Below, in pieces: positions 1 to 62,813 of a DNA stretch of 62,813 bases (its first letter is position 1; the number at the start of each line of letters is the position of its first letter). The stretch comes from Verrucomicrobiota bacterium (GTDB taxonomy: Bacteria > Verrucomicrobiota > Verrucomicrobiia > Chthoniobacterales > UBA10450), in NCBI GenBank assembly GCA_003219415.1, contig QHOS01000030.1, forward strand, positions 1 through 62,813, given 5' to 3'. Under the pieces are notes generated by a model, which had not been told where the DNA came from, did not search any database, and saw nothing but the letters and a program-made list of their open reading frames with translations. The position numbers and the translations under genes are program-made.

Positions 1-1
1 G

Positions 2-52
2 GCTGCAACCGACAAGAAGTTGAAGCGCACTCTCGAAATGTTAAATGTTTAG
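2..52 (+). CDS. C-terminal tail of an unidentified protein cut by the window edge
   Basis: The reading frame is open from base 2 to a TAG at 50-52 and encodes about 16 mostly Lys/Leu/Thr-rich residues. The stretch is too short to recognise. A second short frame without a start runs from 53 to a TAA at 164-166 and encodes a Pro-rich tail. Either could be the end of a gene that begins before the window. Confidence 0.2.
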   Translation, partial: AATDKKLKRTLEMLNV

Positions 53-416
53 ATACGACCCCAATTCCTCACGGGTCCAGATGGCAAGCAAAGCACCACT
101 ACGATTGTTCGGCCAGCGAAACCGGAGGAAATTCCACCGGACCTGCCACCAATCCAGCCGAAGTAAGGATGATTCCGCGAAATTTGCTTCCAGACTATGA
201 CGGTTGGAGAACGGATTATACGGGGGAATCGTTAACTCTACCGCAATACATCACTTCGTTGATACAAACCAACGCGTACAACGCTTCGCTCGTGCTTGCG
301 TTCACCACTCTCGCAGCGCCTGAACTTCGACGCCATGGAGATTACGTACTGTGGTAACAGAAAACAAAGGTTTTTCATCTTCCCGGCTTCGATTTCCACT
401 ACATTTTCGCAGACCA

Positions 417-473
417 GCATTCACCGGAGCCTAGACCTATTAGAAAGGCCCCCGCCCCCGGGGACGGGTCACC
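417..473 (+). repeat. GC-rich direct repeat, copy 1
   Basis: About 57 bases starting GCATTCACCGGAGCCTAGAC and continuing through a C-rich run to GGTCACCC recur at 1112-1168 with only one or two differences. The identity stops abruptly on both sides. A shorter related G-rich run plus ACCGGTCACCCCT lies near 51345-51376. Confidence 0.8.
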
Positions 474-1111
474 CGTCAAGCATCGGGGAACAAACTCGAA
501 GTGACTGGTATTGCTTCACGAGGGCAGGAGCATCAGCCGAATCGCAGCGCGATGGCAGAATTGGCAGTCTCTAGCACACTCACAGCGAACGGCAAAGCAT
601 CGGACTACTTGGTTTGTGTACCATGTGAAAGCGGAGCGACCTTGACCACCTAACAGCCGGAGAAGCGGACTCTAAGTTTAGGGGCTTTGCGGCCCGGCGT
701 GGCTTGCCTCTGTAGTGGGAACGCCTACGCGCCCCGCCAGCGTGCCCGAATGACTTACTAGGTGTCTGTTATCAGCCAGCGTCCGTCGCGCTCTGCCTTG
801 CCTCGATGTGGTCGGGCGCTGGCGTGTGTACAGTCGGGGTTGCGAAGCGTCCAAGGCGATTTTGAACACAAAAAAAGGCACTATTCGCCAAGTGATCGCC
901 AAGTTTCGCGTGCGACGCGGGGTGAGCAGCGGTTACACAAACCTTCGTCTAACAGTTGGGAGCTAATTTGGACGGGGTTGGACGAACGGTTACATGATGA
1001 AGCGTATGATTACAAAATTTGTAATGTGCTGCCAGCAAGCATGTTCAAAAGTGAACACCGCATCGATTGGACGAACACCGACCGATTTCACGCGGAGGAC
1101 CTTTAACCCAT

Positions 1112-1168
1112 GCATTCACCGGAGCCTAGACCTATTAGAAAGGCCCCCGCCCCCGGGACCGGTCACCC
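1112..1168 (+). repeat. GC-rich direct repeat, copy 2
   Basis: Second copy of the repeat at 417-473, in the same orientation and about 695 bp away. The 3' end reads GACCGGTCACCCCT, which is closer to the 51.3 kb fragment than copy 1 is. It has no coding signal of its own. Confidence 0.8.
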
Positions 1169-1282
1169 CTGGCATTCGCGCACGCAACCGGGTCTTTTGA
1201 AATGCGCATCGAAAGTCCCCTCTCAAATCGGCAGTGGAAACACGAGGGAAAGGGAGTCGAGAAAACGATGCATCCAAAATAG

Positions 1283-1633
1283 TTGTATTTGATTACGGCG
1301 AACTTCGGAGTGCGTTTGTTAGAACGGATCAGAGATGTCCCAATACAATCGGACGAAAAGTGTAATGAATTTCATGAAATGGTAGACATTCATTTGAGCG
1401 CGCAAAAAGCATCGCAGGCGGCGCTTGAAAATTTCCGGATAGAATTACGCGAAAACGGCGAAAAAGCGCAAGAAGTCGATCAAGCGGCAAAGTGCGTGCT
1501 GCGTTGCCGACCCGCCAGACTTAGGATTGCGAAATCATTGATTTCAGAGCGTCGCTTTTCATTTCAAAGCGAACGCGCTTCACGAATGGAAAACAGGTTT
1601 TTCGTACGAAATCGTTGCGGTCGCGAAGGGTGA
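1283..1633 (+). CDS. Possible small helical protein, unrecognised
   Basis: This is a 116-residue frame with a TTG-type start. The middle part, about residues 25-70, is rich in Glu, Lys, Gln and Ala and looks helical. The C-terminal third is Arg/Ser-rich and looks like out-of-frame translation. There is no recognisable domain or clear ribosome binding site. It may be a fragment of an older gene, and nothing nearby suggests a function. Confidence 0.25.
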   Translation: MYLITANFGVRLLERIRDVPIQSDEKCNEFHEMVDIHLSAQKASQAALENFRIELRENGEKAQEVDQAAKCVLRCRPARLRIAKSLISERRFSFQSERASRMENRFFVRNRCGREG

Positions 1634-1648
1634 GTAGAACGCGCCTCG

Positions 1649-1672
1649 TTCTAGCACAAATTCTAGCACAAA
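1649..1672 (-). repeat. Tandem 12-mer motif, copy 1
   Basis: On the minus strand the unit TTTGTGCTAGAA occurs twice head to tail. The same tandem design, consensus TGTRCWAGRATT, recurs at 2559-2580, 13957-13978, 36361-36382 and 41371-41392, always in relic DNA. The surrounding 1634-2101 holds no gene I can support. Confidence 0.65.
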
Positions 1673-2101
1673 CGCGCCAGACTTCCCTTTGTTTGCGCGC
1701 GATTAAAGCGTGAGTGGGGCGCAGTTCAAGAGAGGCTTCGGAACCCGTGTATGGTGCGAGTTTTTTCTATCAAAAAAATTTTCGGCGCCCCAAAATTCGT
1801 TAGGCACAAAATCGTAAGCCTGCCATGGGCGCGGTCTGACCCGTTACCGAATACGCTACCAATCTTACTGGCCGATTCTGACCTGCGGAGTCCCTGTAAA
1901 TGCAACGTGGGATGAATGTTTCAATGCCCGTTGTTCGAAGCACGCTTTTTCGAGATGTTCGGCTAAGAGTGTCTTCTCTCGTGGGAACAACTGACTCTTA
2001 ACTACGATCATCGCTGGGTAATTAGCCCGATGCTACCGAATACGCTACCAAAATGTCGCATGGAGGGAACGCGAGGCTACGCCAAGTGCCGAACGGAGCC
2101 A

Positions 2102-2423
2102 TCACGGGCGGGTGCCAGGAATGCTCTGACTTTTCCGCAGTTTTCTTTGCGTTTCTTTCTTTGAGCGTGCGTCGGACAAATTTGAAACGCTTCCGGCGAA
2201 TTCATCTGAGGCTAACCTCCTGTTAAATTCGGCTACGTCTACAGCCAAGATGTATCGTCTGTTTGTGATTAAATGTGTCCGCAGCCATCCGCGCTTTTCG
2301 TAGCGCCAATGCCGATATTTTGGATAAACCTGTAATTTCACAAAAGCGGTGTAACGACATTGGTGGAATGTACTCAGGCGGAATGGTCTTTTGTGCGTTA
2401 GCAGAGGAATGCTGTGAGTTCAT
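2102..2423 (-). pseudogene. Frameshifted excisionase-like (helix-turn-helix) gene
   Basis: Two overlapping minus-strand frames make one small protein. The upstream frame gives MSLHRFCEITGLSKISALAL, a typical start of a MerR/excisionase-type winged helix. The downstream frame continues RGWLRTHLITNRRYILAVDV and then AEFNRRLASDEFAG, which fits the wing and the DNA-binding tail that usually ends Exc/AlpA-like proteins. The frames join near 2300, so one frameshift separates them. Such proteins normally sit beside an integrase; none is left here. It is most likely a remnant of a mobile element. A second, intact excisionase-like gene lies at 57321-57581 but is not closely similar. Confidence 0.5.
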
Positions 2424-2558
2424 GTCAGCACGGTACAGACGTTAAGAACTTAAAATTGAAGCTTTTGCGCTTATCAAATCTCGTCCAGTTTACCTAGGTA
2501 AATCGCCCCAGTTTGCGAATTTTTTCTGTTTGTCAGAGCGCGAGCAGAAATGGGCTCG

Positions 2559-2580
2559 TTCTTGCACAAATTCTTGCACA
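2559..2580 (-). repeat. Tandem 12-mer motif, copy 2
   Basis: On the minus strand two head-to-tail TGTGCAAGAATT-like units are followed by CGAGCCCATTTCTGCTCG. It belongs to the five-member set described at 1649-1672. The stretch 2424-2763 around it contains no supported gene. Confidence 0.65.
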
Positions 2581-2763
2581 GTTTTCGCCGCAGCTGCCGG
2601 AGTCGCGCGTTTGCTCGTGTAACAATTTGGTCGGTTTGTAAAACTCCCGTGATTCGACAGAACTCTGGCGAGTGCAAACTTTCCGATGGCCCAATAGTAT
2701 TAGAAAGCCGCCCAGTTATGTTTACCGATTTCGCGAAAATCGACATTCGCAGTGCCGATAATG

Positions 2764-3928
2764 CTATCGAACTTTTTCGAGAATTCCTTTTCCTGACGTC
2801 TTGGACGCAGATTTTCCTGTCACACTTACCTGGGTTGTCGAATAGGCTGCTGTGCTGCCATCCTCGTTGACCGTTAAGCTCGCCTGCACTTGCACGCTCG
2901 TGCTTCGGCCAAGTTTATAGGAGCGTTTATAGATTAATGTCCGGTTCTGACGAGAGACCGAGCCGCTGCTCATGTTACTCCAGTGTGTTTCCGATGGGTC
3001 GATGTTCAGCTCGATCTGCGAATCCCATGTGCTTTGCGGCCCGACACTGTGAATGGTTCCCCGCCATGTGCCTGCAAACAATTTTTGTGTGCGTGATGCG
3101 GGGGCAGTCTTCAAGGGTTGTCGCCAAATTGAATTGCCTAAAGTCATATTTGCCAAAGTGACTTCCGGTGTACTCGTGGTCGCTGCCACTGGGGTTGCTG
3201 CCGGCGTGGTTTCAGCTACGGGCTTGAATCCGGCATCGTTCGGGTTTCTGAAAATGCGCCGTAACAAACCAACTGGTTCCGAGAACCGCCAAACCCAGGA
3301 TGCCAGCGCTGCTTAGGACTAACGCTGAGTTTGCAACGCGCTTTCTGCGGGTCCGCCGAATTTTTTCAGGCAACTGCGGATTGCCAGCTTCCGAATTATA
3401 GAGGTTGACCAGCTCAACCCGGAGACCGTGTTTAACCTCGCATTGCCCCAGGTCATGCAAACAAGGTCGCCAACGCTCGTCGTGCTCGAGATCTTCAGCT
3501 ACATGCTTCGAAAGCAAGATGTGGCCAGCGTCTCCGCAATCCATGATGCGCTGGGCGATGTTAATTCCGGCGCCGGTTACGTTCATGCGATTGTTCACAT
3601 CCATGACTTCATTCAGGAGGCCGCTATGGATTCCCATTCGGATAGGGATTGGCGGCGTCTCCTTCTTTAGTGCCTGGCTAAGTTCTAATGCGCATCGCAC
3701 GGGAGATTCAGGGCTATCGCGAAAAACCAGCGCCATCCCATCCCCGGTTGCGACCCGCAGCAGTTTGTTTTTCTTGCTGGCCAGGCGGACCTGCTCCGTT
3801 CCCTGTACAAGCTCATTCAATCGGCGAACCACTCTCGTTTGGTCGTTAACGAGCAGTTTCGAATATCCCACCACGTCGATGAACAGGACGTGGCCGATTC
3901 GGAATCTGGGGGTCAGGTTCGTTGGCAT
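2764..3928 (-). pseudogene. Membrane cyclase-like protein, split by a frameshift
   Basis: The first frame (3928 to 3212) encodes a class III nucleotide cyclase homology domain with FIDVVGYSKLL (metal Asp), TGDGMALVF (second metal Asp) and GAGINIAQR (Asn and Arg of the transition-state site), then one transmembrane helix at about residues 205-227. It stops just after the helix. A second frame (3267 to 2764) continues with a Thr/Pro/Ala-rich linker and a beta-rich domain beginning FAGTWRGTIHSVG, plausibly periplasmic and lipocalin-like. The frames overlap by about 56 bp and differ by one base in phase. Unlike its paralogs at 11, 21 and 33 kb it has no TolB or TPR part. A sequencing error, a true mutation, or re-initiation at a TTG near 3267 are all possible. 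Confidence 0.65.
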
Positions 3929-4128
3929 ACGGAAGCTCTAGCCGACTCGGACGCGCGCCGGTTTCCTTTGCAGGAGCTTGTGCAGTTCCACAATTTATCT
4001 AGCCGCCTGATTGCAACTGATGTTGGCAGCTAGTGCAAGACCAAATTACAGCTTTCGCGAAAAAAATCTGAGTCGGATCGGCAAACTTAGTTTCGCCGTT
4101 CCCGTAGAAAGAAGTGGAGGTGCAATTC

Positions 4129-5052
4129 ATGAGAGCGTTTATTTGTATTTGTGTTTCCCTGACGTTGATCGCGCCACAACTCGCCTTGGCGGGTAAACAA
4201 AAATCGGGAGGCGGCAGCAAGCCGGCAGCGCATCCTAGTGGCGGTGGCGGCTCCCGAGCAGCAGCGCATCCTGGTGGCGGGTTCCCGCATTCAAGTGCAG
4301 GAGCACCACATGCCAGTGGGAGCGGAATGTCCACTCGCGCAGGCATGGGACAGCAGCACAATTTCAGCAACAACAATGCTCAGTCCGCAGGACACGCCGC
4401 TCACACGCAACATGGGTTAAGCGCAGGTCAATCTAGCGGTCAACACGGTTTAAACGCACATCAGCAGAGCGGCCAACACGGTCTTAATTCGCACCATCAG
4501 GCTGCCGCTCACGTGAACGCCCCTACTCAAGCCAGCCGCCAAAATAATCGCGCGGCCAAACTGTCGGCCACTCATCCGGTTAACAATCGCCTTGCTGTCC
4601 ATAGTCAGCCGGCCGCTCATTGGCGAAGCGGGTTACGCTACCGGAATACGCATGCGTTGTACGCGGGATACCATCGTGTCTGGCACGATCGCGGGTACTG
4701 GCGCTCCCATTACAGCACCGTCGCCTATGTAGGTGGGCCATATTGGGGCGGTAATTGGTATTGGGACGGCGGCTACTGGTTTCCAGCGTGGGGTTACGAT
4801 CCTGCGTTTGTCGGCTACCTCTATGACGGCCCGATCTTTGCCTATAACAATCTGCCGCCTGATGAAGTAGTTATAAATATTCAGGAAGCGCTGCAGGATC
4901 AAGGCTATTACACCGGAAACATTGATGGGCAGTTTGGCGACCAGACGCGAGATGCTCTGGGAGCCTACCAGCGTGATCACGAGCTCGAAATCACGGCAGC
5001 TATAGACGAGCCGACGGTACAATCACTGGGCCTCGTCACAGAGGAGAGCTGA
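4129..5052 (+). CDS. Secreted Gly/His-rich protein with C-terminal peptidoglycan-binding domain
   Basis: The start is placed at ATG 4129 because GGAGG lies 8 bases upstream and the product then begins with a clean signal peptide (MRAFICICVSLTLIAPQLAL). A low-complexity region rich in Gly, Ser, His, Gln and Ala follows, then an aromatic Tyr/Trp/Gly segment. The last 65 residues contain a PG_binding_1-type domain (INIQEALQDQGYYTGNIDGQ, then DQTRDALGAYQ). The product is probably exported and holds on to the cell wall. It stands head to head with the broken cyclase gene and is followed 23 bp later by another envelope gene, so the two may be co-transcribed. The family of the N-terminal part is not known to me. 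Confidence 0.8.
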   Translation: MRAFICICVSLTLIAPQLALAGKQKSGGGSKPAAHPSGGGGSRAAAHPGGGFPHSSAGAPHASGSGMSTRAGMGQQHNFSNNNAQSAGHAAHTQHGLSAGQSSGQHGLNAHQQSGQHGLNSHHQAAAHVNAPTQASRQNNRAAKLSATHPVNNRLAVHSQPAAHWRSGLRYRNTHALYAGYHRVWHDRGYWRSHYSTVAYVGGPYWGGNWYWDGGYWFPAWGYDPAFVGYLYDGPIFAYNNLPPDEVVINIQEALQDQGYYTGNIDGQFGDQTRDALGAYQRDHELEITAAIDEPTVQSLGLVTEES

Positions 5053-5075
5053 GCTATGCCGGCCGCAATCGCTTC

Positions 5076-6323
5076 ATGTCTCGTCGCGCATTAACTCTAG
5101 TCGTGGTTTTCCTTGGCGTTCTCCTGGCCGGCAATATCGTTGTCCTTAGTGTTTGGCTTCCGAGTTGGAAAGGCCGCGCTGGCAATTTGCAATCCGCGAA
5201 CCGGACAATTGTCTCCTCGCCAGCAACGCCATCACAACCAAACAAGACGCCGCCTGCTTCTGCTGTACCGGTGGCGCCCTCCTCGGAGGATTTGGTGCTG
5301 GAACGTCAATTCACGTCACCAAGTGGCAATCTTCAGATGAAATATCTTCGCGATCGCAAGACGAAAATCCGACGGATTGCGGTAGAAGACGCACATCGGC
5401 CTGGTGCCGCTACCGTTTTGTGTGAGTCGAAACAGCCTGCCTGGGCACTCATCTCGCCGGACGATCAATGGATTGCAGTGAACCAGCGCCAGGGAGCAGG
5501 CGGCGGCGTTCGGCTCTACCGGCGCAGCAGCACTTCTTCGGTTCAGTATGACCCGGGTGAGGGTACAGGCCAGCAAAATTCCCAACTGCAGGAGATGATC
5601 TGGCAAAGTTATTTGCGCACCATGCATGCAGATCCTGGCACGCCGCGCCATGGCGCTACTATCGACGCGACCGGCTGGGAGAACGATTCCCGAAAAGTGG
5701 ATGTTGCAGTGCTTTTCCTAGCTACACCTGGCAATCCGGATGTGCCTGAGCCATGGAGGTGCACGTACGACGTCGCCTCGAAGCAAATCGAGCCGTCTCC
5801 AGACCAACCAGCCTCGACAGAAGTGGCCGATAATTTCCCGATCGAGCAAGCCAGCGAGCAATCAGATGCCGTTGCACATAATGGGCAAAATTCGGAGACT
5901 GCAAACACTGAAGACAACGAATTTCCCGGTGAAAGATTTCCCGCGACTCGCCTGGACGAATTGACCATGAGCGATGTAAGCGAATCGAGCTTAAGCGACA
6001 TCACCTATGCCATTAACGAGATGTTTGCGCGGCACGGTGCCGAATTCAAGGACAAGAAGGTTACTAAACAATTCGAGCAATTTTCGTGGTACAATCCGCG
6101 TTCCGGGCTGAGCTCTGACGAAATTGAAACTGAGTTCAGCGACTTGGAGAAACAGAACCTCAAAGTGCTTGGTCGCTGTCGTGACGCCAAGCTTGCGACC
6201 GCAAAGCACAAGTCACGGCCCGTTCGCGCACAACCGGTGCAAGAAGAATCCACCGGCGAAAAAATCTTGCGCGGCTTACGGACGTGGCAAGACTTCGGTG
6301 GTCCGATGCCCCCGCATCCCTGA
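5076..6323 (+). CDS. Membrane-anchored protein with C-terminal YARHG-like domain
   Basis: The protein has 415 residues. An N-terminal helix (ALTLVVVFLGVLLAGNIVVL) is a signal anchor, and a Pro/Ala/Ser linker follows. The central region resembles the single beta-propeller-like blade (SPDDQWIAVNQRQG) seen in several proteins of this cluster. Residues about 290-370 match the YARHG domain pattern: INEMFARHGAEF, a WYNPRSG segment, then an acidic region ending in a helix. YARHG domains are extracellular modules of unknown function. The gene starts 23 bp after the peptidoglycan-binding gene and the next gene starts 26 bp after it, suggesting one envelope operon on the plus strand. Confidence 0.75.
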   Translation: MSRRALTLVVVFLGVLLAGNIVVLSVWLPSWKGRAGNLQSANRTIVSSPATPSQPNKTPPASAVPVAPSSEDLVLERQFTSPSGNLQMKYLRDRKTKIRRIAVEDAHRPGAATVLCESKQPAWALISPDDQWIAVNQRQGAGGGVRLYRRSSTSSVQYDPGEGTGQQNSQLQEMIWQSYLRTMHADPGTPRHGATIDATGWENDSRKVDVAVLFLATPGNPDVPEPWRCTYDVASKQIEPSPDQPASTEVADNFPIEQASEQSDAVAHNGQNSETANTEDNEFPGERFPATRLDELTMSDVSESSLSDITYAINEMFARHGAEFKDKKVTKQFEQFSWYNPRSGLSSDEIETEFSDLEKQNLKVLGRCRDAKLATAKHKSRPVRAQPVQEESTGEKILRGLRTWQDFGGPMPPHP

Positions 6324-6349
6324 GAATTTGGTCTTGGGTTTCCGAGGCC

Positions 6350-8473
6350 ATGAACAGCAAACGAATCGCAGCCGCACGATCTCGAGTTTATATTATCGTG
6401 ACGGCCATCGCGGCCTTACTGGGCACGGTTTCGGCGACCGGCTTAATACCCGAGTACACGGCCGCGGAAGCGAAAAAGCACATCGGCGAGAGGAGTACGA
6501 TCGTTGGGAAGGTAAGTTGCATCGACCACGGGAGGCGGCACACCGACGTGCTGATCGGCGGCTGTGATCTGCGAAAGGCGCTGTTATGGATTGTTGTACC
6601 TCTCGACGCTTCGGGACCCGAGTTGGATCCCGAAACAGTTCGGGGCGTGCAAATCGCGGTAACCGGAAAAATCGAATTGGCCGCAGGGACGCCGCAGATA
6701 ACGATCAAGTCGACCACACAAATCGTGCCCCGCACGGCTTTGCGAACTAACTATATCGGTCGCGCCTATGATAAAGAACAACAAGGAGACATCGATGGAG
6801 CGATTGCAGATTTGGAACGAGCGATCGAACACCAGCCAGACCGACGAGATGAAGCGTGTGGACACCTAGCTGCGGTGAAGGAAAAACGCGGGGATTGGGC
6901 CGGCGCCCTCGCAGCTTACGATCGGCTCGTTTCGTTCAATCCAAACAACGCAGGTTCTTATTACGCTCGTGCAACCGCGAAAAAACAGCATGGCGATTTT
7001 GAAGCCGCAATGACCGACTTTACCAAGGCGGCCGAGCTTAGACGGAGCGGCGTGAGCTTTGTCGAGATAGGTAACTCTCGCAAGGCTCAGGGCGATGCCG
7101 CCGGAGCGATGGCGGAGTACGATAGAGCTATCGCGATCCTTGATAAGCAAATCAGCGGACGGGAGCCGCCTATCGACCGGTTAGATTTGCTTTACTATCA
7201 GCGCGGCTACACGAAGGAATTGAAAGGCGACCTTGATGGAGCTGTATCGGACTACAACCAAGCGATTACGATCAAACCAACCTATGAAGCGGGTGCCTTC
7301 AGTAGACGTGGTGACATCAAGAAGTCCCGCGGTGACCTCTGGGGAGCCATTGCCGACTACGAACACGCGGTCCAGTACGCTCAACTCGACGAAGACAAGG
7401 AGAAGCTAAAGAAGGCGAAAGCCGAGGCAAATCGCAAACATGAACAATCGTCTAATGAAGGCGAGGCGACTCCCGAATCTATCGCGGAGGCATTTGTCCA
7501 GGCATATTCAGGAGCGGACGTTGATGCGCTGGCCGGCCTTTACGCGGACCGTATCGATTATACGAGTAGCGGTGTGATCAGCAACGCTGCCGTGCGCGCG
7601 CAGGTGGAAAAATATTTCGCGCGCTGGCCGGTGCGCCGCTGGAGTTTGGTTGGACCGGTCAACACAGTCTCATTGGAAACAAAGAAGAAAATGATTTTTT
7701 CGGCAAGCTACGACGTGAGTAACCCGCAGACCAACAAACACACGTCAGGTACCGCAAAAGAGACATTGATAATGGCCACTGATGCGAGCGGCGCCATGAA
7801 GATTGTCTCGCAAAAAGAGCAGACGAGTAAGAAGGGCAGCAGCCAATCTGACGAGGAAACGTCGGGAGACCTGGACTTGAAGGCAGCCAAAGCCGAAGCA
7901 AGCAAAAAACAACCTGTAGCAAATCCGTCACAGACGAATGCGCCTGCCCAAGCTCAGACCGGCTCTCCTGACTGCACATCCGACCCAAAGAGCGTCTGGA
8001 GCGAAGCGTCGCCAGACAAGAGGCTGTTGGCGACGATCCGTTTCGTGCCAAACCCCGACCAGAACTGCCGCGCTTGCGATGAGCTCAAGATTACTGTGTT
8101 CCGGCCCGGGCGAGACGGCAAGCCGGGGCAAATTCTTGCAGCAACTGCCATTCTCGGCTGCTTCCTTCAGTGCGCTCACTGGAGTCCTGACTCACAATTT
8201 TTGTTGTTCACTACGAGCCTTGCTCGCGGAGCGCATGGAGGGTGGCATTATGCGACGTTCGTCTATTGTGCAGGCGACCATAGCTTCAGGGACGACCTTG
8301 AGGATGTGTTCGGAAATGTCCTCGCCCCGGACTTCCACTTTGAGTCACCAGACATTGCGGTGCTGACGGTTTCTGATGATCAGGCTCCCTCGACGCCGGG
8401 GGAGGAATGGCCGTCTAAACAGGTGAAGGTGTCGCTCGGCAAAGTTGTTGATAAATTGGATCGTTTACCCTGA
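6350..8473 (+). CDS. Exported multidomain TPR protein with NTF2-like domain
   Basis: ATG 6350 is preferred over an in-frame start at 6284 because it follows GAGG and begins a signal-anchor sequence (VYIIVTAIAALLGTVSATGL). An OB-fold-like segment follows (HIGERSTIVGKVSCIDHG to about residue 130), then five or six tetratricopeptide repeats (GDIDGAIADLERAIEHQPD is one), then an NTF2/SnoaL-like domain (ESIAEAFVQAYSGADVDALA), and a C-terminal beta-rich region containing HWSPDSQFLLFTTS. It is likely a periplasmic scaffold. It lies 26 bp after the YARHG gene in the same direction. Function beyond protein-protein contacts cannot be told from the sequence. Confidence 0.75.
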   Translation: MNSKRIAAARSRVYIIVTAIAALLGTVSATGLIPEYTAAEAKKHIGERSTIVGKVSCIDHGRRHTDVLIGGCDLRKALLWIVVPLDASGPELDPETVRGVQIAVTGKIELAAGTPQITIKSTTQIVPRTALRTNYIGRAYDKEQQGDIDGAIADLERAIEHQPDRRDEACGHLAAVKEKRGDWAGALAAYDRLVSFNPNNAGSYYARATAKKQHGDFEAAMTDFTKAAELRRSGVSFVEIGNSRKAQGDAAGAMAEYDRAIAILDKQISGREPPIDRLDLLYYQRGYTKELKGDLDGAVSDYNQAITIKPTYEAGAFSRRGDIKKSRGDLWGAIADYEHAVQYAQLDEDKEKLKKAKAEANRKHEQSSNEGEATPESIAEAFVQAYSGADVDALAGLYADRIDYTSSGVISNAAVRAQVEKYFARWPVRRWSLVGPVNTVSLETKKKMIFSASYDVSNPQTNKHTSGTAKETLIMATDASGAMKIVSQKEQTSKKGSSQSDEETSGDLDLKAAKAEASKKQPVANPSQTNAPAQAQTGSPDCTSDPKSVWSEASPDKRLLATIRFVPNPDQNCRACDELKITVFRPGRDGKPGQILAATAILGCFLQCAHWSPDSQFLLFTTSLARGAHGGWHYATFVYCAGDHSFRDDLEDVFGNVLAPDFHFESPDIAVLTVSDDQAPSTPGEEWPSKQVKVSLGKVVDKLDRLP

Positions 8474-8632
8474 AACTATGTATGCTCGGCTACTGGAAAG
8501 TCGATTTCGGATTTGCAATTCTTTCAAACTTTGCCGGAAACCAAATCCGCTTTGCAAATAGTGCCGCACCCACATGAAGCAGGAAAGAACTCAGCCATAA
8601 GCAAGGACGATCCCACTAACCGAAAACGATAT

Positions 8633-8908
8633 ATGAAACTAACGATAACCACCCTAAGTCTCCTCTTATCCCTCACCTGTCTCGCCTCGGCCGGTGAAAA
8701 GATGCCCGATGTCGTGATTAAACAAAAACTGATCGGCTACTGGAAAAGCCCACGGCACGGCTACCAATACACAAGTGACGGCATCATTCACATGCTGGGT
8801 GGCACAACGCCAACCACTGGGACGTGCGCAACGGAGTCTATTACCAACACTACCTCGAGGCCTATGATCTGCAATGAAAACGACGCCGGAGTCGATAACC
8901 ATGATTAA
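8633..8908 (+). pseudogene. Frameshifted member of the GYWKSP secreted family
   Basis: ATG 8633 opens a signal peptide (MKLTITTLSLLLSLTCLASA) followed by KQKLIGYWKSPRHGYQYTSD, the same block found at the C-terminus of the 9540-10457 product and at the start of the 10589 fragment. After residue about 52 the frame turns into Thr-rich nonsense, while the other frame reads NHWDVRNGVYYQHYLEAYDL, matching the WNVKDGKFYWW stretch of the paralog. A single frameshift near 8805-8815 therefore explains it, and the second half of the domain is missing. The next gene starts inside its end. Confidence 0.6.
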
Positions 8909-9422
8909 ATACAAACAAACTATCGTCGGACTCATCATCGCGTTGGTAGCTGGGGCCGCCTTTGCCCAACACACTGAAGAACAGGACCTCGAGGCCGCCA
9001 GGAAGGAATACCAGGCAAGCTCGCACGATGAGCCGGCGCGGTCGAGGTATGTGACCAAGCTGGCGCAAATTCGGGAACGCCAGCTCAAGGAGTATTGGAA
9101 GGGCGAGCAGAGTCCGGAATACGAAAAGGTCGTCGGAGACGTGAACTCGGAACTACAAAAGCATCCCGCTCCGGCGACCGCCGACTCGAAGAAGTTGTCC
9201 CGGCTTCTGGTCGGCAGTTGGCAATCTCCGAGGCGCGTTTATATCTTTCGCGCCAACGGCAAATCGGGCAGCAAGGACAGTTCCGTCTCGAATAGCTGGC
9301 GAATCAAGGGAAACCAGCTGATCGAGGATGGTTCGCGCGGCACCATTATCCTGATCGATCACGATTACTTCATCTACAGCGAAAAGGAGGCGCTACTCTT
9401 TCACCTCCGAGTGAAAGAGTGA
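8901..9422 (+). CDS. Secreted small protein with lipocalin-like GSWQSPR domain
   Basis: ATG 8901 begins a signal peptide (KQTIVGLIIALVAGAAFAQ). A charged helical region of about 70 residues follows, then a beta-rich domain from about residue 105: LLVGSWQSPRRVYIFRANGK, ending with TIILIDHDYFIYSEKEALLF. The pattern (G-x-W-x-S-P, about 12 residues, DG or NG, later W and hydrophobic strands) is shared with the neighbouring genes at 8633, 9540 and 10589, so these are diverged tandem relatives. The fold is probably a small lipocalin-like barrel of unknown ligand. It is the only intact stand-alone copy in the cluster. Confidence 0.65.
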   Translation: MIKYKQTIVGLIIALVAGAAFAQHTEEQDLEAARKEYQASSHDEPARSRYVTKLAQIRERQLKEYWKGEQSPEYEKVVGDVNSELQKHPAPATADSKKLSRLLVGSWQSPRRVYIFRANGKSGSKDSSVSNSWRIKGNQLIEDGSRGTIILIDHDYFIYSEKEALLFHLRVKE

Positions 9423-9539
9423 TTCCTGGCTCTCCGTTTCACGATGAAGCAACATGAAAACGGTTCCCTGAAATACTCCTGCTTCTCTCCATTGTAGTTT
9501 GCGTTGTCGCCGAACAGCCAAACCGAAATTGCATAGCTC

Positions 9540-10457
9540 GTGAAAAATAGTGCGCGCCGGTTCCGATGGCTGCAGCGACCCTGCCTTATTTTCATAGTCT
9601 GCTTGGTCTCGATAACGACTTCGCCTGCCGACGCTCAAGTAACTCAAAAGATAAAGTCACCTGACGGTAAATACAGCGTCGAAGTCGTTCGCGGCAGACC
9701 CAGCGAAGATTCGTTGGTCATTTCAAAAGGTGAAGAGGTCATCGCCAAAGTGCCAACACCTGTTGGGCCGGAAGGTTCCTTTTTTCAGACGCTGTGGAGT
9801 CCCGATGGGCGCTACGTCGCAATTAACAAGCAAAGGAGTTCGCGGTCCGGTGGAGATGAAATGTGGATCGTTGCACTGCCGTCGGGAAAGGTTCTAAGCC
9901 AACCGGATGACGCCTTGTGGAATGAGCTGGAGAAAAGGGCGGACGCGTGCATAGACGAGAAGCACCTCAGCGAAGCCGGCGGGAAGGTATTTCTTACTTT
10001 AACAGCAACTGGTTGGCGCGAAGGCAGACTACGCTTCAGACTAGACGTGTGGCTTAGCGAGATAGAAACTCATTGTTTTGTTGACGGCACTGTCGAGCCA
10101 TTGAATTTAAGAATGATTAACGACTGGAAAGTATCAACAGCCAACCCTACTTCCAGCGGCAACGGCGACAAACCCTCTGACTCGGCTATTGAGCAAAAAC
10201 TGCTCGGCTACTGGAAAAGTCCGTCGCAGGTTTACCACATAATTGCCGACGGCAAAATGTATGTCGGCCGACGAAAGGATGTGACTACAGAGCGCTGGAA
10301 CGTTAAAGACGGCAAGTTTTACTGGTGGAGTGTACCCTACACAATCGTCACTCTGACGGACGAGGAGTTTGTGTTCCGAGAAATCGGTGGAATCGGTGGT
10401 CAGGAAGAAACCTTTACGCTGATTAGAAGCACGAAAGAAGAGGTCGATCCGGAATGA
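9540..10457 (+). CDS. Secreted protein: propeller-like N-terminal part plus GYWKSP domain
   Basis: A GTG start at 9540 gives a signal peptide (RPCLIFIVCLVSITTSPADA) and then a beta-rich region with SPDGKYSVEVVRG and LWSPDGRYVAINKQR, two WD40-like strand pairs also seen in the 5076 and 6350 products. After a Ser/Asn/Gly linker the last 85 residues form the family domain (IEQKLLGYWKSPSQVYHIIA, WNVKDGKFYWW). The product is probably periplasmic. It seems to be a fusion of two modules that also occur separately nearby. It precedes a truncated copy of the same domain at 10589, consistent with repeated local duplication. Confidence 0.65.
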   Translation: MKNSARRFRWLQRPCLIFIVCLVSITTSPADAQVTQKIKSPDGKYSVEVVRGRPSEDSLVISKGEEVIAKVPTPVGPEGSFFQTLWSPDGRYVAINKQRSSRSGGDEMWIVALPSGKVLSQPDDALWNELEKRADACIDEKHLSEAGGKVFLTLTATGWREGRLRFRLDVWLSEIETHCFVDGTVEPLNLRMINDWKVSTANPTSSGNGDKPSDSAIEQKLLGYWKSPSQVYHIIADGKMYVGRRKDVTTERWNVKDGKFYWWSVPYTIVTLTDEEFVFREIGGIGGQEETFTLIRSTKEEVDPE

Positions 10458-10588
10458 ACCGTAGCTCGACCTGAAATTCGTCTTCGCTCGGTAGGTGCGC
10501 TGATTCAGAGCCAATTGCGCCTTGGGTACAACGGCTGTCGAACTGATAAAGCAACCCAAAACTTGTGAGATAAAAACGCTGAAAATGT

Positions 10589-10715
10589 ATGAAAACAACA
10601 GTAACAACCCTAACTCTGCTGTTATGCGTGACATCTTTCGCCCCGGCGGGCGAAAGGATGTCCGATTCTCAGATCAAACAAAAATTATTAGGCTATTGGC
10701 ACAGTCCGCGACATC
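10589..10715 (+). pseudogene. Truncated third copy of the GYWKSP family
   Basis: A good signal peptide (MKTTVTTLTLLLCVTSFAPA) is followed by KQKLLGYWHSPRH, nearly identical to the 8633 and 9540 copies. Homology then stops at about 10715, where the sequence passes into the 3' part of a minus-strand gene. The reading frame continues as nonsense to 10801. An insertion or rearrangement has removed the rest of the domain. Confidence 0.6.
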
Positions 10716-10749
10716 AGGGCGGCGTGCACGGTTGCGCTCGCCGCCGTCT

Positions 10750-11055
10750 TCAGTGTTCCTTCGAGCCTTTCTCGGTCTTCCCGGCCTTGTCGACCTTGTA
10801 GGTAAACCACCAACCGCGCGAATTAATCTCGTAATGCACCGTCACCTTGTCACCTACTTTCGGTCTATAACGCTGGTCCCCCAGCTCGGCATGAAACTCG
10901 ACGCGTTCCTTTTTGCTGTTTTCGATTGTCAGAAAACCGGGGTGATATTCCACAACCGTGCCGCTCATTTGCTGCTCTTCCTCGGCGACGGCGAGGGTCC
11001 CGCTGCCCAGCGCCACACTCAGTACCGCCGCCAAACTGCACATTAATGTTTTCAT
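10750..11055 (-). CDS. Small secreted beta-barrel (OB-fold-like) protein
   Basis: The start at ATG 11055 gives a signal peptide (MKTLMCSLAAVLSVALGSGT). The mature part of about 75 residues is all beta: SGTVVEYHPGFLTIENSKKE, RYRPKVGDKVTVHYEIN, then RGWWFTYKVDK and a basic tail. This resembles the small periplasmic OB-fold proteins (DUF5666-like) that carry one valine-rich barrel; ligand unknown. It is transcribed toward the truncated GYWKSP fragment and lies just downstream, in the same direction, of the cyclase gene at 11137, separated by about 80 bp. Confidence 0.6.
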   Translation of the reverse strand: MKTLMCSLAAVLSVALGSGTLAVAEEEQQMSGTVVEYHPGFLTIENSKKERVEFHAELGDQRYRPKVGDKVTVHYEINSRGWWFTYKVDKAGKTEKGSKEH

Positions 11056-11136
11056 GTAAGTGATCATGTGTATCGCTGAAATTCTATTCAAGGGTTTGTA
11101 GCGGCATGTCCCTCACAGGTGCTGTGGATCACAGGC

Positions 11137-13512
11137 TTAGTCTTTCGGCGCAAGGGAGGCCACAAGTTTTTCGAAACGCGGGTCGCCGCGGAGCGGATCC
11201 CAGATTGGCTGGAGCTTCAAAAGACCGTAGCTTAGATACGTCGGCAAACGCTCCACGGCTTCTATCTGCGCGATAGCCAGATCCTTCTCGCCGGTCCAGA
11301 CGTAGATCTGCGCGAGATTGACAGCCAGCACCACGCCGTCGATCGCATCCTTGGAAGGGGGTAGGAGTTCGCACGCATGGCGACCCTCGCGTAGAGCCTC
11401 CTCTTTTCGGCCCAATCCGGCATCAATCATTCCTAGAAAACTAACTGCCGGCGCAAATTCTGGGTCGCGCTCGACGGTTGCAGCAACTTCGGCACGCGCA
11501 ACGTTAAAGGCGCTCTTGGCTTTCTCCAGATCGCCTTCGCAGATTGCAATGACGCCTTCAAAGTAAGCGTGCGGGTAATTAACAGCGATATTTACCGAAC
11601 CGCCTCGCGGGTAATGCTTCAATCCGCGAGCAAAGGCTTCCGGGGTGCGCTCGCAGATTGTGTAGTTAATGTCATCAGCTTCTGCGGCCTTTTTGGGGTC
11701 CGTGGCAGTCAGTTTTGCCATCAGAGCTTGGTATGGTCGAAGATCGGCTTTCCAGTCTACGGCGACCAAAGCTTTTAGCCCTTGGGTGAGTCCATCGTTA
11801 GGAACAAGGGCAAGCACGCGATCATAAACATGCGCTTCATCCTGGTAGCGGCGCCGTGGTTGGTACGTGAGCGCCAGTTGCTGAAGTATGTGCACGTTTC
11901 GCGGGTCAAGCTCGGCGGCGCGTTCGAGACTGCGCGTTGCCTCTTCCCAATCTCCTCCACGCCGCAGAACGTAACCGCTCACTTCGAGAACCTGCGCGCT
12001 GTTCGGCAGTTTTTTTTGCGCTATAGCTAATTCGCTACCAGCGCGTCGGTAATCACGTAACGACTCGTAGTAATAGTTTCCCCAGGTAAGGTGAACCTCA
12101 CTGGCATCAGGCTCGTAGCGCGACGCGGCTTCGACCGCCGAATACGATTTCTCGAGTCTCTCCGGCGTGTGATCGTACCCGGCGGTATACATCCGCGCGT
12201 GAAGTTGCGAAAGCAAACACCACGCATTCACGAAATGTTGATCGCGCGCGACCGCCTCCTCCAATAGCATCACCGCCCTAGCTAGGTTTTGCTGCGAGGC
12301 AACCGGGTCGGTCAGGTCGACGACGAGCTCCTTAGCACGCGTATAGAGATCGTAGGCAAAGACATCGTAAGTGGGGCGCTTTTCGATCGCCGCTTTTTCA
12401 CCAGGCGAAAGTTTGACCTGCAACTCGTCGGCAATTGCTTTGGCGATGTCGCTTTGAATGACAAAGATATCGGCCAAATCGCGGTCGTACGTTTGCGCCC
12501 AGACGTGGGTGTCGTTGCGTGCGTCAATGAGCTGCGCGTTCACGCGCACTTTGCCGCCCTCGCGCTGAACACTGCCTTCCAGAAGATTGGCAACACCCAA
12601 AGCCTGAGCGATGGCGCGTGCATTGCGCGCGATCCCCGCCTTGTATTGCATGACCGAGGTTCGGCTGATCACCTTTAGATCAGCAATTCTGGCGAGGTCC
12701 GTCAGGATCTCATCCTGCACGCCGTCGGCAAAGAAGGCGTTCTGCGGGTCCGGACTAAGATTTTGAAACGGTAGCACGGCGATGCTTTTAACTGGGATGG
12801 TCGCGAAATCGTTTGCGCGGCGCTGGTGAAAAACCCAGTAACCAATGCCGAGCACGGCCGCAGCCACGATGAAGGTTGCTACCAGGATAGGCTTACGTCC
12901 GTCGCGGCTAGCTCTAGCTTGTTCGCGTTTTGCTTGCCTAATCTTCTCAGGAACATCCGCGTTTCCGATGCTGTCGCCGTAAAGGTTGACCAGCGAAATT
13001 CGAGCGCCATGCTTAACTTCGTATTCGCCCAACTCGTGTAAATAAGGCCGCCAGCGTGCGTAGTGCTCGAGGTCTTCAGCGACGTGTTTGGAAACCAAAA
13101 TGTGACCGGCATCGCCGCAATCCATTACGCGTTGCGCCAAGTTGATTCCCGCTCCGGCAACATTCGCTCGATTGTTGACATCCGTAATCACATTGACTGG
13201 ACCGCTATGGATTCCCATCCGCAGTCGCAGCTTCGGATACTTCTTCACCGCGTGCGCGATCTCGAGGGCGCACTGCGCAGGCGTTTCGGCGGCATCGCGA
13301 AAAACTAACGCGACGCCATCGCCAGTGGGTAATGAGACCAATCTGCCTTGTTCTTCCGCAACCCGGACCTGCTCGCTCGTGGCGACTACCTCCTTCAGCT
13401 CACGAATGAGCTCGCTCTGTTCACCGATGAGCAGCTTTGAATAGCCGACGATGTCAATGAAGAGAACATGTCCGATCTCGAATTTCGGATCGGTCGTAGC
13501 ATCCGCATCCAT
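11137..13512 (-). CDS. Membrane cyclase-like / TolB-like / TPR protein (paralog B)
   Basis: The frame can extend to a TTG at 13572, but ATG 13512 (MDADATTDPKFEIGHVLF) starts just before the domain as in the paralogs. Order: class III cyclase homology domain (LFIDIVGYSKL, PTGDGVALVF, GAGINLAQR), a transmembrane helix (ILVATFIVAAAVLGIGYWVF), a TolB/FlgO-like domain (IAVLPFQNLSPDPQNAFFAD, LLEGSVQREGGKVRVN), then about eight TPRs. Both metal Asp and the Asn/Arg pair are present. The Lys normally three residues before GDG and the Asp three before the Asn are absent, so normal ATP/GTP selection cannot be assumed. The cyclase part should be cytoplasmic and the TolB/TPR part outside the membrane. It is related to the genes at 21.1 and 33.3 kb. 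Confidence 0.85.
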   Translation of the reverse strand: MDADATTDPKFEIGHVLFIDIVGYSKLLIGEQSELIRELKEVVATSEQVRVAEEQGRLVSLPTGDGVALVFRDAAETPAQCALEIAHAVKKYPKLRLRMGIHSGPVNVITDVNNRANVAGAGINLAQRVMDCGDAGHILVSKHVAEDLEHYARWRPYLHELGEYEVKHGARISLVNLYGDSIGNADVPEKIRQAKREQARASRDGRKPILVATFIVAAAVLGIGYWVFHQRRANDFATIPVKSIAVLPFQNLSPDPQNAFFADGVQDEILTDLARIADLKVISRTSVMQYKAGIARNARAIAQALGVANLLEGSVQREGGKVRVNAQLIDARNDTHVWAQTYDRDLADIFVIQSDIAKAIADELQVKLSPGEKAAIEKRPTYDVFAYDLYTRAKELVVDLTDPVASQQNLARAVMLLEEAVARDQHFVNAWCLLSQLHARMYTAGYDHTPERLEKSYSAVEAASRYEPDASEVHLTWGNYYYESLRDYRRAGSELAIAQKKLPNSAQVLEVSGYVLRRGGDWEEATRSLERAAELDPRNVHILQQLALTYQPRRRYQDEAHVYDRVLALVPNDGLTQGLKALVAVDWKADLRPYQALMAKLTATDPKKAAEADDINYTICERTPEAFARGLKHYPRGGSVNIAVNYPHAYFEGVIAICEGDLEKAKSAFNVARAEVAATVERDPEFAPAVSFLGMIDAGLGRKEEALREGRHACELLPPSKDAIDGVVLAVNLAQIYVWTGEKDLAIAQIEAVERLPTYLSYGLLKLQPIWDPLRGDPRFEKLVASLAPKD

Positions 13513-13577
13513 GAGCACGTTGAAAATATCAAAAACTGCCCGATGTAGAAGTTTTCTGTTCCCCAACTCCAATCGCT

Positions 13578-13612
13578 TTGCTGAGGCTGTCAGCGAGGAT
13601 CATGCAGTACCC
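13578..13612 (-). promoter_or_regulatory. Upstream inverted repeat shared by the cyclase genes
   Basis: On the minus strand ATCCTCGCTGACAGCCTCAG continues to CAAAGCG. GCTGA and TCAGC can pair as a 5-bp stem. A near match (ATCATCGCTGACACTCTCGA) precedes the cyclase genes at 21 and 33 kb, and variants occur at 32525 and 43480. It could be an operator or a small dispersed repeat. Confidence 0.4.
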
Positions 13613-13754
13613 ACGCGCCGCCATCACATGAAAAAAGGGGCGCGACTCTTTACCTTTCAGCGCCTGGGAGCAGGCTCATTTTCACCGCTGCTGCTCTGAA
13701 TGAGTCGTTCCTGCCCCGTAACATTTTGGCCCAAAATGTAACGAATCCGAGGCG

Positions 13755-13800
13755 GTGATTTTGACGGAATGCTTTGAGCCGGCGTAGCACCTGTCATGGA
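13755..13800 (+). repeat. 45-bp element also found upstream of the export operon
   Basis: GTGATTTTGACGGAATGCTT and the next 15 bases match 31213-31250 at roughly four of five positions, including a flanking ACRAATC...AGG. Both copies lie some 200-240 bp upstream of minus-strand start codons: the cyclase at 13512 and the PpiC-related gene at 31014. Role unknown. Confidence 0.4.
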
Positions 13801-13877
13801 CCATTGTAGCGGTTTCGCTCCGTTGCTCTGATACTTAAATTAATAGTGGCCCTGGGGAAAACCACCAATATGGGTGA

Positions 13878-14245
13878 GCTTAAGGAGTCTTTGTCCGTTG
13901 CGTCTATGGGACCTTCTCTACGCTGTCTATATTGGGGGACGCGAAATCCGGTGCGGTGTGCAAGGATTTGTACAAGAACGACTGGACTTTTGCTGGTGCC
14001 ATCGCGATGAACCCAATTTGCGGGGTAAGCAAAGCCGTGGATGGACAGCGGCTCTTTACTTTTCGGCACTTGGGGTGGCCTCGGTTTCGCTAAGTGCTGC
14101 CATGGGTGGGTCTTTCTTCGTTTATGACATTTTGGCCGATTCGTAAAGAAACAGCGTGACGACAGAAGGCGGTCCGCTTATGAGGGATGGCTAATCGCAA
14201 CATCTGAGACGAAATCAAATCTTCGGATCAACTGATTTAAGATCA
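13878..14245 (+). repeat. Dispersed ~370-bp repeat, copy A
   Basis: From GGAGTCTTTGTCCGTTGCGT to ATCTTCGGATCA this stretch parallels 36293-36650 along its whole length with many substitutions. It contains the tandem 12-mer motif at 13957-13978. Its 3' end (AAATCAAATCTTCGGATCA) also occurs inverted at 24160-24210 and, more diverged, near 17395-17440. A 90-codon frame through it is not conserved and is probably chance. It is likely the relic of a mobile element end. Confidence 0.6.
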
Positions 14246-14310
14246 GACGATTTTGATACGTGACGCTTCCGCCGCTACCGAGATAGCTACACAAATGGGA
14301 TTGCAGAAGG

Positions 14311-14350
14311 CAGCCTCAGTTGGCAGAGCAGTGGACTGAAAATCTAGTGT
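14311..14350 (+). pseudogene. tRNA-Phe fragment (5' half to anticodon stem)
   Basis: GCCTCAGTTGGCAGAGCAGT followed by GGACTGAAAATC reproduces the D-arm and anticodon loop of tRNA-Phe (anticodon GAA). The 5' acceptor strand is degenerate and there is no T-arm or 3' acceptor; the sequence after the anticodon runs into unrelated DNA. It lies 65 bp after dispersed repeat copy A, as expected for an old integration site. Confidence 0.55.
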
Positions 14351-14430
14351 TTGCCCCTCGTGACATATTCGCTCCCTCGCACGGTTGCGAACATGGATGA
14401 CCGTGAAAAACAAAAACGACCGTGATACCG

Positions 14431-14934
14431 TCAACATGGCGTCAACGGCCGCTCTTTCGGAACCCAGGCGGAAACCGTCTCGCCCCGTAGGAACCGCTGC
14501 AGAAGTTGTCGAGCGCGTCGTTCGTTTCGTCGTTCGTTCCACCACCGATTGATTCCAGAAGGATGCGGAAAGATTAAGAACCGGCGTCCATAAATGTGTA
14601 TCTCCGCCAGAAAAGGCACGTCGCGGAAGCCGAAGCAGTGCGCGACATTCTTACCGAGCAGAACGATGCGCTCGACGCGCCAATCCAGGAGGATGTCCCC
14701 GGCGTTGACGCAGCCATTCGCGCGGTCGAACGCATCGCCTTTGCTGCGCTTACCGCTATGGTGCGTGTTCAGGTGCTTCCGGCGACACGCGATCAGCTCG
14801 TCGTAACTCATTCCGGCGAGCCGCGCGATCTTTTGGCCATTCGGCCCGGCGAGTGGTTTGCGCGGGTCGCCTCGCCGCGACGGCGCTTGGCCGACCAGCC
14901 CGATCTTGTGCGTCTCGATCTTTTTCTGTTTCAT
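14431..14934 (-). CDS. Uracil-DNA-glycosylase-superfamily protein
   Basis: Starting at ATG 14934 the product reads KIGLVGQAPSRRGDPRKPL, a glycosylase-like opening with the GxAPSR form of motif A. It continues through HHSGKRSKGDAFD, IVLLGKNVAHCFGF and ends with RRFLIFPHPSGINRWWN, the HPSGxN loop of the superfamily that inserts into the DNA groove. Such compact versions occur in phages and mobile elements. It probably removes damaged or foreign bases from DNA, but the substrate cannot be told. The frame stays open upstream without a stop for at least another 90 codons with coding-like content (LIALIAAPDGPNLIERFAYR), so a longer protein or an overlapping upstream gene in the same frame is possible. 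Confidence 0.65.
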   Translation of the reverse strand: MKQKKIETHKIGLVGQAPSRRGDPRKPLAGPNGQKIARLAGMSYDELIACRRKHLNTHHSGKRSKGDAFDRANGCVNAGDILLDWRVERIVLLGKNVAHCFGFRDVPFLAEIHIYGRRFLIFPHPSGINRWWNERRNERRARQLLQRFLRGETVSAWVPKERPLTPC

Positions 14935-15881
14935 GATGCCGCCAAGGTCACGATAAGCAAACCGCTCGATCAGATTCGGGCCGTCAGGGGCTGCAATTAA
15001 TGCAATCAGCCCCTTGAGATCAACCCATTCGCGGCGTGGTTCGTGACGCGCGGCCACCTTGAAAACCGCGCGGGAAGGAAACACGCCTTCCAAGCTCCAT
15101 TTCGGTTCTACGGTAACGACGGAACCAAGTTCCCGAAAAACTGCTCCTTGTAATTTCGCAGCGTGCTCTGATGTCTCAGCTGTTGCTTGCGCAAGCCCTG
15201 TCTTGGTCCAGCCCTCTAGTGCCCCCCGCGCGATTTTGCTTGCAGAATGCTGACCGGATCGCGTAGGTAATTATAAAGGAAATTTGAAAGAAGTGGGCTC
15301 AACGACTGCTGGGAGCTAGGAATTAAACGGTGACTAACCCAGCCGGTGTCTTATGAATTAGCACGGCCTCTAATGGCCACCTCTCCGCACCGTTGAGCCC
15401 GGTGCAGTCGTTGCTCCTTAAGATTTCGTTTAAAAGCACGGATGCGGCTGGATGTTTGATGGCCCGTAAGGTTTTCCGACGACAACAAGAGCTTCCGATC
15501 GGGTGAAATTGGTGTTTTGGACGCGACGGGCGAGCCCGAACGAACGATTGGGTTCAACGAGCTGAATCCGAAGCTGTGATTGCGCAAGCAACAAAGCTCT
15601 AATGATCGCTCGCGACCACTGCGGCGTCAGCTTGATCAGTTCGAGCTGTGCGCTCACTTTTCGATTTGCGCGGCTTGCTGTTGTTCCTACGGGCTTGTTG
15701 CCGAATCGTCGCAAAACCCTACGAAGCGGTCGGAATATCTTACGATTCCGCACCGGAGGCAACCAGGGCAGACCAAACCGTCAGATTAAATCTCCTCATA
15801 ACTCACTAGTAAATAGATGCCTACAACGTCTTGGATAACGTCTTTCTATTTTGGCATAAACTCTGCTTCCCCTTTGCAAGT
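14935..15881. other. Unassigned stretch upstream of the glycosylase-like gene
   Basis: The part to about 15250 is open on the minus strand in frame with the glycosylase gene (EGWTKTGLAQATAETSEHAA, then AKLQGAVFREL). It may encode the end of a phage-type protein whose beginning is lost. From 15250 to 15881 there are only short, mutually overlapping frames that I do not recognise. Confidence 0.4.
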
Positions 15882-16421
15882 ATGAAATCGATTGCCCCAC
15901 GCAAATTTGCGCTGCTTTCCGCGATATTTTGTGCGGTGATGCTTGCATTCGCCCACAATGCCAGTGCCCTTAGCATAGGGGACACCCACGAACTCGGCTA
16001 CGTGTGGCCTGGCGTGCCATCCGGCAATGCTCTTTATGTCAATCACTTAATTGGCATGGCCCTTGGCACCATCGACGCCGCCAACGGCCAGATCTACCAT
16101 CGCTCAACCAATGTCTTAGGTTCCTTGCCCACTGCCATAGTTGATCATAGTGGCACTGGTACCACCATAAATCTTGGTAACGGCGGTTTATATACATACC
16201 TATTTGCGACGTACGCTGGCGGATTACTTGGTTCTGAAGTTTGGTACGTCGGTAATTTGAGTGGAATCATTAAGATTCCTGCCATAGGTGGAGGGTGTCT
16301 CCTTTCCGGGTGGACGCTCTTTGGCACAGGGGGTGCTGTTCCGGACGGCGGCACCACGGTAATGTTGCTAGGGGCAGCCCTCGGCGTCCTTGGTATAGCG
16401 CGACGCTTCCTAATGAGTTAA
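15882..16421 (+). CDS. VPDGG-CTERM sorted exported protein
   Basis: ATG 15882 starts a signal peptide (FALLSAIFCAVMLAFAHNAS). The mature part is small, Gly/Thr-rich and beta-like. The C-terminus carries VPDGGTTVMLLGAALGVLGI followed by ARRF. This is the short motif, single transmembrane helix and basic cap of the VPDSG-CTERM class, which in Verrucomicrobiota is recognised by an exosortase that cleaves near the motif and transfers the protein to the envelope. No exosortase gene is in this window. The tail alone supports a verrucomicrobial origin. The central domain is not recognised. Confidence 0.85.
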   Translation: MKSIAPRKFALLSAIFCAVMLAFAHNASALSIGDTHELGYVWPGVPSGNALYVNHLIGMALGTIDAANGQIYHRSTNVLGSLPTAIVDHSGTGTTINLGNGGLYTYLFATYAGGLLGSEVWYVGNLSGIIKIPAIGGGCLLSGWTLFGTGGAVPDGGTTVMLLGAALGVLGIARRFLMS

Positions 16422-16480
16422 CCGGTCAGCTTGGCCGGCGCAGAGAATGATAAGTTTTTTTGGAGTACTTTCTGCGCGCT

Positions 16481-16741
16481 ATGCTTTTCCGCTTGATTGG
16501 CACCACCATCATTCTTGGCGCGATCACAGGATTCGCTGATTCCAGTGAGGGAGAATTCTCTCGGAGACGCGGAGGACAAATCGTGCAGGGAGTGTTTAGC
16601 ATTGCCTCCTTCATACTTGTCGGAGCTGCTTACTGGCGCTTCGGCTGGAAAATCGGCCTGATTGATCTTCTTCTTGTTATTATTGCCTCGAATGTAGCTC
16701 TCACGGTGCACAGATATTGCAGCAAGAAGTCCGGTTGGTGA
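16481..16741 (+). CDS. Small membrane protein
   Basis: From ATG 16481 the product has about 86 residues with an N-terminal helix (MLFRLIGTTIILGAITGFAD), a short charged loop (EGEFSRRRGGQ), then two hydrophobic helices (GVFSIASFILVGAAYWRFGW; IGLIDLLLVIIASNVAL) and a basic end. A longer frame starts at TTG 16460. It lies 60 bp after the CTERM gene in the same direction. No family is recognised; hydrophobicity and length argue for a real small inner-membrane protein. Confidence 0.5.
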   Translation: MLFRLIGTTIILGAITGFADSSEGEFSRRRGGQIVQGVFSIASFILVGAAYWRFGWKIGLIDLLLVIIASNVALTVHRYCSKKSGW

Positions 16742-16839
16742 TACGTTGCCAAAGTCATCTAACGGCTCACACGCCGCAGCGATCGGAGGCCGCGCCAGGT
16801 TTTGAGTTTGAAGTGCCTTCAGTCCCAGGGACAAGCGCG

Positions 16840-17040
16840 GCCCGCACGACCTTGATTGCTTTGCTTTTTGTCTCACTCCTGATTGGCTGCTTTGGGCTTT
16901 TGCCAAAAGCGCAAGCGGTAAGTCCCGCACCGGATGCAGACTATCCCGGAGGAAACGCGGCACAGCGTTTGTTCATTCAACGCTCATTGTTCTGCTGTCT
17001 CCTTGATCCGCCTGATCCCGTTCTAGCTGCTCCTGGCTAA
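16840..17040 (+). pseudogene. N-terminal fragment of a large secreted repeat protein
   Basis: A signal-peptide-like stretch (LIALLFVSLLIGCFGLLPKA) runs into AVSPAPDADYPGGNAA. This is the opening I associate with long verrucomicrobial secreted proteins with head-type repeats (usual form PPPDGGYPGGNTAEG). After it the frame loses similarity and stops at 17040, so the body of the gene is gone. From here to 17747 only repeats are seen. Confidence 0.35.
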
Positions 17041-17389
17041 TCACAAACTGCTGGTTTAACTGGACTCCGGGCTTATTGTTGTTACTCCACCCAAAGATAA
17101 GGGCGGTACAGGCAGCTAGATCCCGCAACTACGCCGTGTTGCTAACCGTAGCGGATCTGCGGCATTAGCTGCCGCTTCTGCCGCCCTAGCGGTAGCTCGC
17201 GCGAGCCCGCCCTTTGTGCGTCGCCTCGTTTCGCTACGCGTACTATGATTTTAAAAGCGTGGCGTGTTCTGACCACTGAGATTCGCTCGTAAGAATCCCC
17301 GATTCTATTTTGGAACGTTAACTGCTAAAGCCTTTGCTTGGCGCCTGTTTCTGGCATCTCGCGCGTTTGCAAGTTATAGCCGATCGTAC

Positions 17390-17700
17390 AACTGACTTTG
17401 AATCGCCTGATCCCGAAGACCTGATTTGGTGTTAGATTGGTTACTGCCGGCCATTCGTCGTTAGGAGAGCTGCCTTCCGCCACCCTGTTTCTTTGCCACA
17501 CCAAAGCTGGTTGGAGTTGGGGCTCTATCCCAGCGATTGATTCCAACGGGCGAACAATATGGATTGTTGATGCGCATCGGCGATGACGGAAAGCAAAACC
17601 ATTCGCGACGTCGCTTCCGCGTCGGTTGAAAACCGCAGCCGATCCCTGCGGTTCTGCTTTACAACGATCCCTTCTTTCTGCTAAAGCTGCGATAAGGGGA
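17390..17700. repeat. Remnants of two dispersed repeats
   Basis: 17395-17440 is a diverged, inverted copy of the 3' end of the repeat at 13878-14245 (CTGATCCCGAAGACCTGATT). From 17500 the plus strand (GGTTGGAGTTGGGGCTCTAT onward) parallels 43491-43640, encoding GRTIWIVDAHR as there, but a frameshift follows at about 17590. Neither is an intact gene. Confidence 0.45.
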
Positions 17701-17747
17701 ATGCCTGGCGAGAAACAAAGACGGGGACATAAATCATAATAATATCC

Positions 17748-18326
17748 GTGGCGCGAAAAAAGCCTATAAGTAGGATCCTCGTTTCACGGAATACTCTTAC
17801 TTTAAAGGAGTGTACGTTCATAATTGATCTTTACGATCGCTATTCCGAGCTATCACTTAGGAGAGATTATAGTCGTCGGCCCCTTCTCCATTATTACACG
17901 CTTCGAGACGTGGACAGCGAGTCAGCTAGCTGGATGTATCGTGTAAGCGTGCGATGCAAAGAAAAGATCGAGATCGATCTTCGTACTCCGAAATTATTTG
18001 TCGAATCGTTGTTCCTGGCGTGTTTATTACCGGGAGATTCGCATATTCCCCATGCGGACAATGAGCGAAGAAAACATGGGCGATGGGTTCCGAATCACAC
18101 CCCTCAACGAGATTACACAGGACTTGTTTATCTGAATGACGACTTCACGGGAGGTGAATTGGTCTTTCCAGATCGTGATGTAGTTATCGTCCCGAAGCCA
18201 GGTTTATTCATTGGGTTTCCTAGTAATCATAAATTTGTGCATGCTGTCCCGAAGGTTCTTTCTGGAAAACGATACTCTCTGCCAGTCTGGTTTACGCTGA
18301 ATCCAACAAAAGCCATGCAAGTTTGA
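17748..18326 (+). CDS. 2-oxoglutarate/Fe(II)-dependent oxygenase, prolyl-hydroxylase-like
   Basis: The product has 192 residues from a GTG start. It shows the facial triad of the double-stranded beta-helix: HADN (His-x-Asp) at about residue 101, and a distal HAVPKVLSGKRYSL with the second His and the basic residue that binds the 2-oxoglutarate carboxylate. Between them DYTGLVYLNDDFTGGELVFP is the typical core of prolyl-4-hydroxylase-like enzymes. It uses O2 and 2-oxoglutarate to hydroxylate a protein, peptide or small molecule; the substrate is unknown. The next gene begins 11 bp after its stop, so the three genes 17748-19946 look like one operon. Confidence 0.85.
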   Translation: MARKKPISRILVSRNTLTLKECTFIIDLYDRYSELSLRRDYSRRPLLHYYTLRDVDSESASWMYRVSVRCKEKIEIDLRTPKLFVESLFLACLLPGDSHIPHADNERRKHGRWVPNHTPQRDYTGLVYLNDDFTGGELVFPDRDVVIVPKPGLFIGFPSNHKFVHAVPKVLSGKRYSLPVWFTLNPTKAMQV

Positions 18327-18337
18327 TCCCAATAACA

Positions 18338-19135
18338 ATGGAAAGAAGCCGCGTCCTCGTAGCAAACTGGTTCAATTATCCGCAGTATTACGACATTGCT
18401 TACCAAGCCCACACCCGGCGGGAGGCCGACTTCATCGAAGCCGCATGCCGCAAGTATTGTCCCTTCGCGCCTCGCCGGTTCTTGGAGCCGGCCTGCGGCA
18501 GTGGACGACTAATCACCGAGTTGGCGGCCCGAGGTTACCAAGTGACCGGATTCGATCTGAGCCAACCGGCGTTAACGTACCTTCGACGGCGGGTTGCACG
18601 GCGGCTGCTCCACGCTGAGACATTCGAGGCGCAGATGTCCAATTTTCGCCTCGGTCGACTGGTTGATGCGGCCTACTGTACCGTCAACACGTTTCGCCAC
18701 TTGTTGACGGAGCAGGCCGCGCGCGGCCACTTGGAGTGTGTTGCCGGGAGTCTTCGTTCTGGCGGCATTTACCTCCTGGGCTTGCATCTGTTGCCATTGG
18801 ACACCGACCCAGAGGACGACGCGCGCTGGACGCAGTGGCGAGGAGAGACAAAAGTGACTGTAACGCTGCGCATGCTGCGCACCGATCTCCGCCACCGGCT
18901 CGAGAACCTTCGGGTCTGCCTGCTTGTGCGCCGCGGGTCGAAGGAACTTCGCCTGCGGCACGAATTTCAGCTCCGCACATATACGGCAAGGCAATTTCGA
19001 CGGCTGCTCGGTTCGGTTCCGTCGCTGGAACTGTGCAACATCTACGATTCCCGGTACGACATTGAGCAGCCATTCGCCCTGAATGATAAGGTGGCTTACT
19101 GTGTGTTTGTGTTAAGGCGACGACTGCCACGGTAG
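18338..19135 (+). CDS. SAM-dependent class I methyltransferase
   Basis: ATG 18338 (MERSRVLVANWFNYPQYYDI) is chosen over an overlapping TTG at 18323. The Rossmann motif I is LEPACGSGRLITELA and motif II is YQVTGFDLSQPAL, whose Asp should bind the ribose of SAM. LVDAAYCTVNTFRHLL is the motif IV region seen in small-molecule methyltransferases. The C-terminal half is beta-rich with RTYTARQFRRLLGS, as in that group. The gene lies between a 2OG oxygenase and a DUF6065-like gene, so it may act on the same substrate. There is no sign of a specific acceptor. Confidence 0.85.
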   Translation: MERSRVLVANWFNYPQYYDIAYQAHTRREADFIEAACRKYCPFAPRRFLEPACGSGRLITELAARGYQVTGFDLSQPALTYLRRRVARRLLHAETFEAQMSNFRLGRLVDAAYCTVNTFRHLLTEQAARGHLECVAGSLRSGGIYLLGLHLLPLDTDPEDDARWTQWRGETKVTVTLRMLRTDLRHRLENLRVCLLVRRGSKELRLRHEFQLRTYTARQFRRLLGSVPSLELCNIYDSRYDIEQPFALNDKVAYCVFVLRRRLPR

Positions 19136-19157
19136 TGAGACCATCCCAAAAGTCGGC

Positions 19158-19946
19158 ATGAAGACATATTCGAGGCGTAAAGGAGAACCTCCTCCGGCAG
19201 AATCACGCCATAAATTAATTGCCTATCAAATATATGAGGATGATTCCGCCCCAATACGCCCTGCGCCGCGCGAACGGGGGTGGATGGAAGATGCAGACAA
19301 AAAGTTTCCCTATCGATGCCTTCCATTAGTCATCGCGAATCAGTACGGCTGGGAAATTCTATCTACCCATCACGTCCGTGCCAGTTGGGATGGTACGTCG
19401 GGACCGGAGGGTTTGTACGTCGAAAGCCTATACGGGGATGGCCGCCCGCACTGCCACTCTCACTTCGGCGAAGGAGTGCTAACTTTTCAAATTCCATTCC
19501 TGTTCAAGACACCCGTTGGCTGGAATTTGATGGTTCGTGGTCCTACAAACAATCCGAAAGACGGGATCGTAGCTTTAGATGGCATTATTGAAACAGACTG
19601 GGCTCATTCAACATTCACGATGAACTGGCGGTTTACGAGAGCATGCACGGTCGAGTTCGCGCTGAGAGAACCCATTTGCCTATTCTTTCCAATTCGAAGA
19701 GGTGTGCTTGAGATGTTCCGGGGGGAATTGCGTATGTTGAAAGCAGATCGGGAATTTGAAAATAAATTTCGAGAATGGTCTGCAAGCAGGGATCGGTTTC
19801 TCTCAGGACTCGAAAAGGGAAAGCCGGAGGTGGTTGCACAAGGCTGGCAGAAGGATTACATGCAGACTGCCAAAGACAAAAAGCCACTCGCACACCCATT
19901 CGCAAATGAAAACGTCGTGGACCGAGCGAGAACTGGCCGATCATAA
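19158..19946 (+). CDS. DUF6065-like protein
   Basis: The product has 262 residues with no signal peptide or membrane helix. Landmarks are KLIAYQIYEDDSAPIRPAP, RGWMEDADKKFPYRCLPLVI and ANQYGWEILS near the N-terminus, a GEGVLTFQIPFLFKTPVGWN core and TDWAHSTFTMNWRFTR. I recognise this arrangement as DUF6065, a cytoplasmic beta-rich family of unknown function that I recall near oxygenases and biosynthetic enzymes. The gene starts 22 bp after the methyltransferase. Together the three genes look like a small tailoring cluster without an obvious scaffold enzyme or transporter. Confidence 0.7.
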   Translation: MKTYSRRKGEPPPAESRHKLIAYQIYEDDSAPIRPAPRERGWMEDADKKFPYRCLPLVIANQYGWEILSTHHVRASWDGTSGPEGLYVESLYGDGRPHCHSHFGEGVLTFQIPFLFKTPVGWNLMVRGPTNNPKDGIVALDGIIETDWAHSTFTMNWRFTRACTVEFALREPICLFFPIRRGVLEMFRGELRMLKADREFENKFREWSASRDRFLSGLEKGKPEVVAQGWQKDYMQTAKDKKPLAHPFANENVVDRARTGRS

Positions 19947-20271
19947 TCGGCAAGCATGTAGTTCGATTTTTTGGAACCAGCATGGTCGAATTGTTGCAGG
20001 GCGCCGCGTGTGTGTACGCTGGAGCCGAGGTTGAACATCGGAGAGAACATTTTCGCGTGGGGAAATGCTGAACTGTTTCTGCGCTTCATTGTGAAGCACT
20101 GCCGTAATTATCTAGTAAGAAAGCAAAGCGGAAAAAGATTTGGCGGAAAAAACAGCGGTAACGCGCTATTATGCTTCCTTACCTTTCCTCAGGTCATCTT
20201 ATGATTGCAGCAGCCCTCGGAAGCGAAGAAACCGACGATTGGAGCGATAAAATGCGCGACAAGCCGTTAAA
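19947..20271. other. No feature seen
   Basis: About 325 bases between the DUF6065-like gene and a small ORF. I see no ORF with family similarity, no RNA gene and no strong hairpin with a T-run. Confidence 0.4.
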
Positions 20272-20541
20272 ATGAAAAAGTGGAGTTTTTCCGATATGTT
20301 CGACGCTAAGTGCGACAAGGAATACTTCGCCAGATTATGCGTAGAATTTCGACAGTCTGGAACGCGATTGGCAGAGGCAGCAAGCCGAGTGATAGATTCG
20401 GTAACTACTGGACAATGCGATGGCATCCACAGGTTGACTTTGGCGGTTTCGGATTGGTATAAAACGATTGCAAACGAAAGAGAATTGCTTGAAGCCGCCA
20501 AACAGGAGCGCATAAAACAAGAGCGAGCGGAGCTAGAATGA
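20272..20541 (+). CDS. Small charged protein, unrecognised
   Basis: The product has 89 residues starting MKKWSFSDMFDAKCDKEYFA. It is helical throughout, with a C-terminal Glu/Lys/Arg-rich coiled-coil-like stretch (ERELLEAAKQERIKQERAEL). It has no signal peptide or recognised domain. Amino-acid composition and a clean start and stop favour a real gene. It precedes a tiny proline-rich ORF by about 140 bp on the same strand. Confidence 0.45.
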   Translation: MKKWSFSDMFDAKCDKEYFARLCVEFRQSGTRLAEAASRVIDSVTTGQCDGIHRLTLAVSDWYKTIANERELLEAAKQERIKQERAELE

Positions 20542-20678
20542 ATAAAAAATGAATGAGGAATGCGCTCGTGCCGGTCAAACTAAGGGCAATCCTAATTATT
20601 ACCTTTGTGAAGTGCATACTCCTCAAAACATTTTAAAAGGGTTGACGTTAGATACAGAAATGAGTCAACGTATGGCGT

Positions 20679-20783
20679 ATGAGCACAAAACCGCCCACAA
20701 CCCCTCCACCGCCCCCCACGCCGACACCCGGCCCTGAAACCCCAAAACCGCCTGCGCCGCCCCCACCGCCCCCAAGCCAATGA
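20679..20783 (+). CDS. Candidate 34-residue proline-rich peptide
   Basis: ATG 20679 opens a frame of 34 codons. After MSTK nearly all residues are Pro or Thr, in runs of up to six prolines, with one Glu and two Lys, then TGA at 20781. No clear ribosome binding site precedes it. Proline runs of this length would need EF-P for translation. It may instead be C-rich non-coding DNA; the perfect frame over the C-run is the only support. Confidence 0.3.
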   Translation: MSTKPPTTPPPPPTPTPGPETPKPPAPPPPPPSQ

Positions 20784-21131
20784 GATACGTTTAGCATTGC
20801 AAGTGTCAGCAGCTTGGCGGAGTTTTATCAACGTCTGCGCACCGCGTTAAGCTTACCTTCACTACTAGGGTGCGAAAACTTTTGCCGTCTTGAAGGGCAT
20901 CCTCCAACCACATCTAACCTCAGCTTGAACTCAAGACAGCTACTAACGGGTACGTGACGGGTGACGATATTTTGAGCTGACATGATAACGTGAAGATGTT
21001 TTGTTTTAATATTATTGGAGCGTCTAAATCCGGCCATTTCGAATTGGCTGGCGTGCACCGACTATTTGAGATCGACCTGAACCCTTAGCCTCCACAAATC
21101 TCGCGTTGAAGAATTATAACAGGAGGCGGGA
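20784..21131. other. No feature seen
   Basis: About 350 bases downstream of the minus-strand cyclase gene at 21132. No family, tRNA or repeat is recognised. It contains the likely transcription end of that gene, but I do not see a convincing hairpin with a U-run. Confidence 0.4.
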
Positions 21132-23504
21132 TCACCTCGGCGCGGACGAAGCGACGAGTTTTTGGAATCGCGGATCCTTTCGGAGCGGATCGAACATCGG
21201 ATCGAGCCGGAGCAGCGCAGGAGTGAGCGGCGAGCCTAAAGCCACTAAGCCAGCGTACGGTATCGAGAGTAGTTCCTGTAAAGCTGCGATAGCGCGGTCG
21301 GACTCTCCCATGCACGCCGCCACTCGGGCGAAGATCTCGATCGGAATGGGACCAGTTAAGGCGTCCTTCTCGATCGGATTCGCGGCCATGGCCCGTTCCG
21401 ACAGAGCTAACGCGGCGGCCTTGTCACCGAGACCCATATTGGTCAGCGCGAGCTCGCCAATGAGGAGATAGTTTTCCGGCTGTTCTTTGAGGAAAGGTTC
21501 CATTTCGCTGCGCGCCTGTCGCCAACTTTGCTGGGCGGCGACATGGTCGCCCGCGACTTCTTGTGCCCAACCTAACCATAAGTGCAGCTCCCCGTTGAAG
21601 TAACCTAACGCTGGATCAGGCTTGGTAAGTATCTCCTTTATCGCTGGGATTACCGGTCCAGGACGGCGCTCGAGGATCGCTTGGTAAACTTGTGTTAGCA
21701 AGGCCCCGGTGTTGTCGCTGCTCGGATGCAGTGGAGCGAGGAGCGCAGCAGCCCGCGGCAGGTCGCCCTGCGCTTGTGCGATACCCGCCTTTAATACAAG
21801 GGTATCCAGGTCGTCCGGCGTAATGTCGAGAACCTGATCAAGCTTTCGCAGCGCTTCCGGGAAACGACGGAGACAGATATAGGTACTCGCGTGCTGGGTA
21901 AGTAGGTAGACGTCGCGAGGGTCAAGCTTCTCGGCTTCTTTGAAGTACAATTCGCTCCGGTCCCACTTGCCTCGTCTCCGTGCTATATAGGCCAGCGATT
22001 CAGGAATCCGGCTGCTATTCGGTAGGAGCTGGCGCGCTTGTTCAAAGTAGCGCACTGCGGTGTCGTAATCCTTCAGGCAAGCGTAGTAGTAAGATCCCGT
22101 GGCCAAGAGGGCCTCGCCGAGATTGGGCTGAAGGGTGAGCGCGGTTTCGGCTGCCTGCCGCGCCTCTTCACGCAGCGCGACAGTTGGTTGAAGACTCTGT
22201 GTGCCGTAAGCGCGTGAATTAACGAATGAAAACAGTGCCCAGGCAAGCGCGAAGTTCGGATCCAACCGCACCGCTTCTCTGAGATATTTCTGTGCGCCAA
22301 GGGCATTGGCGGTTGAGGGGATAGTTTTCAGTGTGTAAGCGAGACCACGCAAGTAAGCGTCGTAAGCCTCAGAATTGTCGGTGGCCTTGGCGGCAATCTC
22401 TCGCTCTTCTCGACCCGTGAGTTTCGCTCGCAACTGGTCGGCGACAGCTTTGGCAATATCACTTTCAACTGAAAAGATGTCGGTCAGTTTGCGATCAAAC
22501 GTATCGGCCCAGAGATGGGAATCATTGGCTGCTTTGATTAGCTGCACGTTCACGCGCACGGCGCCGCCGCTCCTCTGTACGCTTCCTTCCAGGATGTGAG
22601 CAACGCCAAGTTCCCTGGCGATCGACGGCAAATTTTCGGGTGCACTTTTGTAATGCCGCGTCGATGTGCGCGAGATCACCGTGAGATCGGCGATTTTCGA
22701 TAATCGCGTCACAATTTCGTCCTGGATGCCGTCGGCGAAGTAGGCGTTGTCAGGATCGTGACTCAGATTTTCAAACGGAAGGACAGCAATGCTTTTTTCC
22801 ATCGCAGGTAGCGCGGATCGCTCGCGATAACGCGAAAAGATTGCAATCGCAGCAATGACTACCGCGAGCACAAGCAATGCTGCCGCCGTCCCCGCCCAGC
22901 GTAACCGCGTCAGGCGTTTCTGCACAGTCTCAAACCTCTGCGGCAGCTTCGGATTGCCGAATTGATCGCTATAGAGGTTCACGACCGAGACGCGCACTCC
23001 ATGCTTCACTTCGCACGAACCAAGATCGTGCAAGAGCGGTCGCCACTTCTGGTATTCTTCCAGATCTTCGGCGACGTGTTTGGAGAGAAGAATGTGGTCG
23101 GCGTCCCCGCAACCCATTACCCGTTTGGCCATGTTGATCCCAGCGCCCGCGAGATTGGCCCGTTCGTTTACATCCACAATCCCGCTGACGGGTCCGCTGT
23201 GGATTCCCATCCGGAGTTGCAGGCGAGAGTGTTCCTTGAGCGCGCAGCTGACTTCCACTGCGCATTGCGCAGGCGCTTCCGGGCTCGTGTAAAAGACAAG
23301 TGCCATCCCGTCGCCGGTCGGGATTCTAAGCAAACGGCTTGCAACTTCGGCTCGTTGAAATTGCTCGGACGCGCGAACAATCCGGGTTAGTTCCTCAACC
23401 GCCGCGTGCTGGTCGCTAATCGAAAGCTTCGTGTAGCCAACAATGTCGATGAACAAAACATGGGCGATTTCGAGCTGGATCTCTTTCTTGCTCTCAATGG
23501 ACAT
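21132..23504 (-). CDS. Membrane cyclase-like / TolB-like / TPR protein (paralog C)
   Basis: The product has 790 residues. The cyclase homology domain is at about 10-185 (VLFIDIVGYTKLSISDQ, RIPTGDGMALVFYTSPEAPA, AGAGINMAKRVMGCGDADHI), a transmembrane helix at about 215-240, a TolB/FlgO-like domain (SIAVLPFENLSHDPDNAYFA, HILEGSVQRSGGAVRVN) and then TPRs to the end. It is roughly 80-85% identical to the 33281 gene in the cyclase part, and about 115 bp upstream is also conserved. Metal and transition-state residues are present; the Lys and Asp that select adenine or guanine are not. It is divergently placed on the far side of the peptide-export operon from paralog D and may supply the ligand for its cNMP domains. 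That link is an inference. Confidence 0.88.
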   Translation of the reverse strand: MSIESKKEIQLEIAHVLFIDIVGYTKLSISDQHAAVEELTRIVRASEQFQRAEVASRLLRIPTGDGMALVFYTSPEAPAQCAVEVSCALKEHSRLQLRMGIHSGPVSGIVDVNERANLAGAGINMAKRVMGCGDADHILLSKHVAEDLEEYQKWRPLLHDLGSCEVKHGVRVSVVNLYSDQFGNPKLPQRFETVQKRLTRLRWAGTAAALLVLAVVIAAIAIFSRYRERSALPAMEKSIAVLPFENLSHDPDNAYFADGIQDEIVTRLSKIADLTVISRTSTRHYKSAPENLPSIARELGVAHILEGSVQRSGGAVRVNVQLIKAANDSHLWADTFDRKLTDIFSVESDIAKAVADQLRAKLTGREEREIAAKATDNSEAYDAYLRGLAYTLKTIPSTANALGAQKYLREAVRLDPNFALAWALFSFVNSRAYGTQSLQPTVALREEARQAAETALTLQPNLGEALLATGSYYYACLKDYDTAVRYFEQARQLLPNSSRIPESLAYIARRRGKWDRSELYFKEAEKLDPRDVYLLTQHASTYICLRRFPEALRKLDQVLDITPDDLDTLVLKAGIAQAQGDLPRAAALLAPLHPSSDNTGALLTQVYQAILERRPGPVIPAIKEILTKPDPALGYFNGELHLWLGWAQEVAGDHVAAQQSWRQARSEMEPFLKEQPENYLLIGELALTNMGLGDKAAALALSERAMAANPIEKDALTGPIPIEIFARVAACMGESDRAIAALQELLSIPYAGLVALGSPLTPALLRLDPMFDPLRKDPRFQKLVASSAPR

Positions 23505-23625
23505 CTCGTCGTGCGCTCTAAGGTTACGTGAATTTCATAATCGCGCCTTAGTCAGACTGTCGAGAGTGTCAGCGATGATATTCCAGCAATTTACGCGACG
23601 GATTGTGTTCTTTTGTTCTACACAC
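23505..23625 (-). promoter_or_regulatory. Conserved upstream region of cyclase paralog C
   Basis: Read on the minus strand, about 115 bases including ACACAATCCGTCGCGTAAAT, ATCATCGCTGACACTCTCGA and GGCGCGATTATGAAATTCA match the region before the 33281 gene almost base for base. Conservation outside the coding region points to a shared promoter/operator or to a recent duplication that included the promoter. Confidence 0.5.
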
Positions 23626-23642
23626 GGCAACCACAAAGTGAT

Positions 23643-23855
23643 ATGAATGGGCGCAATGGCGCGGGCCAGACCTTTAGGATTGCCGCAGTTGCATTTGTTT
23701 GCATCGCAGCGGAAAACTCGCCGCCAGTCACGTTTGAATCACCGTGCGAATGTCAGGACAATCACGGTCAACATCGCTGGTCAGTGGAGATTGACCCTTC
23801 GCTTCCGCCTGCGGATGCAAACGCGATTCAATCCGTCACACCTAGCGACATCTAA
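23643..23855 (+). CDS. Possible truncated small secreted protein
   Basis: ATG 23643 gives about 70 residues with a weak hydrophobic N-terminal part (TFRIAAVAFVCIAAENSPP) and a C-terminal stretch (HRWSVEIDPSLPPADANAIQ, then SVTPSDI) that looks like genuine protein. I have no firm family name. It stops abruptly at a run of CAGT repeats, so it may be the front half of a larger gene. A following 83-codon frame (23877-24128), Arg/Leu/Ala-rich, is even less certain. Confidence 0.3.
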   Translation: MNGRNGAGQTFRIAAVAFVCIAAENSPPVTFESPCECQDNHGQHRWSVEIDPSLPPADANAIQSVTPSDI

Positions 23856-24159
23856 TCAGTCAGTCAGTTAGTAAGAATGTTTTCTGTAGCCCGTGAAGCA
23901 TTGGGAAATCATCGATCATTGCTTACGAAAAGGCTCGCCAATTTAGCAACGATCGAATCCCGGCGGGCTTACCTCGCTCATGCCCACCGATTGGCTTGCC
24001 GCCGTGATGATGCACTGTGGATCGAACGCGAACTAATCGAACTATCCGCGAAACGTTATGTGCCGAAGATCGACATGAGGAGCTTGCGCCGAAGCTGGTG
24101 CCCGGTTTGGAAACTAGCCGGCCGATAAGCCACCGACCTATCGCGATTACCCGGAACGC

Positions 24160-24210
24160 GACTACTGACTTTGAATCACCTGATCCGAAGATTTGATTTC
24201 GTGTCAGATG
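24160..24210 (-). repeat. Inverted fragment of the dispersed repeat
   Basis: On the minus strand CATCTGACACGAAATCAAAT continues to CTTCGGATCAGGTGATTCAA and AGTCAGTAG, almost identical to the 3' end of repeat copy B (36608-36650). Only this end is present here, about 200 bp downstream of the small-peptide genes. Confidence 0.65.
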
Positions 24211-24412
24211 CCCAAACGAGCTGCCACGGTGCGAAATAAATCCTGCTACCGATTTTGCAGCGTTATCGTGTTTTGCGATTTCCGAGTCTGGAGCGAGCCC
24301 GCCGCCCTTTTACTGTAAGAGTGTTTGTGGAGAGTCGCGGAAGGGATAGATAAAAACCGCACCGCGGGATTGAACCACGGTGCGACTGTTTAACCTTATT
24401 CTTGCTGGTGTT

Positions 24413-24556
24413 TCAGTTACCCGGCTTGGTCTGACCCGCCCCGGTGACGCCGGGGCCCGCGCCGGTGAGGTTCTTGCTGGAGCCGGTGCCACCTTTAGCA
24501 TCTTTTTTTGGCTTCAGGTCGCGAACTTTGATGTTTTTCTTTTTCTTGTCTTGCAT
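24413..24556 (-). CDS. 47-residue double-glycine leader peptide, probable cargo of the C39 exporter
   Basis: ATG 24556 to TGA 24413 encodes a 47-residue peptide. It begins with six Lys/Asn/Asp-rich residues, continues IKVRDLKPKKDAKGG and then has a Gly/Ser/Thr/Asn-rich tail (TGSSKNLTGAGPGVTGAGQT, then KPGN). GG after a charged helical leader is the cleavage signal used by C39 peptidases, and such a peptidase-exporter lies 2.3 kb upstream on the same strand. The predicted mature part has 24 residues, no Cys, and 8 Gly. AAGGA precedes the ATG, and the stop of another small ORF lies 5 bp upstream. No modification enzyme is adjacent, so the mature peptide may be unmodified. Function (bacteriocin, signal or surface peptide) is unknown. 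Confidence 0.65.
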   Translation of the reverse strand: MQDKKKKNIKVRDLKPKKDAKGGTGSSKNLTGAGPGVTGAGQTKPGN

Positions 24557-24561
24557 GTTTG

Positions 24562-24789
24562 TTACTTGTCCTTCGCTGGATTTATGTGGCACCGAACAGC
24601 AATTGATGCTCGCCCGTTTCGTCCTGTATTTGGAATCAGGTCATCCAGACGAATCAATTTATCTTTCCTGCGCTTGGGCCTTTGATTTCCTGACTCTCCG
24701 GCGGGCGCATTCTTTTGCTCTTCGGTGCACTCACTTTGGCTTTCTTTGTTATCAGTATCCGCCCAGTTTAAAGAAAAGCCATCAAACAA
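24562..24789 (-). CDS. Second leader-like small peptide, TTG start
   Basis: The frame is closed upstream by TGA directly before a TTG at 24789 and contains no ATG, so TTG is the only likely start, or the 5' end is lost. The 75-residue product is hydrophilic, then reads KDKLIRLDDLIPNTGRNGRA and ends SIAVRCHINPAKDK. The block IRLDDLIP parallels VRDLKP of the downstream peptide, but the expected GG is replaced by GRNGR. It ends 5 bp before the next ATG, so the two are co-transcribed. It may be a decayed cargo peptide or one cut differently. There is one Cys in the tail. Confidence 0.5.
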   Translation of the reverse strand: MFDGFSLNWADTDNKESQSECTEEQKNAPAGESGNQRPKRRKDKLIRLDDLIPNTGRNGRASIAVRCHINPAKDK

Positions 24790-24930
24790 TCAGTTGTCGC
24801 TGCCTTGTTCTTAAACGAGAGGGGCTTATGCCGTGTTCGCTCCCTAAAAATTAGGGTTGCGATTGCAGACGGAGAGAATGTCTGAGTTTATTCTAAGGCC
24901 ACTCGAGCTCATTTTTATACCAACAATGCC

Positions 24931-25598
24931 CTACTCTTGGGCCACGCCTCGGAGATGGCGCGCCAGGGTCGAACGAGAAATAGCGAGCAGTTTTGCCGCA
25001 CGACGTTGGGTTTGATTTGCTTGCTCATAAACGACCCGTACGCGTCTTTTCACAGTCACTTGCGAGCGAGAGATCGATACTAGGGGCGCGTTCGTTGTTA
25101 TTGCTGGCCAACGAAGAAACCAATTTACCACCTTTCAGACGCATTCTGATCTGGCTCCAGATCTGGAGGAAAAACGACATGCTCGGGCAGAATTACCGAA
25201 CCATTGCAAAACAGCGTCATGGCTCGCACGGTGTGGCTCAATTCGCGAAGGTTTCCGCGCCACCGATGGTGAAGCAACTTCTCCATCGCTTCGGGACGAA
25301 TTGCCGTGATGCTTTTGCCTTCTTTTAATCCAGCCGCTTTCAACGATCGATGCCGGCAGTTCTTGCAGCCGCTCACGCAGCGGAGGAATGAGCAAGGTGA
25401 GGCCGTTCAGACGCTGATAAAGGTCTTCCCTGAATTTTCCCTGCCGCACTCGTTCCCGCAGCGAGCAGTTTGATGCGCAGATGATCCGCGCGTTGGATGT
25501 GAGCATTCGCTCAGCGCTGCCAGCTGCAAGCAACGCGCCATGGCTTCGTCGCTTGTGGTCAGGTCTTCAATTCTCAGCTTGAAACGCGGCTTTTGCAT
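24931..25598 (-). pseudogene. Eroded sigma-54-dependent transcriptional activator
   Basis: ATG 25598 lies 14 bp after the HlyD stop and opens MQKPRFKLRIEDLTTSDEAM, but Walker A, the GAFTGA loop and Walker B are deleted. The sequence jumps to NARIICASNCSLRERVRQGK and then FREDLYQRLNG, the sensor/arginine-finger part of AAA+ enhancer-binding proteins. A second frame carries HHRWRGNLRELSHTVRAM, and a third ends with the Fis-type helix-turn-helix (RRAAKLLAISRSTLARHL). At least one large deletion and two frameshifts are needed, so it cannot work. Its place inside the operon suggests the export genes were once sigma-54 controlled. Confidence 0.75.
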
Positions 25599-25612
25599 TG
25601 CGGCCCGAGGAT

Positions 25613-26800
25613 TTATTGCTTTATGCTTTCACGCAGCTGTCGAATGGGTTCGAACGCGTATTCAATCAGCGTGCGTCCACCGACGATGATGTGCGCTTGT
25701 CCTCTCATCCCAACTCGCAGAGGTAAAACTTGTCCTGCGTGGGGGGATATCTCATAGCGGTCGAGTGAGCCCAGCGCGACGAAGTGAGAGCCATCAGTGG
25801 TAGTAACCGCTGACGGACTGATCCAATCGAGTTTTCCGGTCACAGCGCCGTAACGCTGGTAAGGAAACGCTTCGAAGAAATACCGCACGCGCTGAGCGAT
25901 GGCGAGTTTCGGGAGGCCGGCTTCGTTTAAGGTCATCCGAGCTCGCGGTTTGGCGTCTTTCCGTGCGAGCTGGCAAAGCACTTGTCCCTGCTGCACAAAA
26001 CTGCCCACGGTTCGCTGGTCCATGGAAGTGATCACACCCTCATATGGACTCCGAACTGTCAGCAAGTTCTGGTGGGTATTTTCGAGGTCTGTTTTCAGAG
26101 CGCCGATCCGCATTTTTAGTTTCTCGATTTCCGACTGCTGCTCAGCCCGTTGACGCGCGTGCTCTGTTTCCATTCGCCCACGGTCGAGATTGACCTGCTG
26201 CACAGTGCGTTGGGCGACACTCAAATCTTTTTCCGAACCGGCTAAATCGAGTTTCAGCTTTACAAGGTCAATTTCCGATTCGCCGCCCAGCTTGGCTAAT
26301 TTCTCCATGCGCGTCACCAGTTCGCGGCTCGTGCTGGCATGATTCTCACGGAACTTTACTTCGCTCTTTGCCTGCTCAATTTCGGCTTTCTTAATCTCGA
26401 GTTGGGCAGCGTAAGCGGTCTCAGATCGAGTGAGGCTTTCTTCTTTCGTGCGTAAATCTTCGGTGAGGGTCCGAAATTGCGTGTCCCAACCGCGGATTTC
26501 GTCGGAGCGCAAAACGAACAACGCTTCGCCCAGTTTAACAGGTTGGCCCTCCTCCACAGCGACGCGACTAATGATGGCTTGCCGAGGCGATTGGATTGGA
26601 TCGGCGCCGGTGGCCGGAATCAGAACGAACTGGCAATAGACGGTTTCCGGTAACCGCATTATGATTGCGACGAGCAGCGCGAACAGAAAGGCCGCCAGCA
26701 ATAGCCAGGCGGTCGAGCGGATGATCCAGGGCGGTGGTTCCTGCGGCAGCATCTCGGATTCCACATCGAGTGAACCGCGTTCGGTTAATTGTGAGCTCAT
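25613..26800 (-). CDS. HlyD-type periplasmic adaptor of the peptide exporter
   Basis: The product has 395 residues. One N-terminal membrane helix (AWLLLAAFLFALLVAIIM) is followed by a biotinyl-lipoyl half (IISRVAVEEGQPVKLGEALF), a long coiled coil at about 110-245 (Glu/Lys/Gln-rich), the second half (LLTVRSPYEGVITSMDQRTV, GSFVQQGQVLCQLA) and a beta-barrel domain. This is the membrane-fusion subunit that links a C39 ABC exporter to an outer-membrane channel. It begins 12 bp after the exporter gene, in one operon. No TolC-like gene is in the window. Length and domain order are normal for bacteriocin-type adaptors. Confidence 0.9.
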   Translation of the reverse strand: MSSQLTERGSLDVESEMLPQEPPPWIIRSTAWLLLAAFLFALLVAIIMRLPETVYCQFVLIPATGADPIQSPRQAIISRVAVEEGQPVKLGEALFVLRSDEIRGWDTQFRTLTEDLRTKEESLTRSETAYAAQLEIKKAEIEQAKSEVKFRENHASTSRELVTRMEKLAKLGGESEIDLVKLKLDLAGSEKDLSVAQRTVQQVNLDRGRMETEHARQRAEQQSEIEKLKMRIGALKTDLENTHQNLLTVRSPYEGVITSMDQRTVGSFVQQGQVLCQLARKDAKPRARMTLNEAGLPKLAIAQRVRYFFEAFPYQRYGAVTGKLDWISPSAVTTTDGSHFVALGSLDRYEISPHAGQVLPLRVGMRGQAHIIVGGRTLIEYAFEPIRQLRESIKQ

Positions 26801-26812
26801 GGAAGAACTGGC

Positions 26813-29800
26813 TCAGATCCCCAGTTGTTGACTGGAAAGGTAATAATATAGACCGCGTTGTGCCATTAAGTCATCGTGCGTACCAATCTCGGCAATGCTT
26901 CCCTGTTCCAGCACCACGATCGAGTGCGCTTCGCGAATCGTACTTAACCGATGTGCGATCACAATCGTGGTGCGACCTGCCATTAACCGACCGAGATTGT
27001 CCTGGATCGCGCGCTCCGATTCTGTGTCGAGCGCGCTCGTTGCCTCATCAAAAATTAACACTGGCGGATTATTATAGATTGCCCGCGCAATTGCGATGCG
27101 CTGCTTCTGGCCACCTGAAAGAGAAAGACCCGATTCGCCAATCTTTGTCTCATAACCAAGCGGAAGACGCATAATGAAACCGTGCGCCGCAGCGGCTTGT
27201 GCGGCGGCAAGCACCCGATCAAGATCTGGCTGCAGATCGCCAAACGAAATATTGCGCGCAATCGTTTCGTTAAACATGTGATTTTCCTGAAGCACTATTC
27301 CGATGTGCCGCCGCACGTCGCGATAATTGAGAGTTTTTAGATCGACATTGTCGAAAAAGATGGTCCCTTCCGTAGGCTCGAGGAGGCCGGCTATTAATTT
27401 AATGAGCGTCGTTTTGCCACAACCGCTGCGACCGACGAATGCCACCATGCGCCCTGGCGCCAGGTCGAGGTTGATGTTCTTTAGAATATCGGGCGATTCG
27501 GGGCCGCCGTATTTGAAACTAACCCCGCGAAGCTGGAGGTGTCCTTCCAGGCTATGCACCGGGACGAGTCGAGAACGATCATGGCCCTGTTCGGGCTCCT
27601 GCTCGAAAATGTCATTCAGCCGATTCAGGAGGACGGCGGCGTTTTGCAGGTTGTCCCAAACTCCGAGCGCGCGCAAAATTCCCGCGTAGGCCATCGCCGT
27701 CAGTGAGCTGAACGCGACAAAACCGCCAACGCTCAAGTGCCCATGAATAACTTGCGTCGCGCCGACCCACAAAAAGATCGCAGTAGAGAGCAGACCGATG
27801 CTTTGCAGAACGCTGTCGTACGACATCACTATAAAGGTCGCCTTGAAAAGTTTTTGTGAGACGGAGAGAAACTCGTTCAGCATGGCGTCACGGAAGGCAC
27901 TCTCGGCGGATGCCGCTTTCACTGCCTCGATTCCTTTGATGGCATCGATTTGATGCGAACTGTATTTGCCCTGGCTTTCTTCCACCCCGTGATACAGGGG
28001 ACGAAGCACTTTTACCGAAAAAATCATTAGTCCCACGTAAAGCGGCGTTGTTGCCAGAAACGCGAGGGTGAGCAATGGACTGTACATCGCCATCAAAATC
28101 ACTGCGCCGACGAGAAAAACTGCTGCCAGCAAAGCGCCAACTCCCTGTTGGACGGCAAATTGCCGAACCTGCCGCGCACCGTCCAGCCGGCGTTGAATGT
28201 CGCCTGTCCGGCGGCTCGTGAAATAAGTCATCGGCAGGGAGAGAAGCTTCCGGCTCAAAAAATCGAGAACTGTCGTATCAAGGCGCACGGCTGCAAACGC
28301 CAGCAGATATTCCTGGGCGAGAGTGGAGAGCTGCACGAAGACGATGGCCGCGAGCACGCCGAGTAGGATCGTCTTCAAAAGGCCGACATCGTTTTCGACA
28401 ATGACCTTGTCGACCACCATCTGGGTGAACACTGGGAAGAGCAGTTGAAGGAAACTGACAGCGACGGCCAGCCCCAGCACCTGGAGCAGGATCACCTTAA
28501 ACCGTGCCAGAAACGGAAGAACCCACGCCAGCGTTGGCTTGGTTTCCGGAGCTTGTTCGAATGCGGGCGTGTAATCGAACAGCGCCGCGTAGCCTGTCCA
28601 CTTCGCTTCAAATTCGGGCCGCGGAAATTTCCGCAACCCAACCGCGGGATCGGCCACGCGCACAAACTGCTCATCGACATCGTAGAGCACGATCCAGTGG
28701 TTGCCCTCCCAGTGCACTATCGCTGGCAGCGGCATGAGCGAGAGATTGCGTAGCGAGATCTTCAATGCGCGCGCCGCCAAGCCAAGTTCAGTTGCGGCGC
28801 GAGAAAGCGCCTTGAGGCTGGTGCCGTCCGTAGCCGTGTGACAAAGCTGCCGAATCCGTGCCAGGCTTACCTTGCGGCCAAAATACCGGCAGATCATTCC
28901 GAGACTGGCTGCGCCACAATCCATCTCGTCGATCTGCATGATGTGGTCGACTTTGCGGATTCGCTTTCCGCGTTTGCGGAACAAGCCCTGCTCGTTAGCG
29001 AAGGGAGCTTCTTTATCTTCGGCCCCGGCTGGAGGATGTTCACGATCCAGCTGAACCTTGTCGTGGACCTGTGTTTCGGCAGGCAGCAATTCGGTCGTGA
29101 AATCAAGCGGAATACGCGCTTCGGTTTTCGCCTGATAAAGCGCGAGCCGTTCGCTCACGAGCCTATCGAATTCCGGAAACCGTCGCCGCAAGTCCTGCAC
29201 GGACTTGGGTTCAAGAGAGAGCAATTGGCAATCTGTGAATGCCTCGACGGAGGTCGCACGCGGAGAGCCGTTCAAGACCGACAGTTCACCGAAAAAGTCA
29301 CCCTCGCGATAAAACGCGAGATTGCGCGTTTGTCCGTCGATTCCAGCAAAGGCCCGCGCGCGTCCCTTCTGCATTATGTAAAGAGGACCGGCATCGTCTC
29401 CTTCACGGATAATTAGATTGCCTTTTACGATCGTGACAGGTTTCAACCTGTCGATCATGGCGCGCAACACGGGAGTCGGAAGCCGGCCAAAATTGCTGAA
29501 CTGATAGAGGAAACTTTGCAGAGCTCTGTCCCGGCCGGTGGTCTCGACATATTGCTTCAAATCGGGTACGCGACGGACGAGCTCCGTAAAATCATCGCGA
29601 TCGAGCCGCAAAACATCTACCGCTGTGCTGCAGCGCACCGTCGCGTTTCGGGCTCCTCCCTCAGACAATGCGGCTTCTCCAAACGAGTCACCGGGTTTCA
29701 ACACGCCCAGCGGGATTTCCTCACCACCTGGCTTGATCTTCAGAGCGCGTGCCCGCCCCCTGGTCAAAACGTAAAAGGCATCGGCCGGATCGTCCTGTTT

Positions 29801-29926
29801 TACGATCACATCACCGAATTCATAGTGCTCTCCCTCCAAGAGCGGCTCAATCGCGGCGAAATGTTCATCGGCAAGAAAACGGAAAACCGATGAACGCCGC
29901 AGAATTTCGGTGTCTTGAACTTTCAT
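26813..29926 (-). CDS. C39-peptidase ABC exporter with two N-terminal cNMP-binding domains
   Basis: The product has 1037 residues. Residues about 10-125 and 137-255 are cyclic-nucleotide-binding folds with phosphate-cassette sequences FGEAALSEGGARNATV and FGELSVLNGSPRATSV. After a linker comes a C39 peptidase with Cys at about 337 (QIDEMDCGAASLGMICRYFG), His (EGNHWIVLYD) and Asp (VADPA), then six membrane helices and a nucleotide-binding domain with GRSGCGKTT, LSGGQKQR and VLIFDEATSALD. All catalytic motifs are intact. Such proteins cut leader peptides after GG and export the rest. Its start overlaps the upstream stop (ATGA), so translation is coupled. The cNMP domains suggest gating by a nucleotide made by the flanking cyclase-like proteins; this is inference. 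Confidence 0.95.
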   Translation of the reverse strand: MKVQDTEILRRSSVFRFLADEHFAAIEPLLEGEHYEFGDVIVKQDDPADAFYVLTRGRARALKIKPGGEEIPLGVLKPGDSFGEAALSEGGARNATVRCSTAVDVLRLDRDDFTELVRRVPDLKQYVETTGRDRALQSFLYQFSNFGRLPTPVLRAMIDRLKPVTIVKGNLIIREGDDAGPLYIMQKGRARAFAGIDGQTRNLAFYREGDFFGELSVLNGSPRATSVEAFTDCQLLSLEPKSVQDLRRRFPEFDRLVSERLALYQAKTEARIPLDFTTELLPAETQVHDKVQLDREHPPAGAEDKEAPFANEQGLFRKRGKRIRKVDHIMQIDEMDCGAASLGMICRYFGRKVSLARIRQLCHTATDGTSLKALSRAATELGLAARALKISLRNLSLMPLPAIVHWEGNHWIVLYDVDEQFVRVADPAVGLRKFPRPEFEAKWTGYAALFDYTPAFEQAPETKPTLAWVLPFLARFKVILLQVLGLAVAVSFLQLLFPVFTQMVVDKVIVENDVGLLKTILLGVLAAIVFVQLSTLAQEYLLAFAAVRLDTTVLDFLSRKLLSLPMTYFTSRRTGDIQRRLDGARQVRQFAVQQGVGALLAAVFLVGAVILMAMYSPLLTLAFLATTPLYVGLMIFSVKVLRPLYHGVEESQGKYSSHQIDAIKGIEAVKAASAESAFRDAMLNEFLSVSQKLFKATFIVMSYDSVLQSIGLLSTAIFLWVGATQVIHGHLSVGGFVAFSSLTAMAYAGILRALGVWDNLQNAAVLLNRLNDIFEQEPEQGHDRSRLVPVHSLEGHLQLRGVSFKYGGPESPDILKNINLDLAPGRMVAFVGRSGCGKTTLIKLIAGLLEPTEGTIFFDNVDLKTLNYRDVRRHIGIVLQENHMFNETIARNISFGDLQPDLDRVLAAAQAAAAHGFIMRLPLGYETKIGESGLSLSGGQKQRIAIARAIYNNPPVLIFDEATSALDTESERAIQDNLGRLMAGRTTIVIAHRLSTIREAHSIVVLEQGSIAEIGTHDDLMAQRGLYYYLSSQQLGI

Positions 29927-31014
29927 TTTTTGCCAGGTGACATGGCGCCCAGCCGCCCCTGCGTATATTTGCTCATAAGCTCAGAGAAATGCCGGTCGAG
30001 TAGTCGCTGATCGATCCGCGATTTAACGGTTGGGTCGTCCGCTTGCGGCTCAATTTTGTTGACGACACGACACAGTTCAAATCCGTCACCGCGCGCAGTC
30101 GGTTCGAGGACATTCCCCGCCGAAACGCTGAGGAATCTCTGCTGGGCGTCCACGGGAAGATCTTCTAAAAGAAAGTGCGAACGTCGGTAAGGGTAACGTC
30201 CCTCGGTTGCAACTTCCTCCATTGACATCCCATCTTGTTGCACGCAAAACAGCGCTTCCTTGGCGGCATCCTGGGATTCTAGCTCGATCACTTCGATTTC
30301 GAATCGCGTCAGCGGCAATCGTAAAGGCATTAATTCGTATTGACGCGCCTCAGGGACAAGCAGCCTTTCGCAATGTGTCCGGTATGCTGCCTCGATTGCG
30401 AGCATTTCATCCAGCCATTTCGAATCACGCCCCAATTTCTTCAGCCAATTCGGCCGTTGTCCCGGATTAACGCTGTTCCGATGCAAGAATTTCCGCTCTT
30501 CGGCCGCAATCGCCTCTGGGGCCGGTTCTTGTCCCGCGCATCGCGCCGCGAGGCGCGCCATTAAATCGGTCGTGATTCGGTCCAAATCTCCCGATAAAAT
30601 CAATTCCGTCAGGAACGATCGGCGTAGGTCGACCGACGCGCACTGATATTCCACTTCATCCGGAACGACGCTTTCGCGAATCGCGGTGGCATAATATTGA
30701 CGAGTAAAATAGTCGCTGAAGTCATCGAAAGTCAGGCCACGATTTGCCAGCCATGCTTCCGTTTCTTCAGCAGTGATCAGATCGTATTCGTAACGAAAAG
30801 CTTCTGCCGCACTAGAAATTGCGGACTCGTCCAAATCTAAGTCTAGCTCATCCGCGCGTTTTTCGGCTTCGACTTCATCAAGAAATTCTTTCCACTTTAC
30901 CACCAGCTCGCCCCTGAAAATGGCTGCATCGATTGCATCACGTGCCGTATATTCCTGTTCTCCGCACGCGCACACTATCAAGTCAAAGCCTGAAGTTGGC
31001 TCCGTGGTCGCCAT
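29923..31014 (-). CDS. PpiC/SurA-related protein of the export operon
   Basis: The frame extends to 31125, but ATG 31014 (MATTEPTSGFDLIVCACGEQ) fits better. The N-terminal part has short helices ending in a WKEFLDEVEAEKRADELDLD stretch typical of the SurA/PpiC chaperone helices. The C-terminal third (LFCVQQDGMSMEEVATEGRY, then FLSVSAGNVLEPT, GFELCRVVNKIEP) follows a parvulin-like order. It has no signal peptide, so it is probably cytosolic. It resembles the PpiC-related peptide-maturation proteins found beside C39 exporters and may hold the precursor peptide or proline-isomerise it. Its stop overlaps the exporter start by 3 bases. The catalytic residues of parvulins cannot be confirmed by eye. 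Confidence 0.7.
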   Translation of the reverse strand: MATTEPTSGFDLIVCACGEQEYTARDAIDAAIFRGELVVKWKEFLDEVEAEKRADELDLDLDESAISSAAEAFRYEYDLITAEETEAWLANRGLTFDDFSDYFTRQYYATAIRESVVPDEVEYQCASVDLRRSFLTELILSGDLDRITTDLMARLAARCAGQEPAPEAIAAEERKFLHRNSVNPGQRPNWLKKLGRDSKWLDEMLAIEAAYRTHCERLLVPEARQYELMPLRLPLTRFEIEVIELESQDAAKEALFCVQQDGMSMEEVATEGRYPYRRSHFLLEDLPVDAQQRFLSVSAGNVLEPTARGDGFELCRVVNKIEPQADDPTVKSRIDQRLLDRHFSELMSKYTQGRLGAMSPGKK

Positions 31015-31212
31015 TGAAAGCGAGCTTTCTACAGCATTCCAGGAAGAAAGTCGAGCCACATCACTAAATATCAGCAACCAATGGATTTGACCTGGCAAGA
31101 CGAACGCTGGTGCGCCTGGCGTCATGCCGAGGCTCTTTTCGGCCGGTTCTTCAATTATCGCGAAATGTGTTTGCCATGCATCCTGCCCTCAAGCCACCTC
31201 ACAAATCTCAGG

Positions 31213-31250
31213 TAATGATTTCGACGGAAGGCTTTGAGGGCGTGGCAGAC
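31213..31250 (+). promoter_or_regulatory. 45-bp element upstream of the export operon
   Basis: AATGATTTCGACGGAAGGCT and the next 15 bases match the element at 13755-13800. It lies about 200 bp before the likely start of the PpiC-related gene and thus in its promoter region, or simply is a dispersed repeat. Confidence 0.35.
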
Positions 31251-31400
31251 GTCCGTAGCAAACGGCGTCAGTCCGATCAAGCCGCACCGGAAGCGGTCTG
31301 GTCGTGCGCAACGTGGAAGTCGATGATGCCATTAGCGGACAAAATGCCTATAGCGGGTGAGACGACGCGGCCACTCGCGAGCATGTCGCACGTGCGATCG

Positions 31401-32279
31401 CTACAACCCTTTATTCAATGCGAGCTTCGTTTTTTGCCGCTCGGCCGCATGCGCTCCGCCCATCTGCATTTCTTCGGCTGTCAGAACGCCCGCATTCTCT
31501 TTAGATCCAAGCTGATCTTGATTCCGGGTTGCGGGCTGCGCTCGTGGCTGGTTCTGCGTTAAGTGTTGAGGTGGTGCGGCCAGTGCGCTCGCAGTGATAC
31601 GGCTGTTCGTGGGCCGTACCCGTGGCGCTTTCGCTACTTTCGGCAGCCGACGTCGATTATCCGTTTCAGTCTGAGGTGGTGCGGTCGCAGCCACGAGAGT
31701 ATGAGTCAATTGCACCGGCAGTGCTTGTACCGTTTTCGGAAGTTGGTCGGGAATAATCTGCACGACTGCTCCCACGGGAACGCGATTGTACAGCTCCGCC
31801 ACGTCGCTCGATTTCATCCGAATGCAGCCATAACTGGCAGGGCGACCGATTGTTTTCTCCTGCGGTGTGCCGTGGATATAGATGCCACGCTGAAATGCAT
31901 GCGCGTTTTGCGCTTCCAATCCACGCAACCAGATGATGCGCGTGATCACTGGGTCGCGACCAGGAGCATTTGGCTGCAGAATTTCACCGGTTAACCGCCG
32001 ATTGTGGAAGACGGCGCCGGACGGGACGTTGTCGCCGATTTTCTTTTCGACTGCGAGATAGCCAATAGGAGTTGTCATTCGTCCCCAAGAGTCGCCCACA
32101 CCAAACATCGACGTGGACACCGGATATGTGGCCACTTCCCCGCCGTTTTGTACAAGCATCAGCTTCTGATCGCGGACGCTTATTATAAGCTGATGGGAAG
32201 GGTCGAGTTGCGTTGCGAAAAGCGCTGGAGCAAGTGAAACCAAACTTAAAACTAGAGCGAGGGGTCGAAATATGCGCAC
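31401..32279 (-). CDS. L,D-transpeptidase (YkuD domain)
   Basis: The product has 292 residues with a signal peptide (PLALVLSLVSLAPALFATQL). The YkuD catalytic block is IYIHGTPQEKTIGRPASYGC followed by IRMKS: His, then Ser-x-Gly-Cys with the nucleophilic Cys, then the Arg. The N-terminal strands (HQLIISVRDQKLMLVQNGGE) and VSTSMFGVGDSWGRMTTPIG are typical. The last 90 residues are a Gln/Pro/Ala-rich tail of low complexity. It cross-links peptidoglycan stem peptides or attaches proteins to them in the periplasm. It reads in the same direction as the export operon, 275 bp upstream of it, so co-regulation is possible but not shown. Confidence 0.9.
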   Translation of the reverse strand: MRIFRPLALVLSLVSLAPALFATQLDPSHQLIISVRDQKLMLVQNGGEVATYPVSTSMFGVGDSWGRMTTPIGYLAVEKKIGDNVPSGAVFHNRRLTGEILQPNAPGRDPVITRIIWLRGLEAQNAHAFQRGIYIHGTPQEKTIGRPASYGCIRMKSSDVAELYNRVPVGAVVQIIPDQLPKTVQALPVQLTHTLVAATAPPQTETDNRRRLPKVAKAPRVRPTNSRITASALAAPPQHLTQNQPRAQPATRNQDQLGSKENAGVLTAEEMQMGGAHAAERQKTKLALNKGL

Positions 32280-33164
<885 letters not shown>

Positions 33165-33167
33165 TGA

Positions 33168-33280
33168 AAGCAAAAGAGCACAATCCGTCGCGTAAATTAC
33201 TGGAAAATCATCGCTGACACTCTCGACAGTCTGAATAGGGCGCGATTATGAAATTCATGTAGTCTTAAGCGCCCGAAAAG
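33168..33280 (+). promoter_or_regulatory. Conserved upstream region of cyclase paralog D
   Basis: Nearly identical, in inverted orientation, to 23505-23625. Shared blocks include GCACAATCCGTCGCGTAAAT, ATCATCGCTGACACTCTCGA and GGCGCGATTATGAAATTCAT. It directly precedes the start codon and probably includes the promoter. Confidence 0.5.
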
Positions 33281-35650
33281 ATGTCCGTTGAGATCAAAAA
33301 AGAGATCCAGTTGGAGATCGCCCATGTTTTGTTCATCGACATCGTTGGCTACTCAAAGCTTTCGATTGATGACCAGCATGCGGCGATTGAGGAACTAACC
33401 AAGATTGTTCGCGCGTCCGAGCAGTTTCAACGAGCCGAAGCCGCGAACCGTTTGATTAGGATCCCAACCGGCGATGGGATGGTGCTTGTCTTTTACACCA
33501 ATCCGGAGGCGCCTGCGCAGTGCGCGGTGGAGATCAGCTGCGCGCTCAAGGAACATCCGCGTCTACAACTTCGGATGGGAATCCACAGCGGGCCGGTTAG
33601 CGGCGTTGTTGATGTAAATGAAAGGGTCAATCTCGCGGGCGCTGGAATCAACATGGCAAAACGGGTGATGGATTGCGGCGACGCAGGGCACATCCTCCTT
33701 TCCAAGCATGTCGCCGAAGATCTCGAAGAATACGAGAAGTGGCGACCGTTTCTGCACGATCTCGGCACATGCGAAGCAAAACATGGCGTGCGCGTCTCGG
33801 TCGTGAACCTCTATGACGATCAATTCGGCAATGCGACGCTGCCGCGGAAACTCGAGACCGTCCGGAAACGCCGGGCCCGCGTGCGCTGGGCTGAAGTGGC
33901 CGTTGCGCTGCTCGTGCTTGCCGCGATTATTGCTGCCTTCGTCTTGCTTCTGCGGAGACCGACGCGCTCGGCCTTGGCGATTGTGGAAAAAAGTATCGCC
34001 GTGCTGCCATTTGAAAATCTGAGCCGCGATCCCGACAACGCTTACTTTGCTGACGGAATCCAGGACGAGATTCTGACGCGCCTAGCGAAGATTGCCGACT
34101 TGAAGGTGATCTCGCGTACATCCACGCAGCATTACAAAAGCGCGCCGGATAACCTGTCCGAGATCGGCAAGCAACTTGGGGTTGCGCACATCCTGGAAGG
34201 AAGTGTGCAGAAGAGCGGCGATGCCGTGCGCGTGAATGTGCAGCTAATCAAAGCGGCCAATGATTCTCATCTTTGGGCCGATACCTTTGATCGCAAACTG
34301 ACTGACATCTTTTCAGTGGAGAGTGAGGTGGCCAAAGCCATCGCCGAGCAGTTGCGAGCGAAACTCACCGGTCAGGAAGAGCAAGTCATTGCCGCCAAAC
34401 CGACAGACAACCCTGAGGCTTACGATGCTTACCTGCGCGGGTTGGCTTATAACCTGAAAACCACCAACACAACCGCCAACTCTCTAGGCGCACAGAAATA
34501 TCTGAAAGAAGCAGTAAGATTAGCCCCGAAGTTTGCCCTTGCCTGGGCGCTGCTGTCATACGTGGACGCGCGCGGCTACCTCAACCAGGCTCTTCAACCA
34601 ACGGTCGCCCTGCGTGAAGAGGCGCGGCAGGCAGCCGAAACCGCGCTGGGCCTTCAGCCCAATCTCGGCGAAGCAGTGTTGGCCAAAGGATATTACTACT
34701 ACGCCTGCTTAAAGGATTACGACACCGCGGTGCGTTATTTTGAGGAAGCACGTCAGTTCCTGCCCAACAGCAGTCTGATTCCTGAACAGCTAGCCTATGT
34801 CACGCGGCGAAGAGGCCAGTGGGACCAGAGCGAGAGTTACTTCAACGAAGCCGAGCGGCTCGACCCGCGCAACGTTTCGCTGCTCACCCAGCAGGCGCTT
34901 TCCTATATCTGGCTTCGTCGTTTCCCCGAAGCACTGCGGAAGCTTGATCAGGTTCTTAATATCACACCGGACGACGTGGATGCCCTTGTGCTAAAGGCGG
35001 GCATCGCACAAGCTGAGGGCGATCTGCCGCGGGCCGCGGCGATCCTGGCTCCGCTGCATCCGAATGCCGACGACGCCCAGGCCTTGGAAACACAAGCCTA
35101 CCAAGCGATCCTGGAGGGCCGCCCTGGACCAATCATTCCTCAGTTAAAGGAAATATTGGCCAACCCCGATCAAGCATTGGGTTATTACAACGGCGAACTG
35201 CGCTTTTGGTTAGGCTGGGCGCAGGAAGTTGCCGGCGACCGTGCCGCCGCCCAGGAAAGTTGGCGTCAGGCGCGCAGCGAACTGGAACGCTTCCTCAAGG
35301 AACAGCCGGAAAACTATCTCCTCATTGGAGATCTTGCGCTGACCAATATGGGCCTCGGTGACAAGGCCGCTGCGTTGGCTCTAACTGAACGGGCCCTGGC
35401 CGTGCTTCCGATCGAGAAAGACGCTGTAGATGGTCCCGCTCCGATTGAGATCCTTGCCCGGGTAGCAGCAGGAATGGGGGAACCCGAACGTGCCATCGTC
35501 GCTTTGCAGAAACTGCTCTCGACACCGTATGAAGGCCTACTGGCTTTCAACCTGCCGCTTACTCCTGCGCTACTACGTCTCGATCCGATGTTCAATCCGC
35601 TCCGGAACGATCCGCGCTTCCAGAAGCTCGCATCGAGCGTGTCGAAATAG
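33281..35650 (+). CDS. Membrane cyclase-like / TolB-like / TPR protein (paralog D)
   Basis: The product has 789 residues, with the same order as paralog C: cyclase homology domain (VLFIDIVGYSKLSIDDQ, RIPTGDGMVLVFYTNPEAPA, AGAGINMAKRVMDCGDAGHI), membrane helix (VAVALLVLAAIIAAFVLLL), TolB/FlgO-like domain (SIAVLPFENLSRDPDNAYFA, HILEGSVQKSGDAVRVN) and about seven TPRs ending near PMFNPLRNDPRFQKL. Substrate-selecting Lys and Asp are missing here too. It reads away from the export operon, opposite to paralog C, so the pair forms a roughly 2.4-kb inverted repeat around the operon. The TPR part probably binds protein partners outside the membrane. Confidence 0.88.
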   Translation: MSVEIKKEIQLEIAHVLFIDIVGYSKLSIDDQHAAIEELTKIVRASEQFQRAEAANRLIRIPTGDGMVLVFYTNPEAPAQCAVEISCALKEHPRLQLRMGIHSGPVSGVVDVNERVNLAGAGINMAKRVMDCGDAGHILLSKHVAEDLEEYEKWRPFLHDLGTCEAKHGVRVSVVNLYDDQFGNATLPRKLETVRKRRARVRWAEVAVALLVLAAIIAAFVLLLRRPTRSALAIVEKSIAVLPFENLSRDPDNAYFADGIQDEILTRLAKIADLKVISRTSTQHYKSAPDNLSEIGKQLGVAHILEGSVQKSGDAVRVNVQLIKAANDSHLWADTFDRKLTDIFSVESEVAKAIAEQLRAKLTGQEEQVIAAKPTDNPEAYDAYLRGLAYNLKTTNTTANSLGAQKYLKEAVRLAPKFALAWALLSYVDARGYLNQALQPTVALREEARQAAETALGLQPNLGEAVLAKGYYYYACLKDYDTAVRYFEEARQFLPNSSLIPEQLAYVTRRRGQWDQSESYFNEAERLDPRNVSLLTQQALSYIWLRRFPEALRKLDQVLNITPDDVDALVLKAGIAQAEGDLPRAAAILAPLHPNADDAQALETQAYQAILEGRPGPIIPQLKEILANPDQALGYYNGELRFWLGWAQEVAGDRAAAQESWRQARSELERFLKEQPENYLLIGDLALTNMGLGDKAAALALTERALAVLPIEKDAVDGPAPIEILARVAAGMGEPERAIVALQKLLSTPYEGLLAFNLPLTPALLRLDPMFNPLRNDPRFQKLASSVSK

Positions 35651-35676
35651 AAAGGGTCAGCTTCGGTCGAACCAGA

Positions 35677-36170
35677 ATGACGCCCGAGGAACAGAACAAA
35701 ACGCTGGACGTGTGGCAAACCTCTGCGCGGTATTGGGACAAGTATCGAGTGCCGATCGCACAGATGTTCGCACCATAACGTCCGGTCTAGTTGAAGAAGC
35801 GCGGATCGGGATCGGCCAGAAGGTGCTCGATATCAGTGGTGGAAGCGGCGAACCCTCGCTCACAATCTCACGCATTGTCGGGCCAACAGGATCAGGAATG
35901 TACACAGATCCCGTAGCCGGTATGGTCGAGACTACTCAGGAAGAAGCAGGCAGGCGGGGCCTGACAAACATCCACTTCAGGCAATGTTCTGCCGATGATC
36001 TACCGTTCGCAGACCGTACATTTGATACAGCAGTAGGCGGGTTATCAGCAATGGTTTTTGTCGATCCGGTCGCTGCCATGCGGGGGGCGCTAAGAGTGAT
36101 TCGCCAGGATGGATATGTTTCGTTTGTCGTCTGGGGCCGGACTCGCGCCCGCTCAACTAACCAGCAATAA
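35677..36170 (+). pseudogene. Broken SAM-dependent methyltransferase
   Basis: ATG 35677 opens MTPEEQNKTLDVWQTSARYW and stops after VPIAQMFAP at about 35776. Another frame continues GIGQKVLDISGGSGEPSLTI (SAM motif I), TNIHFRQCSADDLPFADRTF and AVGGLSAMVFVDPVAAMRGA, the UbiE/Methyltransf_11 pattern. It ends early at 36170 where the C-terminal sheet should follow. One frameshift plus a 3' truncation. It lies immediately after paralog D, in the same direction, within 30 bp. Confidence 0.65.
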
Positions 36171-36292
36171 AGCAGGCTGTTACCGATGTGGCGCGGAGAT
36201 ACTTTGTAGGGGGAACAATGAGTTCCCAGCACAGGCATTAATTGTTAGCGGTAGAAAAGCAGCCGTATAGCCAATTGGCGAATCAGGTCTCC

Positions 36293-36650
36293 GCAGGAGT
36301 CTTTGTCCGTTGCGTCTGCAGGGCGCTCTGTATCTTGCGCGGCTGGCAGGTCCGATGCGGTGTACAAGAATTTGTGCAAGAATGAGGGTCCGTTCTGCTC
36401 GTCTATCGTGATTAACCCAATTAGCCTAGTGAGCCGAGAGCACGGTCTGGGGCGACTCTTTACTCATCGGCGCTTGGCGGCGGCTCGGTTTCGCCGCTAC
36501 TGCGCTGCGTATGTCTTTCTTGTTTTGTAACATTTTGCCGATTTGTAAAGAAAAGGGGGCAACGGCGAAAAGGCGGTCCCGACTACGAAGAATGACCAGC
36601 CGTAACATCTGACACGAAATCAAATCTTCGGATCAGGTGATTCAAAGTCA
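36293..36650 (+). repeat. Dispersed ~360-bp repeat, copy B
   Basis: Matches copy A (13878-14245) from GGAGTCTTTGTCCGTTGCGT to CAAATCTTCGGATCAGGTGA with many substitutions. It contains the tandem 12-mer motif at 36361-36382. The region downstream to about 36880 holds no recognisable gene. Confidence 0.6.
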
Positions 36651-36886
36651 GTAGCGCTTTTGAGTTACCAGTTGTCCAATTGCTCTCTAAATTGGGTCGA
36701 GTGCCACAAGAGAATTCTCAGTCGCTACCAATTTGGTTACCGAGTCCGACTGCGGGATACAAGATTTTCTAATTCGACGAGTTTTTCCTCGCATGAAGGA
36801 AGCAAACTCAAATGAAATTGCCAGAAAGCGCCAATCAATACCTTAAACCGACATTTATCTGGCAATAAGTGGCGATGAAAGAAACA

Positions 36887-37290
36887 TCAGCGCAGTAATA
36901 TCGTCGATGAACCTACTACATCAGAAGTATTGTTACGAAAGCTTGGAACTACTCGCGCTGAACGGCTCGCGCTGTTGCTCGTCCGCTCGGAGCGGAATGA
37001 TCTTGTCCGCGTGCTGGTCGGTCGGATAGGCGCGCCTCCATAGCCTGGCATATCGTTCGATGGCGAGCGCCCGCGGGGCACGAATGATGTGGCAGCCATC
37101 CTCCCGCAACAGGTGTCCGAGCACCTTGCCAAGCTCCCGCACGACTCTCCGCTTCGGCGATGTGTTCGCGCGCCAGCGTGCCGTCGCCGGGTTGGATAGG
37201 CGGACCGAGTGGATCAATCGGCCAATTGACGATCGCAGTCGTGTTGATCTTGCGGATCAGCTCGCACAACGCGAGCCGCCAGGTCGCCAC
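36887..37290 (-). pseudogene. Frameshifted gene remnant, unrecognised
   Basis: Two minus-strand frames join into a plausible protein: LCELIRKINTTAIVNWPIDP and then PLGPPIQPGDGTLAREHIAE in one, VVRELGKVLGHLLREDGCHI and IRAPRALAIERYARLWRRAY in the other. The switch is near 37160. I do not recognise the family. No intact start or end is visible, so it is likely an eroded gene. Confidence 0.3.
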
Positions 37291-37567
37291 CTGTATTGTG
37301 ACCGTGACCTACGAGAGGACGGCATCAGATGCTGCAGTTGGCCACTCCTCGAACAAGGACTGTCAGTGACTCCATCGTCTGGTCGACGACAAATATGTGC
37401 AGAGCAAGCATAGGACGGTAATGCTCGCCACAACAATAAATAACCGTGGCCCTCAAATCGCGATACCGTTGGATATGATCTGATGCAATTTTCACCACAG
37501 CCGGTAGCATTGGGCACATTTTCTTCGGAAAAATCGCCTGCCCTCCAGTTGGCGTCGATATGGATTT

Positions 37568-40435
37568 TCAGGGACAAGCTATGTTGCCCACGATAGAGTA
37601 CGTGGCAGCCGGATGACCGTTGTCCCGCTGGCCCCTAACAAACGTGTGGTCAACAAGGAGGGTCGAGCGCTCTAGGTTTTGGGTCTGAGCCGTGTCGCCG
37701 GTGAACGTCCTTCCGTTAACAGCCCCGAGCAGATCACCCGGAACTGGGCTGCCTACTGCCGATTTCGGGACGATAAGTGTAATCGTTCCATCAGCGTTAA
37801 AGCTGCTTCCCGGCAAGAATCCAATCAGGGTCTCCGTTGGGACGCCAATAACCAGCCCTACCACCTGAGTAGCGATAGTCCCATAATCAAACGTCACGGT
37901 TCCGTTTTGATCCGTTCTCATGCCGGCATAAAACTGCTCGGCTGCCGGGTCGTACGATTGGGCAGCGTATGAGTTCCAAACGATCCTCCACCTGCTACTA
38001 GGAGGTACAGTCGCCAGATTGGTTACTTTCATCTTGAACATTAGATTGCTTGTCCCAGGAGGCTCACCGACAGCAACGTAGTCGATAGCGAGCGAAGCAG
38101 GCGCTTGTCCTTGAAGTTGCTGTTCCGGATGACCCGGCGGCGTCTGTTGAACAATCAAGCCAGTGCACGTATTACCGAGGTAGGGTGCGGCGACTTCGTT
38201 GTTTCCGCATGATGTTCCCGGCCCATTTACTGCCAGTACTTTGTAATAATATGTCTTGGTGGGATCGGTGGCAGTAGTGTCGTTATAGGTTGTCTGATTT
38301 CCCGAAACGCTTGTCAATAGACTCTCAGCGCGGCTAGCCGTGCCTCGCATGATACGATAGCTGGTGATATTGGCATTACCTGTGTCTGCCTCGGACCAGG
38401 CGAGATGAGCGACGGAGTTGACTCGCCGGACCGTGACCGATGGCATGCCGGGTGCGGATCTGGCATGCAGCGGATTCGGCGGATCAAAGCTGGCAATAAG
38501 GCGGCGCCCGCTCGATTGTCGCGCGATCACACCTCTGGCCGTGTAGGCGTTGCCCTTAGCCGTAAGCACTGCCTGAGCACAGGCGCCATCGGCGCATCCG
38601 TCAACGTAGCCGACCTGCACCCGTCCCTGCTTGTCAACGGTCATGTCAAAGAAGTCGAGCAAGTTACGGCAAATATCGGCGCCGCCGTGCATCCAAATGC
38701 AACCGCGCTGCATTGGATCTTTGGGTGTTACATCGGTAGTCGTCCAGTGCAGTCCTTCATCAAATGTACTGGCCACGTAAAGATGCCAGATACCATTGAA
38801 ACTGTTTGCAGAACCATCGCCCGACATGGTCGAACCATAAAAAGCGATTGCGGCGCGGCCAGCATCGGCTGCTACCGCACTAGGGAAAGCAACATTCTTC
38901 AGACCATAAACTGTGCCCACATCATAGATGTTCTGCCATGTTTGACCGCGATCAGTAGATGTCGCGACGACAGCACTAGAACCGCCAGTAGCGCTACCAG
39001 CGACCGTGCCACTAGACATTGCAAAATAGATGCGACCATTACTGTCGATCGCTACAGCAGGATCCTGGAGATTCGCGTTGGCGCGGGTCTGGCTGCTTGC
39101 GTTTTGGACGGGACGTATGCTCCATGTTAAGCCGTTATCTTCTGAAACGACGACCGCGCCCGTGCCGCCACAACTGTTGTTGGGCAGATAAACGGTTCCG
39201 TCGGGCGCAACTTTAACATGTCCATGCAATCCACCGCATTGACTCGTGTAGGTAGGTATTGGTGGTCCGTAAGTGACGCCTCCATCATCGCTGCGCAAAC
39301 AAAACGCAGTAACCAGGTCTTGGGAGCAATAATAAACGGCATTCGGGTATGGGCCGTGAGACGGAGCAGGCGTATGATATGGCCCGCCACCGATCGTCTC
39401 ATGATCAATACCAGAACCCAACGGTCCAGGGTTTGGGGACCAGCCAGCGTAACTAGGCTGGCCTAGTTGATCGAGGCCGTCAGTATCTGTGAATGAAACT
39501 TTGCACGTTGGCGAGGTGAGGGTGAGTTCGCCGGCAAACACACGCCCAGTCTGACGATCCGTGAAGCCGATGGGATCGGAATCGACGAATTGAGATGTTG
39601 GGGCGGGGCTGTTATACCAAGTCGCGCTCTGGGCGTTTGCGGGGCAACTATCGTCGAACTTTATGAAGAGCGTTTGAAGGTCTGACTGGAAGTTCGTCAC
39701 GCCTGCAACTGAGTTTGGTGAGTTCCAATTGACGCCGATGGAAGGTTCGCCGGCGTCATATCCCATATATTCGACGGTGTGCACAGTCGGTCCCTGGCTA
39801 CTGTCGGTAACCTGTACCAAAGTCCCCGGCGCCTCGAAGTTCTGGAATCCGATTTTCGGGCCGCGATCCTGAGGAGCCGATGGAGCTAAAGCAGATCCTG
39901 CTGATGCTGATATTGCACTGGCGCTGCCGGAATACTGAAAGGCCGCAGTGGCACTGAAATAAACTACGTGAACCGAAAACTGACCGGTACCGACATCCGG
40001 ATTGCTGGGATCAAGATCGACTACTTCTGGGGGTGTTCCGCCATGCGCCGATGTACCACCTGTGACGATCGGCCCATTGTTATCGCCTTTGTGGACATAG
40101 ACATCGTAATCGGTCAGGCCGGAAGGATCGGTGCAACTGATAACAATGCGCGCCTTAAGGCCAGTCCAGTTACTTGGCGTGCCCGATAAGCTCAGAATGA
40201 AGGTATCGCAGTTTACGCCTTCGACGCAGGTGCTTTCGTCCAGCGAACTGCCGCCAGCCGCCGTCCCAACCCAATTTACCGTCGGCCCCCCGGGATTAAG
40301 TGTTCCGGAACTAGGCATCGCCGAGTGTAAGCGGGCTGTGAAGAGCCCGAACACAATCAGGAAAATACCCGTAACAAAAAAAAGCGCGCCGATAGTGGCG
40401 CGCGCGGTCATCGAAGGAGAGGAAATCTTTTTCAT
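37568..40435 (-). CDS. Large exported BNR/sialidase-fold protein with fibronectin-like domain
   Basis: The product has 955 residues. A signal anchor (IGALFFVTGIFLIVFGLFTA) is followed by a beta-sandwich module (about 45-175), then a six-bladed BNR-like propeller with Asp-box-type turns (RSDDGGVTYGPPIPT; VSEDNGLTWSIRP; ATSTDRGQTWQNIYD; STFDEGLHWTTTD), a fibronectin type III-like domain (VNSVAHLAWSEADTGNANIT) and a C-terminal beta domain. There is no clear catalytic arginine triad for a true sialidase, so binding or another hydrolase role is possible. Many Cys pairs suggest an extracytoplasmic location. It stands alone; its neighbours are a lipoprotein gene upstream and relic DNA downstream. 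Confidence 0.8.
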   Translation of the reverse strand: MKKISSPSMTARATIGALFFVTGIFLIVFGLFTARLHSAMPSSGTLNPGGPTVNWVGTAAGGSSLDESTCVEGVNCDTFILSLSGTPSNWTGLKARIVISCTDPSGLTDYDVYVHKGDNNGPIVTGGTSAHGGTPPEVVDLDPSNPDVGTGQFSVHVVYFSATAAFQYSGSASAISASAGSALAPSAPQDRGPKIGFQNFEAPGTLVQVTDSSQGPTVHTVEYMGYDAGEPSIGVNWNSPNSVAGVTNFQSDLQTLFIKFDDSCPANAQSATWYNSPAPTSQFVDSDPIGFTDRQTGRVFAGELTLTSPTCKVSFTDTDGLDQLGQPSYAGWSPNPGPLGSGIDHETIGGGPYHTPAPSHGPYPNAVYYCSQDLVTAFCLRSDDGGVTYGPPIPTYTSQCGGLHGHVKVAPDGTVYLPNNSCGGTGAVVVSEDNGLTWSIRPVQNASSQTRANANLQDPAVAIDSNGRIYFAMSSGTVAGSATGGSSAVVATSTDRGQTWQNIYDVGTVYGLKNVAFPSAVAADAGRAAIAFYGSTMSGDGSANSFNGIWHLYVASTFDEGLHWTTTDVTPKDPMQRGCIWMHGGADICRNLLDFFDMTVDKQGRVQVGYVDGCADGACAQAVLTAKGNAYTARGVIARQSSGRRLIASFDPPNPLHARSAPGMPSVTVRRVNSVAHLAWSEADTGNANITSYRIMRGTASRAESLLTSVSGNQTTYNDTTATDPTKTYYYKVLAVNGPGTSCGNNEVAAPYLGNTCTGLIVQQTPPGHPEQQLQGQAPASLAIDYVAVGEPPGTSNLMFKMKVTNLATVPPSSRWRIVWNSYAAQSYDPAAEQFYAGMRTDQNGTVTFDYGTIATQVVGLVIGVPTETLIGFLPGSSFNADGTITLIVPKSAVGSPVPGDLLGAVNGRTFTGDTAQTQNLERSTLLVDHTFVRGQRDNGHPAATYSIVGNIACP

Positions 40436-40531
40436 AGGCAGAACGTTGATAAAAGTCTGTCTTAAGATTCGGGAAAATAGGCGAGCGCGGTCGCCTCACA
40501 ACACTTCATAAGTCCAGCGTGTCGGAAAGGT

Positions 40532-41098
40532 TTACAGCCGTTGAAGCGCTTTTTGGGCGAGCACTTTCGACTTCTCGAGTTTGGCATCTTCGTCATCCGT
40601 TCCGCCGATGCCGACCGAGAAGAAAGCATCCCCTTTTAGAACATAAAGCACGCCGCCAAATCGATTGCTCACCCAATAAGCATCGTCCCCAAGGCCATCA
40701 ATTTTTTTCGGCGCAGGTCCCTGCTCTTTTTCGGCACTCTTGGTCTCCGGTTTCTCATCGCGCTCTTTTTGGTTTCCATTGTAAGGGCCAAACTTCTCTC
40801 TCCAGAAGTCTTTTGGACTGCGCTCGCTGCGCTGCTTCGAGTCGGGTTGTACAAGGGCCAGAATCACTGATTTGCTAAATTCCGCTGCGGTGTAGAAACA
40901 TTGAGAAACCCGGAAAACTCCGTCCGAATGTTCGCTGCTCTTTGTCTCATTCACCGGAGCTTCCTGAACCGATGCGACTTCCTCTTTGGAGACAAGACTG
41001 CAGGCATCGCGCATGACGATCGTGTTTCCGCGTTCTCTGCATCCGCCGAGCATCAATAAAAGGGATAGCGGGAGAGAGACGAACAGAAGACTGCGCAC
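40532..41098 (-). CDS. Lipoprotein, family unknown
   Basis: The frame reaches 41149, but GTG 41098 gives a standard lipoprotein signal (VRSLLFVSLPLSLLLMLGGC) with lipobox LGGC. The mature part of about 165 residues begins with CSLVSKEEVASVQEAPVNET, contains a second Cys in VSQCFYTAAEFSKSV, a Lys/Glu-rich stretch and ends with GDAFFSVGIGG and a helix. The CSLVSKEEV opening resembles the DUF3558-like lipoproteins. It is anchored in the envelope. It lies 96 bp upstream of the BNR protein gene, same strand. Confidence 0.7.
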   Translation of the reverse strand: MRSLLFVSLPLSLLLMLGGCRERGNTIVMRDACSLVSKEEVASVQEAPVNETKSSEHSDGVFRVSQCFYTAAEFSKSVILALVQPDSKQRSERSPKDFWREKFGPYNGNQKERDEKPETKSAEKEQGPAPKKIDGLGDDAYWVSNRFGGVLYVLKGDAFFSVGIGGTDDEDAKLEKSKVLAQKALQRL

Positions 41099-41370
41099 GG
41101 AAGAACTTTCACCTAACGAACGCGCTCGGACAAACATGTCTGGCAACAATTCCCGGGGACTTTGTCGGTTTTACGTAATGGTCGCTACGTTGCTTGCCAA
41201 GTTGACGAATATTGCAGCCGTTGCTCTGGCGCCGTTCCAAGTGTCTTGAAGTACTCGGGAACGTCGGCGCGCAGATACTCCAAGGAACCTTCGCGCAGCC
41301 TTCTAGCCGAGTGTAAGTCTGGCGCGGGAACGCGTTTTTCCCTTCGAGGCTGTCTGCGGGACAGCCCAAT

Positions 41371-41392
41371 TGTACTAGGATTTGTGCGAGAG
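41371..41392 (+). repeat. Tandem 12-mer motif, copy 5
   Basis: TGTACTAGGATT followed by TGTGCGAGAG. It is the most diverged of the five copies and lies only 17 bp before the tRNA-Leu fragment, the closest association of motif and tRNA in the window. Confidence 0.55.
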
Positions 41393-41409
41393 CGGATGAA
41401 ATTTCTAAC

Positions 41410-41455
41410 GCCGGCGAGGCGGAATTGGCAGACGAGCTGGACTCAAAATTCAGGA
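41410..41455 (+). pseudogene. tRNA-Leu fragment (CAA), 5' half
   Basis: GCCGGCGAGGCGGAATTGGC continues AGACGAGCTGGACTCAAAAT and TCAG, reproducing the acceptor 5' strand, D-arm and anticodon arm of tRNA-Leu with anticodon CAA. The anticodon stem can pair (CTGGA/TTCAG). Downstream there is no proper T-loop and no complementary CGCCGGC acceptor strand, so this is not a working gene. Confidence 0.65.
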
Positions 41456-41880
41456 ACCGGCGATTTCATCTGATCAAATCCGATCAAATGCGGTTCACAA
41501 TTTTCATAGGGAAATCAGCCGTTTCCCGGCGGCAATCCAGCAATCGCGAAAGGTAGTCTAAAAAAAGGCGAAAGTAGAACAAAAGTAGAACAATCGAGGT
41601 CCGGCTCGTTTATCTCCACAAACACTCACGCGCGCGCGCGAAAGACGAGGGCACATTAGTAACTTATGTAATGCCTGTTTACGAGTCGCCCTTCGCTGAT
41701 TCCGCTCGGTTAAATTTGTCTGAATCTCCCGCACGCGCGCGTAAGAGCGGGTCACTTTCGGCACCAATCAGTAAACAAACGAGCAAAATGAAACCTCCTG
41801 CGCGGCAAAGCGCCCCAGCGGCACCCCGAGGGAGCCTTCCAAAATTAACTGAGCACGAATAGTTTCGGCACGGTTAGTTC

Positions 41881-43149
41881 TTAGTTAGCGAGGTAACGTG
41901 CGAGAGTGGTTCCGCTGTTGCTGTTGCCCACGGCAACGATCTTGCCATCGATTTGGATAAGCACAGTGTTAGCAAAGGCCTCGCTGGTGCCAAATGGTGT
42001 GCTTACAAACCCGCCATTACCGAACGTCGTGTCGACCCTTCCGTTGGGACTATAGCGCACCAAAGCAAAGTCGGACGGACCAGGAACAGCATCCACATCA
42101 GTGAGGGCTGTTTGTCCAACCGCGACAATGTCGCCGTTTCTCTGGAGGGCGAGAGCAAAAGCATGTGCCAGGATATTCCCAGGGAATGGTGTTGCCACCC
42201 CGCCGTGATTCCCGAAGCTGTTATCAATCGTGCCGTCCGTGTTGTAGCTTACCAACAGGAAACCCGATACGCTGTGGGTAAACATGAGATTCGGAGAGGT
42301 AACAATGCTGCCGGCGCTAATGATCCTCGTTACACCCGTGGAGTTGGTAGAAACGACAAATCCGCCCGCGCCGTTAAAGGCGAACCCCGGAGTCTGGCCG
42401 TTGACACCGAAACTTGTAACAAGACTGCCATTCGGAGCGTAGAGGGACGCTACGCTGCCGGCGCCGATCAGGATGTTGCCATTTGGCAGAAGCACGATCG
42501 ATTCGCCGCCGACTGTGGCGGCTGCGCCATTCAAGCCAAAGGTCGAGTCAAGCTGGCCATTCGTGAGCAAGCGCGCGACGATGCGTCCGGTGGCGACGAG
42601 AATTCTGCCGTTAGATTGCAGGGCCAACCCTTCACTGGCTGGCGGAAGGAAGAGTCCGGCTGCTTGGATGGTTGCGGCGCCGTTGCTGCCGAAGGTGGTG
42701 TCTGGGCTACCGTTAGTATTGAAGCGGAAAACCTTGAGCCGAAGATTACCGGGAGCCGCCGTGAGAATTTTCCCGTCCGTTTGAATGGCCACGGCAAACG
42801 CGGGGCCGGCGTTAGTGCCACCGATCAACACCTCACCGCCGGTCCCGAAGCTAGGATCGAGCGTACCATTGGTGTTGTAACGCAGGAGGCCAGGCTGTTG
42901 GAAGTTCTGCTGGATCGCGATTCCCCCGGCTACCACGATCTTGCCGTCACTCTGTAGGGCTGCAGCATTGGCGCCTGTGTTAGCCGTAGTGACAATGCCG
43001 TTGATACCGAAAAGAGGGTCCAGACTTCCTGCTTGACCCATCGATAGGCTAGGTAAAACAAGAACTGTTAAGAATAAGAGCAGCGGAAACCATTTTGCAG
43101 AGGTTTTGCTTTTTGTGAAATTCCGAGGATTAAACAGTGAGCGTTTCAT
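41881..43149 (-). CDS. Exported delta-60 repeat protein
   Basis: ATG 43149 (MKRSLFNPRNFTKSKTSAKW) is preferred to an in-frame start at 43191. A hydrophobic segment (FPLLLFLTVLVLPSLSMGQA) is the signal peptide. The rest is made of about seven delta-60 repeats with the recurring pattern D-x-x-FG-x-x-G, ALQ-x-DGKI-x-x-x-G and RY-x-x-NG-x-x-D-x-x-FG (for example GSLDPLFGINGIVTT; VIQIDGKIVAVGNSN near the end). Such proteins fold as propellers, are secreted and occur widely in Verrucomicrobiota and delta-proteobacteria with no defined role. Isolated gene. Confidence 0.85.
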   Translation of the reverse strand: MKRSLFNPRNFTKSKTSAKWFPLLLFLTVLVLPSLSMGQAGSLDPLFGINGIVTTANTGANAAALQSDGKIVVAGGIAIQQNFQQPGLLRYNTNGTLDPSFGTGGEVLIGGTNAGPAFAVAIQTDGKILTAAPGNLRLKVFRFNTNGSPDTTFGSNGAATIQAAGLFLPPASEGLALQSNGRILVATGRIVARLLTNGQLDSTFGLNGAAATVGGESIVLLPNGNILIGAGSVASLYAPNGSLVTSFGVNGQTPGFAFNGAGGFVVSTNSTGVTRIISAGSIVTSPNLMFTHSVSGFLLVSYNTDGTIDNSFGNHGGVATPFPGNILAHAFALALQRNGDIVAVGQTALTDVDAVPGPSDFALVRYSPNGRVDTTFGNGGFVSTPFGTSEAFANTVLIQIDGKIVAVGNSNSGTTLARYLAN

Positions 43150-43477
43150 GAAGCATAACAACAATGTTGATGAGATTCGTCTTATTTTCATAACCTATGG
43201 AGTCGTAGCAATGCGCTTCGACTGCAACAGCTTAACGGTAACGCGATTGTTACTGCTACCGCCGGTTTTTGTCAGACCGATTAATACCGGAAGAAACAGC
43301 TTTGGTCCGAAACAGAAGGCGGAACGCTCGGTACGAATTGTGAGTACTGGCCGTAGTGAACGTGACTCGCGCGCCAGCAAAAGCAAATTGAAGCGCTTAC
43401 TGCGGGCGTACAGAAAGTGACCGACCAAAATTGAAGCGAGCAAAGCTACGCCGCAAGTGGTCAACAACAATTAGCAA

Positions 43478-43675
43478 AGCTTCTGACAATCTCAGCAAAG
43501 CCGGTGGGAGTTGGGGCTGCATCTCAGCCGAGGATTCTTGGGGGGCGAACGATCTTCGTTGCGGATGCGCATCGCGACGACGGAAAGCGTTTCGTTGTGC
43601 GCGCGGATGAAAAGTTGACTGCTCTTGTTGAACTGGAATCCGCCGATTCAGGGCACGTCGCTTGAAAACGTGAAA
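43478..43675 (+). repeat. Dispersed repeat with coding relic
   Basis: AGCAAAGCCGGTGGGAGTTG and onward parallels 17505-17700. One frame reads GRTIFVADAHRDDGKRFVVR and then ADEKLTALVELESADSGHVA before a stop; the same frame is broken at 17 kb. The first 30 bases also resemble the element before the cyclase genes (13578-13612). It looks like a small mobile or att-associated unit rather than a gene with a start. Confidence 0.45.
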
Positions 43676-43739
43676 TCCATACGAACAAGAATTCTCACTG
43701 TGACGCAAAGGTTAGACCGCCGTAATAGTAGCAGGAAAT

Positions 43740-44402
43740 ATGCGAAACTGGATCAGGAGGCATCCGTTAATTGCCGCTCTTGCAGCTTTTGCATTCGGTG
43801 CCGCGCCCCAATGGATCGCATCAGTTTGGTCGCTTTTCTCAAGCGAACCGCTCGTGCCTTGGCTCGCAAGGCATAACGTCCCGACACTTCCGTTTTCGCC
43901 GTTATGGGTAACTGGAAGCATCAGTGTGATTTTGATAGCAGCAATATTTTTCGTGGTTCAGCGACAGAATCAACCAATGGTGCATACGAAAAAACTGGAA
44001 CAAGGTAGAAGCCCTCAACCAATAATCGTCGCCATAGATGAATTGAAGGCACTCCGTTACGAGGGCGAAAGACTGGTGGGTCGATTTCAGGAAGATTCTG
44101 TAAAACCGACCTTCGGGGAAGTCGAGAACTGGAGAAAGAGAACTCGGGATTGTGCTCGCCAGAACACGCTGGCGAGCCTTGTTACGGCGAAGGATTTACT
44201 AACATTAGAAAAACCATGGGACGAAGGCGAAGTGCTTAGAATCACTGCGAAATTCCTCGATCATGGATGTTTTCTCGATGGCTCGACGCAGATGGCCGTG
44301 TTTCAGCATCTTTGGGGACAAGTGATGTCCAGATCAGCGGGAAAACGAGCGTTGCCCGAAAACACGGAGAGTCGGTGCGACAACAGACGGTCACCCAAAT
44401 AG
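43740..44402 (+). CDS. Membrane protein with soluble C-terminal part
   Basis: The product has 220 residues. Helix 1 (HPLIAALAAFAFGAAPQWIA) and helix 2 (LWVTGSISVILIAAIFFVVQ) enclose a short loop, followed by a helical soluble domain rich in Glu, Lys and Arg (FGEVENWRKRTRDCARQNTL, LTLEKPWDEGEVLRITAKFL). From about residue 200 the frame overlaps a minus-strand gene fragment and ends with Arg/Ser-rich residues, so the natural C-terminus has probably been lost. Family not known to me. Confidence 0.55.
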   Translation: MRNWIRRHPLIAALAAFAFGAAPQWIASVWSLFSSEPLVPWLARHNVPTLPFSPLWVTGSISVILIAAIFFVVQRQNQPMVHTKKLEQGRSPQPIIVAIDELKALRYEGERLVGRFQEDSVKPTFGEVENWRKRTRDCARQNTLASLVTAKDLLTLEKPWDEGEVLRITAKFLDHGCFLDGSTQMAVFQHLWGQVMSRSAGKRALPENTESRCDNRRSPK

Positions 44403-44615
44403 GGCAGCGTGAAGCACAGGCCATACGTGATCCTCACGGCTACGTAGACAGCCGTTGGAAAAGGCACCATTCCGCGATACCGGATCGCGAGCCTGGCGAC
44501 TTGCACCGCGAGGACGAAGGGAACACCGACAATGATCCTCTGCGCTCGAGTGAACCGAAGCAAAAAAAGCGGCGCCAACCACGCACCCAGCGCGACGAAA
44601 CGGTCGTAAACCGCG
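44303..44615 (-). pseudogene. Fragment resembling apolipoprotein N-acyltransferase membrane region
   Basis: The minus strand encodes YDRFVALGAWLAPLFLLRFT, then VARLAIRYRGMVPFPTAVYV and LCFTLPYLGDRLLSHRL, hydrophobic helices in the order found at the N-terminus of Lnt-like proteins. There is no start codon region, and the nitrilase-type catalytic domain is absent; the frame stops in unrelated sequence. It is transcribed against the gene at 43740, and the two meet at a breakpoint near 44335. Confidence 0.45.
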
Positions 44616-44865
44616 GGCGAACAGTGTCAAAAGGGTATCAAACGAGGGTCCGTAACCTCCTTTTCAGACGTCAGAAGTCAGAGGTCAGTTTCCGCTCGAT
44701 GTCAAAAGGGTTCCAAATGGTCGGGTTCAGGGGCTCGACCCAAGGAGAAATCGCCTTTGAGGATTTCCCGTTCCGGCTAAATAAAAGGGTTAAATGACAA
44801 AAAGGTACCGGACCCGGTAGGCTCCGAGGGTTTCTGTATTACGAAAACTTACTACTCCTTAGGCC

Positions 44866-46575
44866 CTAACGAGTTCTGAACGACGCGAGAGCGCGGTGGA
44901 CATCTGCAACCGCCATCCCGCCTTCGCCAACCGCAGCCGCGCATCGCTTGACCGAACCGGAGCGCACATCGCCCGCGGCGAAGACACCGGGACGACTCGT
45001 TTCCAGTGGTCCGGGCGCGCGCCTCATCTTCTGCCATGCAGACGATTGGGCAACGGCTGCGCCGGTAAGGATGAAGCCTTTCGCGTCGCGCTCGATCTCA
45101 TGCGGCAGCCAGTTGGTGCATGGTAACGCGCCGATCATTGAAAATACTGCTGGTGTTGCGACTGTCTGTCGTTCACCAGTGCACGTATTCTCGAGCTCGA
45201 CTGATTCCAATTTCCTCCGTCCACTCATTCGTTTGATTTCAGTCTCATACAGGATCTGGATGTTCTTCTGTGCCTCGATGCGCCGCGAGAGGTAGCTCGA
45301 CATGCTTTTCGTTAGGCTGTTCCCGCGCACTACGAGCAATACCTTCTGCGCGCCTTCGGAAATGAACATCGCCGCCTGACCGGCCGAGTTGCCCGCGCCG
45401 GCGACGATTGCCGTTGACCCGTGACAGAGCTGACCTTCGAGCGCCGTCGCCGCATAATAGACACCAGACCCTTCAAATTCTTCCCGGCCTTGTGCATCGA
45501 GCCTGCGGTAATCTGCGCCCGTTGCGATGATCACCGCGTTCGCCCGCAGCTCGGCATTGCAGCCTTCGATGTGCAGGAAATGCGGATAATCGCCATCGGG
45601 CGCGTGTCCAAGCGAGAGCGCTTGCGATGGCGTCGTGAATTTCGCCCCGAAACGATACGCTTGTAGCTGCGCGCGGTGCGTGAGATCGCCGCCGCCGATC
45701 CCAGTAGGGAAACCGAAGAAGTTCTCAATCAACGAGGATGCTCCCGCCTGGCCGCCAGGGGCATAGCTTTCCAAGACCACAGTATTGAGTCCTTCAGAAG
45801 CAGCGTACACGGCTGCGGCCAAACCGGCCGGCCCGGCGCCAACAATCGCTACATCGCAACGGATTTCTTCTTCCTCATTCTCGGTAAGCGGTTGAAGCAG
45901 ACCCGCCACCTTTGCGACTTCGCGCAGGGAAGGACGGCGCAATGGCATTCCACTCGGAGTGATAAGTGCGGGCAGATCCTTGGAAACAAGATTCAATCGT
46001 TGCGCGAGTGTTTGCCCGTATTCGCTCGTCGTGTCCACGAGTCGGTGCGGATAGTGATTCTTATCGAGAAAATCATCGAGCTGATGTCCTTCGCGTGAAT
46101 CCGCCTCCGCCAGAATTCGCAAACCGGTAAACTCGCGATCGCGCTGGAGACGTTTGCGCCGCATGATTAGCGCACGCACGATCGTTTCACTCACACTCGG
46201 GATCTCTCCCAAGGCTCGTCGCAAACGCGGGGCAGGAATCTGCAAAATTTCCGATTGCTCTGCTTTGCCGCGCACTGTCGCGACAACCGCGGTACCGGTG
46301 AGCATCGCGATGTCGCCAACAAAATCGCGCGGACCCGGCGTAGCTAGAATTTGCTCATCGCCGTCGCGCGATTCAAAAACCTCGAGCTCCCCGCTCAAGA
46401 CGAGATTGAAAGGCACATCACGCTGACCAGCTTTGTAAATAATCTCGCCGCGCCTGACTTTGCGCCGCGTGCCTAACGAGTCTAAGGTCGCCAACTGCTC
46501 GTCACTAAGTGCCGGAAACGCAATACGCTCGGTATCGCGGTAAAATTGCTCATCATCTTCTTCCGAAGCACGCAT
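44866..46575 (-). CDS. cNMP-binding / thioredoxin-reductase-like flavoprotein lacking the redox CxxC
   Basis: ATG 46575 (MRASEEDDEQFYRD) is used; a GTG at 46590 is possible. Residues about 20-135 form a cyclic-nucleotide-binding domain (RRGEIIYKAGQRD, RDFVGDIAMLTGTAVVATVR). A thioredoxin/glutaredoxin-like segment follows (about 150-225), then a TrxR fold with CDVAIVGAGPAGLAAAVYAA (FAD) and STAIVAGAGNSAGQAAMFIS (NADPH). Where thioredoxin reductase has CATC the sequence is GVYYAATALEG, so the redox pair is Ala-x-x-Ala. It cannot reduce thioredoxin in the usual way; a sensor or different oxidoreductase role is possible. It is divergent from the SDR gene at 46682, about 105 bp away. Confidence 0.88.
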   Translation of the reverse strand: MRASEEDDEQFYRDTERIAFPALSDEQLATLDSLGTRRKVRRGEIIYKAGQRDVPFNLVLSGELEVFESRDGDEQILATPGPRDFVGDIAMLTGTAVVATVRGKAEQSEILQIPAPRLRRALGEIPSVSETIVRALIMRRKRLQRDREFTGLRILAEADSREGHQLDDFLDKNHYPHRLVDTTSEYGQTLAQRLNLVSKDLPALITPSGMPLRRPSLREVAKVAGLLQPLTENEEEEIRCDVAIVGAGPAGLAAAVYAASEGLNTVVLESYAPGGQAGASSLIENFFGFPTGIGGGDLTHRAQLQAYRFGAKFTTPSQALSLGHAPDGDYPHFLHIEGCNAELRANAVIIATGADYRRLDAQGREEFEGSGVYYAATALEGQLCHGSTAIVAGAGNSAGQAAMFISEGAQKVLLVVRGNSLTKSMSSYLSRRIEAQKNIQILYETEIKRMSGRRKLESVELENTCTGERQTVATPAVFSMIGALPCTNWLPHEIERDAKGFILTGAAVAQSSAWQKMRRAPGPLETSRPGVFAAGDVRSGSVKRCAAAVGEGGMAVADVHRALASFRTR

Positions 46576-46681
46576 GATCCTGCGCTGCACAGTAACACAC
46601 GAGTCAAAACCAACTGCTCGGGTTTATTTCTTGCGCGCGAGTCTTAAGATAAGTCGAAGAAAACGAACCAAGAAATCTTAA

Positions 46682-47425
46682 ATGAGTGCAAATCCATCCA
46701 CAGCACTGATCACAGGTGGCACAAGCGGTATCGGCCGGTCGGTAGCCAATAAGCTCACCGCGCTTGGCATCCACGTCATAGTCGTAGGCCGCAATGCTGA
46801 ACGCGGCCAGAAAACGGTTGCGGAAATCCGCGCCGCAGGAGGCACCGTGGATTTTATTTCGTCCGACCTTCAGGACGCGTCGAGCGCGCGAGAAGTGGCC
46901 AGACGAGCCGTCGAGGTCGGAGGCGGCCATGTTGATATTCTAATCAACAATGCCGGGATCTATCCATTCGGGCCGACGCATGAAACCACCGAAGAAATGT
47001 TCGAGCACGTGTATGCGCTCAACGTCAAGGCGCCGTACTTCCTCGTCGCGGAACTTGCACCGCTGATGGCGAAGAAAGGCAAAGGGGCAATCGTCAATTT
47101 ATCGACAATGGTCGCCGATTACGGCGTGCCCGGCATGAGCCTTTATGGCTCGAGCAAGGCCGCCATTAATCTGCTAACTAAGGTGTGGGCGGCCGAATAT
47201 GGCCCCAGGGGCGTCCGGGTTAATGCAGTAAGCCCCGGACCTACGCGCACGGAAGGAACTGAAGCAATGGGTGAAGGGCTGGAGAAACTGGCCGCCGAGG
47301 CGCCGGCCGGCCGCCCGGCTACACCAGATGAGATCGCGGAAGCTATCGTGTTTTTGGCCACGGATCGTGCCAGTTTTATTCACGGCGCAAAACTCGCGGT
47401 CGATGGGGGTCGCAGCGCTGTGTGA
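46682..47425 (+). CDS. Short-chain dehydrogenase/reductase
   Basis: The product has 247 residues, full length for a classical SDR. Cofactor motif TGGTSGIG near residue 13, NNAG at about 93, the catalytic Ser (NLSTMVADYG) and YGSSKAA with Tyr and Lys. Arg in VVGRNAERG, after strand 2, favours NADP(H). The end LAVDGGRSAV is typical. It oxidises or reduces an alcohol/ketone pair on an unknown substrate. It is convergent with the flavoprotein at 47469 and divergent from the cNMP/TrxR-like gene, which suggests one redox locus but not a shared transcript. Confidence 0.9.
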   Translation: MSANPSTALITGGTSGIGRSVANKLTALGIHVIVVGRNAERGQKTVAEIRAAGGTVDFISSDLQDASSAREVARRAVEVGGGHVDILINNAGIYPFGPTHETTEEMFEHVYALNVKAPYFLVAELAPLMAKKGKGAIVNLSTMVADYGVPGMSLYGSSKAAINLLTKVWAAEYGPRGVRVNAVSPGPTRTEGTEAMGEGLEKLAAEAPAGRPATPDEIAEAIVFLATDRASFIHGAKLAVDGGRSAV

Positions 47426-47468
47426 GAATATTGCAGGCGACACCCGCCGCAAGCCGATCAACTTAAAC

Positions 47469-48869
47469 CTAGGAATCGAGTGTCGTAAACAGCGCATTGA
47501 GCCCTTCAGCGAGGGTAGGATGCGTAAAGATACCTTCTCTTAGTGCGGTGTAGGGCAGCTTCCCCATCATCGCCACTTGGATAATGGTCATAATCTCACC
47601 TCCTTCCAACCCTAGGATAGCGCAGCCCAGAATTTGTTGCGTGTCGGCGTCGACAATTGCCTTCATCAAGCCACGGGTCTCGCCGGTTTCGATCGCACGG
47701 ATTACGGCATTCATGGGCAATTTCGCTACACGAATATTGCGCTCCTGTTTTCTAGCCTCATTTTCGCTCATCCCAACCCGCCCGAACTGGGGATCGATGA
47801 AAATTGTGTGCGGCACAACGCGATCTCGCGTGCTGGCGTGACCATGGTCGAGCAGGTTGGTGCGCAAAATGCGGAAATCATCGTAAGTGACGTGGGTGAA
47901 AGCCGGCCCACCTTTGACATCACCGAGTGCGTAAATTCCAGGCACGTTGGTTTCCAGTTGTTCACTGACTTGGATGTAGCCTTGCTTGCTGAGGTGAATG
48001 CCAGCAGCTTCAGTGTTGAGAGCTTCAGTGTTGGGGACACGACCGATTGCCGCCATCAGATGCGAGCCGCTGAGCTTCTGTTCACCTTCAGACGTGCGTA
48101 CGGTCAACTGAATGCGCACGCCGTTCAGCGACTGAATCTGCTGCGGCACAGCACCGGTCAACACCGTGATCCCATCCTCGCGAAAAATCTTAGTTATTTC
48201 GTCGGCCATATCTTCATCCTCGTTCATCAGCAAGCGTGGATGATGCTGAATGAGAGTCACCTGGCTGCCAAAACGCCGAAACATCTGCCCGAACTCCAGC
48301 CCGATGTAGCCGCCACCGATGATTAAGAGGTGTTCTGGGAGCGAGTCCAGTTCCATGATCGTGCTTGAATCCAGTACTGAGACGCTCTCGACGCCTTTGA
48401 CGGTGAGTTGCTTTGGTCGTGCACCGGTATTGATGAAAATGAGTGGGGCAGTGATGTCTCGCGTTTCGCCATCGTTCAGAGAGACCTTAAGCGTCTTCGG
48501 CGCGACAAAATGGGCCTCGCCTCTCAATAGATCGAGATCGACCTCTCGCATTGGCGCAAGAAGATTCTCAAAGTAGTTACGAGCGCCCTCGACCATAGCT
48601 TGTTTGCGTTTGCGCACGGCGTGCAGATCGACCGAAATCGGGCCTGTGTGGACCCCGTATTCAGCGGCACGCTTCGCGAGATAAGCAACGCGTGCGCTGG
48701 CGACCATCGTTTTGGTGGGCGTACAGCCAAAGTTCACACAAACACCACCGACGGGGCCGCGCTCAATCACCGCCACTTTCCGGCCTGCTTTTGCAAATTC
48801 GATCGGGAGAAATCTGCCGCCCTGGCTGGTACCGATCACAATCACATCGTATTTTGTGGCCTGTGGCAT
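47469..48869 (-). CDS. Mercuric-reductase-like FAD pyridine nucleotide-disulfide oxidoreductase
   Basis: The product has 466 residues. The redox-active pair is GGVCVNFGCTPTKTM, the NAD(P) motif is LLIIGGGYIGLEFGQMFRRF, the FAD site 2 is VPGIYALGDVKGGPAFTHVT and the dimer-interface base is FTHPTLAEGLNALF. The N-terminal FAD motif is unusual (VIGTSQGGRFLP instead of GxGxxG). There is no N-terminal heavy-metal domain and no C-terminal Cys pair, so mercury reduction is unlikely. It is better described as a class I disulfide reductase of unknown substrate, similar to the MerA-like flavoproteins of soil bacteria. Confidence 0.88.
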   Translation of the reverse strand: MPQATKYDVIVIGTSQGGRFLPIEFAKAGRKVAVIERGPVGGVCVNFGCTPTKTMVASARVAYLAKRAAEYGVHTGPISVDLHAVRKRKQAMVEGARNYFENLLAPMREVDLDLLRGEAHFVAPKTLKVSLNDGETRDITAPLIFINTGARPKQLTVKGVESVSVLDSSTIMELDSLPEHLLIIGGGYIGLEFGQMFRRFGSQVTLIQHHPRLLMNEDEDMADEITKIFREDGITVLTGAVPQQIQSLNGVRIQLTVRTSEGEQKLSGSHLMAAIGRVPNTEALNTEAAGIHLSKQGYIQVSEQLETNVPGIYALGDVKGGPAFTHVTYDDFRILRTNLLDHGHASTRDRVVPHTIFIDPQFGRVGMSENEARKQERNIRVAKLPMNAVIRAIETGETRGLMKAIVDADTQQILGCAILGLEGGEIMTIIQVAMMGKLPYTALREGIFTHPTLAEGLNALFTTLDS

Positions 48870-49108
48870 CCCGATGTTATCCTTCTGCTTTTACATACAT
48901 CATAATGGCATCGCATCTATAACAGCATTGCGCGTGTCCGCTACCGAGATAGGCTCATCTTGTGATGTCTGACCGAGGCTGCTCTCATCTTGACCGGATC
49001 GCGTCAATCAAGCAGCCGCAGCGCCGCGAATGCGCAGAGTGCGTAAAGTCGATGGGGGTCGGCAGCGCATTTGAAATCGCCGTCGCTTGGGCAGTTCGTA
49101 AGCTGAAC

Positions 49109-49357
49109 TTATCCCGCCATCCAGTCATTTAGTGCGGACAGTTCCAGTACCGAATCGAATCCGTCTGGGAGCGTGATTGGCGGAACCTTTGCCTCGCGGT
49201 CGATCAAGCTTTCAATGAACGCGGCTGGGTCGATTTGGATTCGTGCCAACTCTTCGCGTGTGGCTACCTCTCCGCGCGTGCTGTCGGCCGACCAGCCGCG
49301 CTCGAGAGCAGCGACGTAGCTCGGCAGATGCTCGGGAGAGGGCCAGACGCGTTGCAC
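49109..49357 (-). pseudogene. N-terminal fragment of a GNAT-type acetyltransferase
   Basis: PSPEHLPSYVAALERGWSAD and then REELARIQIDPAAFIESLID give the amino-terminal helices of a predicted acetyltransferase group (COG3981-like). They end in LPDGFDSVLELSALNDWMAG, where the strand leading to the acetyl-CoA loop should begin. The frame then stops, so the catalytic half is missing. No in-frame continuation is seen on this strand. Confidence 0.45.
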
Positions 49358-49437
49358 AGAGGTTGCTCAAGTTGCCTAACGAGACAGAGTTAGACAGCTC
49401 TCGACTTCAGTCGGAGCTCTTGCAAGGCGAATCGTGT

Positions 49438-49902
49438 TCATGAGATACGTTCCCAAGTCAAAACGTACTCGAATGATTGCCCATTCCATATGAGCGGCGG
49501 AGTGGACAATAACAGCCGACTACCGTCGAACTTGAAATGACGGACCTGATCGTGGCCAATCCAATTCGGATACCAAGCACCCCGAACTTGATGTGTCACA
49601 GTTTGCCTCGTCTGGTCAATGGTGTAGGTGCCGAAATAGGAACCGTAATCCTCAAAGGCCGCACGGAGTTCCGCATCTGTACCGCGAGCCGGATCCTTTG
49701 CAGCAAATAAGGGGCGGTCGTTTCTCATGACATGGGCGGACATGTTGCCGCCGCCGTCGTAGATAAGCAAGCCGGACACATTTTCGCCCAATGGATAATG
49801 GACCCGACCCTCCGAATCGCGTGCTTCATACGATATTAGCCGCCAGGTTCCGAGCAGGCTCGGTCCAGATTGGGATTGACCGACGTTTGGAGACGCGATC
49901 AT
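49438..49902 (-). CDS. Lipocalin-like domain protein
   Basis: The product has 154 residues with no signal peptide. SLLGTWRLISYEARDSEGRV is the GTW strand that opens Lipocalin_5-type barrels. GLLIYDGGGNMSAHVMRNDR, YGSYFGTYTIDQTRQTV and WIGHDQVRHFKFDGSRLLLS provide the further strands. The family is cytosolic and of unknown ligand; several members stand beside oxidoreductases. It is transcribed alone. Confidence 0.8.
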   Translation of the reverse strand: MIASPNVGQSQSGPSLLGTWRLISYEARDSEGRVHYPLGENVSGLLIYDGGGNMSAHVMRNDRPLFAAKDPARGTDAELRAAFEDYGSYFGTYTIDQTRQTVTHQVRGAWYPNWIGHDQVRHFKFDGSRLLLSTPPLIWNGQSFEYVLTWERIS

Positions 49903-50324
49903 CGCATCCCAACGTCCTTAACGATTGCTTTCATTTGTGAGTCCCAAGCTGATCCGATCTTGGCCTCTAACGAGAATTCGGCCCAATGTTTGGGCTTTTT
50001 AAGAAAAGTGTCCAATTTTGGGGTCTAGTCCGCTTGCTCGCTTGGGGAGAATCCGACAAAAGCGGAGTCATGGGAGAATTGTGCCGAATCATTCGACATT
50101 TAGGAAGCGGAATGTTCGATCTCATCCCGCTTGGCTCCCTCGTGCGAATGAGAAAAACCCGGTGGTCGGCGCGCTGTCTGGGTATCGAGAATAAAGGTCC
50201 CTTCAGATTCAACTTTTTCACCGACAAAACCTTCGCGCAATCCGAGCCGGCAATCAGTGTCTTGCCCGCACGGGCGCGGGCGATTTCGGGGTGATCGCGC
50301 TAATGGCTTAACCCAAAAGAATTC
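49903..50324. other. No feature seen
   Basis: About 420 bases with overlapping frames on both strands (for example 102 codons from 49986 on plus, 86 codons from 50227 on minus). Neither looks like a known protein and each is a shadow of the other. Confidence 0.4.
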
Positions 50325-50627
50325 CTAACCCAGTAACCTGTCCGCCAATACGTCTGCTTTCTCAATCTTTGGCGGCTCCGCCAGTAGCTCAGGCGCTTTC
50401 TCCATCAGCGCCTTGGCAACTTTTCCTGACAGGTGCGCGTCGCGCCCGGCATCATCCACAAATGCGTCGAAGATGGCGAAGGTGCTTGGGCCAAGTCGGA
50501 TGCCGAACCAAGCAATTGTTGCTGGCTCTTGTTGCACCAAGCCTTGCCCGTCGCGCAGAAATTTGGCGACTTCGTTTTCTTTGCCTGGTTTGGCCTCCAG
50601 TTTAACAAATAATGCCTTCGTGGTCAT
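50325..50627 (-). CDS. Antibiotic-biosynthesis-monooxygenase (ABM) family protein
   Basis: ATG 50627 follows AGGAG by 7 bases. The 100-residue product (MTTKALFVKLEAKPGKENEV, FLRDGQGLVQQEPATIAWFG, TFAIFDAFVDDAGRDAHLSG) is a single dimeric alpha+beta barrel domain of the ABM fold. Members act as cofactor-free quinone-forming monooxygenases or as stress-related proteins. It is cytosolic. Nothing in the neighbourhood indicates its substrate. Confidence 0.85.
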   Translation of the reverse strand: MTTKALFVKLEAKPGKENEVAKFLRDGQGLVQQEPATIAWFGIRLGPSTFAIFDAFVDDAGRDAHLSGKVAKALMEKAPELLAEPPKIEKADVLADRLLG

Positions 50628-51181
50628 GTGGTAATCTCCTTGTGACTGTTTTGCTGTGCAGCTGTCGAGATCGTATCTCTGTCTCAATTCAAGTCGAACT
50701 GAATCAATTTTTCCGAGCCGTTCGTCGCAAGCGACGCAGCGTATCGACTCAGATCGGAACAGGGTTGGTGCGTCGCGTTCTGAGCTGCATAAAAATCATC
50801 CCGCGAAAACCGTGGTTTTTTGTAGAGGAGAAATAAAAATGAAGCGCGTACATATAAAACTATTGATTCGGATGCGTTGGCGTCGAAACGCACAACTTGG
50901 CGGAGCAGCGTCAACATTCTCGACCCAACCGAGCCGTTTCCACGGACTGTCAATCCGTTGAAGTGTCGTGGAAGAATTCCGCGCGCGCGAAGGGTGCGAA
51001 TGACGACGCCTTAGACCATTCCACACACGCGAGAAAGCCAAGGCAGTATTCGACAAGGATTTTTCGCGGTCGCTTCTACGGTCGGAGAAATTTTTGCTGC
51101 AAAACGAGGGAATTCTACGTAACGCCGTGCGAACCCGAAACGGCTAACGCGCGTAGCATCCGCAACGGTGCGCGAGCACAC

Positions 51182-51204
51182 GAAAACGGGCGCAAAAGCC
51201 CGTT
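51182..51204 (-). terminator. Hairpin with T-run after the tRNA half
   Basis: Minus strand AACGGGC, loop TTTTGC, GCCCGTT, then TTCG: a perfect 7-bp stem followed by a short T-run. It lies immediately after the tRNA 5' half, giving a potential transcript of about 65 nt. Confidence 0.55.
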
Positions 51205-51207
51205 GTT

Positions 51208-51249
51208 GAAGTACAAATCCGTTGCTCTATCCGGCTGAGCTACGGGCCC
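51208..51249 (-). pseudogene. tRNA 5'-half fragment
   Basis: Minus strand GGGCCCGTAGCTCAGCCGGA continues TAGAGCAACGGATTTGTAC: acceptor 5' strand, TA, complete D-arm (GCTC/GAGC) and anticodon 5' stem ACGGA. The anticodon loop then would read TTTGTAC (anticodon TGT), but the 3' stem TCCGT is missing and there is no T-arm. Identity is therefore uncertain (Arg- or Thr-like). It is followed directly by a terminator-like hairpin. Confidence 0.55.
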
Positions 51250-51556
51250 GGAATGCGAGGAGAATATTTCGTCGCGGGAGATGCAAGTTTCGATTTCGGC
51301 TGGGTTTTCATGACCCAGGATTTAAGACGAACGCGGGACTGAAGAAAGGGGGGGTGGGGGTAGACCGGTCACCCCTCAGAGTCTTTGGGCTGTGGCAATC
51401 GAACCCGGTGCGAATCCGCGGTTCCCATTATCACAAATCACCCTGCGAAAATGATTGGCTTTGCGCGCAGGAAGGCATCGTTCGGGTGGTGTTAACACAA
51501 AACAAATGCAGTCCGCCTAACCAGTTTAAAAAATCGTGTTCAATAGTACAGGGGGC

Positions 51557-51760
51557 ATGTCACGCAAACATTTTCAAGCGATTGCATACGCCCTTAAGAG
51601 TAATGAACCAAACGTAAACAGCGAACACTACGAACGCGAGGCGGAGCTGTTTAGAAACATTGTCCTTGCCATCGGCGGGGCCTGTAAAAGTTTCAATCCG
51701 CGCTTCAACTCCGTCCGGTTTGAACGCGCGGCCGGCTTGGAGTCACTGCGAAACCCATGA
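51557..51760 (+). CDS. Small phage/element-type protein
   Basis: ATG 51557 follows GGGGG by 3 bases, a poor but possible site. The 67-residue product (MSRKHFQAIAYALKSNEPNV, then FRNIVLAIGGACKSFNPRFN, RFERAAGL) has the pattern of short accessory proteins common on prophages and plasmids: an N-terminal MSRKHF, central helix and a final R-F-x-x-A-x-G. Function unknown. Its stop overlaps the start of the serine recombinase (ATGA), so the two are translated together. Confidence 0.6.
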   Translation: MSRKHFQAIAYALKSNEPNVNSEHYEREAELFRNIVLAIGGACKSFNPRFNSVRFERAAGLESLRNP

Positions 51761-52395
51761 CCGAGGGGAAAGTCTCAGTTGCGGTCCTGGTTCGTGTTTC
51801 TACGGTGAAGCAGGAAACGGCGCGGCAGATTTCCGAACTTCAGGAATATGCGGTCGGCAAAGGTTACGAGATTTTAGAGGTGTGTCAGGAGACGATCTCT
51901 GGCACGGCCGGAGACGAACAGCGGCACGGCCTGCGCCGCGCCGAACAACTCGCGCGAGAAGGGAAAATCAAGAAGGTGTTGGTCCATGAAATTTCGCGAA
52001 TTGCTCGGCGAAACAGTGTGGCGCATCGCTTTGTAGAGACTCTGGAAGATTACGGGGTATCTCTCTACTGGCACGCACAGGGAGTTGAAACTTTACTCCC
52101 AAACGGTAAGCGCAATCCCGCCGCAGGCATTATGCTCGCGCTGTTAGCCGAGATCGCTCGCAACGAATCCGAAACTCTGCGCGACCGAATAAAGTCCGGT
52201 CTCGCCCTTGCACGCAATAGAGGCGTAGTGCTTGGACGCCGAAAGGGGACAACTCTGAGCCGCGACGAGTTTCTTCAAAAGCATAAAGATATTATTCGAC
52301 AGTTGAAGGCGCGACAGTCCCTTCGTAACACCGCCAAGATTGTCGGGAAGGGCATATCCACGGTTCAGCGAGTGAAGATCGCACTTGCTGCGTGA
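51757..52395 (+). CDS. Serine recombinase (resolvase/invertase family)
   Basis: The product has 212 residues. The catalytic domain begins VAVLVRVSTVKQETARQISE, with the nucleophilic Ser in RVST, and includes GLRRAEQLAREGKIKKVLVH and EISRIARRNSVAHRFVETLE, the conserved Arg/Glu-rich helix region. The last 50 residues form a helix-turn-helix (IIRQLKARQSLRNTAKIVGK) that binds the crossover site. Length and order fit small resolvases and invertases rather than large integrases. It could invert or resolve nearby DNA; candidate targets include the repeats of this window. It is co-transcribed with the small gene before it. Confidence 0.9.
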   Translation: MTEGKVSVAVLVRVSTVKQETARQISELQEYAVGKGYEILEVCQETISGTAGDEQRHGLRRAEQLAREGKIKKVLVHEISRIARRNSVAHRFVETLEDYGVSLYWHAQGVETLLPNGKRNPAAGIMLALLAEIARNESETLRDRIKSGLALARNRGVVLGRRKGTTLSRDEFLQKHKDIIRQLKARQSLRNTAKIVGKGISTVQRVKIALAA

Positions 52396-52559
52396 CGCCC
52401 CGTCGTTCAAAAAATCAACTGATTTCGTGAATACAAATTCGCGTCGATTTGCTGCAAAAGAATACTGGCAAAACGTCAGTAACATCACAGCAACGATTTT
52501 TTGAACACATCCGGCGCACACTATTGAGCAGCGCGTTGCCCTGTTTGGAACGAACGCTA

Positions 52560-52799
52560 ATTGTTGAACGTGTGCGCGCCGGACAGGCTAAACAACGGTT
52601 GGGCTTGCCGTCGCATCACTGTGAAAAAAGGCATTTCTGCTGGGATCGGTGTTTCGATTGTCGCGGAGTCTCCGCCCTGCTGCGTGAGTGCAAAAATATC
52701 TGCTGGGTGTTGCTGTCTTGCGGGAAGTAGGCCGTAGTAAGCGACGGCGATTTTGCAAACGTTGCGTCGCTTCAGTCTGAGCGAACAAATTGCACCGAT
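52560..52799 (-). pseudogene. Stub of a second TolB/TPR protein N-terminus
   Basis: On the minus strand one frame reads LRLKRRNVCKIAVAYYGLLP, clearly related to LKRRNVYKVAVAYAVAGWAL near the start of the 52800-54926 product. Similarity stops after about 20 residues and the rest is unrelated. The plus strand at 52742-52790 and 54784-54830 share most bases. It is a partial duplication just downstream of the intact gene. Confidence 0.45.
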
Positions 52800-54926
52800 T
52801 CACGGTTTCTTTTCCTCGCAGAGCTTCTGGAAACTAGGGTCGCTACGCAAAGGATCCCATTTCGGATCGAGCCTTAGAAGCGCCGGCGTAAGGCAGTTAG
52901 TATATGGAATCTCCAAAAGACGCTGCAATCTTGGAATCGCGCGGTTTTTGTCGCCGACCATTGCCTCGACGGATGCCAAATTCTCTTCGTACCCAGGCCC
53001 ATCGACTGCATCCTTCCCACTTGGCAGCAGCGTGATCGCGCGCTCAGCTTCTTTTATCGATGCGTCTTTCTCGCCGAGCACAGCGTGAATTAGCGAAAGT
53101 ACGACCGCAAAAATCGCGTTATTCGTGTCTTTCTTAGAGAGCGTATCCAGCGCAGGCAGCAATTGTTGAGCAGTGGCTCTCGCCCCGGTAATGTCGCCGA
53201 CACATTGCTGGGCCAAAGCCAGAAACATCTGATCAGCGAGCCTTTCAACGTCGGGCAGATCGCGAGATTCAGTGAGCCGGGTATGAATCAATCGAATGGC
53301 CTCATCGCAATGTCGCTCTAGAAATAATTGGTTCGTCTTCGTTAGGAAGGCATTAAACGAAGGGGTCTGTGCGTTTATCCCACCTAGCAACTTTCCGGCT
53401 TGTTCCAGGTTGCCCTGGGCCTGATAAATTTTTGCTTCGGACGCGACGGTATCGAGGCCATTCGGAACAATGTCCAACACTCTATCGTACGTTTTTAGCG
53501 CAGCCGGAAATTGCCGAAGCATCGCGTAAGTTTCTGCCGCCAAGCTTAGCCATTGAATATTGCGCGGATCGAGCGTGAGAGTTTGCTCCCAGTAAGCAAC
53601 GCTTTGATCCCAGTGTCCTTGTCTTCGAGCGATTAGGGCGAGCGCAGCAGGGACATCGCTGCTGCCCGGCAAAAGCTCCCGGACGCGGCCGAACGTCGCT
53701 TTGGCAAGCTCGTAATCCCGCAGTACCCAATATTGGTAATAAGCCTGCGCGAGCAAGGTTTCGGGCGAATTGGGTTGGAGTCTTTGCGCGCTTTTTAAGG
53801 CCCGCTCCGCCGCGTCACGACGAGCGGTGGTTCTATCTAGACCACCGAAGTACACCTGAGCGTTCGCACGAGAAAGTCTGGCCCATGCCACCGCAAAAGC
53901 TGGGTCAAGCTGCACCGCCCGCTCGTAAAAGCCGACGACCCTTTCTGAATCGTCTGGAGAGGAGGTCGTGCGCGCTTCAAGAGCCAAGCCCCGGAGGTAC
54001 GCGTCGTACGCCTCTGAATTGTTTGTTGGCTTGACCGCCAACGCTTGTTGCTCGCGACCAGTGAGCTTGGCTTGCAATGCGTCGGCGATTGCTTTCGCTA
54101 CTTCGCTCTCGACACCGAAGATGTCAGTAAGCTTGCGGTCGAAGGTATCAGCCCACAAATGCGAATCGCTGGCCGCCTGGATCAGCTGGACGTTGACGCG
54201 CACCTGATCGGCGGCTTTCTGGACACTGCCTTCCAGGATGTTCGCTACGCCAAGCTGCTTCGCGATCTCGGACAGATTTTCAGGCGCGCTCTTGTAATGC
54301 TGGGTTGATGTACGCGAGATCACTTTCAAATCCGCGATCTTCGCGAGCCGCGTCAGTATCTCCTCCTGGATGCCCTCTGCAAAGTAAGCGTTCGCTTTGT
54401 CCTCGCTCAGGTTCTCGAAGGGCAAAACCGCGATCGACTTGTCCGAAATTGACGAAGCTGTAGCCGCCTTGCTCTGTCGAGGCGCTGTCTTACTTCCAGC
54501 GCTGTAGCGACCGAGAAAAAATAACGCGAGCGAAATCGCCGCGCCGATAACAACGACGTAAATCCAGGCATGCTTTTTTGGAACGCGCTCACCGGAGCGA
54601 TCGACATCTTCTGTGCGTTTCAGTCCCTCCGGCGTCAACTCAAAGGCCCATGCAATCACCAGCGCGATGGGAAAGCCGATCACGATCGTCAGCACGATCA
54701 ATCGCAAGGCCCAATTTGGAACATCGAAAAGCGGAAAGACCTGCGCGATGCCTTGAGCGAGAGCCCAGCCGGCAACCGCGTATGCGACCGCGACTTTGTA
54801 AACGTTGCGCCGCTTCAGCTCGGCGAAGAAATTTCTTGGATTCACTCTGCGCGCCTTCACGAAGCGCTCGTCACGCCACCACCCTACCTTTTTGCGCGTG
54901 ACTTGAAAAGCGCATGCAATACGCAA
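52800..54926 (-). CDS. TolB-like / TPR membrane protein without a cyclase domain (paralog E)
   Basis: The product has up to 708 residues; a shorter start at GTG near 54845 (VNPRNFFAELKRRNVYKVAV) is likely. The N-terminus carries a charged segment and two to three membrane helices (VAYAVAGWALAQGIAQVFPL; LIVLTIVIGFPIALVIAWAF; IYVVVIGAAISLALFFLG) instead of the cyclase. Then come the TolB/FlgO-like domain (SIAVLPFENLSEDKANAYFA, NILEGSVQKAADQVRVN) and about seven TPRs. The C-terminal part resembles paralogs B-D. The LKRRNVYKVAVAYAV block is typical of this widespread family, in which the N-terminal module is exchangeable. It probably forms membrane-bound scaffolds. Confidence 0.85.
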   Translation of the reverse strand: MRIACAFQVTRKKVGWWRDERFVKARRVNPRNFFAELKRRNVYKVAVAYAVAGWALAQGIAQVFPLFDVPNWALRLIVLTIVIGFPIALVIAWAFELTPEGLKRTEDVDRSGERVPKKHAWIYVVVIGAAISLALFFLGRYSAGSKTAPRQSKAATASSISDKSIAVLPFENLSEDKANAYFAEGIQEEILTRLAKIADLKVISRTSTQHYKSAPENLSEIAKQLGVANILEGSVQKAADQVRVNVQLIQAASDSHLWADTFDRKLTDIFGVESEVAKAIADALQAKLTGREQQALAVKPTNNSEAYDAYLRGLALEARTTSSPDDSERVVGFYERAVQLDPAFAVAWARLSRANAQVYFGGLDRTTARRDAAERALKSAQRLQPNSPETLLAQAYYQYWVLRDYELAKATFGRVRELLPGSSDVPAALALIARRQGHWDQSVAYWEQTLTLDPRNIQWLSLAAETYAMLRQFPAALKTYDRVLDIVPNGLDTVASEAKIYQAQGNLEQAGKLLGGINAQTPSFNAFLTKTNQLFLERHCDEAIRLIHTRLTESRDLPDVERLADQMFLALAQQCVGDITGARATAQQLLPALDTLSKKDTNNAIFAVVLSLIHAVLGEKDASIKEAERAITLLPSGKDAVDGPGYEENLASVEAMVGDKNRAIPRLQRLLEIPYTNCLTPALLRLDPKWDPLRSDPSFQKLCEEKKP

Positions 54927-55200
54927 AACGCTTCAGCCTAACTGACTCTGCCCAAGTGATGCGGTTTTGCGCCCGGATCGTCTATTGAACGTCGAACGCT
55001 GATTACTGATTCGATGCGTATTAGACACCTCCGTGTCGATTCTTAAAGTGCTCTGAAAACTGGAATGTACCTGTCTGAGAATTGCTTATACAAGGCGGCC
55101 TGCAAACGTAGCGTCTAATTCGACGTCTAACGCAGTCTTTTGATAAAGAGCCTTTCCGACCAGCATTTCCAAGGCATTTTCGCAGGCGGCAATGACTAGT

Positions 55201-55294
55201 CCGATAATCCGAAAACTCCAATAATCTATTTTCGGATATTCGGAGTAAACGTTCTCCGATAATCCGGTAATCCTTTAGGATACCGGATAATCGG
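55201..55294. repeat. Iteron-like repeats, candidate replication or attachment region
   Basis: CCGATAATCCG occurs at 55201 and 55256 and CCGGATAATCGG at 55283; TTCGGATATTCGGAG lies between. The last two sites form a near-palindrome over about 40 bases. They lie within 50 bp downstream of the RepA-like gene, where plasmid-type origins carry iterons. A 112-codon minus-strand frame (55359-55021) crosses them but looks accidental. The wider gap 54927-55339 holds nothing else. Confidence 0.45.
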
Positions 55295-55339
55295 ACGAAC
55301 TGCGGAAATGAGGCTGCCCCCCGCCCGCTTGGGGCGCGG

Positions 55340-56437
55340 TCATGCGATTTTTTGCTCATGGGGCGCCGCTTCCCGTAATTTAGATTCTCCAGTCATCGGA
55401 TTGAATACGTGAACCTTCGGCTTGCGGAACCATGTCCTGCCTCTGGCCTCTACGCAATCCTCTGCTATTGCTTGGTTTTTCAATTTGGCGAATGTTGAGG
55501 CCGCAAAACCCTCTTGTTTAATCGCAGCCGCTTGCCATTCGCCGGTAGTCATTCCATCGGTTAAGCAACTGACGACGGCAGCAACGGTATACTTCGCCTT
55601 CGCACCCACTTTGCTCTTCAATCTTTTCGGATCAAGCTCGTCGGCGAGTTTCATAAGGGGGTATCCCCATCGCATAACAAACGGAGCGGGGGCACGCAGG
55701 TTTCTAAGTGTCGCCTCCACGACGAACGCGTTTTCTTCTTCATGCGGAGTGATAGTGATGATGCCGTCCGCATGACGCGCGAACACGCCACTGCCGCTCG
55801 CGCGATCGAGCTGCTCCTTGCTGGACGCCAGCCCCTTCGCAAAATGGTGGCTGTAGATCACAGCGGCGCCAGTCTGCTCGGCGAGGGTTTCGAGCGGGTT
55901 TAAGAACTCCGCCATTTCACCAGCGGCATTCTCATTTCTCCCGTTCATTAGTTTGTAGATCGGGTCGAAAATTATCATTGCATAACCCTCCCCTCGGCAA
56001 CGCTCGATGATCTTTGGCATGAGTAGTTTTATATCTGCCGCATGGCCTCGAAGATTCCAGAGATCGAAATTTCGAAGCGGTCGCGTCACGGACTTAGCGT
56101 CCGACAAAACAAGTAGTCGGTTTTGAAAAAAAGGCGCCGAAATCTCGAAGTTCAGATACAAGACACGACCTAGTACAACGTCTTTCCCCCACCACTGGAC
56201 CCCGTGGGAGACGCTGAGTCCGAGGTCCATTAGAGTGAAGGTCTTGAAGCTCTTGCTGCCGCCTGAAAACATCGTCAGCGTGCTTTGGTGTATCATGCCC
56301 TGCACCAACTCAGCCGGCATCTCCTGCGGTTGGTCGAGGAATTGTTCAGCACTAACAATTTCCGGTAGCTCCGCTTCGGGCTGACGCAGACTCGGAATGG
56401 CATCCGTATTCCACTCGTTTGTAGCTTCTGTGCTCAT
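55340..56437 (-). CDS. RepA/DnaB-like AAA ATPase of the element
   Basis: The start is ATG 56437, overlapping the upstream stop as ATGA; a longer frame reaches 56578. Residues about 45-290 are a RecA-fold ATPase with Walker A variant FSGGSKSFKT, Walker B MIIFDPIYKLM and VIYSHHFAKG in the sensor position. This is AAA_25, as in RepA/RSF1010-type hexameric helicases. The C-terminal 90 residues (YTVAAVVSCLTDGMTTGEWQ) look like a winged helix. It probably unwinds DNA at the element origin together with the primase-like product. Its 3' end is next to the iterons. Confidence 0.8.
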   Translation of the reverse strand: MSTEATNEWNTDAIPSLRQPEAELPEIVSAEQFLDQPQEMPAELVQGMIHQSTLTMFSGGSKSFKTFTLMDLGLSVSHGVQWWGKDVVLGRVLYLNFEISAPFFQNRLLVLSDAKSVTRPLRNFDLWNLRGHAADIKLLMPKIIERCRGEGYAMIIFDPIYKLMNGRNENAAGEMAEFLNPLETLAEQTGAAVIYSHHFAKGLASSKEQLDRASGSGVFARHADGIITITPHEEENAFVVEATLRNLRAPAPFVMRWGYPLMKLADELDPKRLKSKVGAKAKYTVAAVVSCLTDGMTTGEWQAAAIKQEGFAASTFAKLKNQAIAEDCVEARGRTWFRKPKVHVFNPMTGESKLREAAPHEQKIA

Positions 56438-57327
56438 TGAATCACCGCCGAATTGAAATACAGGACGGGTTGCCTGCCACTGGGCACGTTGTCGATCCCT
56501 GCTGACTTTAGTGCATCGCTCGCTTTGCCATCCGCTCGTTTGCCATCCGGCATTCTCACGAACTGACTGCGCGACCATGTCTTCGAATCCGCTCCGAGTG
56601 AAACTGCATAGTCGAAGAACCTTTTTACCTTGTCTTCACCTTGCCCTTCACAGAAAAACCAGCCGTGAGCCGATTTTGAGCCGCTGAACACAACTAATGC
56701 TAACGACGGCGCGAACAGCGCTAGATGCCAAAGCAATGCCGCTTGCTGATCCAGCGTGCCACGATCAAACTCGACGACAAGAAACCGGCGAGGGCCAGTG
56801 TTCGATTCGCTGTGATAAGACGGCTTTCCTTGTTTTGTTCGCCCCTTCTGCGCAGACATCGGCGAGGGAACAATGAGCGATCGCCCGTGCAAGTGCCCGC
56901 GCCAAGCCTCTCTTTTAGCTGTGGAGAACTGATTGCTTGCCTTACCGATACAGAGCCACGGGTTGCCGGGAAACAGCAAATCGATGAACATTTCCGTTCT
57001 GCTTTGTTCGACGAACTGAATAGGCACAGGCGAGTGCGAAACAAGTTCGACTAGCGTTGGTCCGCTGCTTGAAATCTTGGAGATTGCTGCTCGATTCACC
57101 AGAGACCAGCGCGGACCTGGACGGCTGCGTTCTCCGCGCGCGGATTGCAGCGCGTCAATGATTTCGCGCGGATACGGATCGCGCGTCATTAACAATTCGA
57201 TTTCCGGCTCAGCCTGCTCGTTCGACCAGCCCGCATCAACGAGCCTGCAAGCTGCGTAGTATATCCAAGTGTGAACGCCCTCGCCAGGGGCGGGGCACGG
57301 CTTCAAACGAGATATAGTTGTCAACAT
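56434..57327 (-). CDS. Primase-like protein of the element
   Basis: The product has 297 residues. The N-terminal 80 residues (PCPAPGEGVHTWIYYAACRL, AEPEIELLMTRDPYPREIID) resemble the alpha-helical PriCT-type domain. The rest contains LVVFSGSKSAHGWFFCEGQG, the hallmark of bifunctional primase/polymerase catalytic cores where the His takes part in metal or phosphate binding, and FLVVEFDRGTLDQ with two acidic residues. WSRSQFVRMPDGKR follows as in that family. It would prime replication of the element. It overlaps both neighbouring genes, so all three form one operon. Confidence 0.7.
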   Translation of the reverse strand: MLTTISRLKPCPAPGEGVHTWIYYAACRLVDAGWSNEQAEPEIELLMTRDPYPREIIDALQSARGERSRPGPRWSLVNRAAISKISSSGPTLVELVSHSPVPIQFVEQSRTEMFIDLLFPGNPWLCIGKASNQFSTAKREAWRGHLHGRSLIVPSPMSAQKGRTKQGKPSYHSESNTGPRRFLVVEFDRGTLDQQAALLWHLALFAPSLALVVFSGSKSAHGWFFCEGQGEDKVKRFFDYAVSLGADSKTWSRSQFVRMPDGKRADGKASDALKSAGIDNVPSGRQPVLYFNSAVIQ

Positions 57328-57581
57328 TTCGCTGCCTCCACCGATAAACCGCGCAGATACGCGAGCACTTGATCGAACGGGATCAAAGTAGTGCCGCGGA
57401 TATTGCCGCGCTTGCGAAGCCGGACCAGCCGGCTTGTCCCGGCCTTTTCCAATTCGTAATACGTTGTTCGGGGGAGACCAAAATATGGATCTCTCACGCC
57501 GGATTTCGGAAGCCTGAAGAATTCAGGCTTTGGGTGAACGGTCTGCGCGTCGCGCGAACCGGAATCTGGGGAATTTAACAT
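57321..57581 (-). CDS. Excisionase-like DNA-binding protein
   Basis: The product has 86 residues. The core YFGLPRTTYYELEKAGTSRL and then VRLRKRGNIRGTTLIPFDQV has the winged-helix order of MerR/AlpA/Xis-type proteins, with the usual R-G-x-T-L-I-P hairpin and a final hydrophobic helix. It should bind near the attachment site at ssrA, 300 bp away, and help excision or control the operon behind it. It overlaps the primase-like gene by 7 bp. The N-terminal 35 residues are disordered. Confidence 0.7.
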   Translation of the reverse strand: MLNSPDSGSRDAQTVHPKPEFFRLPKSGVRDPYFGLPRTTYYELEKAGTSRLVRLRKRGNIRGTTLIPFDQVLAYLRGLSVEAAKC

Positions 57582-57883
57582 AACAACACACTTTCTTAAG
57601 ACTTAGATGACCCGCTCCGAAAGTCGCAGCAAGCCACCTCTTTTCTCTGTCACCCAGTGAACTCCTGAAGCGTTAGTGCTCAGGCACTGGGCATCGCGTG
57701 TCGTATGTTCAGATGCTCGGCTGATATTTCGTCAGCAAAAAGCGAGCGTCGTAATTTCGTTTATTGCGCCGCGAAGTTCAACGAATATTATGGAGATTCG
57801 GCAAACAATTCTGCGGAACATCGCCGAACGTGTTGCCAGAATCGTTGTCAGTTCGAGGAAATTCGGGGCGATTTACCTACGAA

Positions 57884-58238
57884 GTGGAGGCGAGGGGAGT
57901 TGAACCCCTGTCCTCGTCGCTATCCACGCAAACATCTACATGTTTATCCGACGATAAATTCTGAGGAGCCAAGCCATGCGCCGGCACACTGCCGGCTCCC
58001 GAGCGTCCACAAAATCGATTCACGAACCGGCGTGGTCGCTCCACCGATTCGCCAGCCTGCTGTCCACGTTTGCCGCCGTAGCAGGCGTCCCACGGCAAAC
58101 GTCACGGTCAATTAAGCCGCGAGAGCGAGACCTTCGTTGTCTGCGTTTGTTTTTTGGTCCGGTTTTTAACGAGGCCAACGAACCATCCTCGACATGCCGT
58201 CTGCGCTTCCAACGATGAGTCGAAGCCAGTACGCCCCC
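57884..58238 (-). ncRNA. ssrA: Transfer-messenger RNA
   Basis: The tRNA-like ends are clear: 5' GGGGGCGTACTGGCTTCGAC and 3' GGGGTTCAACTCCCCTCGCC with TCCA, whose GGGGGCG and CGCCTCC pair as the acceptor stem. CCA is not encoded. The tag reading frame ends NADNEGLALAA and then TAA (at about 58112), the usual hydrophobic -ALAA degron. The resume codon cannot be fixed by eye. The one-piece form is about 355 nt. It rescues stalled ribosomes by trans-translation with SmpB. The accessory element described here abuts its 3' end. The plus-strand frame over it that reads EARGVEPLSS is an artefact. Confidence 0.95.
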
Positions 58239-58334
58239 TCTTTTTTGTGCTTGAACAGATACCTCTTTTTGGGGTCTTATGCAACAGGAACGCGAGATTT
58301 CGCAGAGGCGCGGCTCTAAAGTATAATTCCGGGA

Positions 58335-59288
58335 ATGGCGATTGAAATGACTGCTCGATCCTTGGCCGATACGCAACAGGCGGATATGTCTTCGGGTGAA
58401 GCAATTCAGCCCAGGGAACTTTCGGGGCTTCCCGAGAGGTCGATACCGGTCTCGCGATTCTTGCGGCGCTCTCTGCGGTGGACGCGCCGAAACTTCAGTA
58501 GTCGCGCGAAGTTGCTTTCAGGTGGGGAGGTCCTCATTCTTTCAGCGCCAAAAAGCGGACGCACATGGATCCGGACATTTCTTTGTGCTTACTTATGCAA
58601 GCGGCATGGTCTTGAGTTCACCCTGCAGCCCGGGCGATACGATCATCCGGGATTTCCCCGGGTAATATTCTCCCACGATCGTTTTGAGCATCGGACAAAG
58701 GGCAATCGCTGGGACCGCTTGCGCGGCAAATATCTCGTTCCGAGAAGAGAACTTCGAAAAGCCAAGATTATCCTGCTCGTGCGGGACCCCCGGGACTGTT
58801 TCGTTTCGCTTTATTTACAAATGACGCGCCGCGATCCCAGCGCGGATGCAGCGTTGAAGCAAAAATCTGTCAGTGAACTCCTGCGCGACAAGAGATTTGG
58901 AATCCGCGGCATTGTTTGCGCAATGAACGACTGGCTTGACGAATTCTCAGGACGCAAGGATTTCACGATCATCCGGTACGAGGCGTTGCGGGCATCTCCA
59001 GCCGAACATTTTCGAGACCTGCTTGCCGTGGTCGGCGAAACAACGCCGGATATGTCGATATTTCAGGAGGCACTTGAGTTTTCTCGTTTTGAGAACATGC
59101 AAAAATTGGAAGCAGCCGGCGTTTTTGATTCCAAGATTCTGCATCCGGGTGACGTACGCGATCCGGAGTCGTTCAAAGTGCGTCGCGGAAAAGTAGGTGG
59201 TTATCGGGAGTATCTTTCGGCCGAGGATCTAGAGTATGCTGCGGATGCATTGATGAAGCTTGATCGCCGGTTCGGCTATAGCTCCTAA
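58335..59288 (+). CDS. PAPS-dependent sulfotransferase
   Basis: The product has 317 residues. The 5'-phosphosulfate loop is LILSAPKSGRTWIRTFL and the 3'-phosphate site is ILLVRDPRDCFVSLYLQMTR, with the conserved Arg and Ser. RRGKVGGYREYLSAEDLEYA near the end is the R-x-G-x-x-G-x-W-like loop that holds PAPS, with Tyr in place of Trp. There is no membrane helix, so it is cytosolic. It transfers sulfate from PAPS to an alcohol or phenol; the acceptor is unknown. The N-terminal 50 residues are probably disordered and ATG 58335 may not be the true start. The following genes concern sulfur uptake, which fits. Confidence 0.85.
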   Translation: MAIEMTARSLADTQQADMSSGEAIQPRELSGLPERSIPVSRFLRRSLRWTRRNFSSRAKLLSGGEVLILSAPKSGRTWIRTFLCAYLCKRHGLEFTLQPGRYDHPGFPRVIFSHDRFEHRTKGNRWDRLRGKYLVPRRELRKAKIILLVRDPRDCFVSLYLQMTRRDPSADAALKQKSVSELLRDKRFGIRGIVCAMNDWLDEFSGRKDFTIIRYEALRASPAEHFRDLLAVVGETTPDMSIFQEALEFSRFENMQKLEAAGVFDSKILHPGDVRDPESFKVRRGKVGGYREYLSAEDLEYAADALMKLDRRFGYSS

Positions 59289-59457
59289 GAGAATCTCACA
59301 CCGCAGATTCACGCCAGCGCTCCTCGCAACGGCCAGTCGTTTCTGATTCCGGCTTGGCGCTGCCAAGCAAGCCGGAGCCGGAAAGGCGGTGCCGCGACGA
59401 CATCAGTTGGGATCGAGCGGTGTTCTGACCCCAGTTGCGGGGAGGTCCAAAAAGTGC

Positions 59458-59542
59458 TTGCATTCTATTTCCTATTGAATTAGTAGAGTTTCAAAATCAT
59501 ATTAGTTTAGTAGACATTGAACGAATGAATGGAGGACTAAAC
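59458..59542 (+). promoter_or_regulatory. AT-rich promoter with repeated TTAGTAGA
   Basis: TTGCAT (59458) is followed after 17 bases by TAGTAG as possible -35/-10. TTAGTAGA occurs twice, at about 59480 and 59507, in a strikingly AT-rich stretch within GC-rich surroundings. GGAGG then precedes ATG 59543. It could be the operator for the Rrf2 regulator encoded next; this is inference. Confidence 0.4.
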
Positions 59543-59809
59543 ATGAAACCGATAGTCGGATCGATTTGCTTGGCTTTATTCTGCAGCGGCTTGGCTTGGT
59601 TCGAATATGAGATGGTGCTGCGCTTCGGGAGTATGCCGATTCTCTTTGCGGTGGCGTCTGTTTTGAGCGCGTTCTTGGTCGCCCTGCTTCGCGCGCCGGA
59701 GGGCGATGAGCGCCCTGATGGATTTCATGTTCGAACGCGTAACCGACGGTTCAGTAATATTCGCCGCATCCGGTTATTGCAACCTGAACGTGCCCGAAGA
59801 TGGCGTTGA
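59543..59809 (+). CDS. Small two-helix membrane protein
   Basis: ATG 59543 follows GGAGG at 9 bases; an earlier ATG at 59525 is less well placed. The 88-residue product has two helices (IVGSICLALFCSGLAWFEYE and FGSMPILFAVASVLSAFLVA) and a basic C-terminal tail rich in Arg. It is the first gene of the sulfur-related operon and is followed 31 bp later by the regulator. No family is recognised. Confidence 0.5.
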   Translation: MKPIVGSICLALFCSGLAWFEYEMVLRFGSMPILFAVASVLSAFLVALLRAPEGDERPDGFHVRTRNRRFSNIRRIRLLQPERARRWR

Positions 59810-59840
59810 AGTTCCGAGCGAAGCGCTCGTAGCGCAAGAC

Positions 59841-60449
59841 ATGAAACTTTCCAAACGCGGCGAATATGCGCTTCGCGCGCTAATCGATCTCGGAATCGCT
59901 TCCGAACTCGGTTGGCCCATGCTGCAGGTAAGTGAGCTCGCGGCAAAAGAAAAACTGCCAATCAAATTTCTCGAGCAGATTTTTATGCAGCTCAAGGCGG
60001 CCGGGTATGTGAAAAGCAGACGCGGGAAGTTTGGCGGTTACTCACTTGCACGGCCGATGAGCAGGATAAAATTCGGCGCCGTCATTCGATTGATCGACGG
60101 GCCGCTGGCGCCGATCCGGTGTGTGAGCACCACGTCCTACGCGCGCTGCTCCTGCCCGGATGAAGTGCACTGCGGTCTGCGAATGTTGATGTTTGACGTC
60201 CGAAACGCAATCAGCGCAATCCTCGATCGCTTCACTCTTGCAGATATCGTACAGATCACGCTGCGCAAATATCGTCGCGATAAAGTCGCGCCGCCTTTCC
60301 GTGATCGATCGATTCCACTGGCGTCCATCTTGGCCAAAAAGGGCGATTCGCTGGTCCATGGCAAAAGCAAGGTGGAGGCATTGAAGCAAGTTTCAGGGTC
60401 TCGAGGGAGCCAGTCACAAAACGGCCGCGGGAAGACCGCGGCTAAATAG
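59841..60449 (+). CDS. Rrf2-family transcriptional regulator, probable Fe-S sensor
   Basis: ATG 59841 (MKLSKRGEYALRALIDLGIA) gives the exact Rrf2 start; a longer frame from 59706 overlaps the gene before and is ignored. The winged helix includes LPIKFLEQIFMQLKAAGYVK and SRRGKFGGYSLARPMSRIKF. The cluster-binding region has RCVSTTSYARCSCPDEVHCG, with four Cys. It should bind DNA as a dimer in response to Fe-S or O-acetylserine status. The position in front of a porin and an ABC solute-binding protein suggests control of sulfonate or related uptake. The C-terminal 60 residues are a basic, disordered extension. Confidence 0.88.
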   Translation: MKLSKRGEYALRALIDLGIASELGWPMLQVSELAAKEKLPIKFLEQIFMQLKAAGYVKSRRGKFGGYSLARPMSRIKFGAVIRLIDGPLAPIRCVSTTSYARCSCPDEVHCGLRMLMFDVRNAISAILDRFTLADIVQITLRKYRRDKVAPPFRDRSIPLASILAKKGDSLVHGKSKVEALKQVSGSRGSQSQNGRGKTAAK

Positions 60450-60458
60450 GAGAAAAAG

Positions 60459-61844
60459 ATGTCGATTAGAAAGCATTTTTTTAGCCAGATCAGCGTTGTC
60501 GTTTCGATACTGCTGTTAACAACGATCCAACCGCTGGCTGCGGAAAGCCCCTCCGACGCCAAGCGCATCGAGGAACTCGAGCGCACGGTTGCCGAGCTCA
60601 AAAAGGAAGTCGCCGAGTTAAAGAAGAAAGAGACTACGTCTGTCTCTGAGGGGAAAATGAAAACCAAAATCAGTTATGACGGAAAGACCTATGTGGAAAA
60701 GGCGGTGGTCGAAGAAGCGAAAACGCCGATTTACGTCCAGCAGCGGGGACCGGAGTTAAAGCTTGTACTCGGCGGGTTCGTTCAGGTGAATTTTGAAGAT
60801 GGCGACGTCTCCGCCTTCGAAGGCCGGTTTGGCCAGACTGCGATAAAAGATCGGTTTCGGCTGCGACGGGCGCGGATCAATTTGACTGGCGACTTTGCGG
60901 AGCAATTCGACTTTAAAATGGAAGGCGATTTTGGGCAGAGCGATGGTACTTCCGGCAACAGGACCGCCTTTTCCGCAACAGACATTTGGGTCAACTGGCA
61001 TCAAATCCCAGCGCTACAAGTCAAGGTCGGTCAGTATAAAGCGCCATTTGGCCTGGAGCAGCTGACGCCTGATACTAGCTTGCTCACGATCGAACGCACG
61101 TTGCCAACTGGCGCAATCACGCCAGATCGGCAAATCGGTGCTGAACTTTGGGGAAAACCATTCACCAGCATTTGGCCTGAGCAGAAGGACCTGCTGACCT
61201 ACTACGCGGGCATTTTCAACGGCAACGGTCGCAACATCACCGTCAACGACAACAACAACTTTATGTTTGTGGGTCGTCTGGAGTTGCAGCCGTTTAAAGG
61301 TAAAATCGCTGGTCAGAAGTCCTTTCTTAAGCTGGGCGGTGACGTGCTCAACAGCCGTGATGAACAAGGGGTGAATATCTCGCAGTCGAGCAACTTGCTG
61401 GTAAACGACGATGGTTCTCTCTCGCCCTTTGTCCTACCTAGCGCGGATCAAAGAACGGCTTGGAGCGTGGACGCCTGGCTCGAGGTGGGTCCCTTTGATT
61501 TAATCGGTGAATACCTCCAGGAACGCGTACAAGGTCGCACCGTAAACGGAGTGCCTCCCGAGTTCGCCAACTTCACGACCGACGGATTCTATGTAACGGG
61601 CGCTTATTTCCTGATCCCGAAGAAGCTGCAGGCTGTGGTTCAATGGCAGTATTTAAACCCCGGGCAAAAGGGAAACGACGGGCTCTATTCGATCCTGGGA
61701 GGCCTCAATTACTACATCCATGGAGACGATCTGAAGCTGATGGTCAACTACATTCATACCTGGTCGGATTTTCGCCAAGCGAATCCTGAATTTGGGGAAG
61801 ACCAATTCGATGAAGTGATCGGGCGTGTTCAACTAATGTTCTAG
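60459..61844 (+). CDS. Outer-membrane porin of the OprP/Porin_O_P type
   Basis: The product has 461 residues with a signal peptide (FSQISVVVSILLLTTIQPLA). Then comes a Glu/Lys coiled coil (RIEELERTVAELKKEVAELK) that should trimerise or reach the cell wall, followed by a barrel of about 16 strands with alternating hydrophobic residues (LVLGGFVQVNFEDGD, FRLRRARINLTGDFAEQFDF, KVGQYKAPFGLEQLTP). The final residue is Phe, as in barrel proteins recognised by BAM. It begins 9 bp after the regulator gene. It likely admits anions, here perhaps sulfonates or sulfate, given its operon. Confidence 0.88.
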   Translation: MSIRKHFFSQISVVVSILLLTTIQPLAAESPSDAKRIEELERTVAELKKEVAELKKKETTSVSEGKMKTKISYDGKTYVEKAVVEEAKTPIYVQQRGPELKLVLGGFVQVNFEDGDVSAFEGRFGQTAIKDRFRLRRARINLTGDFAEQFDFKMEGDFGQSDGTSGNRTAFSATDIWVNWHQIPALQVKVGQYKAPFGLEQLTPDTSLLTIERTLPTGAITPDRQIGAELWGKPFTSIWPEQKDLLTYYAGIFNGNGRNITVNDNNNFMFVGRLELQPFKGKIAGQKSFLKLGGDVLNSRDEQGVNISQSSNLLVNDDGSLSPFVLPSADQRTAWSVDAWLEVGPFDLIGEYLQERVQGRTVNGVPPEFANFTTDGFYVTGAYFLIPKKLQAVVQWQYLNPGQKGNDGLYSILGGLNYYIHGDDLKLMVNYIHTWSDFRQANPEFGEDQFDEVIGRVQLMF

Positions 61845-61878
61845 ATCGAAGCAAACCGGATTGGAGCAAACGAAAAAT

Positions 61879-62040
61879 ATGAAAGAGACATTCTTGAGTA
61901 AACTGCGCGAGTTATGGGCGATTCGCCGGCGCTGCCAACAGATCCACCTTCAACAACGACGGAATCGACGTCCGCAATCAACTAAATTTTATGCCGAAAT
62001 GCAGCGACTTACTAAAGTCCCATTGCCAAAAACACGGTAA
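61879..62040 (+). CDS. Small basic ORF between porin and solute-binding protein
   Basis: ATG 61879 to TAA 62040 encodes 53 residues (MKETFLSKLRELWAIRRRCQ, later FYAEMQRLTKVPLPK), strongly basic and Gln/Arg-rich, with one Cys. It starts 34 bp after the porin. A long frame in an otherwise empty gap within an operon makes it worth keeping, though no family is recognised. Confidence 0.35.
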   Translation: MKETFLSKLRELWAIRRRCQQIHLQQRRNRRPQSTKFYAEMQRLTKVPLPKTR

Positions 62041-62133
62041 TTCTGTACGTCTTTCATCGTTCAGTGAACTCGCACTGACGAGAGAAGGGCCGCAGCGGCT
62101 TTTGTTCCCGGTAGGCAGTTATTCTATGAGAAT

Positions 62134-62813
62134 ATGAAAACAAGAGCACTGATCGCAGTTGTCGGAGCATTGGCGGTTTTCTTGCCAAATAGCCGTGCGG
62201 AGGAAAAAACCGTGATTCGGTTCGGGCATTTTCCAAACATCACTCACGCGCAGGGAGTCATCGCACATGCCCTCTCTCGGCAAGGCAAGGGGTGGTTTGA
62301 AAAATACCTCGGACCGAATGTCGAAATTCAGTGGTTTACGTACAATGCGGGGCCATCGGCGATGGAAGCGATCTTTGCAAAATCGCTTGACGTCACCTAC
62401 GTCGGCCCTGGTCCTGCGCTCAACGCGTACTTGAAATCGAACGGTGAAGAAGTCCGCGTAATCTCCGGTGCAGCCAATGCCGGCGCCGCTTTGGTAGTGA
62501 AAGCCGATTCGCCTATCAAGACGCCGGCGGATTTTCGCGGTAAAAAAATCGCCACACCTCAGCTCGGCAACACACAGGACATTTCATGCCGGGCATGGTT
62601 GAAAGCACAGAACTTCAAGGTCACGCTGACCGGCGGCGATGTGACGGTAATCCCAACAGCGAACCCGGACCAGCTCGGACTTTTTCAAACTGGCGGGGTT
62701 GAGGCCGTTTGGACAGTCGAGCCCTGGGTAACGCGGCTCGAGCGCGATGCGAAGGCGCGTGTTTTTCTTGAAGACAGGGACACCATCACCACGTGGCTTG
62801 TTTCCAGTGTGAA
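62134..62813 (+). CDS. ABC transporter periplasmic binding protein, sulfonate/nitrate/taurine type (partial)
   Basis: ATG 62134 starts a signal peptide (MKTRALIAVVGALAVFLPNS). The mature protein shows the NMT1/SsuA pattern: IRFGHFPNITHAQGVIAHAL, IQWFTYNAGPSAMEAIFAKS, LDVTYVGPGPALNAYLKSNG and IKTPADFRGKKIATPQLGNT. These line the ligand cleft of the aliphatic sulfonate, taurine and nitrate binders. The gene runs off the window after about 226 codons; permease and ATPase genes should follow. Together with the porin and the Rrf2 regulator it suggests import of an organosulfur compound. Confidence 0.9.
   Translation, partial: MKTRALIAVVGALAVFLPNSRAEEKTVIRFGHFPNITHAQGVIAHALSRQGKGWFEKYLGPNVEIQWFTYNAGPSAMEAIFAKSLDVTYVGPGPALNAYLKSNGEEVRVISGAANAGAALVVKADSPIKTPADFRGKKIATPQLGNTQDISCRAWLKAQNFKVTLTGGDVTVIPTANPDQLGLFQTGGVEAVWTVEPWVTRLERDAKARVFLEDRDTITTWLVSSV

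What the first reader, a model, noticed from the sequence alone, without database searches (positions are those of the whole stretch)
24413..24556. Overlooked 47-residue GG-leader peptide downstream of the exporter
Seen: a small ORF on the operon strand encodes IKVRDLKPKKDAKGG followed by a 24-residue Gly-rich tail. Known: C39 peptidases cut after GG in a helical leader. Inference: this is the natural cargo. The tail has no Cys and no recognised modification site, so it would be an unmodified, Gly-rich secreted peptide.
Basis: partly seen in the sequence, partly recalled or inferred. Interest (0 to 1): 0.75.

Follow-up and report, generated by a model that had tools for sequence, protein, structure and literature searches.

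The report
Conserved Gly-rich cargo of cNMP-PCAT exporter
A tiny overlooked gene in a soil Verrucomicrobiota bacterium belongs to a family of short peptides with a fixed "GG" address tag and fast-changing glycine-rich ends, always encoded beside the same export machine; it is almost certainly that machine's natural cargo, but what the exported piece does is unknown.

Summary
In detail: window 24413-24556 (-) encodes MQDKKKKNIKVRDLKPKKDAKGG|TGSSKNLTGAGPGVTGAGQTKPGN (47 aa, 24-aa tail). It is not a chance ORF. Among 213 genomes of the order, 52 carry relatives and 48 the cNMP-C39-ABC exporter, 44 both; in 28 of 28 same-contig pairs a leader peptide lies downstream on the same strand. In 46 distinct relatives D-L-K-P..[DE]..GG is invariant while codons vary; tails are hypervariable, Gly-rich (23.5%), Cys-free, some tandem-repeated.

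The locus is a conserved cassette: cytosolic SurA/parvulin-like partner, double-cNMP PCAT, HlyD, sigma-54 activator, peptide A (constant tail), peptide B (this one).

Best reading: B is the remaining encoded cargo, cut after GG by C39 and exported with HlyD/TolC. The leader is non-canonical: Pro -8, no hydrophobic -7/-12, conserved hydrophobics at -10/-13/-15. Cleavage, export and function are inferred; an extracellular matrix/adhesive role is my leading guess, with bacteriocin or signal as alternatives. I found no description in the papers searched. New variant of a known kind.

The parts
24413..24556 (-). Peptide B gene (the finding): 23-aa leader ending GG plus 24-aa Gly-rich tail
   Evidence: family alignment A1
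24355..24387 (-). Terminator-like hairpin (13 pairs, T-run) directly after peptide B; likely operon end
   Evidence: consensus match only
24562..24734 (-). Remnant of peptide A gene (GTG start, leader ...KLIRLDDLIP...): frameshifted, GG lost, 19-nt deletion in tail
   Evidence: intact in relatives
24750..24769 (-). Damaged copy of a conserved sigma-54-like element (relatives TTGGCAyGaATacTGaT; here 2 nt deleted)
24931..25598 (-). Remnant of sigma-54 activator gene (AAA+ with GAFTGA in relatives, Fis-type HTH); large internal deletion and frameshifts
25613..26800 (-). HlyD-type membrane fusion protein
26813..29926 (-). PCAT exporter: two cNMP-binding domains, C39 peptidase, ABC membrane and ATPase domains (1037 aa); Gln/Cys/His/Asp of C39 present
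29923..31014 (-). Cytosolic SurA/PrsA-like chaperone with parvulin domain, distant relative of TIGR04500 (conserved start at 31014)

Best explanation
The peptide is a secreted-cargo precursor of the adjacent T1SS-type PCAT. Proposed steps: the operon is made (in relatives probably under the sigma-54 activator); the soluble SurA/parvulin-like partner binds the lysine-rich precursor and keeps it unfolded; the C39 domain of the PCAT reads the non-canonical leader (I/V -15, V -13, D -11, L -10, K -9, P -8, D -5, A/V -4) and cuts after Gly -1; the ABC channel, with HlyD and a TolC-like porin encoded elsewhere, exports the tail; cNMP domains gate activity by a nucleotide signal. The 24-residue tail is a disordered Gly/Thr/polar peptide; I favour an extracellular matrix or adhesive role (about 0.35) over bacteriocin or signal. 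Shown here: gene, family, cassette, selection. Inferred: binding, cleavage, export, gating, function.
For: Invariant leader with synonymous codon variation and hypervariable tails; cassette order conserved across genus and other genera; co-occurrence 44 of 48/52 genomes and 28/28 same-contig pairs co-oriented 4.5-7.2 kb downstream; sole C39 domain found in this genome; catalytic Gln/Cys/His/Asp align to LahT/PCAT1/ComA; SurA/PrsA fold of partner, pLDDT 90; TolC-family genes and rpoN in the genome; exporter genes stay under purifying selection (dN/dS about 0.10-0.15 to G028) after peptide A and activator were lost, with peptide B unchanged.
Against: No expression, cleavage or secretion data. 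Leader lacks the -7 and -12 hydrophobic residues required by LahT. Activator, its likely promoter element and peptide A are broken in this genome, so expression of B here is uncertain. Some orphan leader peptides lie away from any exporter, and 8 genomes have peptide hits without a detected PCAT (incomplete MAGs may explain part).
Confidence: 0.82

Rival explanations
1. The precursor is a RiPP: the tail is modified (for example on Ser/Thr) by an enzyme encoded elsewhere before export, with the TIGR04500-like protein as the partner of that enzyme, as MirC is for the graspetide synthetase MirB.
For: Partner is a distant TIGR04500 relative; MirC is essential for rosaritide synthesis (PMC13097080).
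Against: No modifying enzyme recurs in the flanks of about 30 loci; tails have no Cys and 2.3% Asp+Glu, and this tail has neither Asp nor Glu, which excludes graspetide rings here; hypervariable low-complexity tails fit poorly with one specific enzyme.
Confidence: 0.12
2. The mature tails are bacteriocins or strain-specific signals, their hypervariability reflecting an arms race or specificity code, rather than matrix material.
For: PCAT cargo is often bacteriocin or pheromone (PMC6363468); leader fixed, tail hypervariable even between close species.
Against: No recurring immunity, receptor or kinase gene in the flanks; tails lack Cys and are poor in aromatic and hydrophobic residues (20% AVILMFWY), unlike membrane-active bacteriocins; low-complexity tandem repeats.
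Confidence: 0.3
3. In this genome the module is decaying and peptide B is no longer expressed; it is a remnant.
For: Activator, promoter-like element and peptide A are broken, and the lesions are largely shared with G028.
Against: Exporter, HlyD and partner still show dN well below dS since the split from G028, and peptide B is identical in both and in frame relative to G034.
Confidence: 0.2
4. Chance ORF or repeat without function.
For: Short, low-complexity tail, not in Pfam or NCBIfam.
Against: Family-wide conservation with synonymous codon variation and fixed operon position.
Confidence: 0.01

Closest known systems
Double-glycine leader peptides processed by C39 PCAT/AMS transporters (LahA/LahT, ComC/ComA, PCAT1 substrate)
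   Same: GG at the cut site, adjacent C39-ABC exporter with intact catalytic residues, conserved leader and variable cargo, multiple precursors per exporter
   Different: Invariant Pro -8, polar/charged -7 and -12, hydrophobic residues at -10/-13/-15; not matched by any NCBIfam or Pfam model
EbfG1-4 / PteB of Synechococcus elongatus (PMC4997328, PMC9981879)
   Same: Several small GG proteins encoded together, PCAT-exported in a Gram-negative-type envelope; EbfG proteins are matrix components and EbfG1-3 form amyloid
   Different: No sequence relation tested; the present tails are shorter, Gly-rich and lack the amyloid hotspot reported for EbfG; exporter here carries cNMP domains and a SurA-like partner
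HetC of Nostoc (PMC10986499)
   Same: cNMP-C39-ABC architecture of about 1040 aa; its authors leave the substrate open
   Different: Two cNMP domains and an adjacent HlyD here; HetC has one annotated cNMP domain, binds ppGpp, and has no neighbouring HlyD; direct sequence relationship not tested
Rosaritide-type cassettes with TIGR04500 partner MirC and a PCAT (PMC13097080)
   Same: SurA-like cytosolic partner encoded next to a PCAT and a precursor
   Different: No graspetide synthetase; partner scores far below the TIGR04500 cut-off (48 vs 180 bits) and carries a parvulin domain that the paper reports absent in MirC

Membership tests
Double-glycine (GG) leader peptides, broad sense | Leader ending in GG (GA/GS) followed by cargo | tested here: met
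   GG invariant in 46 of 46 B peptides; note that GG was part of the search pattern used to collect them
Double-glycine (GG) leader peptides, broad sense | Cognate C39-containing ABC exporter | tested here: met
   28 of 28 same-contig pairs, same strand; sole C39 domain found in genome
Double-glycine (GG) leader peptides, broad sense | Cleavage after GG by the C39 domain | not testable with these tools
   needs biochemistry; catalytic residues are present
Canonical ComA/LahT recognition pattern | Hydrophobic -4, -7, -12 with Glu -8 | tested here: not met
   -8 Pro invariant, -7 K/R/A/S/N/T, -12 R/Q/K against PMC6363468
Graspetide with TIGR04500 partner | Partner above TIGR04500 cut-off | tested here: not met
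   48 bits against 180
Graspetide with TIGR04500 partner | Asp/Glu acceptors in core | tested here: not met
   no Asp or Glu in this tail; 2.3% over 46 tails
Graspetide with TIGR04500 partner | ATP-grasp synthetase in the cluster | tested here: not met
   no recurring enzyme in flanks of about 30 loci; whole genome not searched for it
SurA/PrsA-like chaperone (partner protein) | SurA-type chaperone core plus parvulin domain | tested here: met
   AF2 pLDDT 90.3; Foldseek E 4.5e-6 to SurA, parvulin domain Z 11.0 at 2.1 A
HetC-like cNMP-PCAT | cNMP, C39 and ABC domains in one chain | tested here: met
   Pfam PF00027 with two stretches, PF03412, PF00664, PF00005
HetC-like cNMP-PCAT | Orthology to HetC | not tested
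   HetC sequence was not compared
EbfG-like matrix proteins | Secreted, matrix-located, amyloid-forming | not testable with these tools
   analogy only
Sigma-54 promoter before peptide A | -24 GG and -12 GC elements | tested here: inconclusive
   TTGGCA part conserved at correct spacing, -12 part reads TG[AGT]T instead of TTGC

The most novel reading that the evidence does not exclude
A previously undescribed, nucleotide-gated peptide secretion module of Chthoniobacterales, with its own leader code (DLxPxxDxxGG) and dedicated cytosolic SurA-like chaperone, exports one constant peptide and one hypervariable low-complexity peptide that together build a lineage-specific extracellular material or identity tag.
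Probability: 0.3. Interest if true: 0.8.

Novelty: new variant of a known kind. Interest (0 to 1): 0.6.

Why it matters
cNMP-containing PCATs such as HetC have an activity but no known substrate; here a whole clade of such exporters comes with its encoded cargo, so leader recognition, cleavage and nucleotide gating become directly testable with short synthetic peptides. The leader breaks the canonical C39 recognition rule, and the fixed-leader/hypervariable-tail pattern would be a new secreted peptide family in Udaeobacter-like bacteria, a soil group known mostly from metagenome assemblies. No Pfam or NCBIfam model catches these genes, so annotation pipelines are likely to miss them.

Tried and rejected
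Chance ORF: rejected by conservation. The 59-aa GTG-start version: sequence upstream of the ATG is not conserved as peptide B but belongs to the peptide A remnant. Link to the class III cyclase-TPR genes flanking the cassette (attractive because of the cNMP domains): 18 cyclase domains in the genome but a homologue lies near the cassette in only a few relatives and not at the same site in the nearest one, so rejected as a fixed part. The prolyl-4-hydroxylase-like and methyltransferase genes at 17.7-19.1 kb: not found beside relatives' cassettes. Literature search for the motif found nothing relevant (only open-licence papers are held). Small peptides near the distant cNMP-PCATs of other classes (L120-L122): none recognised by pattern, though G080 holds an A-like peptide elsewhere. 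PDB sequence search with the partner protein gave only chance hits.

Full report
Observation. The ORF is present exactly as reported: 47 residues on the minus strand, leader MQDKKKKNIKVRDLKPKKDAKGG, tail TGSSKNLTGAGPGVTGAGQTKPGN. Neither Pfam nor NCBIfam knows it. The window is contig C139 of a 3.6 Mb, 96.5% complete assembly; relatives with organism names are Verrucomicrobiota, Chthoniobacterales, including a Candidatus Udaeobacter MAG, and one MAG (AV125) carries the identical peptide.

Conservation. Within the genus 27 of 35 genomes have leader-like hits, several with multiple copies. A profile from 19 relatives hits 52 of 213 genomes of the order but only 5 of 388 genomes sampled across the phylum. 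The residues D-11, L-10, K-9, P-8, G-2 and G-1 are the same in all 46 distinct sequences collected, and position -5 is always Asp, although codons vary (six Leu codons, four Pro codons). The collecting pattern itself demanded DLKP, an acidic -5 and GG, so the codon variation, not the invariance, is the independent evidence of selection; peptides gathered more loosely show the same core. The 46 tails average 24 residues, contain no Cys, 23.5% Gly and 2% aromatic residues; 13 show tandem periodicity at p<0.01, for example repeats of GTQPT, HAAQG or GQHT. So the leader is fixed and the tail is free to change in length and sequence.

Cassette. Relatives share one gene order on one strand: SurA-like partner, PCAT, HlyD, sigma-54 activator, peptide A, peptide B in one to several copies. 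No other gene recurs specifically across the loci, in particular no modifying enzyme. PCAT and peptide B co-occur in 44 genomes, against 4 with PCAT only and 8 with peptide only (Fisher p about 1e-32, inflated by shared ancestry), and on 28 contigs holding both, the peptide hit is downstream on the same strand at 4.5-7.2 kb (in a few of these the hit is peptide A or a truncated B). The C39 domain of this PCAT is the only C39 match in the genome. Its Gln, Cys, His and Asp align to LahT.

Peptide A. In relatives a second precursor precedes B: GTG start, leader KLIRLDDLIPKQDVxGG, tail HQLLFGATDTTQT, in which both leader and tail are conserved. An A-like peptide, with I.L.DL.P...V.GG....FG..D in common, occurs in a genome of another class (G080), which hints that A is the older cargo.

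State of this genome. Compared with G034, this genome and G028 share a large internal deletion and frameshifts in the activator, a 2-nt deletion in the conserved TTGGCA element about 35 nt before peptide A, and frameshift, GG loss and a 19-nt deletion in peptide A; this genome has an extra 1-nt insertion in peptide A and another in the activator. Peptide B shows only in-frame indels relative to G034 and is identical in G028. PCAT, HlyD and the partner differ from G028 by 23 synonymous and 10 non-synonymous codons, dN/dS about 0.10-0.15. The exporter has thus remained under constraint after peptide A and the activator were lost, which points to B as the remaining cargo. Counts are small.

Partner protein. 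A 12-sequence alignment gave a model with pLDDT 90.3, matching SurA and PrsA (Foldseek E 4.5e-6) and a parvulin domain at residues 236-321 (Z 11.0, 2.1 A, 85 residues). It has no evident signal peptide at the conserved start. It is only a distant relative of TIGR04500 (48 bits, cut-off 180), whose member MirC is an essential partner in rosaritide synthesis (PMC13097080).

Mechanism. I propose: expression under the sigma-54 activator in intact relatives (rpoN is present; the -12 half of the element is not canonical), binding of the precursor by the partner, recognition of the leader through -10/-13/-15 rather than -7/-12, cleavage after GG, export through PCAT, HlyD and one of several TolC-family proteins, with nucleotide gating through two cNMP domains. 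Recognition, cleavage, gating and export are inference. For function I favour matrix or adhesive material by analogy with EbfG (PMC4997328, PMC9981879), at about 0.35.

Comparison. The module works like a GG-peptide PCAT system. It differs from the canonical kind in leader code (LahT is impaired by Lys at -7; PMC6363468), cNMP domains, partner, and hypervariable low-complexity cargo. HetC shares the cNMP-C39-ABC architecture and lacks a known substrate (PMC10986499); orthology was not tested. Verdict: new variant of a known kind, interest 0.6.

Noticed in passing
window 21132-23504 (-), 33281-35650 (+), 11137-13572 (-), 52800-54926 (-), 3212-3928 (-): Five class III cyclase/TPR-type paralogues in one window, two of them (80% identical) flanking the exporter cassette; 18 cyclase domains in the whole genome, 4 of them on this contig. 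The flanking arrangement is absent in the nearest relative, suggesting recent duplication or mobility.
   Followed up: partly
L043 (G008:C79), L046 3731-3922, L047 13517-13708, L004, L014, L016, L022, L025: Orphan 'type C' precursors (INVVRSVWRRLKKAK...RDLEPEKDVKGG + GGVTGESKPITGGTGSTGSH), mostly away from the PCAT, with a more constant tail; possible in-trans cargo of the same exporter.
   Followed up: partly
L047 2710-2925, 3543-3746, 12405-12629, 12925-13134; L045 8561-8764: 'Type D' precursors (KSAKTRLSDLTPKKDARGG + Pro/Tyr-rich tails) clustered around the cassette in G024 and G023.
   Followed up: no
L123 9817-10002 (-) (G080, another class of the phylum): A-like peptide MKQKNKESVNIKLNDLLPKNNVKGGQEETVFGIYDAVKTK...; a genome of the same genus (G355) has a neighbouring PCAT and partner gene but no recognised peptide nearby.
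   Followed up: partly
L120, L121 (G160, G355): Distant cNMP-PCATs (37-41% identity) preceded by a relative of the SurA-like partner that keeps the LITAEETE motif, in a different family of the phylum: the partner-exporter pair is older than peptide B.
   Followed up: partly
window 17748-19135 (+): Protein that looks like a prolyl-4-hydroxylase-type 2OG oxygenase, followed directly by a methyltransferase-like gene (by eye, not family-searched); not found beside relatives' cassettes.
   Followed up: partly
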